Source of the DNA: Puccinia triticina
Taxonomy: Eukaryota > Basidiomycota > Pucciniomycetes > Pucciniales > Pucciniaceae
Reading direction: 5' to 3'
Assembly (NCBI RefSeq): GCF_026914185.1
Contig: NC_070575.1
Location: 496,001-560,000 of the forward strand
Length of the DNA: 64,000 nt
Position 1 is the stretch's first letter, and the number at the start of each line of letters is the position of its first letter. This document shows, piece after piece, positions 1 through 64,000 of the stretch. The position numbers were made by a program, and so were the translations under genes. The notes beneath the pieces were generated by a model. That model worked only from the letters and a program-made list of their open reading frames with translations, ran no database searches and was not told the DNA's origin.

Positions 1-972
1 AGCTGTCAAATGTCACTTGTCTCCAAGGGACTATTGTTTTTTCCTGGTGCTGTAGGTAACTAACCGTGTCTGAGAGGGTTGTTACTAGCAAGATGATAGT
101 GTAAGATGCCAAGGATGGGCCAATGGGTTTGTGGTAAGACCTGTAAAAGGTTTCACTCTATCAGTAATCTTGACTGAGAGGCTTGCTCAATGAAGGCGCA
201 TCCAGATCAACACAAGGTGTTAATAGGCATCCAAGGGATAACTCAACTTGGGTTTATGGTTTTACCTACAAAAAGGTAAGGGTAATCAAGAGTTGATGTT
301 ACTCCTGAATTGAAAGATGGGTGAGAATGAAAGCACTTGTTTAACTATAGTATGGGTTAAACTTTTCTGTAATAATATTCTGAGGGATAAACAGTTCTGT
401 TAGAATTGAGACAACTAGGAGTGTTATTTCTCTTATCAGGACTCTTGTATCTTTATTTACAAAGTAGAAGAGACACAAAGATATTGGAAACAGTTAGTAC
501 CTAGGAGCGATTTGAGTCCGGCTCCTGGTTTAGAGTGATGAGAAACAAGAAAAGAGTCGAGATGCTGCTTGTCAGCTATCTCTCTAGGGAGAAGTAACAG
601 GACCAAAACCGCTGAGGAAACAACATCAGATCTTGTCAGTATCTGTTCCTCTACTTGTAGGTTTTGGCTGGGTGTCATCGCTCTCACTTTTGGGCTTAAA
701 CCAAATGATGCCTCAGGTGCGTGTGATGTGCTGGGATAGCGAGCTGCTTGTGCTATGTTCTAAATACAAACAGGCTACAATGTCAGTTTTGTCTATCTGG
801 GTAGGCTCTGCAGAGTTGGACTCACCACCAGTTGATGCCGGGGTTATTTTTCCTCTGATGCTGGAGCCTATTCAGCCTGGATGCACTTTGTGACCGTTCG
901 TGCTGTAGTTGAAATCAAGCTATCAGCTGTTGGTCCATTGCTGCACAGGATCCTCCAACACTCACCTAGAAG
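1..972. other. Non-coding flank, nothing recognised
   Basis: I see no convincing gene here. The only open frames are short and show no domain, signal peptide or intron-like structure. The sequence is of mixed composition and may be old repeat DNA. Confidence 0.5.
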
Positions 973-1188
973 CACTGCCAGCATATTTGGCTGGGATGAA
1001 GACATCCCAGTTTAACTAGGATGCACTCAACCAATTTAAAGTTGCTTGATCTCATCCAAGGAAATATATACCCAAGGGGGGTACCTTTGATTTATATTTC
1101 ATCAGTTGAGATCAACCAAGTTTAAATTGGTTGAGCTCATCCCAGTTTAACTGGGATAACCTCAACCAAGCCAATTATGCTGGCAGTG
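973..1188. mobile_element. MITE with long terminal inverted repeats
   Basis: A 216-bp palindromic element. The left end begins CACTGCCAGCATATTTGGCT and the right end is its near reverse complement, ending TGGCAGTG. The inverted arms continue inward for about 80 bp with substitutions, including the shared stretches CTCAACCAATTTAAA and ATCCCAGTTTAACT. It has no coding capacity. No target-site duplication is obvious, so the superfamily is left open. Confidence 0.65.
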
Positions 1189-1892
1189 TTAAGGTTGATT
1201 GTTGTGCGTGATCTGTTTTTGCTCTGCATCAATTGCTGATGTGGCTTTTTGGAGCGGAGAAGTCAGCTTGAAGCTTCTTCTTCTGCCTGGGGGAGCATAT
1301 GCATATGCATAGCCTGGAGGAGTGGTCACTGACCTTGCTCCCTGGTAGAGTTAGGTTTGAACCCAAACCCTCTTTGGCACTTATGCGCGCGCTCAGAGCC
1401 TGAATCTTCAAAAGTCCTGGGGGGCGTGTTGATATAGAGGGAGAAAAGAGCAGGAGGGGATTTGAGGTGTTTGGAGGCGCTTCAGGACCAGGGGGGAACT
1501 GGAAGCGCTCAAGGGAAACAGATCCTCATGAGGATCAACATTGGAAATGATCAGGGCAGTGTAATGATCAGTACTGATCCTATATCAGTGCTGTGTACAC
1601 TAGCTGATCATTTGAATCAATGATTCCATTCAGTGCTCTTTGAATCAGATTAAATCATGTATTGTTTATGTATTTATATCATAACCAATAGTTTATGTAT
1701 GTAGGGAATGAGGCCTAACAGGGGATAAATGAGTGATACCTGACTTAGGGGTATTTCATGTGTACAGTAATGTTAAGGTATGTTGTAATCTTACTGTTTG
1801 CACGTAACTTCAATCTTATAACAACAGTACATTGGAGTAACTGTATTTAAATATGGTTACCTGTAATTTAATTTATAACAAGAGTACATTCT
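1189..1892. other. Non-coding DNA left of the nested elements
   Basis: No gene is recognised. The stretch ends at ATTCT (1888-1892), which is the left copy of the target duplication of the LTR element that follows. Host sequence resumes after the matching ATTCT at 14264-14268. Confidence 0.5.
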
Positions 1893-1968
1893 TGTAAGCC
1901 CCCTCCTTCGGGGTCTCACAAAGCTGTCACATAGTCATCAGTAGATTACATAATCCTCCCAATACTTA
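1893..1968 (+). repeat. Left LTR of outer element, first part
   Basis: The first 76 bp of the 339-bp LTR, up to and including the TTA that was duplicated when the Harbinger-like MITE inserted. It matches 13925-14000 with two C/T differences. The LTR resumes at 10664. Confidence 0.9.
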
Positions 1969-2284
1969 GGCCCCGTTTGGCAGCAGTGATGTTATGTAAT
2001 AACCACTGCTTTTCTATAACCGGGCCTCACCGAGGCCCATATTGTATCACTCGCATGTTTGGCAGTTTCGAGAAGTTATGAGGGTCATCACGAGTTTCCT
2101 CATCACTCCTCATCATCCCCGCCATTTCCGATATAGTACCCCTGGGGGTGTATTTGGGGTGATATCGGCACCCTTACACAACAACCCCCAACTCTACCTC
2201 TGTTACTCACCTTGATGGCCAGTACAGACTTTGTACCGGTCACCAAGCGGAGTACACACTCCAATCAATGGGCCACCACAACCA

Positions 2285-2610
2285 TTCATCGAGATTGATG
2301 ACCGATCCAACACAATCGGCCATTGATGACCAATGGTCATCAAAGGGACATTCCCCTCAATGACCATTGGTCATTGAAGGGCCCATGTATCCCCCAATGA
2401 CCATTGGTCATCGAGGAAAATATGTACACAGTCCCTTCAATGACCATTGGTCATCAAGGGGAATCTCCCCGATGACCATTGGTCATCAAAGGGACTATGT
2501 ATTCTCCTTGATGACCATTGGTCATTGAAGGGACTGTGTACATATTCTCATTGATGACCAATGGTCATCCAAGGGACCATGTATTCCCTTTGATGACCGA
2601 TGGTCATCGA
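2285..2610. repeat. Dyad-symmetric minisatellite inside the MITE
   Basis: About nine units built around the odd-length palindrome GATGACCATTGGTCATC, separated by variable spacers such as AAGGGACTATGTATTC. The last unit was cut by the Gypsy insertion, and remnants continue at 10379-10440. The dyads could form hairpins or act as protein-binding sites, which is inference. Confidence 0.8.
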
Positions 2611-3066
2611 TGTCAGCCTCGAGCGTGTTGAGGATGTACCTCAAAGCACGCCATAAGGCCGCAAAAGACCTATGTGGAAGTTATAGCGCTAAAACGGGAA
2701 TAGCCATTCCCGTTAAAGAAGACAGATTCTTCATTAAGATATCTAACCGAGCGAGATGCGTCGGTTAGAGATCACTTAAAAGAGGAACCTCCTCGGCTGG
2801 AGGATTCCCCAGTTTTATGTGGATTCCAAAAGAGATTCTCGGAAACGAAAACCTACCAAGCCCAAGCTATTACGACTCTTGTCGTGATTGGGGCTTTCTT
2901 AGTTATATTCCTTCTCCTTTTCCTTCTTCCCTTTTTCCTCCTTCCTCTCTTCATCGCTTTTCCTCTCTTATCCGCCACCTACGATAGTATCATTATATTC
3001 TTTCTTACGCATTCTCCGTTAGTTTCATCATTCAGAGGTGAGTCACTTTAGAGACCACCCCTGACA
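2611..3066 (+). repeat. Gypsy 5' LTR
   Basis: 456 bp, TGTCAG...CTGACA. Relative to the 3' LTR it has an extra 18 bp next to a repeated CCTCTCT, within the pyrimidine-rich stretch near 2940-2960. It contains a consensus splice donor, AG followed by GTGAGT at 3038-3043, near the end of U5. The last ATG in the LTR is near 2816. Confidence 0.93.
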
Positions 3067-3925
3067 TTTGGGGGCCTCATCGGGAAATTTCACCCGAGAT
3101 ATTTTTTTTTCCTTTTCTTTTATCTCCTCTATTCCTAAGAAGTGGTCGTTTGACACTCTTACTCACCAAGATCTTTTGATTTGGTACTACGCACTAGAAT
3201 TGGTTGATTTAGTTGTCAACTCACTAAGATCGTTCGATTTAGTTGAAAATAAGATTATCGCTGATATCTTCCAACCAGTAAGCCAAAACACCTTGAGATA
3301 TACTCCTGATCCAAGCTCCGCTTAACTTACTCTGCATTGTGCTTCGCTTGGAGATTTTCCCCAGCTTCCTGATTTCATAACCTTGTCCTACGCTTCAAAT
3401 TCGAAAGTACTACAGAGTAACCTTTAGAGCTCATTAGTAAGCTAGCTATACACGACTAGCCAAACCCTTTTCTACCAAAATCTGAACTTGAAACCTTGTG
3501 CCTGAATTCAGTGTCCAGACAACCGTCATTACACGAGTTTTTTCCTTTCATCGGTCCTTTGGAGAACCCCAACGCCAATCCTGCTAGTCCTCCAGGCAAC
3601 ACAAGCGTAGCCGACTCGAGTAGCATAGGACAACTGTTTGCTGATTCCTTCAGACCGCGCGGACAGACAGCTCCACCTCAAGTCCCCACGGACAGAATAA
3701 TTCAGACAGAAGTCCCCTTGCCTACAGGACGTTCTGCGCCAGAGGCAGCTCCTTTAGCCAGGAATCCCGTTGGAGAAGTCAACTCTAGCGTTCCAAATTC
3801 TCCCGGGCTATTGCAGAGATATTTATCTGAGAGACCGGTACCGGAGCGTATTCCTGTAGTTCAAGAGGACGACGACTCCGACATAATAGAGATTAGTTAG
3901 TGCAATTACTATCATAACAGTACCC
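3067..3925 (+). promoter_or_regulatory. ATG-free leader and primer-binding region of the Gypsy element
   Basis: Directly after the LTR comes TTTGGGGGCCTCATCGGG, where the TGG at 3069 is the expected start of a tRNA primer-binding site. I could not match the tRNA. Reading the whole leader, I find no ATG in any frame until the polyprotein start at 3926. This suits 5' scanning to the Gag start despite an unusually long leader. A 441-nt open frame without ATG lies at 3460-3900. Confidence 0.7.
3460..3900 (+). CDS. Upstream open frame of the Gypsy leader, no ATG
   Basis: An open frame of about 147 codons between a TAG at 3457 and a TAG at 3898, immediately before Gag and in another frame. It has no ATG, so translation would need a near-cognate start or a spliced upstream exon. 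The predicted peptide is rich in Pro and Ser and largely disordered. It contains QPSLHEFF, which fits the PCNA-interacting (PIP) consensus QxxLxxFF, and ends in [10 protein letters not shown], which fits a SUMO-interacting motif (acidic run plus IIxI). Both matches are short and could be chance. It may instead be non-coding leader. Confidence 0.35.
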
Positions 3926-6900
3926 ATGCCTCCCAAATCGGATAAATCTGACCAAGTTTCCCGTGCTTCGTCCACCAGATCCGCCAAACCGGCCCTGGTC
4001 CCGGCAGGGGAGTTTAAGCGTGGATCAAGTAAGACGCCTACGCCAAGCCTGGCCGCCGGAGGTGGAGTTTCTGATGCAGACTCACGAAGCCTGCAAACAG
4101 CAATACCTTCTAGCGGTGGCGGGAGGGAGTCTCCAAGGGATGGAAGTCCTGCGGAGACAGGCCACGGCGTCCCACCGGAGCTTGGAAGCATTGATAGGGA
4201 GAGAAGTGCTTCTGCTTTTGATGGAGGGTTGGAATCCATTTTTGATACCGCAGGTTCGACCGCGTCCGAACGTGCCGCAACCTCAAACCCACCCGTACCA
4301 CAGACCAGCGGACCGCAACCAGAACAACCAGGCTGCCGGGAGAGGAGCAGCTCCGAGAAACCCAGCCGGCCCGCCTCGAGGTCACGGGAGGATGGGAGGC
4401 CGACAGCAACATCGTCGTCAAGTTTACTCCGAACTGTTTCGTATGTCCAGGACCATCCAGGGGGCGTACCAGCACCTGGACGAGACCTCCAGAGCTCGTC
4501 GTCAAGAGAACTAGGTCCTTTAACCGTCAAGGATGCGAAGAAAGTCTTCTCACTCCTTTTTAATCAGATCGAAGGAATAGTGGATGGTAATAGTTGCATT
4601 GTACTAGATAACCTCCAGCCTTTTATTGTTTCTCATTTCGACTCTTCGGCAAACTCTTCTCACCAGCGAATTACTCTTCCTATCTCTAATTTAGTTAAGA
4701 AATCCTTCGATAACATAGACGATCATATTAAGTCAGTTAAACTGAATATCACTAGCTTAAGTAATACATGCAACTCCCTGTCCTTACAAAGTGGCTCTCA
4801 TCATAAGCAAATTAAAGATATTGCCAAGGCGCTTCAAGCACTGACAAGTAAGATACCGGATAAATTGACTTCGGGTACCTGTGAGTGCGAGTTCAACAAG
4901 ATGACCTTTAAGGAGGACTTGTTGGATAATCACAAGAGCCTTCAGGATAAAATTGAGAAGCAGATGGGTAACTTAACTAAGGAGGTTATCGCTATAGCAG
5001 AAACCAAAGATGCTAAAATAGTGAGTGTAATCCAAGATCTTAGTGCTAAAATCGAGTCAGTAGCCGCTGAGATTACAGCAATTAAGTACGACAAGATCCT
5101 AGAGCAACCAGAGCCAAGTTCGAGCTCGCCGTCTACGAGACAAGCATGTAATCCCATAAGGGATGGAGAAGAGACAGTACGCCAACCTAGCGAGAGTAAT
5201 GTAATGCTGTTCGGCATCTCGCAAGAGATAAAGAATTTGACAGCGGCAGTGCAGTCAAGGACGGACTCTATTGTAACAGAAAGTCAGTTGAAAACAGCTA
5301 TGGCTGAGTTAGATGAGTCCCATAGAAAGGATTTTCTCTCGTTGAGCAACAAACTTGACAAAATACTCAGCCAGTTCCGCGAGGATGGAGCAGAAGTGAG
5401 GGCTGAAATATCAGAAATCACCGATAAACTAGAAGCATCAGCTATGCGTTCAGAAGCTTCATTCCACAGAATGCCCTCTTTAAATAGACAAGAGGACGAG
5501 AGTGGGCGACCTGGCAAGGAGGCTGGTTTCCAGGCAAGGATGGACTCACAACCATTGAATCACCAGAATGCTGGTATGAGCGAGATGCAGAAGCAATTAT
5601 GGAATGCAGTTAACAAACTCAATTGGCCCAAGTTCTCAGGGCAAGGCGAGTACGACCATACCGAATTCATCGATTGGATCGATACTTGTCGAGCAGAAAC
5701 AGGAGTTCCCGACGAATATATCCAAGTCAAATTATTCTCTATCCTCACAGGAGTAGCGGGTATTTGGTATAAAGCTATGAGGAAGGAACATTTGACGGAG
5801 AAATGGGATTTCTGGAAGAAACAGATTATAGCTCAGTATGGCACTTCCAATTGGATGCGCCGGAAACAAGAAGCGTTCGACAAGGATCGTTTCATAGCAG
5901 GAGATACCCCGGTATCATCCTGGGTTACCCGTCAATACCGAAGACTCAGAGCTTTTGAACCCTTGTTAACTCAGCAGTCCATCAATTTTAAACTACTAGG
6001 GTTGATGGACCGAGAAGTGGAGTATGCGGCGAAGACAGCCATGAACTCCACTAGATCAGATATGAGTTCTTTGATTAACGTTCTCGAAGACATAGTAGAG
6101 AAAACCAGGTTAGGGAGACAAAGGCAACTCCCCAGTAGCCAGACTACGGAGAAAACCGACCCGAATAAACAAGACAAGTCGAAAACAACGAGAAATTCAG
6201 CCGAAGTCAAGTGTTACAACTGCCAGAAACTAGGGCATACGTCAAGGAATTGTCCAAAGAACGTTAATACAGTAGGGGAGACAGCAGATCATTCAGAAGA
6301 AGATGCAGGAAGTGAAGTTAACGATGATGAAGATCTTGTTATAGGTTCCTCGCCGGAATTAGCAGTTACAACGCCAGAAGGCAGGAATAATTTAGTCAAA
6401 ATGAATTGCGCCGGGAAGAGTTGTACAACCTTATTAGACAGCGGAGCGGTAAAATCCGTAGTAGGAAAATCCTATCTAGAGAGATTTTGCAGTAGCTGGA
6501 AGGATTTCCTTTTACCGGTGAAAGCAGGAAAATTCCATAGCTGTAGCGGAAGCCTGAAACCTTTAGGAGTGGTAAAGGTCAAGCTTACTTTCCACAGCTA
6601 CAAATTGATCGTGCAATTTGTAGTCATGGAAAATATGCCAGTGCGATACTTCATCATCGGGAATGATTACTTATCACATTACAAAATTTCTCTCCTTAAT
6701 GACGAAGGGAGACATTTCTCCATCATGGGAGAGAAGTTCGAGTTTGATTCCGCAATCAACTCTATACTGGTAATAGAAAGTGGTATAGATACGTTCGAGG
6801 AAGAAGTCCTTCGAGACGCAAAGATAGGACCTCATCTAATTAAGGAACAGCGCGTACAACTTTTGAAATTGTTGTCCGACAACCGCAAGGCATTTGCGAC

Positions 6901-9900
6901 GGTAGAAGAACCTTTTGGGGCTATTAGAGGGCACGAGGTAAAGATTACTCTTACCATTGATAAACCCTATCCACCAGCGCTCAGGAAAGCACCCTATCCT
7001 GCAAGCCCTAGGAACAAAGCGGCCCTAGAAGAACATATTAAACTTCTCACTAAGATGGGAATTATCTGTAAAGTCGGGTGTAATGAGAATGTTGATATTA
7101 CTACGCCAGTGATCATAGCTTGGCACAATGGCAAGTCACGTTTGGTAGGTGACTTTAGAGCACTAAACAGCTATACGACCCCTGATAGATACCCAATGCC
7201 TAAAATCATGGAATCACTCACGAGGCTCCATAAAGCCCGTTTTATTACCTGCATGGACGTCTTGAAGGGTTTTCACCAAAATATTGTACATCAAGACAGC
7301 CGCAAATTCTTGCGCATAATCTGTCATCTAGGCATCCACGAATATCTTCGGATGCCTTTTGGCATTAAGAATGCCCCTTCTCATTTTCAACGGATGATGG
7401 ATAATGAGTTTCACAAGGAACTGAGTGGACTCTGGGTTATCATTTATATTGATGACATCATCATCTTTAGTGAAGACTGGTCAGAACACCTAACACAAGT
7501 GGGGCGGATCCTGCAAAAAGTGATTCGGATGAACATGAAAATATCTTTGACCAAGTGTTCTTTTGGTTTCACGGAGCTGAAAGCTCTCGGACACATTGTT
7601 AACGGCCTCTCACTAGCCATAGACCAGTATCGGGTCGCGGCAGTATTGTTAAAGCCTATTCCATCTAACATTAAAGAACTACAATCATTTCTGGGGTTTG
7701 CGGGATATTACCGATTACACGTGAAAGACTTTAGCTTAATGGCAGGATGTCTTTATAAACTCTGCAGTCCGGCGGTAGGATTCGAGATGACAAAGGAACG
7801 AGTCCAGGCCTATGAGGATCTGAAGCTAGCCCTGACGACAGCGCCACTCTTATTCCACCCGGATTCCTCGAAACCTTTCAAGTTATACGTAGACGCCTGT
7901 ATGGAGGGACTAGGGGCAGCACTGCACCAAGTCCAGATCATTAATGACAAACCCCTAGAGGGACCGATCTGTTTCATTTCCAGGCAATTGAAAGATTCGG
8001 AAAAATGGTATGGAGCGTCGCAATTGGAGTGTCTTTGCTTAGTATGGGCCTTGGACAAGCTATACTATTATTTAGATGGCTGTGTCTTCGAGGTCATAAC
8101 TGATTGTGTAGCGCTGAAATCCTTGCTAAACATGTCCACACCTAGCAGACACATGCTAAGGTGGCAGATATCAATTCAGGATTGGAGGGGCTCGATGACC
8201 ATCACGCACAGAGACGGTATTATTCATAAGAACGCTGATGGCCTGTCACGCTGGGCTCTGCCGAACAATGACTCTAACCCAGCAGCTGATCAAGAGGAAG
8301 TAGAGCGCGAAGTACCTATAATGGCGATTTCGCTAAGCGGGCTTTCCAGCGAATTTTGGGACGCAGTGGAACGTAGCTACCAAACGGATAAGAACTCCCT
8401 TTGCTTGATCGGAATTCTCCAAGCAAAGAATCCCCGACAGGACCTCATCGCACAATTGGATGAACCATGGAAATCCCACTTCCAGTCAGGAAGGTTTATT
8501 CTTCTCGACGGCCTCTTATACCATAGATCAGAGAACCACTGCGCGCTAGTCCTGGTTTCTAAAGATCATATAGCAACTATGTTGCACGAATGCCATGATA
8601 ACATTGGAGCGGCTCATTTTTCCAAAGAACGCACGACGGAGCGGGTTAAAATCCTAGCTTGGTGGCCTAAGTGGAGAACGGAAGTCGAGAAGTACTGCGA
8701 ATGCTGTGATTGTTGTCAGAAAGCAAATAGAACAACAGGAAAGAGGTTTGGACTCCTTCAAAGGATCAAGGAACCAAAGAACCGCTGGGAAGTCATTAAT
8801 ATGGACTTCGTTACAGCTCTCCCAACAGCGGGAAAAGAGAACTTCAACACAGTTCTAGTCATTGTAGACCGTTTTTCTAGAAGGGCGCGCTTTATCCCTT
8901 GCCACAAAGATAACACGGCAATGGACGTAGCCCTTCTGTTTTGGAACAATATCATTAGCGATGTAGGTTGTCCGCAGGTCATTATTAGCGACAGAGACCC
9001 GAAGTTCACTTCAGAGTTCTGGAAAAATTTGTTTAATATCCTAGGAACAAAGCTGGCTTTCTCTACTGCTTATCACCCCCAAACGGATGGACTCGCAGAA
9101 AGGATGATACAAACGCTGGAGGATATGATCCGCAGATATTGCGCCTACGGTTTACAATTCAAGGACGCCGAGAGTTATACTCATGACTGGGTATCCTTGC
9201 TTCCAGCGTTGGAATACGCGTATAACTCGAGTAAGCACTCGACAACAGGATTGTCTCCCTTTGAGCTAGAGAGAGGATGGTTACCGAAGATGCCCAAAGA
9301 TATGCTTCTTAGCAATACCGTTCAGATTCACCCATCAGCCTCTTGTTTTCAAGAAATGATGATTAAAGCGGAATCTAAAGCCAGTGCGTGTGTCGCAGAA
9401 GCCGTAGAATATAATAAAGAACGATGGGACCGATCACACAAAAACCACGACTTGAAAGTCGGGGATCTAGTTCTGGTCTCAACTATTAACTTTAGTAACT
9501 TAGGAGGCTCTAGGAAATTAAAAGATGCGTTTGTGGGCCCGTTTGTAATTAAATGTTTTCACGGCGAAAACGCTGTAGAACTGCTCCTTGCAGAGGTATT
9601 TGATCTCAAGCACCCTACTTTCCCTATCAGTCTGGTTAAGAGGTACAGACTGCCCGACGGCAAAGACGCGCCTCCAGTTGCAGATGCGACTCCACCGCCC
9701 TTTGACGAACCTACGGAGGAGGATACCCCGTCTTTGATTTTGGACGAGAAACTCACTAGACAAAACGGTCAAGACTGCCGTCTTTACCTTACCAGGTTTA
9801 AAAAGAAGCATGCGGACGCCGATAAATGGCTACCTAAGGATAAGATACCAGGGGCAGATGTTTTACTGCGCAAGTTTCGCGCAAGTAAGCGCTCCAAGGA

Positions 9901-9961
9901 TAGCTCTGGTATTAGAGCCATCCTTTTTTGTGGGGGCGATTGTCAGCCTCGAGCGTGTTGA
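3926..9961 (+). CDS. Gag-Pol polyprotein of the Gypsy chromovirus (2011 aa)
   Basis: The first ATG downstream of the LTR. Residues 1-200 are low-complexity Ser/Pro/Arg/Gly. A retrotransposon Gag capsid region lies at about 560-735. A CCHC zinc knuckle has C763, C766, H771 and C776. The aspartic protease motif LLDSGA has its Asp at 838. Reverse transcriptase carries YIDD at 1174-1177. RNase H has its first Asp at 1323. Integrase has an HHCC-type zinc region from about 1555 and catalytic D1627, D1689 and E1725 (35 residues between the last two). A chromodomain-like tail follows at about 1935-1990. The frame has no internal stop and ends on a TGA just inside the 3' LTR. Gag and Pol are fused with no frameshift. 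The N-terminal 200 residues may partly be a shadow of an overlapping frame. Confidence 0.93.
4074..4514 (+). CDS. Overlapping open frame within the Gag N-terminus (candidate overprinted gene)
   Basis: In the +1 frame relative to the polyprotein, the sequence is open from 3918 to 4514. Its first ATG (4074) is also the second ATG of the predicted transcript. The product is 146 aa: a helical, hydrophobic segment (including [20 protein letters not shown] and [15 protein letters not shown]), then a Pro/Gln/Arg-rich linker and a basic end. It looks more like a folded protein than the disordered polyprotein frame it overlaps. Leaky scanning past the weak-context first ATG (C at -3 and +4) could express it. 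Alternatively it is the true Gag N-terminus joined by splicing or frameshifting. No homology search was possible. Confidence 0.45.
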
Positions 9962-10378
9962 GGATGTACCTCAAAGCACGCCATAAGGCCGCAAAAGACC
10001 TATGTGGAAGTTATAGCGCTAAAACGGGAATAGCCATTCCCGTTAAAGAAGACAGATTCTTCATTAAGATATCTAACCGAGCGAGACGCGTCGGTTAGAG
10101 ATCACTTAAAAGAGGAACCTCCTCGGCTGGAGGATTCCCCAGTTTTATGTGGATTCCGAAAGAGATTCTCGGAAACGAAAACCTACCAAGCCCAAGCTAT
10201 TACGACTCTTGTCGTGATTGGGGCTTTCTTAGTTATATTCCTTCTCCTTTTCCTTCTTCCCTTTTTCCTCCTTCCTCTCTTATCCGCCACCTACGATAGT
10301 ATCATTATATTCTTTCTTACGCATTCTCCGTTAGTTTCATCATTCAGAGGTGAGTCACTTTAGAGACCACCCCTGACA
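9941..10378 (+). repeat. Gypsy 3' LTR
   Basis: 438 bp, TGTCAG...CTGACA, followed by the target duplication ATCGA. The preceding GTGGGGGCGAT is the likely polypurine tract. The polyprotein stop codon (9959-9961) lies within this LTR. Confidence 0.93.
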
Positions 10379-10663
10379 ATCGATGGGACTATGTGTTCCC
10401 CAAAAGGGACTCTGTATTCCCTTTGATGACCATGTACGGGCCATCGTCGAGAGGAGTTAAACACTCGATTAGCCTTGCCGGTATGTACGCTCAATGGCTG
10501 GTATTTACCGGCCATGGAGCTTGTTATGTAGGCAAGCTGTATGACGCAAGTGGCAGCCAAACACTTGTGTTATCTTGAAATATATGAAATTCCAGAGTGA
10601 TGTGCATCACATTAGGTAAGTGTGCAATATCGCATAACATGATTGCTGCCAAACGGGGCCTTA

Positions 10664-10926
10664 GTCTCAGCCCGTTCCTTCCCTAGCTCATCAGAGATCC
10701 CTGTAGACTGACACATCTCTCTGAGCTAGGTAAGCCACTATCCCCTTTCACTTTATCCACTCTTTTCCCTCTTCTCACCAGTTGTATAGACAGAGATCCC
10801 TGTAGACTGACACATCTCTCTGAGCTAGCTCCCGCCCATTCTGAAATACAGTCCCTGGTCATAGAAACTGTGCATTTGTGCCCCTTTTGAGCCACTTCAA
10901 CAGTGAAGGAGATTCCACTCCTTACA
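10664..10926 (+). repeat. Left LTR of outer element, second part
   Basis: The remaining 263 bp of the split left LTR, matching 14001-14263 with four differences. It contains two copies, about 100 bp apart, of a 38-bp segment that includes GATCCCTGTAGACTGACACA. The LTR ends CTTACA at 10926. Confidence 0.9.
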
Positions 10927-11241
10927 CTTTTTTTTTCTAGACCAAAACCAACCAGAGGCTCGCCTTCATTGGTTCCCAGCCTTGACCCCTCTGGATTTTT
11001 CTTCTCTCCTCTTGACCTTCTTCAATCGCGCTTGCTCGCCTCCCTTCTGTCTCAAGTAGCCGACCCAAACAGCGCCTCTCCTTTCGCTGAACTCAACTGG
11101 ACAAACAGTTGCCCGGCCTCCCAATCAGAACCCCCTTTTTTTTCTCCTCTTACTTGGACTTGACCGGACAATCAAACGCCGGCCCCTTTTGGATCCCATA
11201 CAGCGAAGCGCCAAGGGTTCTTTGGTCTCTTGAACAAACGG

Positions 11242-12411
11242 TGTAAGACTCAAAAGTGGTTGTGAAACTCTTTTGCTGAATGGAGAAGGGGATGATGGAG
11301 GTGCAAACTCTGCCCTTCTATACTATCAGATAACAAGACCCACCAAGCTAAGCTTGGCAAGTTTTAATCAAGTGATAGGTCTGGTCTAGTTCCAGATGAA
11401 GTTGTTTGATGACAGGTATGTGAGAGTTGAGAGGGTTTATGATGACGGAAAGCGTGAAAGTTGACTTCATGTTTCCGGTGGGGGTTGAACACAGGTCCTC
11501 AAGAGGGTGATATAAGAAGTTGAGAGGAGTGTCTGGACTGAGAAGGGTATATGTCTCAGTTGGGAGTTGAACCAAGAACCGGGTAACTCGTGACAGGTGC
11601 GTGATATGCAACCAGGAGATATGAGAGTGAGCTCAGTGGTTATTGCAGATGAGAGGGATGATATGGTAATGTTATAAAGTGTAAGGGTGATGATAAAGGC
11701 TAATGGGTGATATCTGTATAACTGGTGGGTACTGAACTGAGGGAAAAACAACTGGGGGGAGAGAGCTCCTTATATAGACAAATGTGAGGGATTTTAGCTA
11801 CAAGGGGGACCCTGGATGAGGGATTTTAGCTGGTGAGCTGCGTACAAGTGGTTTCAGAAGATACTAAATACAGGCAAAAAGTGGGGTGAGAAATGAAAGA
11901 TGATGTCATACTAATGCAAGGAGTGCATAAACGAAGCAGGGAAATGTCAAATACAGAGGTACTTCATGCAAGGGGTGCATGAGTGGTGTCAGACTAATGC
12001 AAGGAGTGCAGAAATGGGGTCAGAAGACTGTATGCAGCTGCAAAGGGTGCATAAATGAGGTGGGGACATGTCAAATACAGAGGAAATGGGGTTGGTTCCC
12101 TGCATATGCAGTGGAGATAAGAGGGATAGAAAAGAGTATGTGTTTGGCTGGGGCTGAGTATGTGTATACCTGGGAAAGGTGACTTGAGGGTTGTGACAGG
12201 TTGATGACTGGGGCTGGCCGTGTCCATGAGGGTCCAAGAGGGTGTAACTTCCAATCCAGCGGGGTTCGAGTGACACTTCCAGTGGTGACTAGGGGTAAAA
12301 TTGGCCGTAGAATCCATTTCTGAGGTCCATTTGGTTTTATCTTGAGGCCTAGGGTGAGTAAATATATGTATGAGAAAAAACTTTTGATTTTTCACTTTTC
12401 CGTCTACCACA
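11242..12411 (-). mobile_element. Solo LTR (family with TGTGGTA...TTACA ends), minus strand
   Basis: Read on the minus strand it starts TGTGGTAG (12411) and ends CACTTTTGAGTCTTACA (11242). It is flanked by ACGG on both sides (or 5-bp AACGG if the first T belongs to the host). It is homologous along its length to 53918-55276 and to the start of 44312. A TATA box (CTATATAAGG) near 11775 is preceded by two copies of AGCTAAAATCCCTCA. Further upstream are tandem-like repeats of TGCACTCCTTGCATTAGT. No internal region or second LTR is present, so it is a recombination remnant inside the outer LTR element. Confidence 0.8.
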
Positions 12412-13489
12412 ACGGATGGATGTATCAGTGGACAACGGCCCTGTCAACTGAATGATTGACACGACCCGACTCGCCTTGCCTCCGTTCCCCCACTACTCAG
12501 ACAAAGGAAAAGACGGACTCGTTGAAGACAGCCAAGACTCTTGCCCCATCATCCTTGCTTGCGTTCAATCGTCTTAACTTTATGTTTCGAGGAGCCAACC
12601 CAAAACCACTTTCACAAGTCTGGATCAGACAATTGAGTGGACCGATCAACAGACGTGGTTTTGCTTCCTTTTTATCTTGATTGGAGCAGCCAACCAACTG
12701 GCCCCTCTTTCCACTTCTCTCGACCGGTCAAACGGACTATAGCCCTTGTTTTTTCATTTGAACGGACAGCTGTTCAGCTAGACAACAGCCCCTTCTTTGT
12801 CTTTTCTCAATCCGACCCTTCCGCCACCTTGTCGCCCCCACCGGGCCCAACCTCTTTCTTGCGCTGCGCCACTCCCCTTGCGATTGAATGGCTACAGTCC
12901 CCTGCATGGGTCCCGCTGAACGATCTTCCCCAAGGCCCTTCCTTGCCCAGCCACTTGCAATCAGCCATCTCGCCTCCCTAGTACTCGGCTTCAATAAACC
13001 CACCCGCCACCTCGACTCGCTCCCCCAATCCATTCACCACCCCCTTTTTGCCTATTGTACTGGCCCGACCTCTGTCCTGCGCTGCGCCACCCTCCTCGCG
13101 ATTGGCTGGCTACAGCTCCCTACCTGATCCTTCTAAGTGCTCGCCGTACCCCCTAACCGACCCGCCCAAGCTCCTCTTCTCTCACAACGGTCCCCTAATG
13201 TTGTGATCACTTAATTTCCCCGTCAATGCATTCCTTGAACCGTGGATGGCTTCCTGCTGCCAATGTTCCGGCCAAGACCACAGGACCAATATCCGAGACC
13301 CCGGACCTCTCCCCCTTGCTTGACGGCCACACAGGACCGCCAAACCAATGCCCTAAGCTCCCCGACTCCCTCAACGGCCACACAGGACCGCCAAGACGAT
13401 CTCACGACCCCCCTCGACCCTCTCAACCTCTAGCTCTCGTCGTGACCCTCCTCGTCGCCCTCCAAAGACTTTATTGCCTCGCCGACAAA

Positions 13490-13625
13490 CTCCGGGACCC
13501 GCCAATGGCTTGCCGGACCCGTCAATGGCTTCACGGACCCGCCGATGGCTTCCTGGACCCGCCGATAGCTTCCTGGACCCGCCGATGGCTTCACGGACCC
13601 GCCGATGGCTGCCTTGACCTCTCGA
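13490..13625. repeat. 21-bp minisatellite
   Basis: About six tandem copies of a 21-bp unit with core GACCCGCCGATGGCTTC, in the interior of the outer LTR element. The unit length is a multiple of three, so reading frames stay open on both strands. I do not regard those as genes. Confidence 0.8.
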
Positions 13626-13734
13626 CGAATTCCCTGCCCTTCCCAATGACTTCACTGACCTCCTACCTACCTCGCCCATCCAAATCACCACCTCCATTCC
13701 TTTTTCATCTTCATCATACTGAACACCAAAGACC

Positions 13735-13850
13735 AACTGAACACTGAACCCCACTGAACAAAAAACCCACTGAACACTGAACCCCACTGAACAAAAAACC
13801 CACTGAACACTGAACCCCACTGAACACTGAACCCCACTGAACAAAAAACT
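13735..13850. repeat. Minisatellite of CACTGAAC-type units
   Basis: Tandem copies of units built from CACTGAACCCCACTGAAC and AAAAAACC, near the end of the outer element's interior. Confidence 0.8.
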
Positions 13851-13924
13851 GATTTTACCACTACCTATAATCTTCCCATTTGATAACCTTTCTCCTGCCC
13901 TTTTTCTTTTATAGGAGGGGAGAC

Positions 13925-14263
13925 TGTAAGCCCCCTCCTTTGGGGTCTCACAAAGCTGTTACATAGTCATCAGTAGATTACATAATCCTCCCAATACTTA
14001 GTCTCAGCCCGTTCCTTCCCTAGCTCATCAGAGATCCCTGTAGACTGACACATCTCTCTGAGCTAGGTAAGCCACTATCCCCTTTCACTTTATCCACTCT
14101 TTTCCCTCTTCTCACCAGTTGTATAGACAGAGATCCCTGTAGACTGACACATCTCTCTGAGCTAGCTCCCGCCCATTCTGAAATACAGTCCCTTGTCATA
14201 GGAACTGTGCCCTTGTGCCCCTTTTGAGCCACTTCAACAGTGAAGGAGATTCCACTCCTTACA
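13925..14263 (+). repeat. Right LTR of outer element (uninterrupted)
   Basis: 339 bp, TGTAAG...CTTACA, followed by target duplication ATTCT. This copy lacks the MITE and so documents the empty site CAATACTTAGTCTC. Confidence 0.93.
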
Positions 14264-14394
14264 ATTCTTCAGCTTATATCTAATGATGTATATATTTCAT
14301 AAAGGTGTAAAAGGAATGTAATGTGTGTAATGTAAACAATTGTGGGTACTTGGTACGTGTAAGTTACTGTGACATGTACTCTGTGGCTGACAAA

Positions 14395-14758
14395 TTTGGG
14401 GAACTTAACCCGACCGGAAATCACATTGGCCCGGGCTAACCCCTGGTCAGCAAACCTCAGGTTTGCTTTCAGGAATGTCAGCTAAATTTAGCTAGCCTTA
14501 ACCTCAAATCTAGCTTCAGAGCATTCACATTTGTTTGCAAAATTCTTGGGTCAAGTACAACAGCACAGGTTTGTGGGCAGGTTAGTTGACTGAGGCTATC
14601 TGGGGTGGGCAAAGAATTTGTTGGGTCATCTTCCAGCTAGCTGACATCAGAAATGCCCTTGCCTGAGGCTAATTTTCAGGTTTAAGCTGGCTAAATTAGT
14701 GAGGCCCGGGCGGTTAGCCCGGACCAATGCAATTGCTGGCTGGGTTATGTTCCCCAAA
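14395..14758. mobile_element. Foldback-type element with about 50-bp inverted ends
   Basis: The left end (TTTGGGGAACTTAACCCGAC) and right end (reverse complement TTTGGGGAACATAACCCAGC) are inverted repeats over about 50 bp. A second, offset inverted repeat pair (14525-14596 and 14884-14954, sharing GTGGGCAGGTTAG) overlaps it, so two palindromic elements appear interleaved. There is no coding sequence and no clear duplication. Confidence 0.55.
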
Positions 14759-14954
14759 ATCATCAACTTAACCCAACAAATGCAGATGCTCTTACCTGAA
14801 ATCTAGCCTCTGGTCTCTGGCTCATTTCAGTTCACTTTAGCCTGAATCTGACCAATTGAATGTTTTTTCCCACTCACTTGAAGGCAACCTCAGTAAGCTA
14901 ACCTGCCCACAGACCCAGGCTTATTTGACCCAAACATCTAGCAAACAAATGCAA
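14525..14954. repeat. Second, interleaved inverted repeat
   Basis: Arms of about 70 bp at 14525-14596 and 14884-14954 share CATTTGTTTGC, TTGGGTCAA and GTGGGCAGGTTAG in inverted orientation. The arms straddle the right end of the neighbouring foldback element. One may have inserted into the other, or a duplication shuffled them. Confidence 0.55.
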
Positions 14955-14959
14955 ATAGG

Positions 14960-16363
14960 CCTGGACCCTGGGTGATACCCAAGAGCCTCCAGCCCAGCCG
15001 TGGTAATACCCAAGCGGAATATCAGTGGATGATGCTCCCGTGGAAATACCCGCAGTTACCGGGTTGAGTACACGGGTATGCGTGGGTATTTTACCCGGAG
15101 GGTCCCAGCGGATACAGGGTATATCCGCCGGTACCCGGTCTCTCCAGCCCATTTCTGGGACGTGTACATACAAGTTCAACTTGGCAGATTGGAGGACTTC
15201 CCACCAATCTGGAAACCCAGATTTTCCCAGATTTTGCAGGGAAATCTAGGCAGATCTAGGATTTGGGATGATCAAGCCCAGATTTCCCCACAAAATCTGG
15301 AAAAATCTGAGTTCCCAGATTGACAGGCCATTAGGGGGGTTCAAAATTGAATTTTTATAAAACTTTGGAGGTCAATTTGAAGCCTTTATGAATATAATTT
15401 TAAAAATTTGGCAAGATTTCCAGAAAAAGGTGTGACTGATCAATCAGTGCAATTTATCAACTTTTTAAAAATATGTTCATAAAAAGGTTAAAATGGGTCC
15501 TAAAGTTTTACAAATTTCAATTGTGAACCCCCCTATTACCATACCACATGTGACCACTCAACAATAGGCATCCACATGGATCCTGCAACCAATTAAACCC
15601 CCCCCCCCCCCTAAACTAGAGCCTTCCCAATCAGCCCGCAAGTCATGGGTTTGGAAATATTTTGTCAACTCACCAGAGAACGACAAGCTACCTGTTGGTC
15701 CCCGTGAGATTGGCGCAGTGCCCCAACCGTTATACCCGAGAATGCCCGGCGGGTACACCACAATTGAAGTTCTTTGAAATGATTTTGGTTGGTAACCAAT
15801 ATTATTTCAAGGTGTCTGCCTGCAAGGGGGGGGGGGGCATTGTCAGGCAGTCGGCGTTTCCACTGGAATCTTCCTGGAATTCTACTGGAGGGCAATCCAA
15901 AAATATCACGGATTGCCAAAGCCTTTCCGAATTGCTTTTGAATCACCATGGGAGTTTCCTCAGCTCTTGCGTGCAAGTGCCATCTCTTAACTCAGTCATA
16001 GATTTGGTTGGATCTCACTTAGATGCTGGTTTGAAGGCAAGGTTCATGTCTGCCACAAAATATCCTGAAAGGATCTGGAACCATACTTGATGTATTGTGT
16101 AATGTATGTGTAAAATGTATACCACACCTATGCTGAAAACAAGGCCATTTTAATGATAAGTTTTACTTGATCCTCAAGCTTGACCAAAGTTCCTCATATC
16201 TCCATTATCATGATTTTTGAACTCTTTGGAAACCCATACCCAGTAGTTTTCTCTGAAATGGTTTTTGTATTTATTTTCAGGGCACACACCAAAAAGCTGC
16301 CAGTTATTTCTAAGTTGTTTCTATTACACATGGTGAAAACTTTGGATGGAGTGTAGTGATACT
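14960..16363. other. Non-coding repeat-derived DNA
   Basis: It contains short GGTACCCG/CCCGGGTA-like repeats (15000-15130), a MITE-like sequence starting at 15190, and C and G homopolymer runs (about 15600 and 15825). The longest open frame (15662-16090) has no recognisable domain and crosses a G-run, so I do not call it a gene. Confidence 0.5.
15190..15330 (+). mobile_element. MITE-like sequence beginning TGGAGGACTTCCC
   Basis: It starts TGGAGGACTTCCC, followed by AATCTGGAA and a hairpin-rich stretch with TTTGCAGGGAAATCTAG. The same layout occurs in reverse at about 31700-31898. The 13-bp start is identical to the two ends of the DUF6589/helicase element at 52199 and 61222. The far end was not delimited. 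Confidence 0.5.
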
Positions 16364-16371
16364 GTGGGAGG

Positions 16372-16657
16372 TAGAGCTGGTCCCTAGGACCCGTTGGCGG
16401 GTACCTGTGGAAGAGTGCAGGTATCCGCTGGGTGCAGGCGCGGGTGTCCAGTCTGGGTCCAAATCCAGGCAGGTACCAACACACAAATTGCCATTCTGCA
16501 CAGCTCTGCTTGCCCCTAGTGCCCATTGGCAGGTACTAGGTACCCATGGAAGTACGCAGGTAACTTCCAGCGGGTTACGGGTACGGGTGCGGGTGTCCAT
16601 TCTGGGCATTCTGGGTCAAAATTCAGGCGGGTACCCAGGTGCAAAGTGTCAGCTCTA
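16372..16657. mobile_element. hAT-type MITE, copy 1
   Basis: 286 bp, beginning TAGAGCTGG and ending CAGCTCTA. It is flanked by a perfect 8-bp duplication GTGGGAGG (16364-16371 and 16658-16665). The 8-bp duplication and TAGAG-type ends fit hAT elements. The interior has GGTACC/CGGGTA-rich repeats and no coding sequence. A second copy in opposite orientation lies at 17378-17705. Confidence 0.85.
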
Positions 16658-16665
16658 GTGGGAGG

Positions 16666-17369
16666 TCTGATTTTTCTTTGGTACTACAGTTTGACTTTGG
16701 TGCTGTAGGGCCAGCTGTCACACAACCATGTAACCTGTGCGGGTTTCTGTGACACATTGTGTCACACAAACGTACGTGCGCGCGTTTGTGTGACACATAG
16801 ACCATCACCCAGCCATATCATGCCAAGATGAGTGCCCCGCAATCCCAGGGGTGAATTAGCTGAATCATTTAAGAATGGTATCTGATTTTCATCCATCAGT
16901 ACAGAAATGCTGTTGAGGAGATTTTCTGAATTCATTCACAAACCCTGGGTAATCTGAGGTTCCCCTGGACTTGTCCCAGAATTCTAACTCCCTTGGGACA
17001 AAATTTAGCAGCTGAAGAATGTGTCACACAAATTTACACATGTGTGTTAGTGTGTCACATTTTTCATCACTGAGCCAAGTGATGCCAGCCTGAGTGCTCA
17101 TGCAGAGCCAGGGGCTTAGGTGGACCCTTCAAAAATTGTTTATAACGTTCAGCCATATGTACACAAATTATTTTGGGGATATTTTCTGAAGTCATACACA
17201 ACTCCTGATTAATATTAGGTTTTTTTCCGCTGGACTTTTCCCAGAACTTCAAATATTTTTTAAAAACTTCAGCAACTAAAGAATGTGTCACACAAACTTA
17301 CACGTGTGTCTTTTTGTGCACTGACATGTCTCAAGCTTTTTGAGATTTATGATAAACACATGATAGAAT
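16666..17369. other. Spacer between two hAT MITEs, no gene
   Basis: It holds two diverged copies of a motif around GTGTGTCACA/TGTGTGACACA (about 16735-16800, 17030-17060 and 17285-17320) and short inverted repeats. No gene is recognised. Confidence 0.5.
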
Positions 17370-17377
17370 GAAGTATA

Positions 17378-17705
17378 TAGAGCTGGCACTTTGCACCCGG
17401 GTACCCACAGCGGGTGCAGGTACCTTCCTGAATTTTGACCCAGAATAGACACCTGCACCCATACCCGGCACCCGCTGGCTTTTACCTGTGTACTTCCACG
17501 GGTAACCACCCACAGGTACCTAGTAACCGCCAATTGGAACTAGGGGCAAGCAGAGCTGTGCAGAATGGCAATTTGTGCGTGGGTACCTGCCTGGATTTGG
17601 ACCCAGACTGGACACCCGCACCCGCCGGAGGATACCTGTGCACTGCCACAGGTACCCGCCCGCGGGTGCCAAGTACCCGCCAACAGATGATAGGGGCCAG
17701 CTCTA
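17378..17705. mobile_element. hAT-type MITE, copy 2 (opposite orientation)
   Basis: 328 bp, beginning TAGAGCTGG and ending CCAGCTCTA. It is flanked by GAAGTATA and GAAATATA, an 8-bp duplication with one mismatch. It is homologous to the reverse complement of 16372-16657, with an extra internal repeat. Confidence 0.8.
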
Positions 17706-18093
17706 GAAATATATGATTCCCGTGGTAAATACCTTGTTTCTGCCAATTGTTAGATATTGGTTTGCAATGGGGTAGAAAATGTGTTCTAAAATAGTTCCAG
17801 TAATAAATAGATTCAAGTTGGAGCTGGTTTTCAATTGAATTCAACTCCTTTCCAAAGTGCCTTCAGCTCAATTGAGCATAAGTTAAACATAAATTCATCA
17901 TGAATTTAGCATACATTGAGGCTCAAGTTCCAGGATATATCTAACTGGTTTTTTAAACAATATTGTGCAATGGCACTTGCAAACAAGTGCCACACAAACT
18001 CCCATGGTGAATGGTATTCGGAATGGTTCCAGGCTGTGGCGGGTGGTGAATGGCTCAAAATGGGGACCACACAATTCACCCAGCCAAAAGGGA

Positions 18094-18269
18094 GGCTTGA
18101 ACCAGCAACATGTTGCTGACACAGCGGGCAATTGGGTGTCGCATGCAGCCCGCAGCGACACCCGCATAAAGGGGGTCCCCTTGGCTCGGGTGTTGCTGCG
18201 GGCTGCGTGCAACATCCAATTGCCCGCTGTGTGATCTACCCCCACCGGAGCTCCTTGACCACTACGCTA
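18094..18269 (-). ncRNA. tRNA-derived sequence with Pol III A and B boxes, split by a hairpin
   Basis: On the minus strand TAGCGTAGTGG (18259-18269) fits the A-box consensus and GGTTCAAGCC (18094-18103) fits the B box. They are too far apart for a tRNA because a 112-bp hairpin (18120-18231) lies between them. Without it the spacing would be about 45 bp. Likely a SINE head or tRNA pseudogene; I did not establish a cloverleaf. Confidence 0.5.
18120..18231. mobile_element. 112-bp hairpin MITE
   Basis: Two inverted arms of about 45 bp (starting CACAGCGGGCAATTGG and ending CCAATTGCCCGCTGTG, with few mismatches) surround a loop of about 20 bp. It sits between the A and B boxes of a tRNA-derived sequence. 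Confidence 0.7.
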
Positions 18270-18394
18270 GACAAGCCATATGGGGCAAGGTGTGATTTGT
18301 GCTTATGAGCCTGCATCTGCAAGGCTTGATTGTTCATGTACAGAAGTTTTCCGGGAAAAATCCAGGAAAAATACCAGAAAGAGATTCCAGTGTG

Positions 18395-19060
18395 TATTTC
18401 CTGGAATGAAGTCAAAACATTTTCAACTTTGTTCCAATGTGACCCTTTTTTTGGGGTTTGGTTTTAACCCAAATTGCGATCGGAATGATTCCGGTCCTTT
18501 TACCATACCGGAAGTATTCCAATCGGTTTTTGGTCCTTTGACCATACCAGAATGATTCCCGGTGGTTTTCAGTTTTTTGTACCATCCTGTAAATTTACTG
18601 GATGGAAACTTTAAAATCTCACCTGTGGTGTATTTCCTGGAATGAAGTCAAAACGTTTTTGACTTTGTTCTGATGCGACCCTTTTTTTTTGGGTTTGGTT
18701 TTAACCCAAATTGCAATTGGAATGATTCCGGTCCTTTTACCATACCAGAAGCATTCCGATTGGTTTTTGGTCCTTTGACCATACCAGAATGATTCCCGGT
18801 GGTTTTCAGTTTTTTGTACCATCCTGTAAATTTACTGAACGTTTTTGACTTCGTTCCAATGCGACCCTTTCTTTTTGGGTTTGGTTTTAACCCGAATTGC
18901 GATCGGAATGATTCCGGTCCTTTGACCATACCGGAAGCATTCCGACCGGTTTTTGGTCCTTTGACCATCCCAGAATGATTCCGGGTGGTTTTCAGTTTTT
19001 TGTGCCATATATCCTGTAAATTTACTGGATGGAAACTTTAAAACCTCACCCGTGGTGTAT
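18395..19060. repeat. Three tandem copies of a roughly 200-230 bp repeat
   Basis: Each unit runs from GACTTTGTTCC-like sequence through GGTTTGGTTTTAACCC, CGGAATGATTCCGG and TTTTCAGTTTTTTGT to CTGTAAATTTACTG. Copies start near 18415, 18650 and 18840. Open frames on the minus strand merely follow the repeat. Confidence 0.8.
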
Positions 19061-19420
19061 TTTTAGAAAAAAACCCTGCCGGCCCCTGGCCCGTCGGGTC
19101 GGATAGCCGGGTATACCCGTTGACCCCGTCCCCGGGGTCCAGCCCCAAATGCAAATGATCTCAAACAGCCATTTCGGACTGCATTTGCATTTTCGTGCAT
19201 TTTTTGTTGGGCTGGGAGCTCACAAGTCGTCTCGATCTATGGCCGATTTTCGGGTTCTGCTCCGCCCAGCTGATATCCTTGATCACCCACGAAACATCGG
19301 GCCGACTGGCCACCCATACCTCTTGACAAATGCACATGCACCAGCCCAATTGTTAATGCCCCCCAGTCCATCTGTAGCATGTGTCTAGATTATCTCTATA
19401 TCTCTATGGCTCATGGCAAA

Positions 19421-19562
19421 CACACACACACACACACATGTAACTACCAAGCCGAAAAAAAAAAAAATATGCAAAGTTGTTACCAAGAGGCTTGTAGCAG
19501 CAGGCTGGTCAAAAACATGGGGGGAAAAGAGAGAGAGAAGGAGTGAGAGAGAGAGAGGGAGA
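19421..19562. repeat. Microsatellites (CA)n, A-run and (GA)n
   Basis: A (CA) run near 19421-19438, an A run near 19457 and a GA-rich stretch near 19528-19562. They lie just downstream of the SET9 stop codon, in its probable 3' region. Confidence 0.8.
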
Positions 19563-19579
19563 TGGGGACAAGAAGCAGC

Positions 19580-22398
19580 TCAGCGGACGCTGGAGACGAA
19601 CAAGCGGTGAGAGGTCGGCAAGGGCGGCTCGGAAGCGGGCGGCGGGGACGCAGGGGCGGCGGGCCCGGGCGAGAAAGCGGGGGGCCTCAGCAGCAGCGGG
19701 GGGGAGGCGACGGGCTGGGTCGGGTTGGCGGCAGACGGAGGCGGGGGCGAGAGGGCGGAGGCGGCTGGCAAGGCCGGGACCTCGCCGGGGTCACCAGCAA
19801 CAGCAACGGCCGCAACCGACGACGACGACGAGGACGGCCGGGGGGTCTTCCTGCTAGCTCGGCTCGACGGACGACTCGAGGGAGCCGGCTTGGGTTTGTG
19901 TCGACGTCGGGCACGCCGGGTCGAGGGTTGTTTGGGAGGGACGGATGGTGGGGGCCCTGCGGGCAGGGCCGGGCCCGTCTCCGGCGGCCTTCGGTCGTCG
20001 TCGCCCTCCTCATCCCCTGCTCTCTCCTCCTGCGGGTTGCTTTCCTGGCCGGACGGTTGCTCGCCGGGATAGGTGCGCAGGAACGAGGCGATTTCGGCGA
20101 ACGGGGCGGCCATAGCGTCGGCCTCAAGGCTGGCCAAGCCGTCCGTCTGCGAGCCGACGACGGGCTCAGGAGAGGCCGGGTCGTCGTCTGCTGCTGCTGC
20201 TGGCTGGGGGACGAGCTTGGGCTTCTTCTGGGGACGGGGGCGGAAGCCGAGCAGCTCCCTGCCGATGGCCGTGTTCAGCAACTGATACTCGTGCGAGTCG
20301 GTGTCGAAGATCTTGTAGCTGAGTTTGGATCCCCTCGGGGCGGTAGGAAATCCGACGACGTTGTCCATGCCTTCGCTGGCTCTGCGGGAGGCGCGGGTGG
20401 CCCGGGAAGGTTGCGGAGGATGGGCGGGGGCTGGATGGTCGGTGTCGTCGGGCTCCTCTTGCCAGGGGAGGATGCCGAGCTGCTTCTCCTTCGTTGAGAC
20501 CCAGTAGCTCCGTCTAGGAAGCCTAGTAGCCGGCCGTGGCTCGGTGGCAGGTTTCCGTTTCTGACTCCCGACGACCGCGCGCTCGGTGCGGCTCGGCCCG
20601 AGCAGGGAGGGCGTGAGGGGCGTGTGCGGCTGGAGGGCGGACGGGGAGGGTCTGTCGAGGGCGGCATGTTCCCACGGGACGAGACCGAGCTGCTTCTGCT
20701 TGGTGGTGATCCAGTAAGTCTTGCGCTTGACGGGCAGCACGGGAGCCGAGAAGCCGGCGGGCTGGATGATCGGCAGCTCGGCGATCGGGGCCGCCGGCTG
20801 TTGTGCCGTGGGGGTTTGCGGGTGGGCGGGACTGGCGAGGGGAAGGGTGAGGTCGTGGGTGGGGGTGAAGGTGACCGGGCTGACGAAGGCGGCGGTGCGG
20901 GCTTGGGTGAGCGGGTCGGCGTGCTCGGGCAACGAGGTGCGTTGGCGCCGGGTGGAGGAGGAGCGCGAGTTGCTCGGGCGCGGGGCGGCGGGCTGGCTGG
21001 GCTGCTGGAAGGGCAGGCCCCGATGCTTCTGGGGGCCCTGGGAGGGCGTGGTGGAGTAGGAGACGGTGGGCGAGGTCTCGGGGGCGGGCGTGTTGCTTGC
21101 CCGGCTGGTCCTGTCTTCGCTCGAATCTAGCAGCGAGCTCAGGTCGGTGTCTGTGGCCAAGCTGGATGGCACCGGTTGGTCGAACTCATTCTTGATGACC
21201 GAAAGAGGCTGGGGCTGGTCGGAGGTCGCTGCGGGATTTTGCTCCTGCTGTTGCTGTTGCTGTTGCTGTTGCTGGGTGGAGTAGAATCCCTTGGCGTTGC
21301 GTTCGCAGGTGGCACACATGCATTCGCAGTTCTTCTCGCCGAAGTAGTTCGTCCCGTAGCTGGTGAGGATCTCCTGGCCGGCCTTGATGTGCTTGGTGAC
21401 CTTGAACTTGATGGTGAAGCCTTCTCTGAGCAGGACGGCGTTGTTGTCGCAGTCGTGGTTGACGAATCTGGCCGGGCCGCAGAACACCTGGAACTTGCCG
21501 CGCGAGTTGACGATGTGGGAGAAGTCGGTGCTCTCCCGGGGCGGGATGGCGGGCGAGCCGGCGCGGGCGGGGTGGAGGGGCAGATGGGCGTTCGAGCGCA
21601 GCTTGAGGTCCTCCTGCTCGGTCAGGTCGGCAAACGAGCCCTCGCAGCCGGCGATGATGTCGTTGGGCGCATAGTCCCTGGCGGCGAAGACGGCGAGGTG
21701 GGTGAGTTTGTTGTAGGGCTCTGTGGAGGCGCGGCGTTGGGCGAGGAGGTCTCGGAGCTCGTTGGGCCGGATGCGGGATCGTTGGCGGGCGGCCTGGGCG
21801 GCGGGGGATGGCGGGGCTTGGCGGCGCTGGTCGTAGCGATCGGTCTCGCAGAACCTGATCCCGCACTTGGGCAGGAACAGTTGGAGGTACAGGCCGATGT
21901 GTCTGGGCGTCGCAGAAACGGTGGTGAGCACGGGTGCAGACAGGGATTGGCAAGGGGGCTGCTCACTTTCCGAGCCGGGGGGGCTCGGCGTTGTTGAGGT
22001 AGGCGATGACGGCGGGCAGTCTGTGGAGAGGGGGCGGTCAGCAGCTGGCGGGAAAGGGAGAGGGCTGGAGTGGCTGGCTGACTGTCTGATGCGCGTTGTG
22101 GCCTCGGTGATGTTTCTGAGCTGGGCGGTCTGGAGCTGGTGGATGATCTGCCTGAGCTCGTTGACGGGCAGGGTGCGTGGGGTGCGGTAGTCTGGGGTGA
22201 ATTTGATCGTCCGTTTGTTGGCGTGCGGCCACAGGAAGCAGTCGAGGATGTCGCTGGCCGGATGGGGTTTCTTGGTCAGTCTGTTGGTTTTTTTCTTTCT
22301 TCTTCTGTTTTTTTTTTTCTTTCTGTTTTTGGTTTGCTTGCCTACCTCATCAGATCGTCTGCCCTCGTCAGTTTCTCTGCCGGCGTCCAGGCGGCCAT
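19580..22398 (-). CDS. set9: SET9/Suv4-20-type histone H4 lysine-20 methyltransferase
   Basis: Predicted exons (minus): 22346-22398, 22083-22280, 21967-22020 and 19580-21902. The three GT-AG introns of 65, 62 and 64 bp keep the frame and give 875 aa. The start MAAWTPAEKL was chosen because exon 1 then splices in frame. A conserved N-terminal region (residues 1-115) precedes the SET domain at about 170-290, with GPARFVNHDC (NHDC at 250-253), the YG motif near 284 and post-SET cysteines at 294, 296, 298 and 301. This arrangement is that of the Set9/KMT5 family, which methylates H4K20 in chromatin. The long, Pro/Ser-rich C-terminus is unusual. It has a run of about ten Gln and two copies of a Y-W-x-x-T-K-x-K-Q-L-G motif. 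The gene is GC-rich compared with its surroundings. Confidence 0.88.
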
Positions 22399-23688
22399 CG
22401 TGGTCCTCGGCTGGAGTGGCTGAGCGGAGGGAACGGAAAACTATGTAATATTGCTCAGCCTCACTCCTGCCGGCTAGCCGGCCCGGCGCATACCACAAAC
22501 CAACCACCACCACCACACCACAAACACCCCACAAACAATCCGCCAGAACAAGCCATACTGCCCTCAGAACTAGCTCATCAAGACAGGAGAAGAAAACAGT
22601 GCAAACTGGGAATGCTTCATAATTTCCGCTAGGCATGGCAATCGGGCGGGCCTGCGAAGAAGGCCGCCCGAGCCGCAGGCCCGCCCCGCTTGCGGTGGGC
22701 TGCTGCGGGCTGGTGCTTGCCCAGCCTGCGAGCCACCCCAGCCCACCCCGAACTTGACACAAGCCCCTCGTACCCAGTATGGTAGAGTGGCGCGGGGCGG
22801 CGTGTGCAACCCCACTACCATTGGTAGAGGGACTTGCATGCAATCCCACTTTCACGGCGTGACAGCAGGAAACCCTTTTGGTGTAGAGCACACCTTTTCG
22901 GCACTACACCTCACAAACCCAGAAAAGCTTGTTTTTTTTTTCACTAAGGATGATGGCCTGCATCTTGCAGTCATCGTAGTCTATTCAGAATTTTAGTTTG
23001 AGCATACAAGTATCTCATTTATTTTTTTGAAAACTCTGGGTTTTGAAGATCCCTCTTTGACCATTAAGCTCCAAACCCATGATCTATAATTAAATCTTAA
23101 GTTAATTCTCCCGTGCCTTTTCCTCTTTTTTCCCGATCACGATTGATTAGTAAGCTACAGTAGGCTACAGTCCTCTAGCAAATCTCGGCCCGACGGAACC
23201 TCAACCTGCTCACCTTGTCGGCGACAACGATTGATCTCGGCTGGACGGAAATCGCTCAAATCATCGGTATTTGGTTCACTCAACGGAACCTGCTCACCTC
23301 GTTGGCAACGGAACCTGCTCAGCTCGTTGGCAACAGCACCATTCATTTGCATCTGGTTCCCGCCGGTAAGTCCATCAAATCACCCATTCAAAAACTTCAC
23401 ATCCCCCACCCATCCCCAAAAGCACTGCATTGTGGTGCGCGGCCGGGGCGACGTTGCCTCCCCGCCATAGTGTTGTGGGGTCGAGTGGAAACCGGCCTTG
23501 TTGCTGTGGGACCTTTGGCTTGTCTTTTGGGGAATGAAGTGGGGAGGTTGTGTGTATGTAGTTCAACCATTTTTGCTTGCTGACTGTCTTGCTTCTTCTC
23601 CGCCCCCATATCCTTGGCCGCAATCACTCAAATCAGCAAGAAAAAAAATCAGCTTTGCCCCAACCAAACTCAGCAAGCAACTAGCATA
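22399..23688. other. Intergenic region between set9 and the DUF6589 gene
   Basis: It contains the probable set9 promoter and a GC-rich repeat (22630-22745). A segment at about 22746-22860, inverted, resembles 35565-35690; both share TTGCATGCAAGTCCCT and AAGTTCGG. The part from 23160 to 23688 has tandem CGGAACCTGCTCA-like repeats and is probably the leader of the DUF6589 gene. No extra gene is recognised. Confidence 0.5.
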
Positions 23689-26530
23689 ATGCCTTTGAAG
23701 AAAACACTTGACTGGATACCGCCACCACGCCCCAAAAAAGAAAGAGATAAGATTCAGCTCATCTGTGATTTAATAGCGGCCATGGATTTTACGCCAAAAT
23801 CTTTCTTTGCCGCTTTCCTCAAGAACCCAGACATGGCGGCTGCTGTCGAACGCCGATATTGGTCTACGCCAGTTGGAATTCCCTCCACTATCCGACTTGT
23901 CAAAACCATTCGTAACAACATTCAGGAGAATCGTGAGGGAACAACTGCATGGCATGACTTCATTCTCAATGAGGCGAGTCAATTCTTCTTAATTTTGAGC
24001 TTGGATTTCATATACTAATTCCTTGGCGGCTTACCTTTGTAATTTCAGGCCTCTATCATTGTTCAAAACGAGAACCCTCCGACCGGTTATTTTCCCAAGG
24101 GTGGATATTACAGCTCCGAGAAGATCAGGGCCAACTTTTTTGATTCCAATGCAAAGGGCCTGCGCGATCAAGAGCTTGTGGAGCAGCACATGCCCTTTTT
24201 GTTCAAACTTGTCACAAACAAAATGTGCCTCGATTTGACTCCTCCCCCAATGGACCCATCTGACAGACTTGATGACGAAGATGTCCCACTTGAGAATTCT
24301 GACGCTGATGAACACAAGCCTGATCTCTCTGGTGATGGACCTAATGCTCTTCCAGATCGTCAGCAGCGAGTGATCACTGTAAGCTCTCTTTTCACATTCT
24401 CATTGAATTATTGACCAACAAACATGTTTTTTATTAATATTTTCAATAGACCGGGAAAACCATTTGTGCAATGGTTGCTTATCTGGCCAATTGAAGGCAC
24501 AACGGTCTTCAAATATCCAATAGCTTATCGTTCTTGGCGTGCGGAGTTTCCGAGCGGGTAAATAAGTATCTACAGCAGATTGGTCTGACTTGCTCTTGAC
24601 AAACAGGCATTTCGGCATTGAAGACTCTTGGACAAGAATCTGTGTCAAATATCTCTAAAAAACTAGCCAACAAATCTAATGATCCAATTCCTGCCTTCCT
24701 CTGCATCAATAACTTGGATTTCAAACAGCGGGTCCACTCAAAATCTCAAGGCCACAATACAAAGATGTTCCACGGTACGTGGGGCTATATTCATCAACTC
24801 AACCCGGCAATTACATCCTCACTATCGCCAGAAGAAATCACCCTTCACGCATTTAAAGAAGCAATGTCGAAAGCCGCATCTGTTGAGATACACCCAAAGA
24901 CTCTTTATGGTAGCATTGCCAAACACCTTCATTGGAAGGAGGTCCTCAAGTCTCAGATTTCTACTGTCCTCCTGAAATATCTCGTTGAGCCGGCTGATAA
25001 AAAAATTCATGTTCAAACCACCCCGCCCACAGTCGAGCAGATCCCGCATACCCCTCCCAACATCACCATGATGAAATTGATGGTCGCCTCAGATGAATCT
25101 TTGCAAGGAGTCTCCGATGTCTTTGATGGGATCCTCCAGCAGTCTTCAGTATCCGAGGAAGACTTCTACAACCGGTTACAGGTCATTGATGCCGACTTGG
25201 CAACCTGTCAAAATGTTCAAAGTCTACGAAATCTTTGAATCCCAAACCATCGCAACAAAGAGAATCTCACAAGCATACTCACAGTTCTTGGCGGCGCACA
25301 CACCCTCTGGAATATTGCTGGAGCAATCTTCACTCTCCACTTGGGAAACTCGGCCGACAGTTGTGATTCCGGTGCTTGGCGTTTCTTAGATGCATTAGGA
25401 ATGCCATCGGACAAGCCTATCAACAAGAAAGACTTCACCTTGATGATTCAGAACATGGAGAAAATCCATGAGGCGACAATATGCCATCTATTAATGTAAG
25501 CCACTGCTGTAGCAAATTTTTCCATCTCACCAACTGATGAATTGAACATGGTTTTTGACAGGGTTGTCATGGGTATTGACAACACGGTACTAGGCCCAAA
25601 ACTCCGCAAGCTCCCTTCCAATAAGATTAAACTCATTGTTGATGAGTGCTACAACCGCTTCTTCACCGCATCTGCTGTCCGTAAAGCCGGGGAAAATCTC
25701 TCTCCAAAGTTATCCAATCAACTTCTTCGGACAATCGATTTTGCCAGCGTTGTCAAAGCCAATAGGGCAATGAAATCAGGTGATATAGGTAGGGTCATGT
25801 ACATGTGGAAGCGCTGGTCAGTGATGTCTCAGTCAATGAAGAAACTCAAGAATTACGCTATTCATCTACTGTGAATGGTCATTCTTTTGGAGAAAATCTT
25901 GCCGCCTGCTCTGAGTAAGGCAATTCGACTGTCTCTTTTCATTGCTCCAAGCGGAAGGCGCAAACACTTTGTGGCCAAGGACTTCTTTCTGGAATCGCAA
26001 AACTACTGGCTCAAGTATATATTCAATCACACAGGAAAGGGAACAGAAATTGATCGCCTCAAGGACATTTATTCACCTAATGTGTCTCTGGTAGATTTAA
26101 TCTTTTCAATCAAATCATTTTTCCTGTCTGACATCGAATTTCTCCTTTGAATGTCTAGCTACAAAACTTAATACACGATTTGAAAGAAGAAAGCGGACTG
26201 GTCAACTATCACCAATCCCACAAAAACACAATCACCCTCCGATCTCTCAACAGCTGCCTCCAAATGACGCAAAACAACGATATCTGTGCCATTTCTCCTC
26301 AAGCTGGGCAATATATCCCAGCTAGCATCCCAAATTATTATACAAAAGGTTTGGAAAAAATACAAAAGAGTGTTGAAGGTGATCAGAAATTGTGGCTCCG
26401 ATTGCGTCCACCTGCGGTTCCTATGTGGAAAGAGGGTCAAGGGGCCTTGGATTTTGGAGACTTTTCTGCCGATATCAATGGTGGTGATGGTTCAAGCGAC
26501 GGTTCAAGCACCGGGTCCCTGGAGCTTTGA
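23689..26530 (+). pseudogene. DUF6589-family gene, copy 1, with four TGA interruptions
   Basis: Exons 23689-23973, 24049-24378, 24450-25495, 25562-26090 and 26159-26530 give an 853-codon frame. Intron 1 has a GC donor (GCGAGT), a TACTAAT branch site and an AG acceptor; the rest are GT-AG. The C-terminal part (GDIGRVMYMWKRW, HFVAKDFFLESQNYWLK, then GTEIDRLKDIYSPNV) is typical of basidiomycete DUF6589 proteins, whose biochemical function is not known to me. Premature TGAs lie at 24492, 24597, 25236 and 25872. At least two align with Arg in copy 2 (53013-57332). All four intron positions are shared with copy 2. The last 94 bp overlap, in antisense, the end of the facing helicase gene. I infer a transposition-related role from the pairing and the terminal repeats around copy 2. 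Confidence 0.8.
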
Positions 26531-29017
26531 TATCTGGTTCCGTCTTGTGGTGCGTTTAGACATTCCATCCTAGCCCGCTCGTTTTCTTCTGATGGTTCGT
26601 AGGCTGCTCTCTTGAAAATAGCTAGACATCGCTGATCCTCTTTGAGCTTTTTCTTCTTCCTTGCAATCTCCTCCCCTTTCAAAAGTTCTACCCGTTTTCT
26701 CTTCTGGCCAACCCTCTCGGCACCCTCTGCTTCTAACCTTAGCTGTTCTGCGGACCGAGAAGCGATCTCTCTATTGAGTCGATCCATTTTATTTTGGACG
26801 TCCTCATTGTACTGCGTCTTGTTTGTTAAGTAGGCCTTGAACTCAGAACCTTCACGAAATTCATTGATGATTCCAAACAACAAGTCAAACAGCCCATCGA
26901 GGCTCTCCGCGCCCAGGACTTTTGAGAGATCTCGTATACTTCTGATGTCGTCCAAGCCCTCTACAACCCTCTCTGCGTGCCGTTCTCCAAAAATATGGTC
27001 CGGCATGAATGAAGCACAATCGCTGAGGTTTTCTTCAAAATATTCATTGAACCTCTTGACTAGAACCGATTTCAAGTTGGAGTACAAATGATTTCTCTCT
27101 TGTACTTGCTTTTTTTGTGAATTTCGAGCTTTTTTGGTTGGTAAGCTAGCAGTTTTCTCTGTAAAGGTATTAAGCGGGTTTTCAAGGGCATCATCCCAGT
27201 TATTGATGGTCATTTGCTTCCATTTTCTTGCCAACAACTCGGCCTCTTCCGGCAAGCAGTTAGAACACTCGCACGGGGGGAATTTCTTCACTCCTTCGCG
27301 CATCTTTTCCGCCAGGTAGCTTGGATCATCAAAAGAAACTGGGATGTATCCATTTCTATCAAAGAATTCAAATGTAAGGTTTCTTTAAAAAATCAATTAC
27401 AAGAATGGGAAAATATCTTACATATTATCGACAGAGATTGCTATTCGTAGGCAAACTGGAGTCACGGCCAGTGCATCCATCCGACAATCATCCTCTTGGT
27501 CGTCCTCCCCGGTAAAATCCTCAACACAATTCTTCCCAAACTTGCGATGGCGCTCCATAAATAGAATAGCAAGCCCAGTTCTCCCATCTCGACCAGCACG
27601 GCCAATCATCTGACTGATAGTAGAAGGATCTCCTCGCCCCATGTGGATAACCCGACGCACACGCTTCCAGTTTTGGCCAAGTCCGAGTGCCATCGTACAG
27701 GACATACAAGGAAACTCCTCGGCGTTGAAGAGGTCAATGGCTTCCTTTTTCTCCTTTTCCCCGCTAGCAGCGTGGTATCGGCGAATGATGGGGCTGTGTG
27801 GGTTGTATTCACATCCAGGAGTTCCTCGGGCCTGGTTCACCACCTTCATAACCTTTAAGGTTGCATTGCGGGTCCCAGAGTATATCAGAGTAGGTGGAAT
27901 ATCTTGCTTGCTGACTTCTTCCTTTGTCGCAAAAACATCTAGCAGGTCATTTCCTGATGCTAAAGAAGACTTCATTGGCACTTGGATGATTCGAATCTCG
28001 GGACGTGTCAATTCTCCTCGGACAAATGTAACATTTTCGCTAGTTATTTTCAAGCTTTTCATGATGCTTTTGATTGCAATTGGCTGACATGTAGCTGATT
28101 GAAGCAGCACCAGAACTCCATAGATTGCCATTAGACGAGCTCCTAAATTTCCGTACAATGGTCTGAAGATTCCGCGATCCTGTGTTCATGCGTGGGACGA
28201 GCTCCGTTTTGCCTTGCCCTTGGCAACAAGGCCCCATAGGTATATCATATGGGCTTCATCCACAACCACCAAAGCCAATCGATCCTGAAACTGCTTCTTG
28301 TAGAAGACGTAATTGAATAGTCCGTTATTGAGGAAAACTTTGGGACTCTGTACGAAATACATATGGTTGGCGCAGTGCTCAAGTAGTCATTCCGAAAGCA
28401 GAAAACTTACCAAATAAATAAAGCTATAATCCCCCTTGATAATATTATCGGCCACCTTCCTCGTAAACGTCATCTTTGTCAGACTGATTGCAGTCATTCC
28501 ATCCTTTTCTTTCTCCGCCACCTAGATGTATAAAAATGTAAATAATTAAATATATATAATAACTTGAAGTAAAATATTCACATACTTGATTCTCTCCAAG
28601 GGAATCAAGCGGATTCAACACCAGCATAGTCGCCTTCCGTGTTGAGGGGGCAAACAAGTGGTGATACATTTCGGCGATCCGAGTCTTCCCGGAACCGGTG
28701 CCCGATAAAACAAATGTATTTCTTTTTTTTACAAGATTTACAACGGCATTGACCTGTAAAGCCGTCGGTGTTTGACCAAAAAAGGACTTCAAATCTTTGA
28801 TAATGTACTCCCGGAGAGAATCATCATCCATATCAAGTATTGTCTGTATCAACTTGATCCTACTGTCTCGGACAGCTTGATTCTTGAAGAATTTCTTAGC
28901 TAGACTTTTGGGAGACATCGGACCGGCACTCAAAGATCTTGAAGAGGAATTTGAGGTGGAACTTGATGAAGAACTCAAAGATGCCCTCGTCGGCACTTTG
29001 ATTGGTACTCTAGGCAT
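26437..29017 (-). pseudogene. RecQ-like DNA helicase, copy 1, one TGA interruption
   Basis: Exons (minus) 28586-29017, 28411-28521, 27422-28347 and 26437-27355 with GT-AG introns give a 795-codon frame. Superfamily 2 motifs are in order: Walker A GTGSGKT (near residue 105), DEAH box (VVVDEAH), motif III SAT and motif VI QMIGRAGRDGR. A CxCxxC cluster (CECSNC) follows where RecQ helicases bind zinc. The C-terminal third is charged and helical, possibly coiled coil. One premature TGA (28186-28188) falls where copy 2 has Arg-His. The gene is convergent with the DUF6589 gene and overlaps its stop by 94 bp. No HRDC domain is apparent. Confidence 0.8.
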
Positions 29018-29856
29018 GTTTGCAGCCGTCTGGTCAGTATTGTTTTGTCAGTGTGTTCTGCTGGTTCTTGATTTTCTGGGTTCTCCTTTGATGATTGTGA
29101 TCACAACACACTCCGCCGAGGAGCTTACCGATGACCATTGGAGACTTACAGAAAGTCAGTGGCCCTCACGTGAAAAGAGCTATGGCTTTTGTGATTTCAC
29201 ACTCCGATGGCATCAATTACAATCGGGCATTGCATTGAAAAAAAGAGCAGCTCAACGCGAATTTCTTTTGTCATTATAAAATCAAGTTTACTTGATAGGG
29301 AAAAGCTACATAGTACAAGAGGTCCGCATCAGATCATACAAGGATTCCATGCCTTGGAATAGTCATCTAAGTGTGTGGGTTTTTTTATATCTAATTTAAA
29401 GGGGTAATCGGGGTAATTTGCGAATGCTGTCAGCCCCGCAACCCGACTTTGCATATAAGCCTCTCTACGAGAGTGTTGCCCCCGCAACACCTCCAGAGAG
29501 GCTGTATAAGCTCGAGCCCACCCAACAGCTAGGCAAATTGGGCACGTACACCACGGAGCGCGGTCGACTGTGGCTCGACGCGGAAATTGGGGTTGGGCCG
29601 ACCCTCCTGTGTCCCGCCAGATATTTGGGTGGGCTTTGTAGCGGGAAAAGATGGCACCCGCGGTTGGCTTGACTGCCAGCGTAGGGTTGGCGTAAAACCA
29701 CTCCGTCAGCCCGCGGTCAAACAAACTCCCAACACCAGTCTGACGTTGGTGCACCACTGTCAGCCCTGCATCCAACGTTGGCCTGCCGTAGGCGCCGCAG
29801 TCAGGATTGGGTCAAGAGACCTGAGGGCGACTTGCCAAAAATTACTTTCTCCCCAG
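29018..29856. other. Upstream region of helicase copy 1 and repeat-derived DNA
   Basis: No gene is recognised. The first 250 bp probably hold the helicase promoter. The 148-codon minus frame at 29329-29775 has no domain and covers GC-rich, palindrome-containing DNA that may be the body of a SINE whose head lies at 29857-29926. I found no terminal inverted repeat here matching the one around copy 2. Confidence 0.45.
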
Positions 29857-29926
29857 GGCTTGAACCCATGAGGGCCAACCCATGATCAGCACTCAATTCT
29901 CAGCATCATTGATGACCACTAGACCA
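29857..29926 (-). ncRNA. tRNA-derived sequence (SINE head or tRNA pseudogene)
   Basis: On the minus strand TGGTCTAGTGG (29916-29926) fits the A box and GGTTCAAGCC (29857-29866) the B box, about 50 bp apart as in real tRNA genes with a long variable arm. Acceptor and T stems pair poorly, so a functional tRNA is unlikely. Confidence 0.5.
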
Positions 29927-29929
29927 TGG

Positions 29930-31166
29930 CAAACTTTGTAGAAATAGAACACAGTATTATGCAATATATTTCTTGAATCCAGGGTTTACTGAGTGATATG
30001 AGCAAAGCAGACGCTCTCATTCTTCTCAAGACCTCACTTTTGTTTTTATTTTTTTTTGTAATTTCTCTCCTATGTAGCCCTTTTCCTTACATGGAAACAG
30101 GCACGGAAAACCTATTGAAAAATATTTTTTTTTTTTTTTTTGGCTGGCTGGCTTGACGTTGGCTTGCTCAGTTGGGTAAGCCCTGGCCGGCTGGCAAGTC
30201 CTGGTGGACTCGCGCTTGACCAACTGGTTAAGCCAACGAGTCCCTCAGGCTGGCCCAGCTACCAGCTGAGGTCGTCCGGTTGCCCGCCAAGGCCGCCTCA
30301 TGTCGGTTGGGTAAGTTGGGTTACCCCCGCTTGACCCAAGTACAATGCCAACGTAATGCGTTGGCAGGGTTGGCATGACACTTCGGTCAGATGGGTCAGA
30401 CCAACGTACATCTGACCCATCGCTGCGGTTGTCCTGCCCCCGCTGTCAGATGCAAGGCGGACAGGTCAAGCCTGCCCTGTTTTAGACCCTGCCGCCGGGC
30501 CAACGCAGTGCATCCCAGGAAACGAACCCGTGGTGTACTTCGCAAGTTTCATAGAATGTACTTTCAAAGTGTCCTCTGATGTGCCATGTAATCAGCGCAG
30601 TAGCCTGATGTTTCAGTAATGGTAGCTGAGACTGATTATGTGACACACTCATTTGTCTTAACAAGCCCAAAGTCTGTAAGGCACAGTAAACTACAGTCCC
30701 CTCCACCAGAGACTCAGTCAAGTATCATCATCTGCATCATATACCATCTTCAACATCACTCAAAATGCTTCCCAAGCCCAAGTCTTCACAGTCAGCTGTC
30801 CTCCTGAGTATTTTTACAAAGCATTCTGCCCTTGCCTGTTTCTGGCTGGCTAAAATTTCCAGGGGTGATGGTGTGATCTCACAATCAGGCTTAGCTGATA
30901 GTCTTGATGAAACAATATTTAATTGATGTGCAATTTCCAATTGGGTTTCATAGCAGAACTGATGGTTGGACAGATTTCATCAGCTGTAGAAAAATACATT
31001 TTTTATGTAAGTTAGTCCATCAAGTTTCAAAAAATGACTTCAGACATTGCGTCAAAAGGAGTATATGTTCTCCTCATTTTGTGAACTGCATTATAAAGAG
31101 GGGAGCTCATTGGTGAAGGTCCCAAAGAAGATTCAAAATCCAATTTCTCCCACTAGTTTCCCACTC
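29930..31166. other. Non-coding DNA upstream of the secreted-protein gene
   Basis: It has a T-run (30126-30140), TTGGCTGG/GCTGGC-rich repeats (30140-30500), then lower-GC sequence likely to include the promoter of the downstream gene. No additional gene is supported. Confidence 0.45.
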
Positions 31167-33380
31167 ATGATGGGAGTTTGTTTCAAATTGTCAGCTTTGT
31201 TGGTGGCTGTGTGCTGCTTAAACTCAGCTCAAGCTAGATATAATCTAAAATCAATCTTTGAGAGAAATGCAAGCACCTCAGAAGCTTTAAAAACTCCTTT
31301 AATACCAAAATGTAGGTAGAATTCATTTTGCTAATTGATGTATATAATTGCTCATGAGCACATTCTGAATTTTCATCCATCCAAAAGCACATGAGGTGAA
31401 CAGCCCAGAGGCAATGAAAGAGGAAGGTGGAAGTAATTCAGCAAACCCTGTATGGCGCGCAAATGCAATCAAGAATAACCCTAGGAAGTTTTCAGTAACC
31501 GAGATACTTGAAAACAAAAAGTACTCTCTAAGTTCAGACAAGAAGCTTATGGTCAACCAACAAATTGATGGGATCCCCCAGCTTGGAAATCCAATCAGTA
31601 AGCAAACAACACAATTTGCTTATAAATTCATGAAAAAAATACAGAAAATCAGTGTTGAACCATTTGCCACTATCCTCATTAGTTTCAGGCTCTAAAAACT
31701 TAGAACATAGCAAGCAAGGTATGTTGGATTGTGGTACAAAACATCTTTTATCACCACTGGATGAATTCCCTTTGAGATCTGCAAGCCTCCCAGAAGTGAT
31801 CTAAAGCCCAAGAAATCTAGACTTCCCTGCAAAAATCTAGACTTCTTGGGTCTAAACTGACATCTGCGGGGGTTCCAGATTGCATGGGAAGTCCTCCACT
31901 TGACCAATCACTGATATGTGTTGATTATTAATTTCTGATAGAAGTGCTGCAGAGAGATTTTGATTCACTAAAAAGCTCTTTTGATGAGATTCACAACTTT
32001 TCTGCATGGTATAATGACTTTCCAAGTGAGGAGGATCTTGATGTCTACAATATTCTCTATGATAATATTGGAAAGTTGGAAAAATTACATGGAACCATGA
32101 AGAATTGGTTGTTCTTAGAAGATAAAAAAAACACGTATGTCAAAGAACTATTCTTGCAACAATTAGCCTTTTCCAAAGATAAATTGACACACCATTTGTT
32201 TACTCAAAATAAATTGGAGACAGAATTTACAAGAAATTGTCCAACATCAATGATAAAGATAAATCTTTTGATAAACTCCTGGAGTTGGTTTTCAAAATGA
32301 GTTCTGGTTTTGTGACCAGATCTCACTATTTGAGGTCCTTAAAGCTACAAAGGATCTTTTTTGAAACAATGTACTACTTCTATAAGCATAAACTCACCCA
32401 GCCAGCCCTTTTTGGTGATCTATTTGTCCAATACAATACCATGTTTGATCTTGCACAAAACCTTTTTGATTATTTCAAATATGACCAAAGCCTCACAAAG
32501 AACATTCTAGTCCCCCAAAGTAGCATGAATGCTCTCAACAACTGGTATTACATCTCTCCTTTTGGGAACATGTTGGAAGGTGAGCTATCTGATCTTTTCC
32601 ATTTGATGTATTCATCAAATCTTATGGCTGAAATTTCCTTCACTCTCATCCAATCACAATATAGACCTTGGAGATAAATACAAGAACATGTTTTCATATG
32701 AATACACCAGACTTTCATTTGTGGACTATGGAAATTCTGTAGAAAGTCAAAAAAAACCACGCTTAAGAGAAAAAATGCTCAACATTAAATTCTTAGTATT
32801 TGGAGATCATCAAAGCAAAGACAAAATGCAACCATATGATCCTGAAATTGGAAGAGCCTGGTTGACTTCAAACCGTGGAAATTACGAAAAATTAATTAAT
32901 ACTTTCAGCAACATTTACCTATATGAGGGAAATGGAAACTCTGCTTCAGAATTAACCCTTCTGTTCCATCTTTTAGAATATTGGAAAGAATACTACCCAA
33001 AAGAAACTGGAGAAATTGAAAAATACAACAATCATTTTCAGGAACGCTACACTTTGATGTCCTCCAGCAGTCAATTTCTCAGAAAATTAGAAAAGATTGC
33101 AGTTTATCTGGAAAAAGAATTCAAGACCCAGAAACATTCAATTTTTGGAAATAAAAGTAAGAATAAAGACATATCAATCAAGATGCAAAATTACCTGGAA
33201 ATGTTAGCAAACCATCTACTGATCATTGTAGAAGAGCATTCTCATCAATTTCCACCTGTTTCCAAGAGAGATCCACTTCACAGATACTATCAAAATCAAG
33301 TCATTGATGATAGGATTAAACATTTAAAATCAAAAATGATTGAAATGAGCAATCACTGTGAAAGCTATATCACTACTTAA
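31167..33380 (+). pseudogene. Predicted secreted protein gene, broken by two frameshifts
   Basis: The start MMGVCFKLSALLVAVCCLNS followed by AQA gives a classic signal peptide, with likely cleavage before RYNL. Proposed exons are 31167-31315, 31404-31597 and 31942-33380, joined by GT-AG introns of 88 and 344 bp. The long intron contains a MITE-like insertion. Within exon 3 the coding frame shifts near 32215-32240 and shifts back near 32640-32660, so three segments in frames 0, 2 and 0 must be joined. The two shifts compensate. The protein (about 590 residues) is Lys/Asn/Phe-rich and helical, with no domain I recognise. In a rust fungus it would be an effector candidate, but that is inference. 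A sequencing indel pair is an alternative to a true pseudogene. Confidence 0.6.
31700..31898 (-). mobile_element. MITE-like insertion in an intron of the secreted-protein gene
   Basis: Read on the minus strand from 31898 it begins TGGAGGACTTCCC and continues AATCTGGAA, then a hairpin with TTTTTGCAGGGAAGTCTAG between inverted CCCAAGAA/TTCTTGGG arms. It resembles 15190-15330. The far boundary is uncertain. Confidence 0.5.
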
Positions 33381-35153
33381 ATTCATTCTCATATATTCTT
33401 GTATGGAGAGTTTAGTTCCAGATCCTGTCACTTCTAGGATTGATATTATTGAATTTAATAATCCCATATTATTTTTATTACATCTGGCTCATTAATGTGG
33501 ATAGTTGGGAGGCCTTCTTCTTTTTTTTATTCCTGCTTTAACTATCACATATTCTTTTTTTTCTTCCAAATTTTTCTAGTTCTACATCTCGGGTCTTCAT
33601 CTGGTTTGAAAACATAGGGCTTCTGTTTTCCATCTGTTATGGTCTGGGTTTTGAAAGCTATTTTTTTAGCCAGAGGGCTACACATCGTGAGCCTTGCCGC
33701 AGCCGTGGTACTAACACTGGGCCACTACGCTAAAATAGCGGTAGCGTGCACCATCTTCTGGTTTAGCGTTGTGTAGTTCCTGGCAGGATGCCGTTAGCAG
33801 TAGTGCTGCTACGGGGCCACTACGCTACGCTAACAGGCGCTGACAGCGCTATCCACTTTTTTAGCCGCTAATTAGCACTGCTAGCATTGATAGCGCCAAT
33901 AAAGGCTCCGTAGTTTTCAGGGGAACCCGTCAGAAGTAGCGGGAAAATTGAATTGAACAATTACTATGAAAGCTAGACTACTTAAATCCAAGTATATTAA
34001 AGTCTCAGGTTCGTAGAAAAAAAATTCAAGGGTTTCCCCTACAATCTGCCAAAACACAAAAAAAAAGGTCACAGGTTCCCCTTACATCAAGACAGGGATC
34101 ACAGAAGCTGCAATTACCATACAAACAGACTAATTACACAATAATCCCACACAATTGTATTAATGCACACTGGAGACCCAAAAATGCCGCACCCAGCCAC
34201 CTAGCGCAGCAAGCTGACGCACCGTGGCCCAACACCCATCCCTGTCTAGCAGGGTTAAAAAGTGTTGGGAAGAGGACCCCCAGCCCGAAAGCACAGGGGG
34301 GCCCCCGAATATCCCCTGCCGGACTGCGCAAATGCTACAGCGGACAGGGGTGAGACGACCTTTCAGCTGGAAAACACAGCCTTTGAGTCGTCTGAGGAAG
34401 CAAATCCTGCTTCGGGCCTCCTTTTATAGCGCATCCAGCCGCCTCGGACCCCACCAACCGCTTACAATCACTCCGCCAATCCATCGCTACGCCGCTCCCC
34501 TCGCAACCCGCCGCCTCCTGGCCAAACAATCCCCTCCCCTGACCGCACGTTGACGAAAGATCAAACCCTGCGCCCCCCCCCCCACCACAGCATTCCCCGA
34601 TCCGTTCCCAAACCAAACATGTAAACCCAAGAATCACACCTTGCCTTGCCACCCCCGGCCATTGCCTCGCCAACCACCCTGAATTTCCACCGGTCTCAAC
34701 CATCGAACCCAGAAACGGGCTTAACCAAGCCACCTACCCACTAAACCCATCAATTATCTATTGTGATTCACTCTACCACCGCCAAGCCCACCGTCATCAC
34801 GCATTCTTCAACGTGTATGCCCCCGCGAACGTTGACCCTATCAACCATTAGGGTTTCTTGGGGGGTGGTTTGAAGTGTTCTGTTGGCCTGGGTCATGGCA
34901 ATGGGAAACAAGATGATTGCTGTTGGGTTCTATTGGTCGGTGGGGTAGCGGAGATGGTGTCGGGATGAGGGGGTAAAGTTGTGGAGTGGCGTGTGTTGGA
35001 AGTGGGTTCGACTTATACCTTACCGTGAGTTGGCTCGAGCTCGAGGGTCCCGCCTGGTTCATCTTGAGTGGGGAGGACCGTCTGGTAGTAGCTGCAGTGG
35101 TCGCATCTAGCCTCGTCTTCGTGGCCGGGCGCAGTCGGTTTGGCCTGCACCAG
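33381..35153. other. Non-coding, no gene recognised
   Basis: 33650-33910 is dense in CGCTA/TAGCG motifs. 34130-34800 is C-rich and might be an old gene or repeat, but no frame shows a domain. The open frames at 34224-34553 and 34335-34733 overlap on opposite strands and lack support. Confidence 0.4.
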
Positions 35154-36608
35154 AAAAAAAGTCATGTGAATCCATGTCAAGTGACGTGCAGTGAGATGAC
35201 CCGAGCTTAACTAAGCCACTCGTGGTGAGCGGGTCTGGGCGGCAGCCCAGTCTCACCAGAGAGGCTTACGTGCAAGAACACAAAGCTCGCGTGAGACGAG
35301 CGTGATATAGAGCCCTGTTTTAACCATTTCTCTTCTCACGTCTACGCCACTCACCCCAGTTTTTTGTTGTTTTGTTTTTCTGACTGTTTGCCATGTCAGT
35401 TATTTTTTCATATTTTTTTTATTGTTGTTTTTAAATTTCTTCATTTTTAGAACATGTAGACGTATGACTTGTTAAAACCTAGAAAGATTAGGTTGAGTGA
35501 AGAGGGTGTGGTGACGCAAACAAGGCTGCTCTCAGCCAAACCTTGGAATCGTCTCACACGAGAAAGGTGCAATTGCATGCAAGTCCCTCCCTCCGGTCGG
35601 GGTCGCTTCGCGACCAGCCAAACGCTGCACGCCCGCACGGAGGCTGGGACTTGTGTTAAGTTCGGAGATGACCTTTGACTCTGGCGAGACTCCGCTGGTA
35701 TTCCACTGTATGCACTTGTGTCTTTTTTTTTTTTTTTTTTTTTTTTTTTAGTGCTTATTGATTTGACATTGCGCACTAGGTGAATGCTGAGTTATGTAGA
35801 TACATGCGATGATGTTTTGAAAAAAATACATGATTGAATAACTACATAGTTATTTATAACGTTGATTGTGTATTTTTTCCGAGTGATTATTTTGAGAGAA
35901 AAAAAAAAAAGGGAAAAGAACGCGCCCAAAGAAAATGATAACAGTAAAAGTCCATCTCTTTTAACAAGTCTAAACCTTCGCGGAAGCCAAATCCAGCCAA
36001 CTTCCGTCACGACTGCGGCCCAGACAGAACGTGTTATGTGGTTGCTCAAGCCACATACCCTGATGATGTAAGCGGGCAGGAAGTTAACCGAACCCGACCC
36101 CCGCTAGGATCTAGCCCGATCTTTCCCACCGAGTACAAGCTATCGCTCAACACAATGTAACAAAAGGTAAGTAATCTGAAAAAGAGGATAAATAAAAGAG
36201 AAACTGATAACTATTCTTTTATTAAGATTCTTCTTCGACATAATTTTTGATATTTCTGAATCGATTTGTATCAATGATGAATTTGGAAAGTAAACTGAAA
36301 GTCAAAGGGTTGTCGAGTAAGTCTCTGATTGAATTCGGATTGATTTTTATTTTATTTGATATTAATTGTGACTTGAATTTTTTCCGTTGGATTGTGAATT
36401 TTTTGCAGTCGATAAGGAAATGCTTGACGGTTTCTGGTTTTTGACAGAATTCACAGTTTGGCGATTCGATTTTGTCGATATGGAATAGGAAGTCATTAAG
36501 TGGTGAATGACCGGATCGTAATTGATAGATTGTTGAACTCAGGCCCCTTTTGAGGCAGTTTAGTGAGTTGAAAATTTTTGTCGGTGAATTGGTAAGTGAA
36601 ATTTGGTT

Positions 36609-39600
36609 TCAAATGATTGGTTGCTTCTTCTTATCAAATGTGAATTTCAATCGGATCACTTGCTGAATATTTGCTAATGTTCTAGTTTGTCGTTCGAGGT
36701 TAAAAAGAGGGTTGCCTTTGGTTGCATTCTTAGCGAGTTGATCCACTTTCTCGATCTCCGGGATATCGACATGTGCCGGACACCAGCAAAGCGAAATTGA
36801 AAATCGAAAGGTCAATATTAGGAAATCGATTTTATCGTAAATCTGAACGAAGACTGATTGGTTCGAACTCGGTCGAGGTGGCTGGGCGATCACTTGCAGG
36901 GCGGCCTGGTTATCTGAATAAACACTGATTTCGTGTGAAGATTGTAAGTTGTTTTTGAGGAATTCGTTTTTGATGATATCGAGCCCGATATTGATTGCTT
37001 GGACCTCTGCTTTGAACGCAGAGACTTTATCGGCATCATTGATTCGACAGGCAAAAGAAATTGAATTGTTGAGCAAAGCGGCCGAAGCAGCGCCTTTATC
37101 CGGGATGTTAGATCCATCTGTAAACAAAAGGATATTATTCTTTTTCTTTTTCTCAGATATTTGGTTAGTAACAATAACTTTGGCTTTGTTTTTTTCGATT
37201 TTTAGGTTATTGATGTTTAATTTGAAACTTGACCACGGTGGGATTAAATGTTGTTTGATGGTTTCGATTGACTGTAGATCGTAATCTGGAATCAAATGTT
37301 TATCCAGAACATTATGAATCAAGGAAAGGTGAGATCTTGGTGAGTTGTTGATTTCATTACTGATTAACCGTTTGATAGGATGCTCGTCTGTAGCTGTTAA
37401 TTTTTTACAAAGGTAAAGATGGTTCTTTCTTTTAAGGATATCAGTAAAGGGGATTAATGGAGACTCTCTATTCAGGAATTTGCATGGGGTAGTTTTGAAC
37501 ACCCCTAAAATCACTCTGTTAGCTTGGTTATTAATTTTACTAATCACATTTTTAACCAAGGATTCATTCCTTTTAGAAGCCCAAATAGGACTTCCATAAA
37601 GGATTCTCGAACGGAGGACACTAATAATTAAGTTTCTTGACTCCTGTAAGCCCAAACCAAAAGAGCATTGGGATATTCGGTTGAGTTGATTGATTGTGTT
37701 TACACCACATTTCTTGACTTTATCAAGATGAAGCTTAAACAATAACCAAGAATCCAGGATAATGCCCAAATATTTTACTGCATCAGAACGATTCATAACA
37801 ACATCACCAAGTCGAAAGGAACAATCACCAATAGGACGGTGAGTAAAAACCATAAAATTTGCTTTCTTCTTATCGAAGATAGCATTATTCTTTTTGCCCC
37901 AGCTTAGAGACCTTTGACCTTTGCTTTCGAGGACAGATATAGCATTCTCGAGACGCTTTTCAGCCACAAATTGTGTGACATCATCAATGAAACCCAGAGA
38001 AATCTTATTTTGTTCGAGGTTAAGCTGATTGTTGATAAGGAGATCAGAGTTATAAATAATATACAGAATAGGGGATAAAGGCGATCCTTGAGGAAGACCG
38101 CAATTTAGATTGAAAGACGGCGACACATAGTCATCCATACGAAGCGAAGTGGAGCGATCAGAAAGGAGGGAATGAATAATAGCTGCCAGGTAAGAGGGGA
38201 TATCATGTTTGATGAGGGTATCGATGAGACAATCTTTGATAACTGATGGATAAGCCGATTTAACGTCGAGAAATATTGCTGAAACAATTTTATTTTCCCT
38301 CCATTTTTGTCGAATCCAAGATGATAAAAACATATTGGCATCATCTGTACAACGATTGGCCCTCCCACCGAAGTGACCATCCGCTAGTACATGATTATTT
38401 TCCGCCCAAAAAGTAATTCTCTTTGTGAGTAAGCTTTCAAACACTTTACCAAGACACGATAACAATGCTATGGGTCGATATGACCCCGGAAGAGCATAAA
38501 AGTCTTTATTGGCTTTACGGATGATAACCGTTACCGCGTGCCTCCAAAATTTAGGAAAATATCCTAGGTGAAGACAAGCCGTAAATAGTTTAACTAAAAC
38601 GGGGATGATAACCTTTTTGCTACAGGTAAGTAGCTCGTTGGCCACACTGTCATGACCACATGCTTTCTTTTTTGGAAGGTTAGAAAGAATATTGTCAACT
38701 TCGGGAATAGAAATGATTGGAAAGAAGAACGGCTGCGAAAAATCAGGTAGATGGATATCACTGATATCACAGTCGATCGGAACTTCGGATGTTCCTTTGA
38801 ATAACAACTTGGCTTGTTCTTCTTTGTCCGAAGTAAGCTCTTCATGTTCATTCAAAAATGGAGCTACGTTACCACTGCTGCAAGGTTTAGTGAATTTATA
38901 CGCATTGAATAATTGATGATCTTTACTTTCGGCTAAAAATTTTCGCCAGTGATTCCTTTTAAGCTCAAAGACTTTATCTTTGAATACCTTTTGCCAATAA
39001 TGGTAACAATCACAGGCTTGGGTCGAATGAGCGACCAGCATCCACTTACGCGCTTGGTTTCTGTTTTTGATAATAGGTGAGAGGACATCATTATCCCACC
39101 ATGATTTAAACTTGGTTTTGTTGACTCGAATCAGTTTTTTCTGCTTGTCGATTGAATTTTGAAAAGAAAAGGTTAGTTTTTCAACAAACTCATCAATATC
39201 ATTTTCATTTAACAACGGCGAATCACGAAGAAATTCGACACTCTCAGAAAGATTGGAACAAAACTTGTCGATGTTAATTTGTTTCAAATCAACAGATAGT
39301 CGGGTAACCGGAATCGAATGAGGATTAAAGTTGAGTTGGATGATGATAGCTTGATGATCCGATCCGAAATTGATTGAAGAAGTTTGACAAGATTGAAGAA
39401 TTTTGGACGCATTAAGGTTGCCCCAGGTAAGATCGATGACCGTCGGACTTGTTCTTCTATTAATGAATGTCGGTGAACCTTTTTCTGACACAATCTTGAA
39501 ACCATTTCGTCCACATGTTCTGACCAGGTCTTTGGCTTGTTGATGCGAGTGTCTGTAATTCGAAGGGTTCCAGGATTGATGGTGAAGGTTTGAATCCATG

Positions 39601-40103
39601 AGGATAAACGTCGGAATACGACGGTCGTTGTGAGAACTAAGCCATTCGGTAAGTTGAACAGTTCCTTCAAAAGTTTTTGGCGGATTATAAAGATTGATAA
39701 GACGAATTTTTTTAATTTTTTCATTACTAATGTTAAGGTCGATAGCCAAAAGAATTCTGGAACCGTCTTTTAGCTGATGAATATCGGAAGAGGAGAATGA
39801 TTTATCGAAAAAGAAGCATATTCGGTGCTTGTTGTTGTAATCTGTCGGAGAATGATTCGAATCGAGAACACACGTCCAATTCTCGTAGTGTGGTAGTTTG
39901 AAAGTATGCGGGTTGATCCAAGGTTCTTGGAGGACCAATACCAAAAAGTTTGAGTCGGAATTGAGTGCATTTGAAGTGACGTCAAAGGAATTATGGCAAT
40001 TGAGTTGTAGAATTTTGAGGTTTGACGAAGGCGAATCAGAAAGAGAAATTTCTGAAGGGACAGGGTTAATGTCTGGAGGGGATATAGGATTTTGATACAT
40101 CAT
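36609..40103 (-). CDS. LINE ORF2: endonuclease, reverse transcriptase, RNase H (1164 aa)
   Basis: The N-terminal APE-type endonuclease shows LQLNCHNS, LQEPWINP and MDSNLHHQSWNP. The reverse transcriptase shows FLDVKSAYPSV, GLPQGSPLSPILY and the active-site motif FIDD (near residue 704) in place of the usual F/YADD. The C-terminal RNase H shows FTDGSN (near 995), SDNQAAL and CPAHVDI. ORF2 starts ATGATG, where the internal TGA is the stop of ORF1, giving an ATGA-type overlap that suits termination-reinitiation. The product would copy the LINE RNA at a nicked chromosomal target. Confidence 0.93.
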   Translation of the reverse strand: MMYQNPISPPDINPVPSEISLSDSPSSNLKILQLNCHNSFDVTSNALNSDSNFLVLVLQEPWINPHTFKLPHYENWTCVLDSNHSPTDYNNKHRICFFFDKSFSSSDIHQLKDGSRILLAIDLNISNEKIKKIRLINLYNPPKTFEGTVQLTEWLSSHNDRRIPTFILMDSNLHHQSWNPSNYRHSHQQAKDLVRTCGRNGFKIVSEKGSPTFINRRTSPTVIDLTWGNLNASKILQSCQTSSINFGSDHQAIIIQLNFNPHSIPVTRLSVDLKQINIDKFCSNLSESVEFLRDSPLLNENDIDEFVEKLTFSFQNSIDKQKKLIRVNKTKFKSWWDNDVLSPIIKNRNQARKWMLVAHSTQACDCYHYWQKVFKDKVFELKRNHWRKFLAESKDHQLFNAYKFTKPCSSGNVAPFLNEHEELTSDKEEQAKLLFKGTSEVPIDCDISDIHLPDFSQPFFFPIISIPEVDNILSNLPKKKACGHDSVANELLTCSKKVIIPVLVKLFTACLHLGYFPKFWRHAVTVIIRKANKDFYALPGSYRPIALLSCLGKVFESLLTKRITFWAENNHVLADGHFGGRANRCTDDANMFLSSWIRQKWRENKIVSAIFLDVKSAYPSVIKDCLIDTLIKHDIPSYLAAIIHSLLSDRSTSLRMDDYVSPSFNLNCGLPQGSPLSPILYIIYNSDLLINNQLNLEQNKISLGFIDDVTQFVAEKRLENAISVLESKGQRSLSWGKKNNAIFDKKKANFMVFTHRPIGDCSFRLGDVVMNRSDAVKYLGIILDSWLLFKLHLDKVKKCGVNTINQLNRISQCSFGLGLQESRNLIISVLRSRILYGSPIWASKRNESLVKNVISKINNQANRVILGVFKTTPCKFLNRESPLIPFTDILKRKNHLYLCKKLTATDEHPIKRLISNEINNSPRSHLSLIHNVLDKHLIPDYDLQSIETIKQHLIPPWSSFKLNINNLKIEKNKAKVIVTNQISEKKKKNNILLFTDGSNIPDKGAASAALLNNSISFACRINDADKVSAFKAEVQAINIGLDIIKNEFLKNNLQSSHEISVYSDNQAALQVIAQPPRPSSNQSVFVQIYDKIDFLILTFRFSISLCWCPAHVDIPEIEKVDQLAKNATKGNPLFNLERQTRTLANIQQVIRLKFTFDKKKQPII

Positions 40104-41422
40104 TGATTAACAATTTTTTGACGAAAATTCTTGGTTTTAAGGGGACACTTAAGGCTCATAGGAGAATGATAGAACCGAACATTATCATTGTCAAACTCAG
40201 ATGATGCACTGATCTTTTTTTCATACTGAATACATTTAACGCACTTATCATTACCAATATCGGACTGACAATCTTTTGAATTGTGGGAATCGCCACAATG
40301 TTTACAAAGGGGAGAATTTTTACAGATTTGAGCAGTATGGCCTATCTCAAGGCATTGGAAACATTGGAGAGGGGATTTTTTATAATGAGCACCCGATAGC
40401 GGTAGATGATTAAAAAACAAACTGCCTTTCTCAATTTTACGAGCGAGGTCTTTATCAAAAAAATTCACAATCAGCGATCCATGAGACTTCTTATTGGCTT
40501 GGGGGTTTCCAAGCCATCGAGCACTGTGAATGTGGTCTGGGTGAATGTTATTCTCTCGGCATAACTCAGCGAGAGTCGACTTGTTGGTTGGAGTAAATGA
40601 GATAGGGGCCGAATGAAGGATAACCGGGAAAGTCGAAGGAGGGGTAACAAGAGTAGGATCACATAAATGTGTCCACTCATGTTTGTGCTCAAGCAGCCAG
40701 TTGGCTGCAAAACGTGTTTGAGTAAAATATTTAAAATCACCCGAAGGTAACTGGGCAACACCCTTGACTTTGATAGCTGACCCATCAGCTGTAGCGGCTT
40801 CGATGTCTTTCAAAACATCATTCACTTTCTTTGTGATCTCTGGGGGAGACATTTGAAAAAACGGACGGGAGTCCGGAATGGTCTTACAAATGATAAAAAA
40901 AGCGGGCTTGAACTCGTTCAAGACCCTATTAGAAGGGGGGGAACGGGCCACTATGGTTTGAGGAACCACCGGAGTGTACTTTTTAGTGGCTGCAGCCCAA
41001 GACGGGCCATTTTTAGGTTCCGAGTGAACCACAGAGTTGATTGACTGCTCCATAGAGTCTAATCTTTTGGTAATCTTCTCCACTGCGGAGAGAGTTTGAA
41101 CACTGGCGATCTTCTCAATCGCTAAGAGAGGGGATAAGGTTTTAACCTTCTCAGCAGTTATGAAAATACTCCCATCTGAATTTGGATGGGCAAAGATCTC
41201 AGCGATCGCACTGAGAAACCCATTATCAGGGTTTTGGGGGTTGTGGCGGGACTGGGTGAGGGGAGGATTGTGTGAGAAATCCGACTGAGTCGGAGTTTGA
41301 GAACGGTCAGGAGAAATCGACTGGTCCATAGGCGAACCGGAGGCAACAATATCCTCCATCTCTATGGTTTTTGACCAGCCATCCTGATCAACCCTAGAAC
41401 CATGAAGGTTCTTGGGCGGCAT
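40100..41422 (-). CDS. LINE ORF1: Gag-like zinc-knuckle protein (440 aa)
   Basis: It begins MPPKNLHGSRVDQDG. The middle is probably an RNA-binding fold. Near the C-terminus are two knuckles, CFQCLEIGHTAQIC (CX2CX4HX4C) and CKHCGDSHNSKDC (CX2CX3HX4C), encoded near 40270-40375. ORF1 proteins of this class coat the element RNA. Its stop TGA (40100-40102) overlaps the ORF2 start. Confidence 0.9.
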   Translation of the reverse strand: MPPKNLHGSRVDQDGWSKTIEMEDIVASGSPMDQSISPDRSQTPTQSDFSHNPPLTQSRHNPQNPDNGFLSAIAEIFAHPNSDGSIFITAEKVKTLSPLLAIEKIASVQTLSAVEKITKRLDSMEQSINSVVHSEPKNGPSWAAATKKYTPVVPQTIVARSPPSNRVLNEFKPAFFIICKTIPDSRPFFQMSPPEITKKVNDVLKDIEAATADGSAIKVKGVAQLPSGDFKYFTQTRFAANWLLEHKHEWTHLCDPTLVTPPSTFPVILHSAPISFTPTNKSTLAELCRENNIHPDHIHSARWLGNPQANKKSHGSLIVNFFDKDLARKIEKGSLFFNHLPLSGAHYKKSPLQCFQCLEIGHTAQICKNSPLCKHCGDSHNSKDCQSDIGNDKCVKCIQYEKKISASSEFDNDNVRFYHSPMSLKCPLKTKNFRQKIVNQ

Positions 41423-42199
41423 ATTGTTGGCTATGCGAGCCGAATAAGGTAAAAACCTTGTGCTTTTTCTGGGGGGGTCGGAAAACTCAATCTTTAACGA
41501 TTCGGAAAAGAAGAGGGAAAGGGGAGGGGGGATAAGAAGGGGAAAGGATGAAGATAGAAGATGAACGAATAAAAGGGAAGATACTTTGGTCGGGGTTATT
41601 TAGTTTTTTTTGGGATTTGAAGGTGGATGATTTTTGAGGGTGGTCGGTTTTTGGTGGTTGATGTTGAGTTTTTATGCACTTGTGTCTAGCTCTTCAGCTG
41701 CTGCCCTGATCCCAGCTGAACAAACCAGTAACACCCTGAGCAGGTGCAAATGCTGAACAATCCCCAGCTTGTCTGAGGAACGCTTCCTGCCTCTCAGGCC
41801 GTGTATGCAGCATCCTGCAGCATCTCGAGAGGGTCATTATGCGAGTTCGGAACCAAGGTTCCAATACACTGCTGTGTACATACACAGACCGCGCCCTTGA
41901 AGCCCCCTGGGTATGTACGGTTCAGGTTTGCGCCCACAATCTTCCGTTGCCGGCTACAAATGTCCGAAAGAGAACCAGGAAGAGCTTGACCGGAACGGCT
42001 TCCTTCTTCCACCAGCTCAACAAAACCAACCACAACACAACACAACTATTAAACCGCCTGTCCTTACACTTTGTTCTGTGCAGGGCCTCCAACTTGGAGG
42101 GGATACCCACCACATCGGCTGGGCACGTCCCCCAAACCGCAAGCTCACTCTCTGGGGACCGACGGGGGCTGTTTTTTTCAACTCCGGACTCTTGATCAG

Positions 42200-42400
42200 A
42201 AAGCATCTCGCGGTAGAGGACCTACAAGGCCACCGGCCGACCTGCAAGTTCATGTCAATCAAGATCGCGGTCTTTTTGGTGTTCTACCAGAGCTTCCTGC
42301 TCTCCTTCTTTGACCATCTTGGCCTCTTCACTCCCACCAAGTACTATTCCCGCTCCAACATCGCCAACAGTGTCAACGCCCGCCGCCGGCCTCTTCCAGC
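42200..42400 (+). pseudogene. Remnant of a TMEM184/Ost-alpha (DUF300)-like membrane protein gene
   Basis: The frame through 42235-42360 reads CKFMSIKIAVFLVFYQSF, then a hydrophobic run and a Tyr/Ser-containing loop. This resembles the KFLxxKxxVFxxFWQ helix of TMEM184/Ost-alpha proteins. After that the match shifts frame and fades, and no complete gene can be built in either direction. The family assignment rests on one helix and its loop recalled from memory, so confidence is modest. Confidence 0.35.
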
Positions 42401-42539
42401 TCTACGCATTGCAAACCTCCCCTCTCTCTCTCCCGTATTCTCTCCTTTTATCTCCCCCACCGCTCATTCATCGATCTCTTTGTAGTCCCTACACCCGAGT
42501 TTCGTGCGCTCATCAAGGGCTCTGAAATCAACAGCTAGA

Positions 42540-44311
42540 ACTCAGCCTTCCAGAACTTCCTGCATTCGCAAGGGTCAGTCTGCCCCCCGCCTCCATGCCT
42601 CGTGTGCATTCTCAAGCCATCTGACATCTGTTTTTGGATAGTTATCAGGACTTTGGACGGGACATTGACCGGATGCGGGGGGTGGAGTGCACAAAGACGC
42701 GCCACGCGACGCTGGGTGCGAACGGGATGTACTTCCAAGCGGTGTTCAGTCTCTTCTCCCCCCAATTTTCTTTAGCGCAACACAGAGATACTGAGTGGAG
42801 AGGGGTTTTTTTGGGTTGTATAGTTTGGGCTGGACACGGGACACGCAGTGAAAGTATGTGAACTGATGCCTTGTTATTTTGTGTCCAATGTGAGCGTTCA
42901 GATTACCAACAGAGGTGCAGCAAAAACAAAAGCAAAACGCTTTGGTCAACAATTTTCAAAACAAAGGGCTTAAGGTGGCCGCATCATTATGTAGCAGAAT
43001 GATTTGGGCAACATCTTATTGGAATTTCACATGTACAATTGCTTTTTAGAATATTTATGAAAGTTTGACTGTGGAATCAGTTCAAAGACTGAGACAATGA
43101 AGCATATTACAGGAGGCAGAAAAGTGTAGAGCAAAAAAGATATAATGATTGGGTTAAGCACAACATCTGTGGTCGGCTGGCGAGGGAAGGGCAGATGGCT
43201 GTACATAGACAACGTCCAGATGTACATACACGGTCTTCCCATCTGGCCGTTTTCAACAACGGGGTGAAGCTGGAAGAACCACACGGAGGATTTTGTCGCG
43301 GGAGGGGGTGAACAGCTGGCAAGGAGCGCCTGGAGGTAGCAGACAAAGAGGGCACAATAATTGGCTGGAGCTCCTGTAGCCCCGTTGGTCTTCATGCCAA
43401 AACGGTCAAGCATTCTCTGGTCGGCAGCCGTGGGCAGGGTTTTTGTATCTGGGGTGTTGTCAAGCTTGTGCGGAGGGAAGTAGTGGGAGCTGGCAGCGGG
43501 CCCTGCTAGGTTGAGATTTCCAGTTGGAAGGTGGCGGCGAGCAAGGGGACTGACTGTGACTGCTAATCCGCAGGCCAACAGAGTTAACCATGTCGTTGTA
43601 GCCGCCACAAGTGGACTGGTGTGCGAGGATAAGGCTCTTAGTTGCAGTGGAAGGGGAGCTTGTCGGGAGCAGGGGTGTTGTTGTTGGAGGAGTTGGAGAC
43701 AGTAAGGTCAATGTTGTTGTTGAGCGGGAAATTCACTGCTGGCTGGCTTGTGTGGTGCGTGGGGCGCAGAGGTTGAGAGCTTGTGGGAGGAGGGCCAGGG
43801 AAAGCGGAGCTAGACTTGGGAGTGGGGAAGGCCAAGGAGCACGGTGCTTGGGTTACACTTTAGGGGCCTGATGACAGTTCCAGGCTGTGGATGCGCAAAT
43901 TTCTTTACGTGTTTCCTCAGAAAATGATGAGCGGCCCAACCAGGGTGTTCTTGCTCAACCTTTTTTCAGGAGGGCTGAGGTCGATTGAGGTGGGCTCAGT
44001 GGGGTCAAGCTAAATCCATAATTCAGAATCTATTGTCTTTGAAAGGTGAAAGTCAATGGAGACCCTTCTGGAGTTTGCTTCACGTCACTTGACATGTAGT
44101 CAGTCAAAAATTTTCCCGGTGCTGAGATAGCAATACTTGCCTGGGTATCGCAGCGTACAAGGGTCGTCTGGCTTGGGCTGAATGGTCTGGTCATTTGTGT
44201 GGTGATGGCGCAGGCTCATGGGGAATTTGATCGGCCGGTCCTCGGTGCGCGTATGGGTAGGAAGTGGTCATGGTTTCGCCGGCAGTGGCCGCCGGGGGTA
44301 TTCGGTGACGC
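42540..44311. other. No supported gene; one weak minus-strand frame
   Basis: The minus frame 43027-43608 begins at a GTG with a hydrophobic stretch resembling a signal peptide, then loses character. It has no ATG in a sensible place and no domain. A fragment QDFGRD near 42650 might belong to the membrane-protein remnant. Otherwise nothing is recognised. Confidence 0.35.
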
Positions 44312-45520
44312 TGTGGTGTGCCAAATGTGTTTCAAGTATCAAATCACACAAAGTCACAGTTTACTATTGAGAAGGAGACATATTTCTAGATGTATTATTG
44401 CATAATTGGATTCTACAGGTCATTTAACCCCTAGTCACTCACTGGAACCACTGGGCTAGCTGCACTCAGTCAAAAGTTACTAGTATTATACTGTGTTCAT
44501 AAGCATAATTACATACTGTAGAGATATTTTGATAGTACATAGTATAGAATTAGACTCAAGGACATATTTATAGTGTATATAGTGGCGTGGTTTGGCTCTG
44601 CCCATGGCATGGTTCCACCTGTGGACAACTCCATGATTGTTGTTTGGCTCCACCCACGCACCACGGCATGGTTCCACCTGTGGACACCTCCAGGGTTGTT
44701 GTTTGGCTCCACCCACGTACCACAGCATGGCTCCACCTGTGGACACCTCCATAATTGTATAGGCGCCATGGACACCACCACGTGGACATCACATGGACAC
44801 CACCACCACAACCACGTGGACACCATATGGGCACCACCACCACAACCACATGGACACCTGTATGGTGGTCACACCAGCAAAAATCCCTCACAAGGATCCC
44901 CACCAGCAAAAATCCCTCACATTTTACTATAAAAGGAGGACCTTTCCCCTCCTCAGTTTCAGCATGCCACTCAGGCAATCCTAACCAGAACACACATCTC
45001 ACTCAGAGTTACTAGTCACATCCACATAAAATCCAGTAGTGTGATCTCAATCAAGTTGCCCATCAACATCTTTCATGCCTCAGAGTAGTTCTAAGTAGTC
45101 AAGTAGCAAGCATCACCCACTTGTGCTCTTAACAAGTCAGAGTGATCTTAACCCATTGTGCTCTTAACTGAAGGTTAAGGAAGAGGGCAAAGACACTTTG
45201 AATAGTTCACATATAACATCAGTTCTCTCAGAAGTTTTGTATCAGTTTATCTCCACTTTCATATCACAAACATATAAAACCATATAAAACATATCTTACG
45301 TTTAGGCTCATTTCCATTATCTGACTCAAGGCTGCTGTAAACCACTCTAACTCCATTCCCCATACAAAATCCACTTTCTGCTGAATTCAAGTTTGATCTA
45401 GGTCTGATAAGCGACTGCTGCACATAGTTTTCTCTATCATTAGTTTTGCCACAACAATAAATAAATTTGTTGTGAAAGCTCTTGTGTAGTATCATAGAGG
45501 GGCAGGTCTTTCAAACCACC
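44312..45520 (+). mobile_element. LTR of the TGTGGTA family, right end unclear
   Basis: It starts TGTGGTGTGCC and shares GGATTCTAC and AACCCCTAGTCAC with the solo LTR at 11242-12411. Its middle holds three tandem copies of a roughly 60-bp unit containing GGCTCCACCCACG and CACCTGTGGACA (44590-44760), then GGACACCACCAC repeats. Next are two AGCAAAAATCCCTCA boxes and a TATA box (CTATAAAAGG, about 44929). The right terminus and target duplication were not found; 45520 is an estimate. Confidence 0.55.
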
Positions 45521-45702
45521 CGTAACAGTTGTAATAGCTTCTTACATCTTTGAAATATTATAACTGGTATTTCCCCCTTGCAGAACTGCCACCCATCCCA
45601 AAGGAGTTCTCACAACGCGGCAACCCCGAGGCTGACTGTTTGCGGGGGAGGGGTCTAAGCTTGAGGGGAACGGGGGTTTGGTGTGGGGTGCGGTGTTGCC
45701 CC

Positions 45703-45876
45703 GCAGCGGCGGAGCCGCTTGGCCTCTAGTTTATAGTACATACTCATGCACATATTCTTGTCTTTTTCATGTTGCTATGTATCTTTTTCATATTGTTTAT
45801 TTATCCTGGGTTGTCTTTTTATCTGGTTCATCAAAATTTATGAGTACAACTAGAGGCTAAGGCGGCTTCGCCGCTG
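45703..45876. mobile_element. 174-bp MITE with about 29-bp inverted repeats
   Basis: The left end GCAGCGGCGGAGCCGCTTGG and right end CGGCTTCGCCGCTGC are inverted repeats that continue through CCTCTAGTT/AACTAGAGG. No target duplication is evident. Confidence 0.7.
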
Positions 45877-46559
45877 CACTCACACGTCTCAGCATCTAAG
45901 CTGTACGAAATAATTGTGATCCTCATGAAGTGATCTCTGGATTTACTATTCAATAATGGTGTTCAAATTTGAGATCATAAAGTTGTAAGCATAAAATCAT
46001 TAATTCACAAAGTCTTTGAATGCTGATTTTTTATGTACTGTTTGAGAATTAACACTCTCCTTTAAGTGTTTGATTGATACATCTTTTTTTTGGCTTGAAG
46101 GTTTATGATTTTATTCTAGCCTAAGTCTGCTGATGGAAAGCCTCTTCCTGAGGATATACATACATATGGTCTTGCAAGCCTGTCTGGGCACATGCCCAAC
46201 TCCTTGGCCAAGCAACACTGGGGGTTTGGTATGTTCCCAGGGGGCTTGATCAGACAGGATTGATGAGAGGCAGAACTTTGCACACAGCCAAGTCCTGCTT
46301 GGTCAGGATCAATCTCTGGGCCAATGGAATATGTGACTTGGAATGCACACTGCACATTCCAGTGATCAGAATCTGGCCCTTGCCTCCGCCTTGAAAGGCA
46401 GCAACAACATACCCTTGAGGAGGGGAAATGTTTCTCCTTGATGGCAGGCACATCTTTTGGTGGTGTGGCACCCTCACTTGAAATCGGCCCAGCAGGGCTT
46501 TGTCCCAAACCCGGCAAGCTTTTCCATGTGCCAAGTGGGGGTTGGGAGTGTGTCAGGCG
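45877..46559. other. Non-coding, nothing recognised
   Basis: Low-GC sequence to about 46120, then sequence of higher GC leading into a tandem repeat. No gene or element boundary was found. Confidence 0.45.
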
Positions 46560-46748
46560 GGCTTTGGGATTGGCTAAGCAGGCTTTGGGATTGGCTAAGC
46601 AGGCTTTGGGATTGGCTAAGCAGGCTTTGGGATTGGCTAAGCAGGCTTTGGGATTGGCTAAGCAGGCTTTGGGATTGGCTAAGCAGGCTTTGGGATTGGC
46701 TAAGCAGGCTTTGGGATTGGCTAAGCAGGATTTGGGATTGGCTAAGCA
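46560..46748. repeat. 21-bp tandem repeat, nine near-identical copies
   Basis: Unit GGCTTTGGGATTGGCTAAGC plus A, nine copies with one substitution in the last. Because the unit is a multiple of three, long frames stay open on both strands (46438-47130 plus and 46116-47096 minus). I do not treat these as genes. Confidence 0.9.
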
Positions 46749-46749
46749 G

Positions 46750-47150
46750 GCTGATGACCGGCACAGACCGGTCATCGGGATGATATCCGAATCCCCTCCA
46801 TGGCCGGTCAGACCGGTCAACCAGCCATTGAGGGGTGTGAGTTCCCTCAAAGGCCAGTCAGACCGGTCATCGAGAGAAGTGAGTCCCCTCGATGACCGGT
46901 GCAGACCGGTCATCGGGAGGATATCCGAATCCCCTCCATGGCCTGTCAGACCGGTCAACCAGCCATCAAGGGGTGTGAGTTCCCTTGATGGCCAGTCAGA
47001 CCGTTCATTGAGAGGAGTGAGTCCCCTCGATGACTGGCACAGACCGGGCAGCGGGAGGAGATCTGATTTCCCTATATGGCCGGTCAGACCGGTCATTGAG
47101 AGTTTTCAGTCCCCTCGATGGCCGGCATAGACCGGTCATCGAGAGATGTG
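46750..47150. repeat. Dyad-symmetric satellite array
   Basis: Units with GATGACCGG...CCGGTCATC dyads and TGGCCGGTCAGACCGGTCA alternate with spacers such as ATATCCGAATCCCCTCC, in a higher-order repeat of about 110 bp. The core resembles arrays at 2285-2610 and 60540-61085. Confidence 0.8.
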
Positions 47151-48278
47151 CAGACCGCCAAGGAGGTCAAAGCCACCCCGGCAAGCGTGGACACATTCTC
47201 TGCTCAAAGCCAACTGCCTCGGATTCGGAACACGTCTGGATGACCCTGACCATTCACCCTGAGGAAAAAAACCTCTCAAGCTGACCTGTAAACACTCGGA
47301 CGAGTGTGTACAGGCCAGCTTTCTGTCTGCCCAGGTGGAGGGCCCTCGCAACACGTTGTGGTGTTCAGGTGGTTGCAAAGGATTTCAGCGACCAGGGTTT
47401 TTTTCACCTTGTGTCATATGCGAGCTGGGAGATACTTAAAGGGCTGGGGTGAAGCTGTTTGTCCCCCCAGGGGATCTGGTTTCGTCCCACCCCCTCCCTG
47501 AAGGCCCCCTATTTCACTTGAGTAGGCCCCTTCTTGATTTGAAAAAACAAAAATTCTAATCTTGAACAAAAATTTAAAATTTAAACTTCAAACTCACACA
47601 AAACAAAAAATATGACCACAATCAAAACACACAAAAAAATAAAATAAACTCAAACAAAACCAAAGATTTGCACTTAAAAAAACAACTCTAAACTCAAACA
47701 AAAACCAAACTTGAACTTTTTAAACTTAAAAAACACAAATATCAAACTTTTATTTTTTTGCCTGCAATTTCAATGAAATGCAGCATGAACCCATGAAGTC
47801 AGTTTCTGTGAAACTGTGGTTTTAATAAACTTGGATAGTGCACAGCTTCTCTGAACTGAAACATCTAGACAATTCAGTCTGGATAGTTTAGGCCACATTT
47901 GGAGCCAATTATGGTGTTGAAAAACTTTGAGCACCATAAATATAATCCAGGTGATATATGAGTTTTTTTCCGGACATCTTATGTGATCTGATGAGGCCCG
48001 GCCGGCACCCACCAAAACTTGATCAGAAGTCACAACAATCCACATTACCTCTATTGCCCAATTATATTGGCTCCAAACAAGGCCCTAACAGTGATTCTTG
48101 GCAATGGACCTGCTCAGGTTCCAAGGGGGACTTCTTGGTGCCATGATTTCCGCATGACTCAATCCATCCTATATCATGTTCTCCTCTACATATATGGAGT
48201 TTAATTCATGGTAAAAGAGAATTGCAGTGCTTGTGGCTACCTGGTTTCCGATCAAGTTATCAACAAGCACCATCATGA
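47151..48278. other. Non-coding; A-rich tract
   Basis: No gene is recognised. 47520-47770 is strongly A-rich on the plus strand, with CAAAC and AAACTT repeats. Confidence 0.45.
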
Positions 48279-48951
48279 AAAAAGTGATGTGAATAGGTGT
48301 CAGGTGACATGCAGTAACATGTGTTGAAAGTCCAGTGGTACTCCAACAATACACCCCTTGAATAACAGTCACCACCCCCAAAAGGAAGGCAATGTGCACA
48401 CATTGCCATGTTCAATACATTGTTGATACCAAGGTATATCACACGGCCAACCTAGGTATTACAGAATATAAACCTTGTTGTTCGAGAAGTTTTTTACAGA
48501 AGTTTAACCCTCTTACAGGAGTTTAATTCAGTTGTCACAGAATTTAAACCCATGTAATAAAAAATTCAAGAAGAAATTTCAACTGATAATTTCATTGAAA
48601 ATATTTTTTGGTGTGGTTTAAAACTCATGCCCTGGAGTACCCTGTCATTGGTTTAAATTCATTTGAAAGTGCATTATTGCCGCATATGTAGGAACCTATC
48701 TGCAGGGGTTATCATTCTGAAATCTCCATTTAGTTGTTGTATTTTAGCCAAATGGAGGTACAATAAAAGATTTGAGAACACAGTTCATATATATCTGTGT
48801 AATACTCTTCAATTTTCCTTGTATTGAACATAAAATTGTTAATCATGTGTTTTCTCAAATCAGTTTCACTGCTTAGTTGTTGTTTTTCTATGATAAGTTC
48901 ATTTTCTCTTTCAAATTAAATAAATACTTTTGTGTAAAAAATGGTTGAAAC

Positions 48952-49282
48952 AGGCCAGGTGACTTTGGAAAATCATCAGTCACATTAAAGATGGTGGAAG
49001 TTCAAAATCCTTTGGGTGGAGGTTGCAGCGCTGCAACCAATCCCAGTAGGTATTAGCCTGTCCCATCCAGGAGGGTATGGGTCGCCAGACGCCTTGGCTA
49101 CAATTCCGGGCGCGCTGTAACCCTGCAACATGTACCAGGGCTTAACGGGTATATCCTGTCCCTTCCCGGTGGGTTCGGGTCGCAGGACAGCCCTAAAACG
49201 GCCGGGTACCCCGCAAGTTCCAGCCTAGGTGCACATCTACCCTAAAAGCGACTTTGGACAATCGTCCAAATTCACCTGGCCT
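48952..49282. mobile_element. MITE with AGGCCAGGTGA ends
   Basis: The left end AGGCCAGGTGACTTTGGA and right end TCCAAATTCACCTGGCCT are inverted repeats with one mismatch in 18. The interior has two diverged copies of a segment with CCTGTCCC and GGGTCGC. No clear duplication. Confidence 0.65.
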
Positions 49283-49431
49283 TGATTTGGCCTCCCTGAC
49301 GAAGTACAAACTCTGTTTTGATTCAAAAGGAGGTACGACCTTCATTTGGATCTCCATCAAATGGAGGTTGTACACCCATCAAATGGAGGTTGTACACCCA
49401 TTGGTTGGAAGTACAACCATCTTTCATCAGA

Positions 49432-50040
49432 CACTGCATTCACATCCAAGTTTTGACTACGCGCACGCCAAAAAGCGTAGACAGTTGTGTACACCATTAT
49501 TTTTTGGCGGGCAGGAACACATACACCCAGATACCCGGTCCTTGGTCCCGTACGCCTGCATAATTGGCGTACAGGACTGGGGACACCAATTCCCCAAATT
49601 CCAGCTCTCCGAGAGGAATACATACCTCTCGGCGAGACTTACTTTGACCAGCTCGCCGAGAGGAACACATACCTCTCAAAGAGATTGACTTTGAACAGCT
49701 CGCCGCGAGGAATACAAAACTCTTGGCAAGATGGATTTGTACCAGCTCGCCGAGGAGAATACATCCCTCTTGGCGAGCTGGGCTTTGACCAGCTCGCCCA
49801 GAAGAATACCCTCGGCGATCTGGTTTACAAATTCAGCTCTCCAGGAGGTATGTATTCTTCCTGGCGAGCTGGTACAAATCCATTTTGCCTGGAGATATGT
49901 ATTTCTCCCGGCGAGCTGGAATTTGAACAGCTCGCCGGGGGCAATTGGCTGGGGTTTCTTGGTGTACTTTTCCCTGCACGCCAAAAAACAATTGCATACA
50001 CACCTGTGTCTGCCTTTTTGGCATGAATGTAGTAAAAATT
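49432..50040. mobile_element. MITE with ACGCCAAAAA ends and a dyad array, possible MULE derivative
   Basis: Inverted ends of about 65-75 bp: the left reads GACTACGCGCACGCCAAAAA and the right, on the minus strand, ACTACATTCATGCCAAAAA, both followed by TTTTTTGGCG and GCAGG. The interior is an array of GAGCTGG/CAGCTCGCCGAGAGGAA dyads. The repeated ACGCCAAA motif also occurs upstream of the MULE transposase gene at 61340-61560, suggesting they could be partners. Confidence 0.6.
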
Positions 50041-50770
50041 TGGTGTGCACTTAGCATGACCCAAAAGAAAAATAAAAGAGAAAAGGAGATTTAGAACTCT
50101 ATTCAAAATTCCCTTCCATGAGGGGGAGTGGAGTTCTGACTCACAAGAAGCTGCAAGACCCACATTCAAAATTTTAGATGCGCCAAGGAAGTGTAAGCAA
50201 CCTCCTGGGAGCCAGAATCCTAATTCTAGTGAGTTTTTATGTAAGGCCACAAATAATTACACATCTTATTATAAACTGCACACCTTTGGGTTTTTTCAAG
50301 GTAGAAGGTAGGAAGAAGCACATATGATCTTTTTAGGTTCAAAGTTGAGAATATATAAGAAACATATACAACAAAAGTTTCAGCATTATTTGCTCTTTTT
50401 ACAGCTGTTGTTATATATATATTTCAGCACAGCAATGTGCACTCATTGCCTTCTTTTTTTGGGTGGTGAGTGGCCCCTTTGTAATCATCAGGGGGTTTCA
50501 ACAATTGTTCCTGGGAGGAAGGTTGGAATAAAGGCTGGAATTAGCTTCAGGTCATGTGACACCCAGTCCCCTCATCTTTTTTGTTGTGCACAGTTGATTG
50601 AGCAGCCCTGGAGTGAGACTGCTGAGGACTGCTGATCACCGCTGAAGACCCGAGCCTGGATTCGGGCCCCTCGAGGGCTGACCCGGCCCATCCTTCGAGT
50701 GATCACCACAGCAGCCAGCCGACTCGATCAGGGCTCGCTGTCATTTCAAACAATCTCAGAGCTATCCACC

Positions 50771-51868
50771 ATGTCTGGAACTGGTAAGTCCGCCACCAAC
50801 AACCAACACTCATCCTCCCTTTGCCGTTGTACTCTTCATAATGACTCGACGGCTGCAATAATCTTCAACAGGCGCCCGCGAGAATGTATTCCCGACCCGG
50901 ATGAACCTGAACATAGTCAAGCAGCGTCTCAAGGGGGCCCAGACGGGGCACTCGCTGTTGAAGAAGAAGGTCGATGCGCTCACCAAGCGGTTCCGGGCGA
51001 TTACCCAGAAGATAGACTCCACCAAGCGCGAGATGGGCCGGGTCATGCAACTCGCCGCTTTCAGTCTCGCCGAGGTTTCCTACACCTCCGGGGCCGATAT
51101 CGGCTATCAGCTGCAGGAATCCGTCAAGGAGGCCACCTTCAAGGTCTCTACTCATCAGGAAAACGTCTCCGGTGTCATCCTACCTACCTTTGGAGTCGAT
51201 CGCACTAAGCCGGGAGGAGCTGGTGAGTAGAGATTTCCGTACGACGGCATATTGCATCAGAAAGAGTAACGAAAACTCGGCTGATTGGTACTGTGTTTCA
51301 TCAGAACTTACTTTGACCGGCTTGGGTCGTGGTGGCCAGCAAATAACCAAGGCCAGGGAAATCTATGCCAAAGCAACCGAGACGCTTGTCGAACTGGCAT
51401 CCCTTCAGGTAGACTTGCGCTCTTCGAAACCACTCTGATTCCCTCTGCTGATTCGGTTTCTTGGCAAAAACAGACGGCTTTTGTGATTCTTGACGAGGTT
51501 ATCAGGATGACTAATCGTCGTGTTAATGCGTTGGAGCATGTGGTCATACCCAAACTAGAGAACACTGTAAAGTCAGTATTCTACTCTCATCACCCATATG
51601 GCCCAGTTGAAATTTGAAAGCCAAATGACTTACATGTCCGAAAACTGTCGAACCAACTTGTGGTAGATATATTAACTCGGAACTAGACGAGGGCGACCGG
51701 GAAGATTTCTTCCGATTAAAGAAAGTCCAGGCGAAGAAGAAAGAACGAACGGCGATCGCCGAGGCCGAGAAGCGCGAGCGGATCCATGCTGGCCAGGTCG
51801 ACGAGTTCGATGATGCCGCCGGGGGAACTGATCTGCTGGGCGAGCGAGATGAAGACGTGATTTTCTGA
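50771..51868 (+). CDS. VMA8: V-type ATPase subunit D
   Basis: Exons 50771-50783, 50872-51222, 51305-51408, 51474-51571 and 51667-51868, with GT-AG introns of 88, 82, 65 and 95 bp, give 255 aa, a normal length for subunit D. The product starts MSGTGARENVFPTRMNL and contains the conserved KGHSLLKKKVDAL-like segment (here TGHSLLKKKVDALTKRFRAI) and, near the end, RRVNALEHVVIPKLENTVKY. The subunit forms the coiled-coil central stalk that couples ATP hydrolysis in V1 to proton pumping through Vo at the vacuolar membrane. The stop is TGA at 51866. This gene and set9 are the only clear, unbroken host genes here. The locus is otherwise surrounded by mobile elements. Confidence 0.95.
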
Positions 51869-52198
51869 GGTACTAGAGGACCCTGGAAACCTAACCTAGC
51901 TAATTCCCTCCTCGGGGGAGCGAAGCGACCTCCGAAGGAGGGACTTACACGCTATGTTGACCCCGCGGCAGTAGAGAATTAGGCATTTTGGTGGGGACTT
52001 TTTTTAAAACCAATCTCCCACATGAGTTTCTGAACCTTTTTTTATCTGATTTACATTTCTGGGATGGCTTAAGCTGCTCCCTTCTTTCTACTATTTTTTC
52101 TCATCCTCAACTCTGGTTGAGCTGCAATCATAGTTGTAACATTATCAATTTCAGATTCTGTACAGTGCAAAATGTGGAATGCACATTGAAGTGGACAC

Positions 52199-52262
52199 TG
52201 GAGGACTTCCCTTTGATTTACACGGCCGTGTAAAGTCAGATTTGGCACTTGTAAAGCCAAAT
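52199..52262 (+). repeat. Left terminal inverted repeat of the DUF6589/helicase element
   Basis: Begins TGGAGGACTTCCC, contains the perfect palindrome TTTACACGGCCGTGTAAA, then GTCAGATTTGG and CTTGTAAAGCCA. Confidence 0.8.
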
Positions 52263-52319
52263 TTTTACACCCTGGTTTTACACGCACTTTTCAGCGGCTA
52301 GATCAAACCAGAACATCCC

Positions 52320-52400
52320 TCTCGATGGCTGGTACAGACCGGTCATCGAGAGTACACAACCCTCCTGATAGCTGGTCTGTACCGGTCATTGAGAGGATTC
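52320..52400. repeat. Short dyad satellite inside the left end
   Basis: Two to three units such as CTCTCGATGGCTGGTACAGA followed by CCGGTCATCGAGAG. It is the same unit type as the long array at 60540-61085, in mirrored position. Confidence 0.75.
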
Positions 52401-53012
52401 AACCGAACTTAACTAAGCCCCTTGTCCCCGCAGCGGCCGGGGGGCACCCAATTGGCCTGGTCGAGATGCATAGCATCGAGATCTCTCCCGCAGGGAGAGG
52501 ACTTAGGAATTATCAGGCTTTTTGGCCTGAGAGAATCTGCAAACTTTGGTGGCAGCCAATGTCGCCACCACCTGCACAACTTAGTTTTAGACGAGTTTTT
52601 TTTTTGTCGTCATGGCTCAAAGCCTGTAATTTTCCTAACCAAACTGTGTATTCAAAATTCTCACAATCCCTCCCCTCCATGCCCAAAAAAAATACGCAAA
52701 CTTTTGGATTCTTGGCCGCTTACCGGCAAAGCCATGGGCTTTTTGGGCTCCTCTTTTTTTCGGAGCCCTCCTCTTTTTTTAGACCATTCTGACTTTTCTC
52801 CCGATCACTCTTCTTTTTTTCAAACAACCTCTCTTGATCACTCTCTCCCTCTCAATCAACCGCATACAGTCTTCGTATACAAGATTCCAATCCCTCCGAT
52901 CATCCAGAAACCAATCCCTCCAATCATCCCAACAGCAATCCCTCCAACTGTTCAAAAGCAATCCCTCCGACCATCCAAAACCAATCTCTCCGAGCATCCC
53001 AACAGCAAAATC

Positions 53013-56000
53013 ATGGTACTGCACACCATCCAGTTCAACCACAAGAAAAAGAAACAAACCAAACTTTCAAAACTCAAGGCGGTATGTTCTTGCATGACAG
53101 AGATGAATCTGACCCCAAAGACATTCCTCTCTTCCTTCCTCACTATTGAAAACCACGAAATTGCTTTTCAACACCGATACTGGAGGAGCAAAAGGGGATG
53201 GGACTCGATGTTGAAACTATTCGAGACAATTTGTGGGTTTGTTTCCAAACATAAAAGTGGCAAAGGGCAATGGGAGAGGTTTATACTTGACGAGGTAGAT
53301 TCTTTTCAGATTACTCTTTTTGTCCGCAAGTTGATATTTATTAGGTGATTTTTTGGCTAACTACTTTACTTGCTTTTTTAAAAAAACCAGGCGTCCAAAA
53401 TCGTAACATTTCAACAACCGCCGAGTGGAGCTTACCCCAAGGGCGGATACCACAACACAAAATCAATAACTGAAGAGATGTTTACTCCCAAATCAAAAGT
53501 GAAAACAGATCACGAACTTGTGACGGATCACATGCCCTTCTTGTTTGAACTGATCTACCAAAAGCTAGCGAGTCACCCGGGCACCACCATTGATCCCAAC
53601 CTCGAAGATGACGGTCCCAACCAGAAAGAAGCTGTCCCTCCAACGGATTTGGATGGAAACAGACTCAAGCCGAACGATGAGGTAGATGTTGAATTACCCC
53701 TTGATCCCAATAAACGAGCTTACATGGTACGACTTTCAGCTTCTCATTATTTGTATTGATGTTTTTCCCCTGTGAGACTGACTTTTGATCTTTCTTCTCT
53801 TTTCTAAAAACAGGTCGCAAAGACCATCTGCTCAATGGTGGCGTTTGTCAAAAACCGCAGAAATAACGGCCATCAACTTGCAAACTCCCTAACTTTCCTT
53901 GCATGCGGGGTCACCGATGTGGTATGCTTTATGGTTACCCATCTAGCCCATTTCAAAATTTTCCATTTTCTCATATGTACACTCACAAATCAACCAATAC
54001 GGCAACACCATTGGATTCTACGGCCAAAACTACACAGGACAACATGGACAACACACCTTACACCCCTCTAGATCAGAAGATACAACCCCTTCAAGACACC
54101 ATCAGCCGGTTTCACGCACACAAACACCATACTCAGGTCATGTAATCCGTTACATGAACCACCCTTACCCAGGACCATGTAATCCGTTACATGGTCCGCT
54201 CTGACACTTGTCTACCCTTTACAGATGCTTTACCTCATCAGCTGCACTCACTACATTGTGTTATGCACGCATCATGCAGTATCATGCAGTGTCATGCAGT
54301 GTCATGCACACTAGATGCAGGCTTATGCAGGCTTATGCAGGCTTATGCAGGCTTATGCAGTCTTATGCAGGCTTATGCAGGCTTATGCAGGCTTATGCAG
54401 TCTTGTGCAGGCTCATGCAGGTGCATGCAGACTAGTGTAATAGGGGCTGCAGTTCATGCAGGTGTCAAGCTAGCAAAAACCCCTCATGCAGCTTACACAT
54501 GACATCAGTTGACAGCTCAGGCTAGCTAAATTCCCTCGTATGACATCATTTGACAGACAGGGGCAGTACAGATGATCAGATGACCCAATGACATCATATG
54601 TCAATGACATCATAGGCCAAACTCAAACCTCTCACCTCCACGTTCTCACCAGCTAAATTCCCTCATCATTACATCGTGTGACCTGTCAAACGGGCTAAAT
54701 TCCCTCATCTAGGCTGTACCACCAGCCAAAATCCCTCATTTGACAGCTCAGGGCAGCTAAAACCCCTCATTCCCTGGTTCCCCTGGAGCTAAAATCCCTC
54801 ACCCTTTTCTATTTAAGGAGGCTCTCCTCCCCCCAGTTGTAATTTCTCTCAGCAAACTACTTGCACTCAGCTTACCCCATAAACAGTACAACACTTGCTC
54901 ACTCTACAGTATTAGCCCCCACTATATTGTGGTTTTACCCTTATTACATAACAATTACATACATACAACAACACTATTACATTGCTCAATCATCATCAAC
55001 CCCTCTGTCAGGGTGTTCCACAACCTCTTTGCGGCAACACACGGACCATATCAACTTACAACTCGCTCAGCACCGGTTACATCACCCATATCCCCTAAGC
55101 CACTTGTTCGACGTAGGCTATCTTTTGATACACCTCCACTATCACTACATAAACCTTCCAATCGTAGATTGGGGGGCTTGTTTTAGTGTCTAGTGACCCA
55201 GGAAAGGCAGAGGTAACCTCATTCATCCCTTTCCGCACTCAGCAAAAGGTTCTCAGGAACACTTTTGAGCTTTACACCGATTGGGTCAATTTCTTTTTGA
55301 ACTATATTGGATTATCCTCATCTCGAAAAACTGCTCATCACGCACTGAACACCCTAAGCCGAAGATCTCGCCTCCAAATTTCCAGCAAGCTTTCCAAGCA
55401 AGTTGCCCCGACTCTGGGAGCTTTCCTATGCTTCGACAACCTTGATTTCGAACAGAGGATCCAAACGAAGTCCGTCAGCCAGTCTAACCGTATGTTCCAT
55501 GGAACCTGGGGTTACATCCACCACCCCAACCCGAAGCTAGTTGCCTCAGTTCCTTCCTGCGAGCTCAGTCTTGAACGCTATCTGCAGGCAATGTCAAAAT
55601 TGGAAACCTTCGATGTCCACTCTCAAATGTTGCTGCCAACACCAAAGGAAGAAGTGAATTGGGAGTGTGTAATCAAGAGCCAGATCACTTCAGCTATGCT
55701 CGATCACTTAGTCACCCCATCTGATTGTTACATATCGCTCAGTACCACTCCTCCGGTAATCGATCAGATATCGACTGAGCCTCCTGATATAACAATGTTA
55801 AAGCTTATGATCGCCTCCGACAACTCGGCGCAAGGAGCTGGCGAAGTGTTTGACGCCATTGTCAATCAGTCAACAAATATAGCTATGTCCGACTTTGCAT
55901 CTCGGCTTCAAGTAATTGATGGCGACTTGGCTACCTGCACAAACGTCACAACTTTACGAACTCAGCGGATGCCCAGCTGACACCAAGAAGAAAGTCTGAT

Positions 56001-57332
56001 CAATGTTGTGACAGTTTTGGGGGGAGCGCACACGCTGTGGAACATTAGTCAGGCTATCTACTCCAAGCACGTTGGAGATATCTCAGACTCTCGCGACTCA
56101 GGGGCATTGCGATTTCTTGATGCGTTAGGTATACCCTCAAATAACATGACAGGAAAGAAAGACTTCACCACAATGATTAAGAACATCAAGAAGATTCATC
56201 GAGCCAGCTTAGTTCACTGTCTCATGTGAGCGGGTTTTTTTTCCTCTTTTTTGATCTTGTTTTGCTCCTCTGTTTTTTGACTCGTTGATTCCATTCACAG
56301 GGTTGTTATGGGCACTGAGGAGAAGCATCTCACCGAAGACCTTCCGAAAATGTCTAGCGCAAGGATCAAAGAAGTCATCAATCAGACTTACAATCGATTC
56401 TTCTCAATTGAGGCTAGACAAGGTGCCAGGCTTCAGACTTCGCCGAAGCTCTTGAATCTAATTTTAAGACTGTCTGATTTCGCCACTATCGTGGAAGGAA
56501 ACGCTGCAATGAAAGCCGGAGATATGGGGCGCATTATGAATGTTTGGAAGCGGTGGGCGGTCATTGCCCAAGGAATAAAAAAATTGACAAATTACTCAAT
56601 CCAACTCCTCATGAGGATGATCATCCTTCTCAACGAAATTCTACCGCCAGGACTGGGTAAGATAATAAAACACTCCATGTTTGTAGCCCCAAATGGGAAA
56701 CAAAAGCATTTCGTTGCGAAGGATCATTACCTCGAAAACCAAAACTATTGGTTAAAACATTTCTTCAACAACACCGGCCGGGGCTCCAATATTGATTGAC
56801 TCAAGGATGTCTACTCTCCAAATGTGCCTTTGGTAAGTAGTTTGCATCTTTTATCAACGGGAATCAAGATTCTAACTTGAATCCTTTGTAGCTTTGAGAC
56901 TTAATAGGCACACTAACATCTGACTGCGAAAAGGACCTGATTGTGCAATCACATCATAACCGGATCGATCTCTTATCACTCAACAACTGTATGCGTATGT
57001 GTTGACAAAACAACGCTTGCTTGATTGCTACAAAGCTCAACGAACTTATCCCCAAGGAGGTTGAGTACTTATACGCCTTAGGAATCAAGAAAATGAAAAT
57101 CAAATTTATGCAGAAGGGAAAACCCCTCAACAAACTCCGACCGCCACCGATAACGAAATGGAGCCCCCAAGTCGAGAATCAACTAAACGAATCAAATAAT
57201 AACGGATCAGAGATCAGCTCAGAGGGCGATTCAGAGCCGGGTGGATCAGATAACGATCTTGAAAGCAGTGGTAGGGACAATTTTGGAAGCAGTGACGACA
57301 ATCATTTGGAAAGCGGAGAAGATGAAGACTAA
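53013..57332 (+). pseudogene. DUF6589-family gene, copy 2, with TGA stops and a solo-LTR insertion
   Basis: Exons 53013-53294, 53391-53726, 53814-56225 (interrupted by an LTR at 53918-55276), 56301-56832 and 56892-57332. Removing the insertion restores GVTD followed by WVNFFLNYIGL, in line with copy 1. Intron positions match copy 1 exactly. Conserved blocks include HMPFLFEL, FLACGV, FDNLDFEQR, MFHGTWGYIHH, LQVIDGDLATC, VLGGAHTLWNI, GDMGRIMNVWKRW and HYLENQNYWLK. Premature TGAs lie at 55978, 56797, 56895 and 57003. The normal stop is TAA (57330). By eye it is roughly half identical to copy 1, so the two are old relatives and not a recent duplication. Confidence 0.8.
53918..55276 (+). mobile_element. 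Solo LTR (TGTGGTA...TTACA family) inserted in the DUF6589 gene
   Basis: It begins TGTGGTATGC and ends CACTTTTGAGCTTTACA, flanked by CCGA (or 5-bp CCGAT). It carries seven boxes like AGCTAAAATCCCTCA between 54470 and 54800, a tandem array of the 10-mer GCTTATGCAG (about 54310-54410) and a TATA box (CTATTTAAGG, 54818) followed by a C-rich start region. Same family as 11242-12411 and 44312. Confidence 0.8.
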
Positions 57333-57336
57333 ATAT

Positions 57337-59679
57337 TTACCTGAGCTTTTGTCTCTTATCGGCGTGAGCTTTTTTGAACTCTTCTAGTACCACCTTTTCC
57401 GCCTCCCATTTCTTCTTTGCTTCTAATTTTCTTTTGGCTTCGGCCTGCTCTTTTTTAGTCTTGTTTTCAGCCCGGATTTGCCTGTTCTCCAGCACTCGGC
57501 TCGCACTGGCCCTGGGCTTTCTTGCTCCAACAATCGACGACGTCCCTTCTCCGTTGCCGGGCGTAACTGTGTCCAACCTTGGCAGTGTGGCAAGCTTTAT
57601 AACTGATCTTACTGCGCTGAATTAGCCGATTTTTGTGACGGGGCCGAGTTGATTGGTACAATCTTTATCTTTAAGTTTTGTAATCTTGCCATTTCACTAT
57701 CTATGTATTTGGAGTATTCCTCTTGCTCTTTCAAATAGTTTTGAATCTTGATAGTCAGGCCCAGATCAAAATTCTTCCAACCTCTTTTGTAACATCTCTA
57801 ACTCGCCATCCAGCTGTTCCCCACCGACATGCTTAGCAATGTCATTCCAAGTTTTAATTTGATCCAAATTTCTCGCAATGGTATCCGCCTCAGTTGGCCC
57901 AAAGATTTGCTCCAAGGAAAAAGCCCGCGGCCGCCCGTAAGTTTCAGTAAAAAATAACTTGAAGGACTCCAGCAATTTGTAATAAACTTTCAGCTCAATT
58001 GGTCAGAGGTCTCGTTCTTTTGGTTTGGTACCGCGTGAGTGTTTTTTTTTCTCTTTCTGAGCAGGAAGTGGCCCTGGTATTTCTTTTGGATTCTCTAAGA
58101 TTGGATCAAAGTTCTGATTACTAATCTGTTGCATTCGAGCCTTCAACATCTGGGCCTCCTCGGGATCACAATTTGAGCATTTACACGGATCAAATTTTGC
58201 CGTTCTCTCGCGAGATTCTTCGTGGATATAATTTACATCATCTTGGTCCATCGGTATGTATCCGTGCCTACAGTCAAATCAATGCTAAGTAAGTCCCTTG
58301 GAAGCAGATCATATGTAGAGTAATCAATCAACTGACAGGTTATCAATTGACAAAGCAATGCGGATGCAGACTGGTGTGATGGCCAGGGCATCCATGCGAG
58401 TATCATTTGCCTGTTTATTGGCTTTCTTGACTGCTTCAGGGGTGTTCAAGCCGGACTTGCGTTTTTTCTCGACAAATAGGATGGCTAGTCCTGGCTTGCC
58501 ATCACGCCCGCACCGACCAATCATCTGACTAATACATGAGGGATCGCCGCGGCCCATAGTGATGACCCGTCGAACTCGTTTCCAGTTCTGGCCCATCCCC
58601 AAGGCCATTGTACATGAAACAGACGAGAAATCCCCCCGCTCGTAACCGGAGATCGTGTCCAACTTGTCCATCTCGCTGGTGCTGGCATGATATCGTCAAA
58701 TCAACAGACTGTCTGGATTATATTCTTCACCAGCAGCACCATGGGCCTCATATACGACTTTCATAACTTGGAGTGTCGCATTTCTGGTGCCGGAGTAGAT
58801 CAATGTTGGTACCATATCCTTAGTTCCGACTTCTGCTTTGCCCGGAAACATCTGTAGCAGATCTTTTGCTGACTTGAGCGAACAATCCATTGGAAATGGA
58901 AGTATACGCAGCTCAGGCCGAGTCAGCTCAGCTCGGGAGAAAGAAATGTTATCCTCTGGAATCTTCAGGCTCTTGAGGATCTCGGTGACAGCAATCGGTC
59001 GACAAGTTGCCGAGAGGAACAGGACTGGAGTTTTCTCAGTCGCCATGATCTGACGGCCAAGTTCTCCATACAATGGGCGGAATACGGCTCGATCTTGATG
59101 ACGTTTGTGCGCGGACGACTTCTTGGCTTCCTTGTTGGCAACAAGACCCCAGGTGTAAATCACATGTGCCTCGTCGACCACAATTAACGCAAGGCGATCT
59201 TGGAAGGCCGTGTCGTGATAGATTTGCGAGAACATGGCGTTATTTAAGAAAACCTCTGGGCTGAGGTAAACAAAATTGTATTTTCCTTTCTGGATATCGG
59301 CCGCAACTTCCTGAGTGAAGTTCTGATTCTTCAGGTTAACAGCAGTGTACCCCGCAGCCGTTTTCTCTGCGACCTGATTGTTGCCCAACGCATCGAGCGG
59401 ATTCAGTACGAGAATGACCGCCTTCCTTGTTGTAGCAAAAAGGTTGTAATACATCTCCGAGATACGGGATTTGCCGCAACCCGTCCCGGCCATGACAAAC
59501 GTGTGCCGTCCCGCGACTAGGTTTGCCACCGCATCAACTTGGACTGGCTTCGGCGGCTCGTTCTCAGGGTAGCGTGGCAAGCAGTCGTCAACTATTGCTT
59601 GTTGCAAGGCGCTCTTGTCCATTCGGGTCCATTTTTTTGCTAACGTAGCTTTTGCTGACTTCCCTTTAGTCGGCGGCAT
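57337..59679 (-). pseudogene. RecQ-like DNA helicase, copy 2, decayed
   Basis: It starts MPPTKGKSAKATLAKKW. Exon 1 runs 59679-58337 with a premature TGA at 58696. After a 69-bp GT-AG intron (58268-58336), exon 2 continues from 58267, with a further TGA near 58010 and a one-base insertion in a T run near 57775 that shifts frame. Motifs: Walker A GTGCGKS, VVVDEAH, LSATCRP and QMIGRCGRDGK, then CxCxxC (CKCSNC). It lacks the first two introns of copy 1 but keeps the third. The C-terminus ends 4 bp from the stop of the facing DUF6589 gene. Family assignment is as for copy 1. Confidence 0.8.
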
Positions 59680-59831
59680 TCTCAGGATATCGACCAGATT
59701 TCAAGCTGAGTGCTCTATGTGATGCTTGGAACAAGGTGTCGGCGAGTTTTTGGAGTTTTGATGTACAAAGGATAATGATCAAGGGTTGAGGTGTATGCGT
59801 TCGGAGTGCTTTCCTTTTATTTAATACCTAT

Positions 59832-60086
59832 CACTGCAAAAAAAAATTGGTCAACTGCTTGCAGTTGACATGCAGGATACTCAAGCCAAGCTACCATTGT
59901 AACTCCACCTGAATGCACAAGTGCCTTTGTTGGCACAGTCACTGTGCAAGGTGCACAGTGACTGTGCATTGAAGCTTTGGTTGAGTCAAACCTTGGGTAA
60001 GGCTGGTGTAACACCACAAGCTTCCTCAGAGTTACCACATGTCAACTGCGTTACTGCTCACAGTTGAAACAGTTTTTTTTGCAGTG
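59832..60086. mobile_element. 255-bp MITE with CACTGCAAAAAA ends
   Basis: The left end CACTGCAAAAAAAAATTGGT and right end TTTTTTTTGCAGTG are inverted, continuing into GTCAACTGC/CAGTTGA. It is flanked by TAT on both sides (59829-59831 and 60087-60089), so the duplication may be TA or TAT, as in Tc1/mariner-like elements. It lies in the 5' region of helicase copy 2. Confidence 0.7.
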
Positions 60087-60539
60087 TATGTGCTGCTTGT
60101 TTTCTTGTTGATCTCTTTCTTTTTTTCATCTCACGATTGCTCGCTCTTTTTTTGCATGGCATCTCTATTCGCTCTGTCATGCAATAAAATGTTGTATCAC
60201 GTGTCTGGCATTTAATTTGAGAGGTATGGGGTTAATACAACATTTAATTAGGCAGGAAAGAAAAATGTAAAGGTCCGAGAAGACTTTGAGAAGTCGTACA
60301 TTTCAAAAAAAGATAGAAAAAAAACAAAACAAAAACCAGAGAAACTGAATACATAGGATTGAAGGCAAGCTACCAGCTCTCAGCTGGGATAAGTCGAGAA
60401 GAGCACAAAGGGAATTGAATATTTTATAATTGAAAAGCAAGAAACACTACGGTTAATTTCGAGATTCTCTCACACAAGAAACCCGTTGTTAGGCATAAGC
60501 CCCGCTTACACCTACGGCTCCGCGGTGCCGTGGGCTTTG
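60087..60539. other. Non-coding right-hand interior of the element
   Basis: Low-GC, with T and A runs. No gene. Near 60500-60550 it has similarity to the mirrored left interior (AACAAAGCCC on the minus strand against AACTAAGCCC near 52400), suggesting the inverted ends once extended further inward. Confidence 0.5.
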
Positions 60540-61085
60540 TTACGCTTGGGATTCAACCCTCTCGATACCCGGTCTATACCGGCCATCGAGAGGATTCAAC
60601 CCTCTTGATGCCCGGTATAGACCGGCCATTGAGAGTACGCAACCCCCTAGATGCCCGGTCAAGACTGGCCATCAAGAGTACACAACCATCTCGATGGCCG
60701 GTATAGACCGGTCATCGCAAGGACATAGCCCACTTGATGACCGGCCTGTACCTCGAGAGGACACATCCCTCTCGATGGCCGGTACAGACCGGCCATCAAG
60801 AGAGAGGGCACCACCCTCTGGCAGATCTGTGCCGGTCATCGAGGGGGTACATCTGTACCGGCCATCGAGAGGGGTCTGTACTCTCGATGACCGGTCTGTA
60901 CCGGCCATCAAGAGGGATGTGTCCTCTCAAGGGACAGGCCGGTCATCGAGTGATCAATGACCGGTCTATACCGGCCCTCGACCGGGCATCTAGAGGGTTG
61001 CGTACTCTCGATGGCCGGTCTATAGGGCATCGAGAGGGTTGAATCCTCTCGATGGCCGGTCTATACCGGGTATCTAGAGGGTTGT
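60540..61085. repeat. Long dyad satellite array inside the right end
   Basis: At least a dozen units of the type GATGACCGGT...ACCGGCCATC with 4-6 bp centres, joined by GAGAGG and CAACCCTCT-like spacers. It is perfectly placed as subterminal repeats of the TIR element. Confidence 0.85.
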
Positions 61086-61158
61086 AAATCTGGCAGGTAT
61101 TCTGGCATCTCAAGCCTGCGGAAAAGCTTCTAAAGCTAAAAATTACAAGGTGAGTCAG

Positions 61159-61222
61159 ATCTGGCTTTACAAGGGCCAGATCTGACTTTACACAGCTGTG
61201 TAAATCGAAGGGAAGTCCTCCA
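61159..61222 (-). repeat. Right terminal inverted repeat of the DUF6589/helicase element
   Basis: On the minus strand it begins TGGAGGACTTCCC and contains the palindrome TTTACACAGCTGTGTAAA. It differs from the left end at 6 of 64 positions, five of them transitions. Confidence 0.8.
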
Positions 61223-61339
61223 CTTGTCAGTCACAAAAAAGGACTTCATGGGGCACCCAAGGCCCCAAAAAATTTGTAAAATATGTAAAAAGAAAATCCA
61301 TGATGTTGTGCACATTTTGCTCCCCCAAAATTTCAGGGC

Positions 61340-61560
61340 CAGCCTTTATGCACGCCAAAAAAAACCCCTGCGCACGCCAAAAGGTCCTGCACACCAGGAA
61401 TCAATGGCATGAAGTGGCCAACACGCCAAGTAACTGGCGTGAACCTGCCAACCACTAGATTTAATTAATTCTGTGGCGTCAGAGCCCCTTTCACGCCATT
61501 CATGGTGCAGTGCGCATCCAATGCACGTCCTTGCCAGTAATCCTAGCTCACCAAGGATGG
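61340..61560. repeat. Cluster of ACGCC/GGCGT motifs upstream of the MULE gene
   Basis: Repeated GCACGCCAAAA, CACGCCAAGTAACTGGCGTG and TTTCACGCCATTCATGG lie within 220 bp. It may be the terminal region of the MULE element. No partner end is inside the window. Confidence 0.4.
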
Positions 61561-61737
61561 GGTGTAGTACACAGCACGCCACATAACTCTGGATAACTTC
61601 CAACCATCACCACTCCCATCGCTACGCAACCAACCCACCATCATCAACCACCCACCCACCATCAACCACCCACGATTTCCAACCAATCCCACACAAACAG
61701 CGCTGGCGTGACCGTTCCCCCAGAGGTATTGGCCCAA

Positions 61738-64000
61738 ATGCAGCAGCTACTCCAGATGTTTCCGACCCTGGCCCCTCCAGCGGCAGCTCAATCAAATTCT
61801 CCAACCGTTCAGCTTCGGACTCCATCCAACAATACTCCGGCTCCACCCGCTCCCAATGATCATCTAGCTCTAACCAACGAGTCTCTGGCTACTCCTATTG
61901 ATTTTCCGGCTCCACCTGTTGATCCCCTGATTCCATCCCTTGACCCAACCCCGACTCCTCAATTGAATAATAAAGAAGACCGTTCTGAAAAAAACACCAT
62001 ATCCGACTCAGATGCGGACAACGTTGGTTCATCTCATGGAAAAGATGCAGGAAATGGCCTCAATGTCTCTACCTCTACCGAACTTCCTGTGATAACCAAT
62101 TTTGATGACTACAACTTTCTCTCCGGTGGTAAGTTGTCTTTTTTAATTGACTGTGTTTACATTTCAACTCAATGTTTTTGATGTTTTGATTTACTACGTA
62201 GAACCTTTAGATCCTCCCCCACCTGCTAAATTCAAATCGATGGAGGATTTGCTTTCTTTCTGTCAAATCTGGGCTAAACACCATCAATACGCAGTCGCCA
62301 CAGGGAGTTCTCATCAAAACAAAAACATATACATTATCTGTGATCGCTTGGGCCAGTTTTGTGGCTCAGTCGTGAATCAATCTGGACGTAAAACAAGCTC
62401 TTCGAAGACCAGCTGCCCCTTCAAGCTGAAAGGTTCAGTACCCACAAGCAAGAAAATCATGGTAAAAAACTGGACCTTGGAGATGATGAACGGCGAACAC
62501 AACCACAACCCTTCGGACAGACCTTCTTCCCATTCTGCACACAAAAAACTGGTCCCTGCCAAACTCAAGGAGATTCGAAAACTTTCAAATTCAAATCTCA
62601 AGCCATCCCAGATACTGCTACAGCTGTGAACTTCCAATAACGAAACGTTTGCAACAAACAAGACGATTAGCAATGCTCTCCAGAAGATCCGTCGTGAAGA
62701 TCTAGACGGTCGTGAGCCAACTGAGGCCCTCTTGCAAGTACTAAAGGAATCCAACTGGATGTGGGATGTTCAAGTTGACTCGAACGATAGTATCCTGAAT
62801 CTGTTTTTTGCTCACCCGGGATCCATTCACCTTGCTCGGATCAACCATCACGTTGCCCTGTTGGACTCAACATACAAAACAAACAAATATGATATTCCAT
62901 TGCTTCACATCATCGGTCAGGCGGCGTCGAATTGATTGTTTTCTATTGGATTCTGCTATATGACCTTCGAAGATACAGAAAACTATCTCTGGGCGGTCAA
63001 AAATCTCAAAAAACATATTTGGCGCCCTCAACGCACGCCAAAGGTCTTTGTAACCGATTGTGACACAACTTTACGGACCGCTTTGGATCAGTTTTTCCCC
63101 GACTTGCAAGCCAACCTGTGCACGTGGCACATCAACAAGAATATCACCACACATTGCAAAAAGCATTTCCCTTTGACAAAACCGGATAAATCAAGCGACT
63201 CAAGCAAAAAGAAAGTGGCTAATTTGTCGACAAAAGCAGCTCAATCAAGTGATTCAAAGAAAGCTCAGGAGAGCTGGGATACTTTCATGAATCTCTGGCA
63301 GCAAGTTACATTGTCAAAGTCAGCTGCAATTTACGAGGAGCGGATCACTACATTGAAGGAATTCCTGTTGACTCGTCCGGCTGTCATGGAATATCTCAAC
63401 AAAAACATACTTCCGGTGAAAGATCTGTTTGTTGTTGCATGGGCATGTCAGTACCCTCACCTCCGAAACCTAAACACATCAAGGGTTGAATCGGGCCACG
63501 CCTACCTCAAGACATTTGTGAAGAACTCTTGGGGTGACTTGTTATTGGTTTTCAAGTCATTGGCGCACGCGGTTGACTCGCAATTAAATCATGTTCACGA
63601 ATCCATTGGTTGAGATGTTGTCAAGACCCTGAAAAACGTCCCAAACTGCTTTATTCCTCTCCTAGGCCACATCTCGAACTTTGCGATCATTGAATGTCTC
63701 GCTCAATACAAACGGCTGGCCACACTTGACCCAACCGAACCATGTTCTAAAACTGTGACGATTGGGATTGGAATCCCTTGTGCACATCGAATCAGAGAGG
63801 TATTGGAAACCAGTGATTCTTTGACACCAGAAGATTTCCACCTACAGTGGCATTTGAGGTACAATCCTGAGATCACGGTATGTTGAGGATCTGAGCTTTT
63901 TCTTTAGTGTTTCTTCTGAAATTCAAGTCCTGAGCTGATCATTTTGATCGTTTGCGGGTGTCTTTTGCAGGAAGTTGAAGAGACCAAAATCGATCTGGAT
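61738..64000 (+). pseudogene. MULE-type transposase with FAR1-like zinc finger, interrupted and cut by window end
   Basis: Exons 61738-62128, 62202-63877 and 63971 onward, with GT-AG introns of 73 and 93 bp. A Pro/Ser-rich N-terminus is followed by a FAR1/WRKY-GCM1-type zinc finger (ICDRLGQFCG, CPFKLKG, then NGEHNHNPS). The MULE catalytic core follows: Asp in ALLDSTYKTNKYD, Asp in VFVTDCDTTL, the C-x2-H segment CTWHINK and Glu in SRVESGHAYLK. Premature TGAs lie at 62627, 62933 and 63611, with the frame otherwise open. It starts about 500 bp outside the right TIR of the neighbouring element and so is probably a separate transposon. Confidence 0.82.

What the first reader, a model, noticed from the sequence alone, without database searches (positions are those of the whole stretch)
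52199..61222. A TIR-bounded DNA element whose only genes are DUF6589 and a RecQ-like helicase
Seen: near-identical 64-bp inverted termini, mirrored satellite arrays just inside, and a tail-to-tail pair of a DUF6589 gene and an SF2 helicase with RecQ motifs. No known transposase or HUH/Rep domain is present. Inference: DUF6589 is the recombinase or transposase and the helicase its partner, which would be a new class of eukaryotic DNA transposon.
Basis: partly seen in the sequence, partly recalled or inferred. Interest (0 to 1): 0.9.

Follow-up and report, generated by a model that had tools for sequence, protein, structure and literature searches.

The report
Helicase transposon nested in unrelated repeat
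What looked like one new kind of jumping gene is a helicase-carrying DNA transposon of an apparently known type that landed inside a short repeat without genes; its DUF6589 protein is predicted to fold like known transposases.

Summary
The 64-bp inverted ends, mirrored arrays and convergent DUF6589/RecQ-like genes are all present, but they are two nested elements. The outer one (52200-61221) is a MITE-like repeat: 108 such ends genome-wide, exact 3-bp A-N-T duplications at 15 of 17 copies. The DUF6589/helicase element is 52404-60548, with its own ends and a 9-bp duplication, GGATTCAAC. A 97-98%-identical copy elsewhere stops at the same points. Of 39 outer-end pairs only this one holds the genes; of 66 gene pairs only this one lies near listed outer ends. 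Half of the inference survives: 66 of 66 pairs are tail-to-tail, 8 of 9 loci with both ends seen have exact 9-bp duplications, and DUF6589's predicted fold is nearest to DDE transposases. Helicase plus 9-10-bp duplication matches AcademH as quoted in PMC10045372. It is most likely a rust family of a known kind, not a new class; Academ sequences could not be compared. This copy is broken.

The parts
52197..52199 (.). ACT, left 3-bp target duplication of the outer repeat
   Evidence: matches 61222-61224
52200..61221 (.). outer MITE-like repeat (TIR + 43-bp arrays), interrupted by the inner element
   Evidence: joined flanks (868 bp) align end to end with L008
52200..52262 (+). left TIR of the outer repeat
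   Evidence: (I4)
52314..52399 (+). left 43-bp units of the outer repeat
   Evidence: D2, D3
52395..52403 (.). GGATTCAAC, left 9-bp target duplication of the inner element
52404..60548 (+). inner DUF6589/helicase DNA transposon, 8145 bp including two later inserts
   Evidence: boundaries equal those of the C1 copy; right end also shared by L040, L041, L043, L044, L045, L057
52404..52420 (+). left end of the inner element, CGAACTTAACTAAGCCC
53012..57332 (+). DUF6589 gene region (putative transposase), interrupted; domain pieces in ORFs 55168-55980 and 56281-56799; start and introns not established
53919..55274 (.). 1356-bp later insert in the DUF6589 gene, flanked by CACCGAT, absent from the C1 copy; solo-LTR-like by inference only
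58324..59700 (-). RecQ-like SF2 helicase core, one in-frame stop between ORFs 58696-59700 and 58324-58695
59832..60086 (.). 255-bp later insert with CACTGCAAAA inverted ends and TAT on both sides, absent from the C1 copy
   Evidence: (I21)
60532..60548 (+). right end of the inner element, ending GTTACGCTTG
60549..60557 (.). GGATTCAAC, right 9-bp target duplication of the inner element
60554..61084 (.). right array of 41-43-bp units of the outer repeat
61159..61221 (-). right TIR of the outer repeat
61222..61224 (.). ACT, right 3-bp target duplication of the outer repeat

Best explanation
Two independent DNA transposons are nested. First a short repeat with 64-bp TIRs and subterminal 43-bp arrays inserted, leaving a 3-bp ACT duplication (structure shown). 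Then a helicase-encoding transposon inserted into a 43-bp unit of that repeat, leaving a 9-bp GGATTCAAC duplication (structure shown). In the inner element DUF6589 is a DDE-type transposase that binds and cuts the CGAACTTAACTAAG-type ends and joins them to target strands 9 bp apart (inferred from fold, conserved D/D/E and duplications). The convergent RecQ-like helicase probably helps to open or process ends or repair intermediates (inferred). The same ends occur on short copies with 9-bp duplications, so they are probably mobilised in trans (structure shown, mechanism inferred). The set of features is that of AcademH. This copy was later hit by two further inserts and is interrupted.
Confidence: 0.78

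Rival explanations
1. The inner element is a DDE transposon with helicase, but DUF6589 is not an Academ transposase; it is a separate, unnamed superfamily, or a divergent branch of MuDR/IS256 or hAT/P, that independently carries a helicase.
For: Closest solved folds are Hermes, P element and IS256-type transposases; 9-bp duplications also fit IS256/MuDR, quoted as 4-10 bp (PMC10045372); 0 held papers contain DUF6589; no Academ sequence could be compared.
Against: No MULE, hAT or P family hit in Pfam for the two DUF6589 pieces at E up to 1; helicase plus 9-10 bp is the quoted feature of AcademH.
Confidence: 0.17
2. One reading: one TIR-bounded element 52199-61222, with DUF6589 as the recombinase acting on the 64-bp ends.
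For: The ends do flank the genes here, with a 3-bp duplication.
Against: The C1 copy lacks the 64-bp ends and arrays and is bounded by a 9-bp duplication; 1 of 39 and 1 of 66 co-occurrences; 7 of 7 compared copies are uninterrupted at the insertion point.
Confidence: 0.02
3. DUF6589 and helicase are passengers and some other, unseen gene moves the element.
For: N-terminal ORFs of the relative L069 have no strong Pfam match (best 0.0056); a third recurrent gene was not looked for systematically.
Against: DUF6589 has the transposase-like predicted fold and conserved D/D/E, and regularly accompanies the helicase.
Confidence: 0.03

Closest known systems
AcademH lineage of Academ DNA transposons (Kojima 2020; paper not held, quoted in PMC10045372 and PMC10799480)
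   Same: DDE-type transposase plus SF2 helicase, 9-bp duplication (9 or 10 quoted), fungal host
   Different: Transposase sequence could not be compared; whether AcademH genes are convergent as here was not seen
KolobokH and helicase-bearing Kolobok (PMC9587614 passages)
   Same: DNA transposon with a RecQ helicase, in fungi; one rhodophyte Kolobok has it on the complementary strand
   Different: In KolobokH the helicase lies downstream of the transposase domain; Kolobok duplications are TTAA (recalled), here 9 bp of varied sequence
P element / hAT (Hermes) / IS256 (ISCth4) transposases
   Same: Nearest solved folds to the DUF6589 model; all have an RNase H-like core (recalled)
   Different: About 10% identity; no Pfam hit; no helicase partner recalled in these families
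MITEs (for the outer repeat)
   Same: Mostly short, TIR-bounded, many copies, fixed 3-bp duplication
   Different: Carries subterminal mirrored 43-bp arrays; its own transposase was not found

Membership tests
AcademH | Encodes a superfamily II helicase beside the transposase | tested here: met
   Pfam DEAD and Helicase_C; RecQ-type by PDB and NCBIfam comparison; 66 of 83 DUF6589 loci have it within 6 kb
AcademH | 9 or 10-bp target duplication (PMC10045372) | tested here: met
   8 of 9 loci with both ends seen have exact 9-bp duplications; C11 has 6 of 9 bases
AcademH | DDD/E transposase homologous to other Academ transposases | not testable with these tools
   Kojima 2020 is not held and no Academ sequence was on hand; a DDE-like fold is predicted but is not specific to Academ
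AcademH | Occurs in animals and fungi, including Basidiomycota (PMC10799480, reference title) | tested here: met
   The listed homologs that carry an organism name are Puccinia rusts (120 of 139 hits listed, 120 of 141)
[quoted passage not shown]
   Helicase is on the opposite strand in 66 of 66 pairs; a rhodophyte Kolobok with complementary-strand helicase is mentioned in the same paper
KolobokH | TTAA target duplication (recalled) | tested here: not met
   9-bp duplications of varied sequence
Helitron | HUH/Y1 transposase with helicase (PMC12730594 passage); no target duplication (recalled) | tested here: not met
   No Helitron domain in the pieces scanned with Pfam at E up to 1; 9-bp duplications present
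MuDR/MULE | MULE transposase domain (PF10551) | tested here: inconclusive
   No hit for the two DUF6589 pieces, but the fold is near IS256 and 9-bp duplications fit the quoted 4-10 bp
   1 of 66 gene pairs lies within 10 kb of a listed end; 1 of 39 end pairs holds the genes; 100 of 108 ends were listed

The most novel reading that the evidence does not exclude
DUF6589 defines an unnamed DDE transposase superfamily, abundant in rust fungi, that pairs regularly with a convergent RecQ-like helicase and makes 9-bp target duplications, distinct from Academ and all named superfamilies.
Probability: 0.15. Interest if true: 0.6.

Novelty: new member of a known kind. Interest (0 to 1): 0.3.

Why it matters
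It removes a misleading association (64-bp TIRs with DUF6589) and gives a probable function to an uncharacterised Pfam domain: DUF6589 is very probably a DDE transposase with a helicase partner. Many rust genes named only 'DUF6589 domain-containing protein' would then be transposon genes. It also gives ends and a duplication length with which to annotate them.

Tried and rejected
Long pairs of outer ends as possible gene-carrying copies: apart from the window, 8 of the 39 pairs are 8 kb or longer (some of the longest may be false pairings); one of these 8 was read (C17, L070) and is a copy of the repeat with a Ty3-like retrotransposon inside. The transposase of the outer repeat was not found. 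Ends of the second DUF6589/helicase pair in the window (23584-29047) were not found; the 3 candidates listed matched 9 of 14 end bases. For L084 only a right end was found. The profile search with DUF6589 mostly returned the same rust proteins (141 hits, 120 listed), so the range outside rusts was not measured. Literature: 7 held papers contain AcademH (at least two unrelated), 0 contain DUF6589, 0 contain Academ, XPG, transposase and DDE together. The listings (15 of 15 papers; 8 of 8; 10 of 31) showed no title or abstract start describing this pair. Papers were seen as matched passages only. One search failed as a script; its comparison was run. The N-terminal part and start of the DUF6589 protein were not resolved.

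Full report
Observation. The 64-bp inverted ends are real (91% complementary), with exact ends at 52200 and 61221 and ACT on both sides. Mirrored arrays of units of about 43 bp are real. A DUF6589 gene on + and a RecQ-like helicase gene on - lie between them, tail to tail. The window is C18:496001-560000 of an unnamed 122.8-Mb genome in 18 contigs. The nearest proteins that carry an organism name are from Puccinia, so it is probably a Puccinia rust; the species is not shown.

The genes and the 64-bp ends are separate elements. A second copy of the gene pair on contig C1 is 97.4-98.0% identical over its matched pieces, but the match begins at element position 204 and ends at 8350. There both copies leave common sequence, and each is flanked by its own 9-bp repeat: GGATTCAAC in the window, GCTTGATCC on C1. 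Six other relatives share the same right-hand end. The inner element is therefore 52404-60548. Taking it out with one GGATTCAAC leaves 868 bp that align from the first base across the junction with 7 of 7 compared copies lacking the genes, and end to end with L008. The arrays are repetitive, so other registers align too; the alignments that start at the TIR fix the register. The insertion point lies in a 43-bp unit.

The outer repeat. The end pattern occurs 108 times in the genome, 0 times in the reversed control. From the 100 ends listed, 39 opposed pairs within 25 kb can be formed; 26 are 0.6-2.0 kb long and 13 longer. Only one pair, the window's, holds a DUF6589 or helicase locus, and only one of 66 gene pairs lies within 10 kb of a listed end. 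Target duplications are 3 bp of the form A-N-T: exact in 6 of 7 copies (the window, L003, L004, L006, L007, L008; L005 is not) and 9 of 10 (L089 is not). L087 and L103 share flanks and are one site, so 14 of 16 independent sites. L070 was not scored for this. That 8-kb pair is such a repeat with a Ty3-like retrotransposon inside.

The inner family. PF20231 gives 104 hits in 83 merged loci and the helicase 144 hits in 116 loci; 66 DUF6589 loci have a helicase within 6 kb, against about 0.9 by chance, and 66 of 66 are tail-to-tail. These counts are lower bounds (102 of 223 and 120 of 305 candidates scored). The left-end pattern occurs 17 times and the right-end pattern 63 times, both with 0 in the reversed control. 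Both ends were seen at 9 loci, and 8 have exact 9-bp duplications: the window and C1 6.63 Mb, C7 5.91 Mb, C7 6.53 Mb (1.5 kb long), C12 (127 bp), C1 4.93-4.95 Mb (ends 22.7 kb apart, interior not read), C2 (78 bp) and C4 (L069). C11 4.08 Mb has 6 of 9 bases alike. Single ends fetched at C3, C18, C13 and C8 have no partner to score. L069 is a distant relative (helicase 49% identical); a longer inverted repeat there ends at 9284 without a duplication, so its boundary at 8503 rests on a scan for duplication plus end match. L084 showed only a right end. The short copies with the same ends and duplications suggest mobilisation in trans (inference).

The helicase. The cores match RecQ-family structures: RecQ5 5e-11 for L069, WRN 1.1e-9 for the window; L069 also matches NCBIfam recQ at 2.3e-23, well below that model's cut-off score. 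Its role in transposition is inference.

What is known. PMC10045372 states that AcademH makes 9 or 10-bp and AcademX 3 or 4-bp duplications and relates this to their helicase and nuclease (passages). PMC10799480 states that AcademH occurs in Basidiomycota, Ascomycota and Mucoromycota and names it as a source of DEAD/Helicase_C domains (passages). The primary paper (Kojima 2020) was not held, so membership by sequence is untested. No held paper contains the word DUF6589. I therefore file the inner element as a probable AcademH family and count the DUF6589-to-transposase link as the useful point. Helicase-bearing Kolobok elements (PMC9587614 passages) are the nearest alternative by gene content, but their TTAA duplication (recalled) does not fit.

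State of this copy. Two later inserts absent from the C1 copy lie at 53919-55274 (CACCGAT on both sides) and 59832-60086 (CACTGC ends, TAT on both sides). In-frame stops interrupt both genes. Hits without stops inside exist elsewhere in the genome for both families.

Noticed in passing
window 23584-29047: A second DUF6589/helicase tail-to-tail pair (DUF6589 hit 24918-26090, helicase 27787-28359); ends and duplications not found.
   Followed up: partly
window 53919-55274: 1356-bp insert in the DUF6589 gene, with an ATGCAGGCTT minisatellite, flanked by CACCGAT; possibly a solo LTR (inference).
   Followed up: partly
window 59832-60086: 255-bp insert with CACTGCAAAA ends and TAT duplication, absent from the C1 copy; CACTA-like by its ends (inference).
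   Followed up: partly
window 62147-63613: ORFs with a MULE transposase domain (PF10551, 5.4e-12) just outside the outer repeat.
   Followed up: no
window 50862-51227: ATP synthase subunit D-like ORF (PF01813, 7.5e-25), probably a host gene next to the repeat.
   Followed up: no
outer repeat family, e.g. L003-L008: Repeat with internally palindromic 43-bp arrays and A-N-T duplications; its mobilising transposase is unknown.
   Followed up: partly
window 2326-2608 and 46753-47147: Other arrays with GATGACC-type units resembling the 43-bp arrays.
   Followed up: no
C12:173936-174062 and C2:7647844 (L076, L082): Very short copies (127 and 78 bp) with the DUF6589 element's kind of ends and exact 9-bp duplications.
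   Followed up: yes
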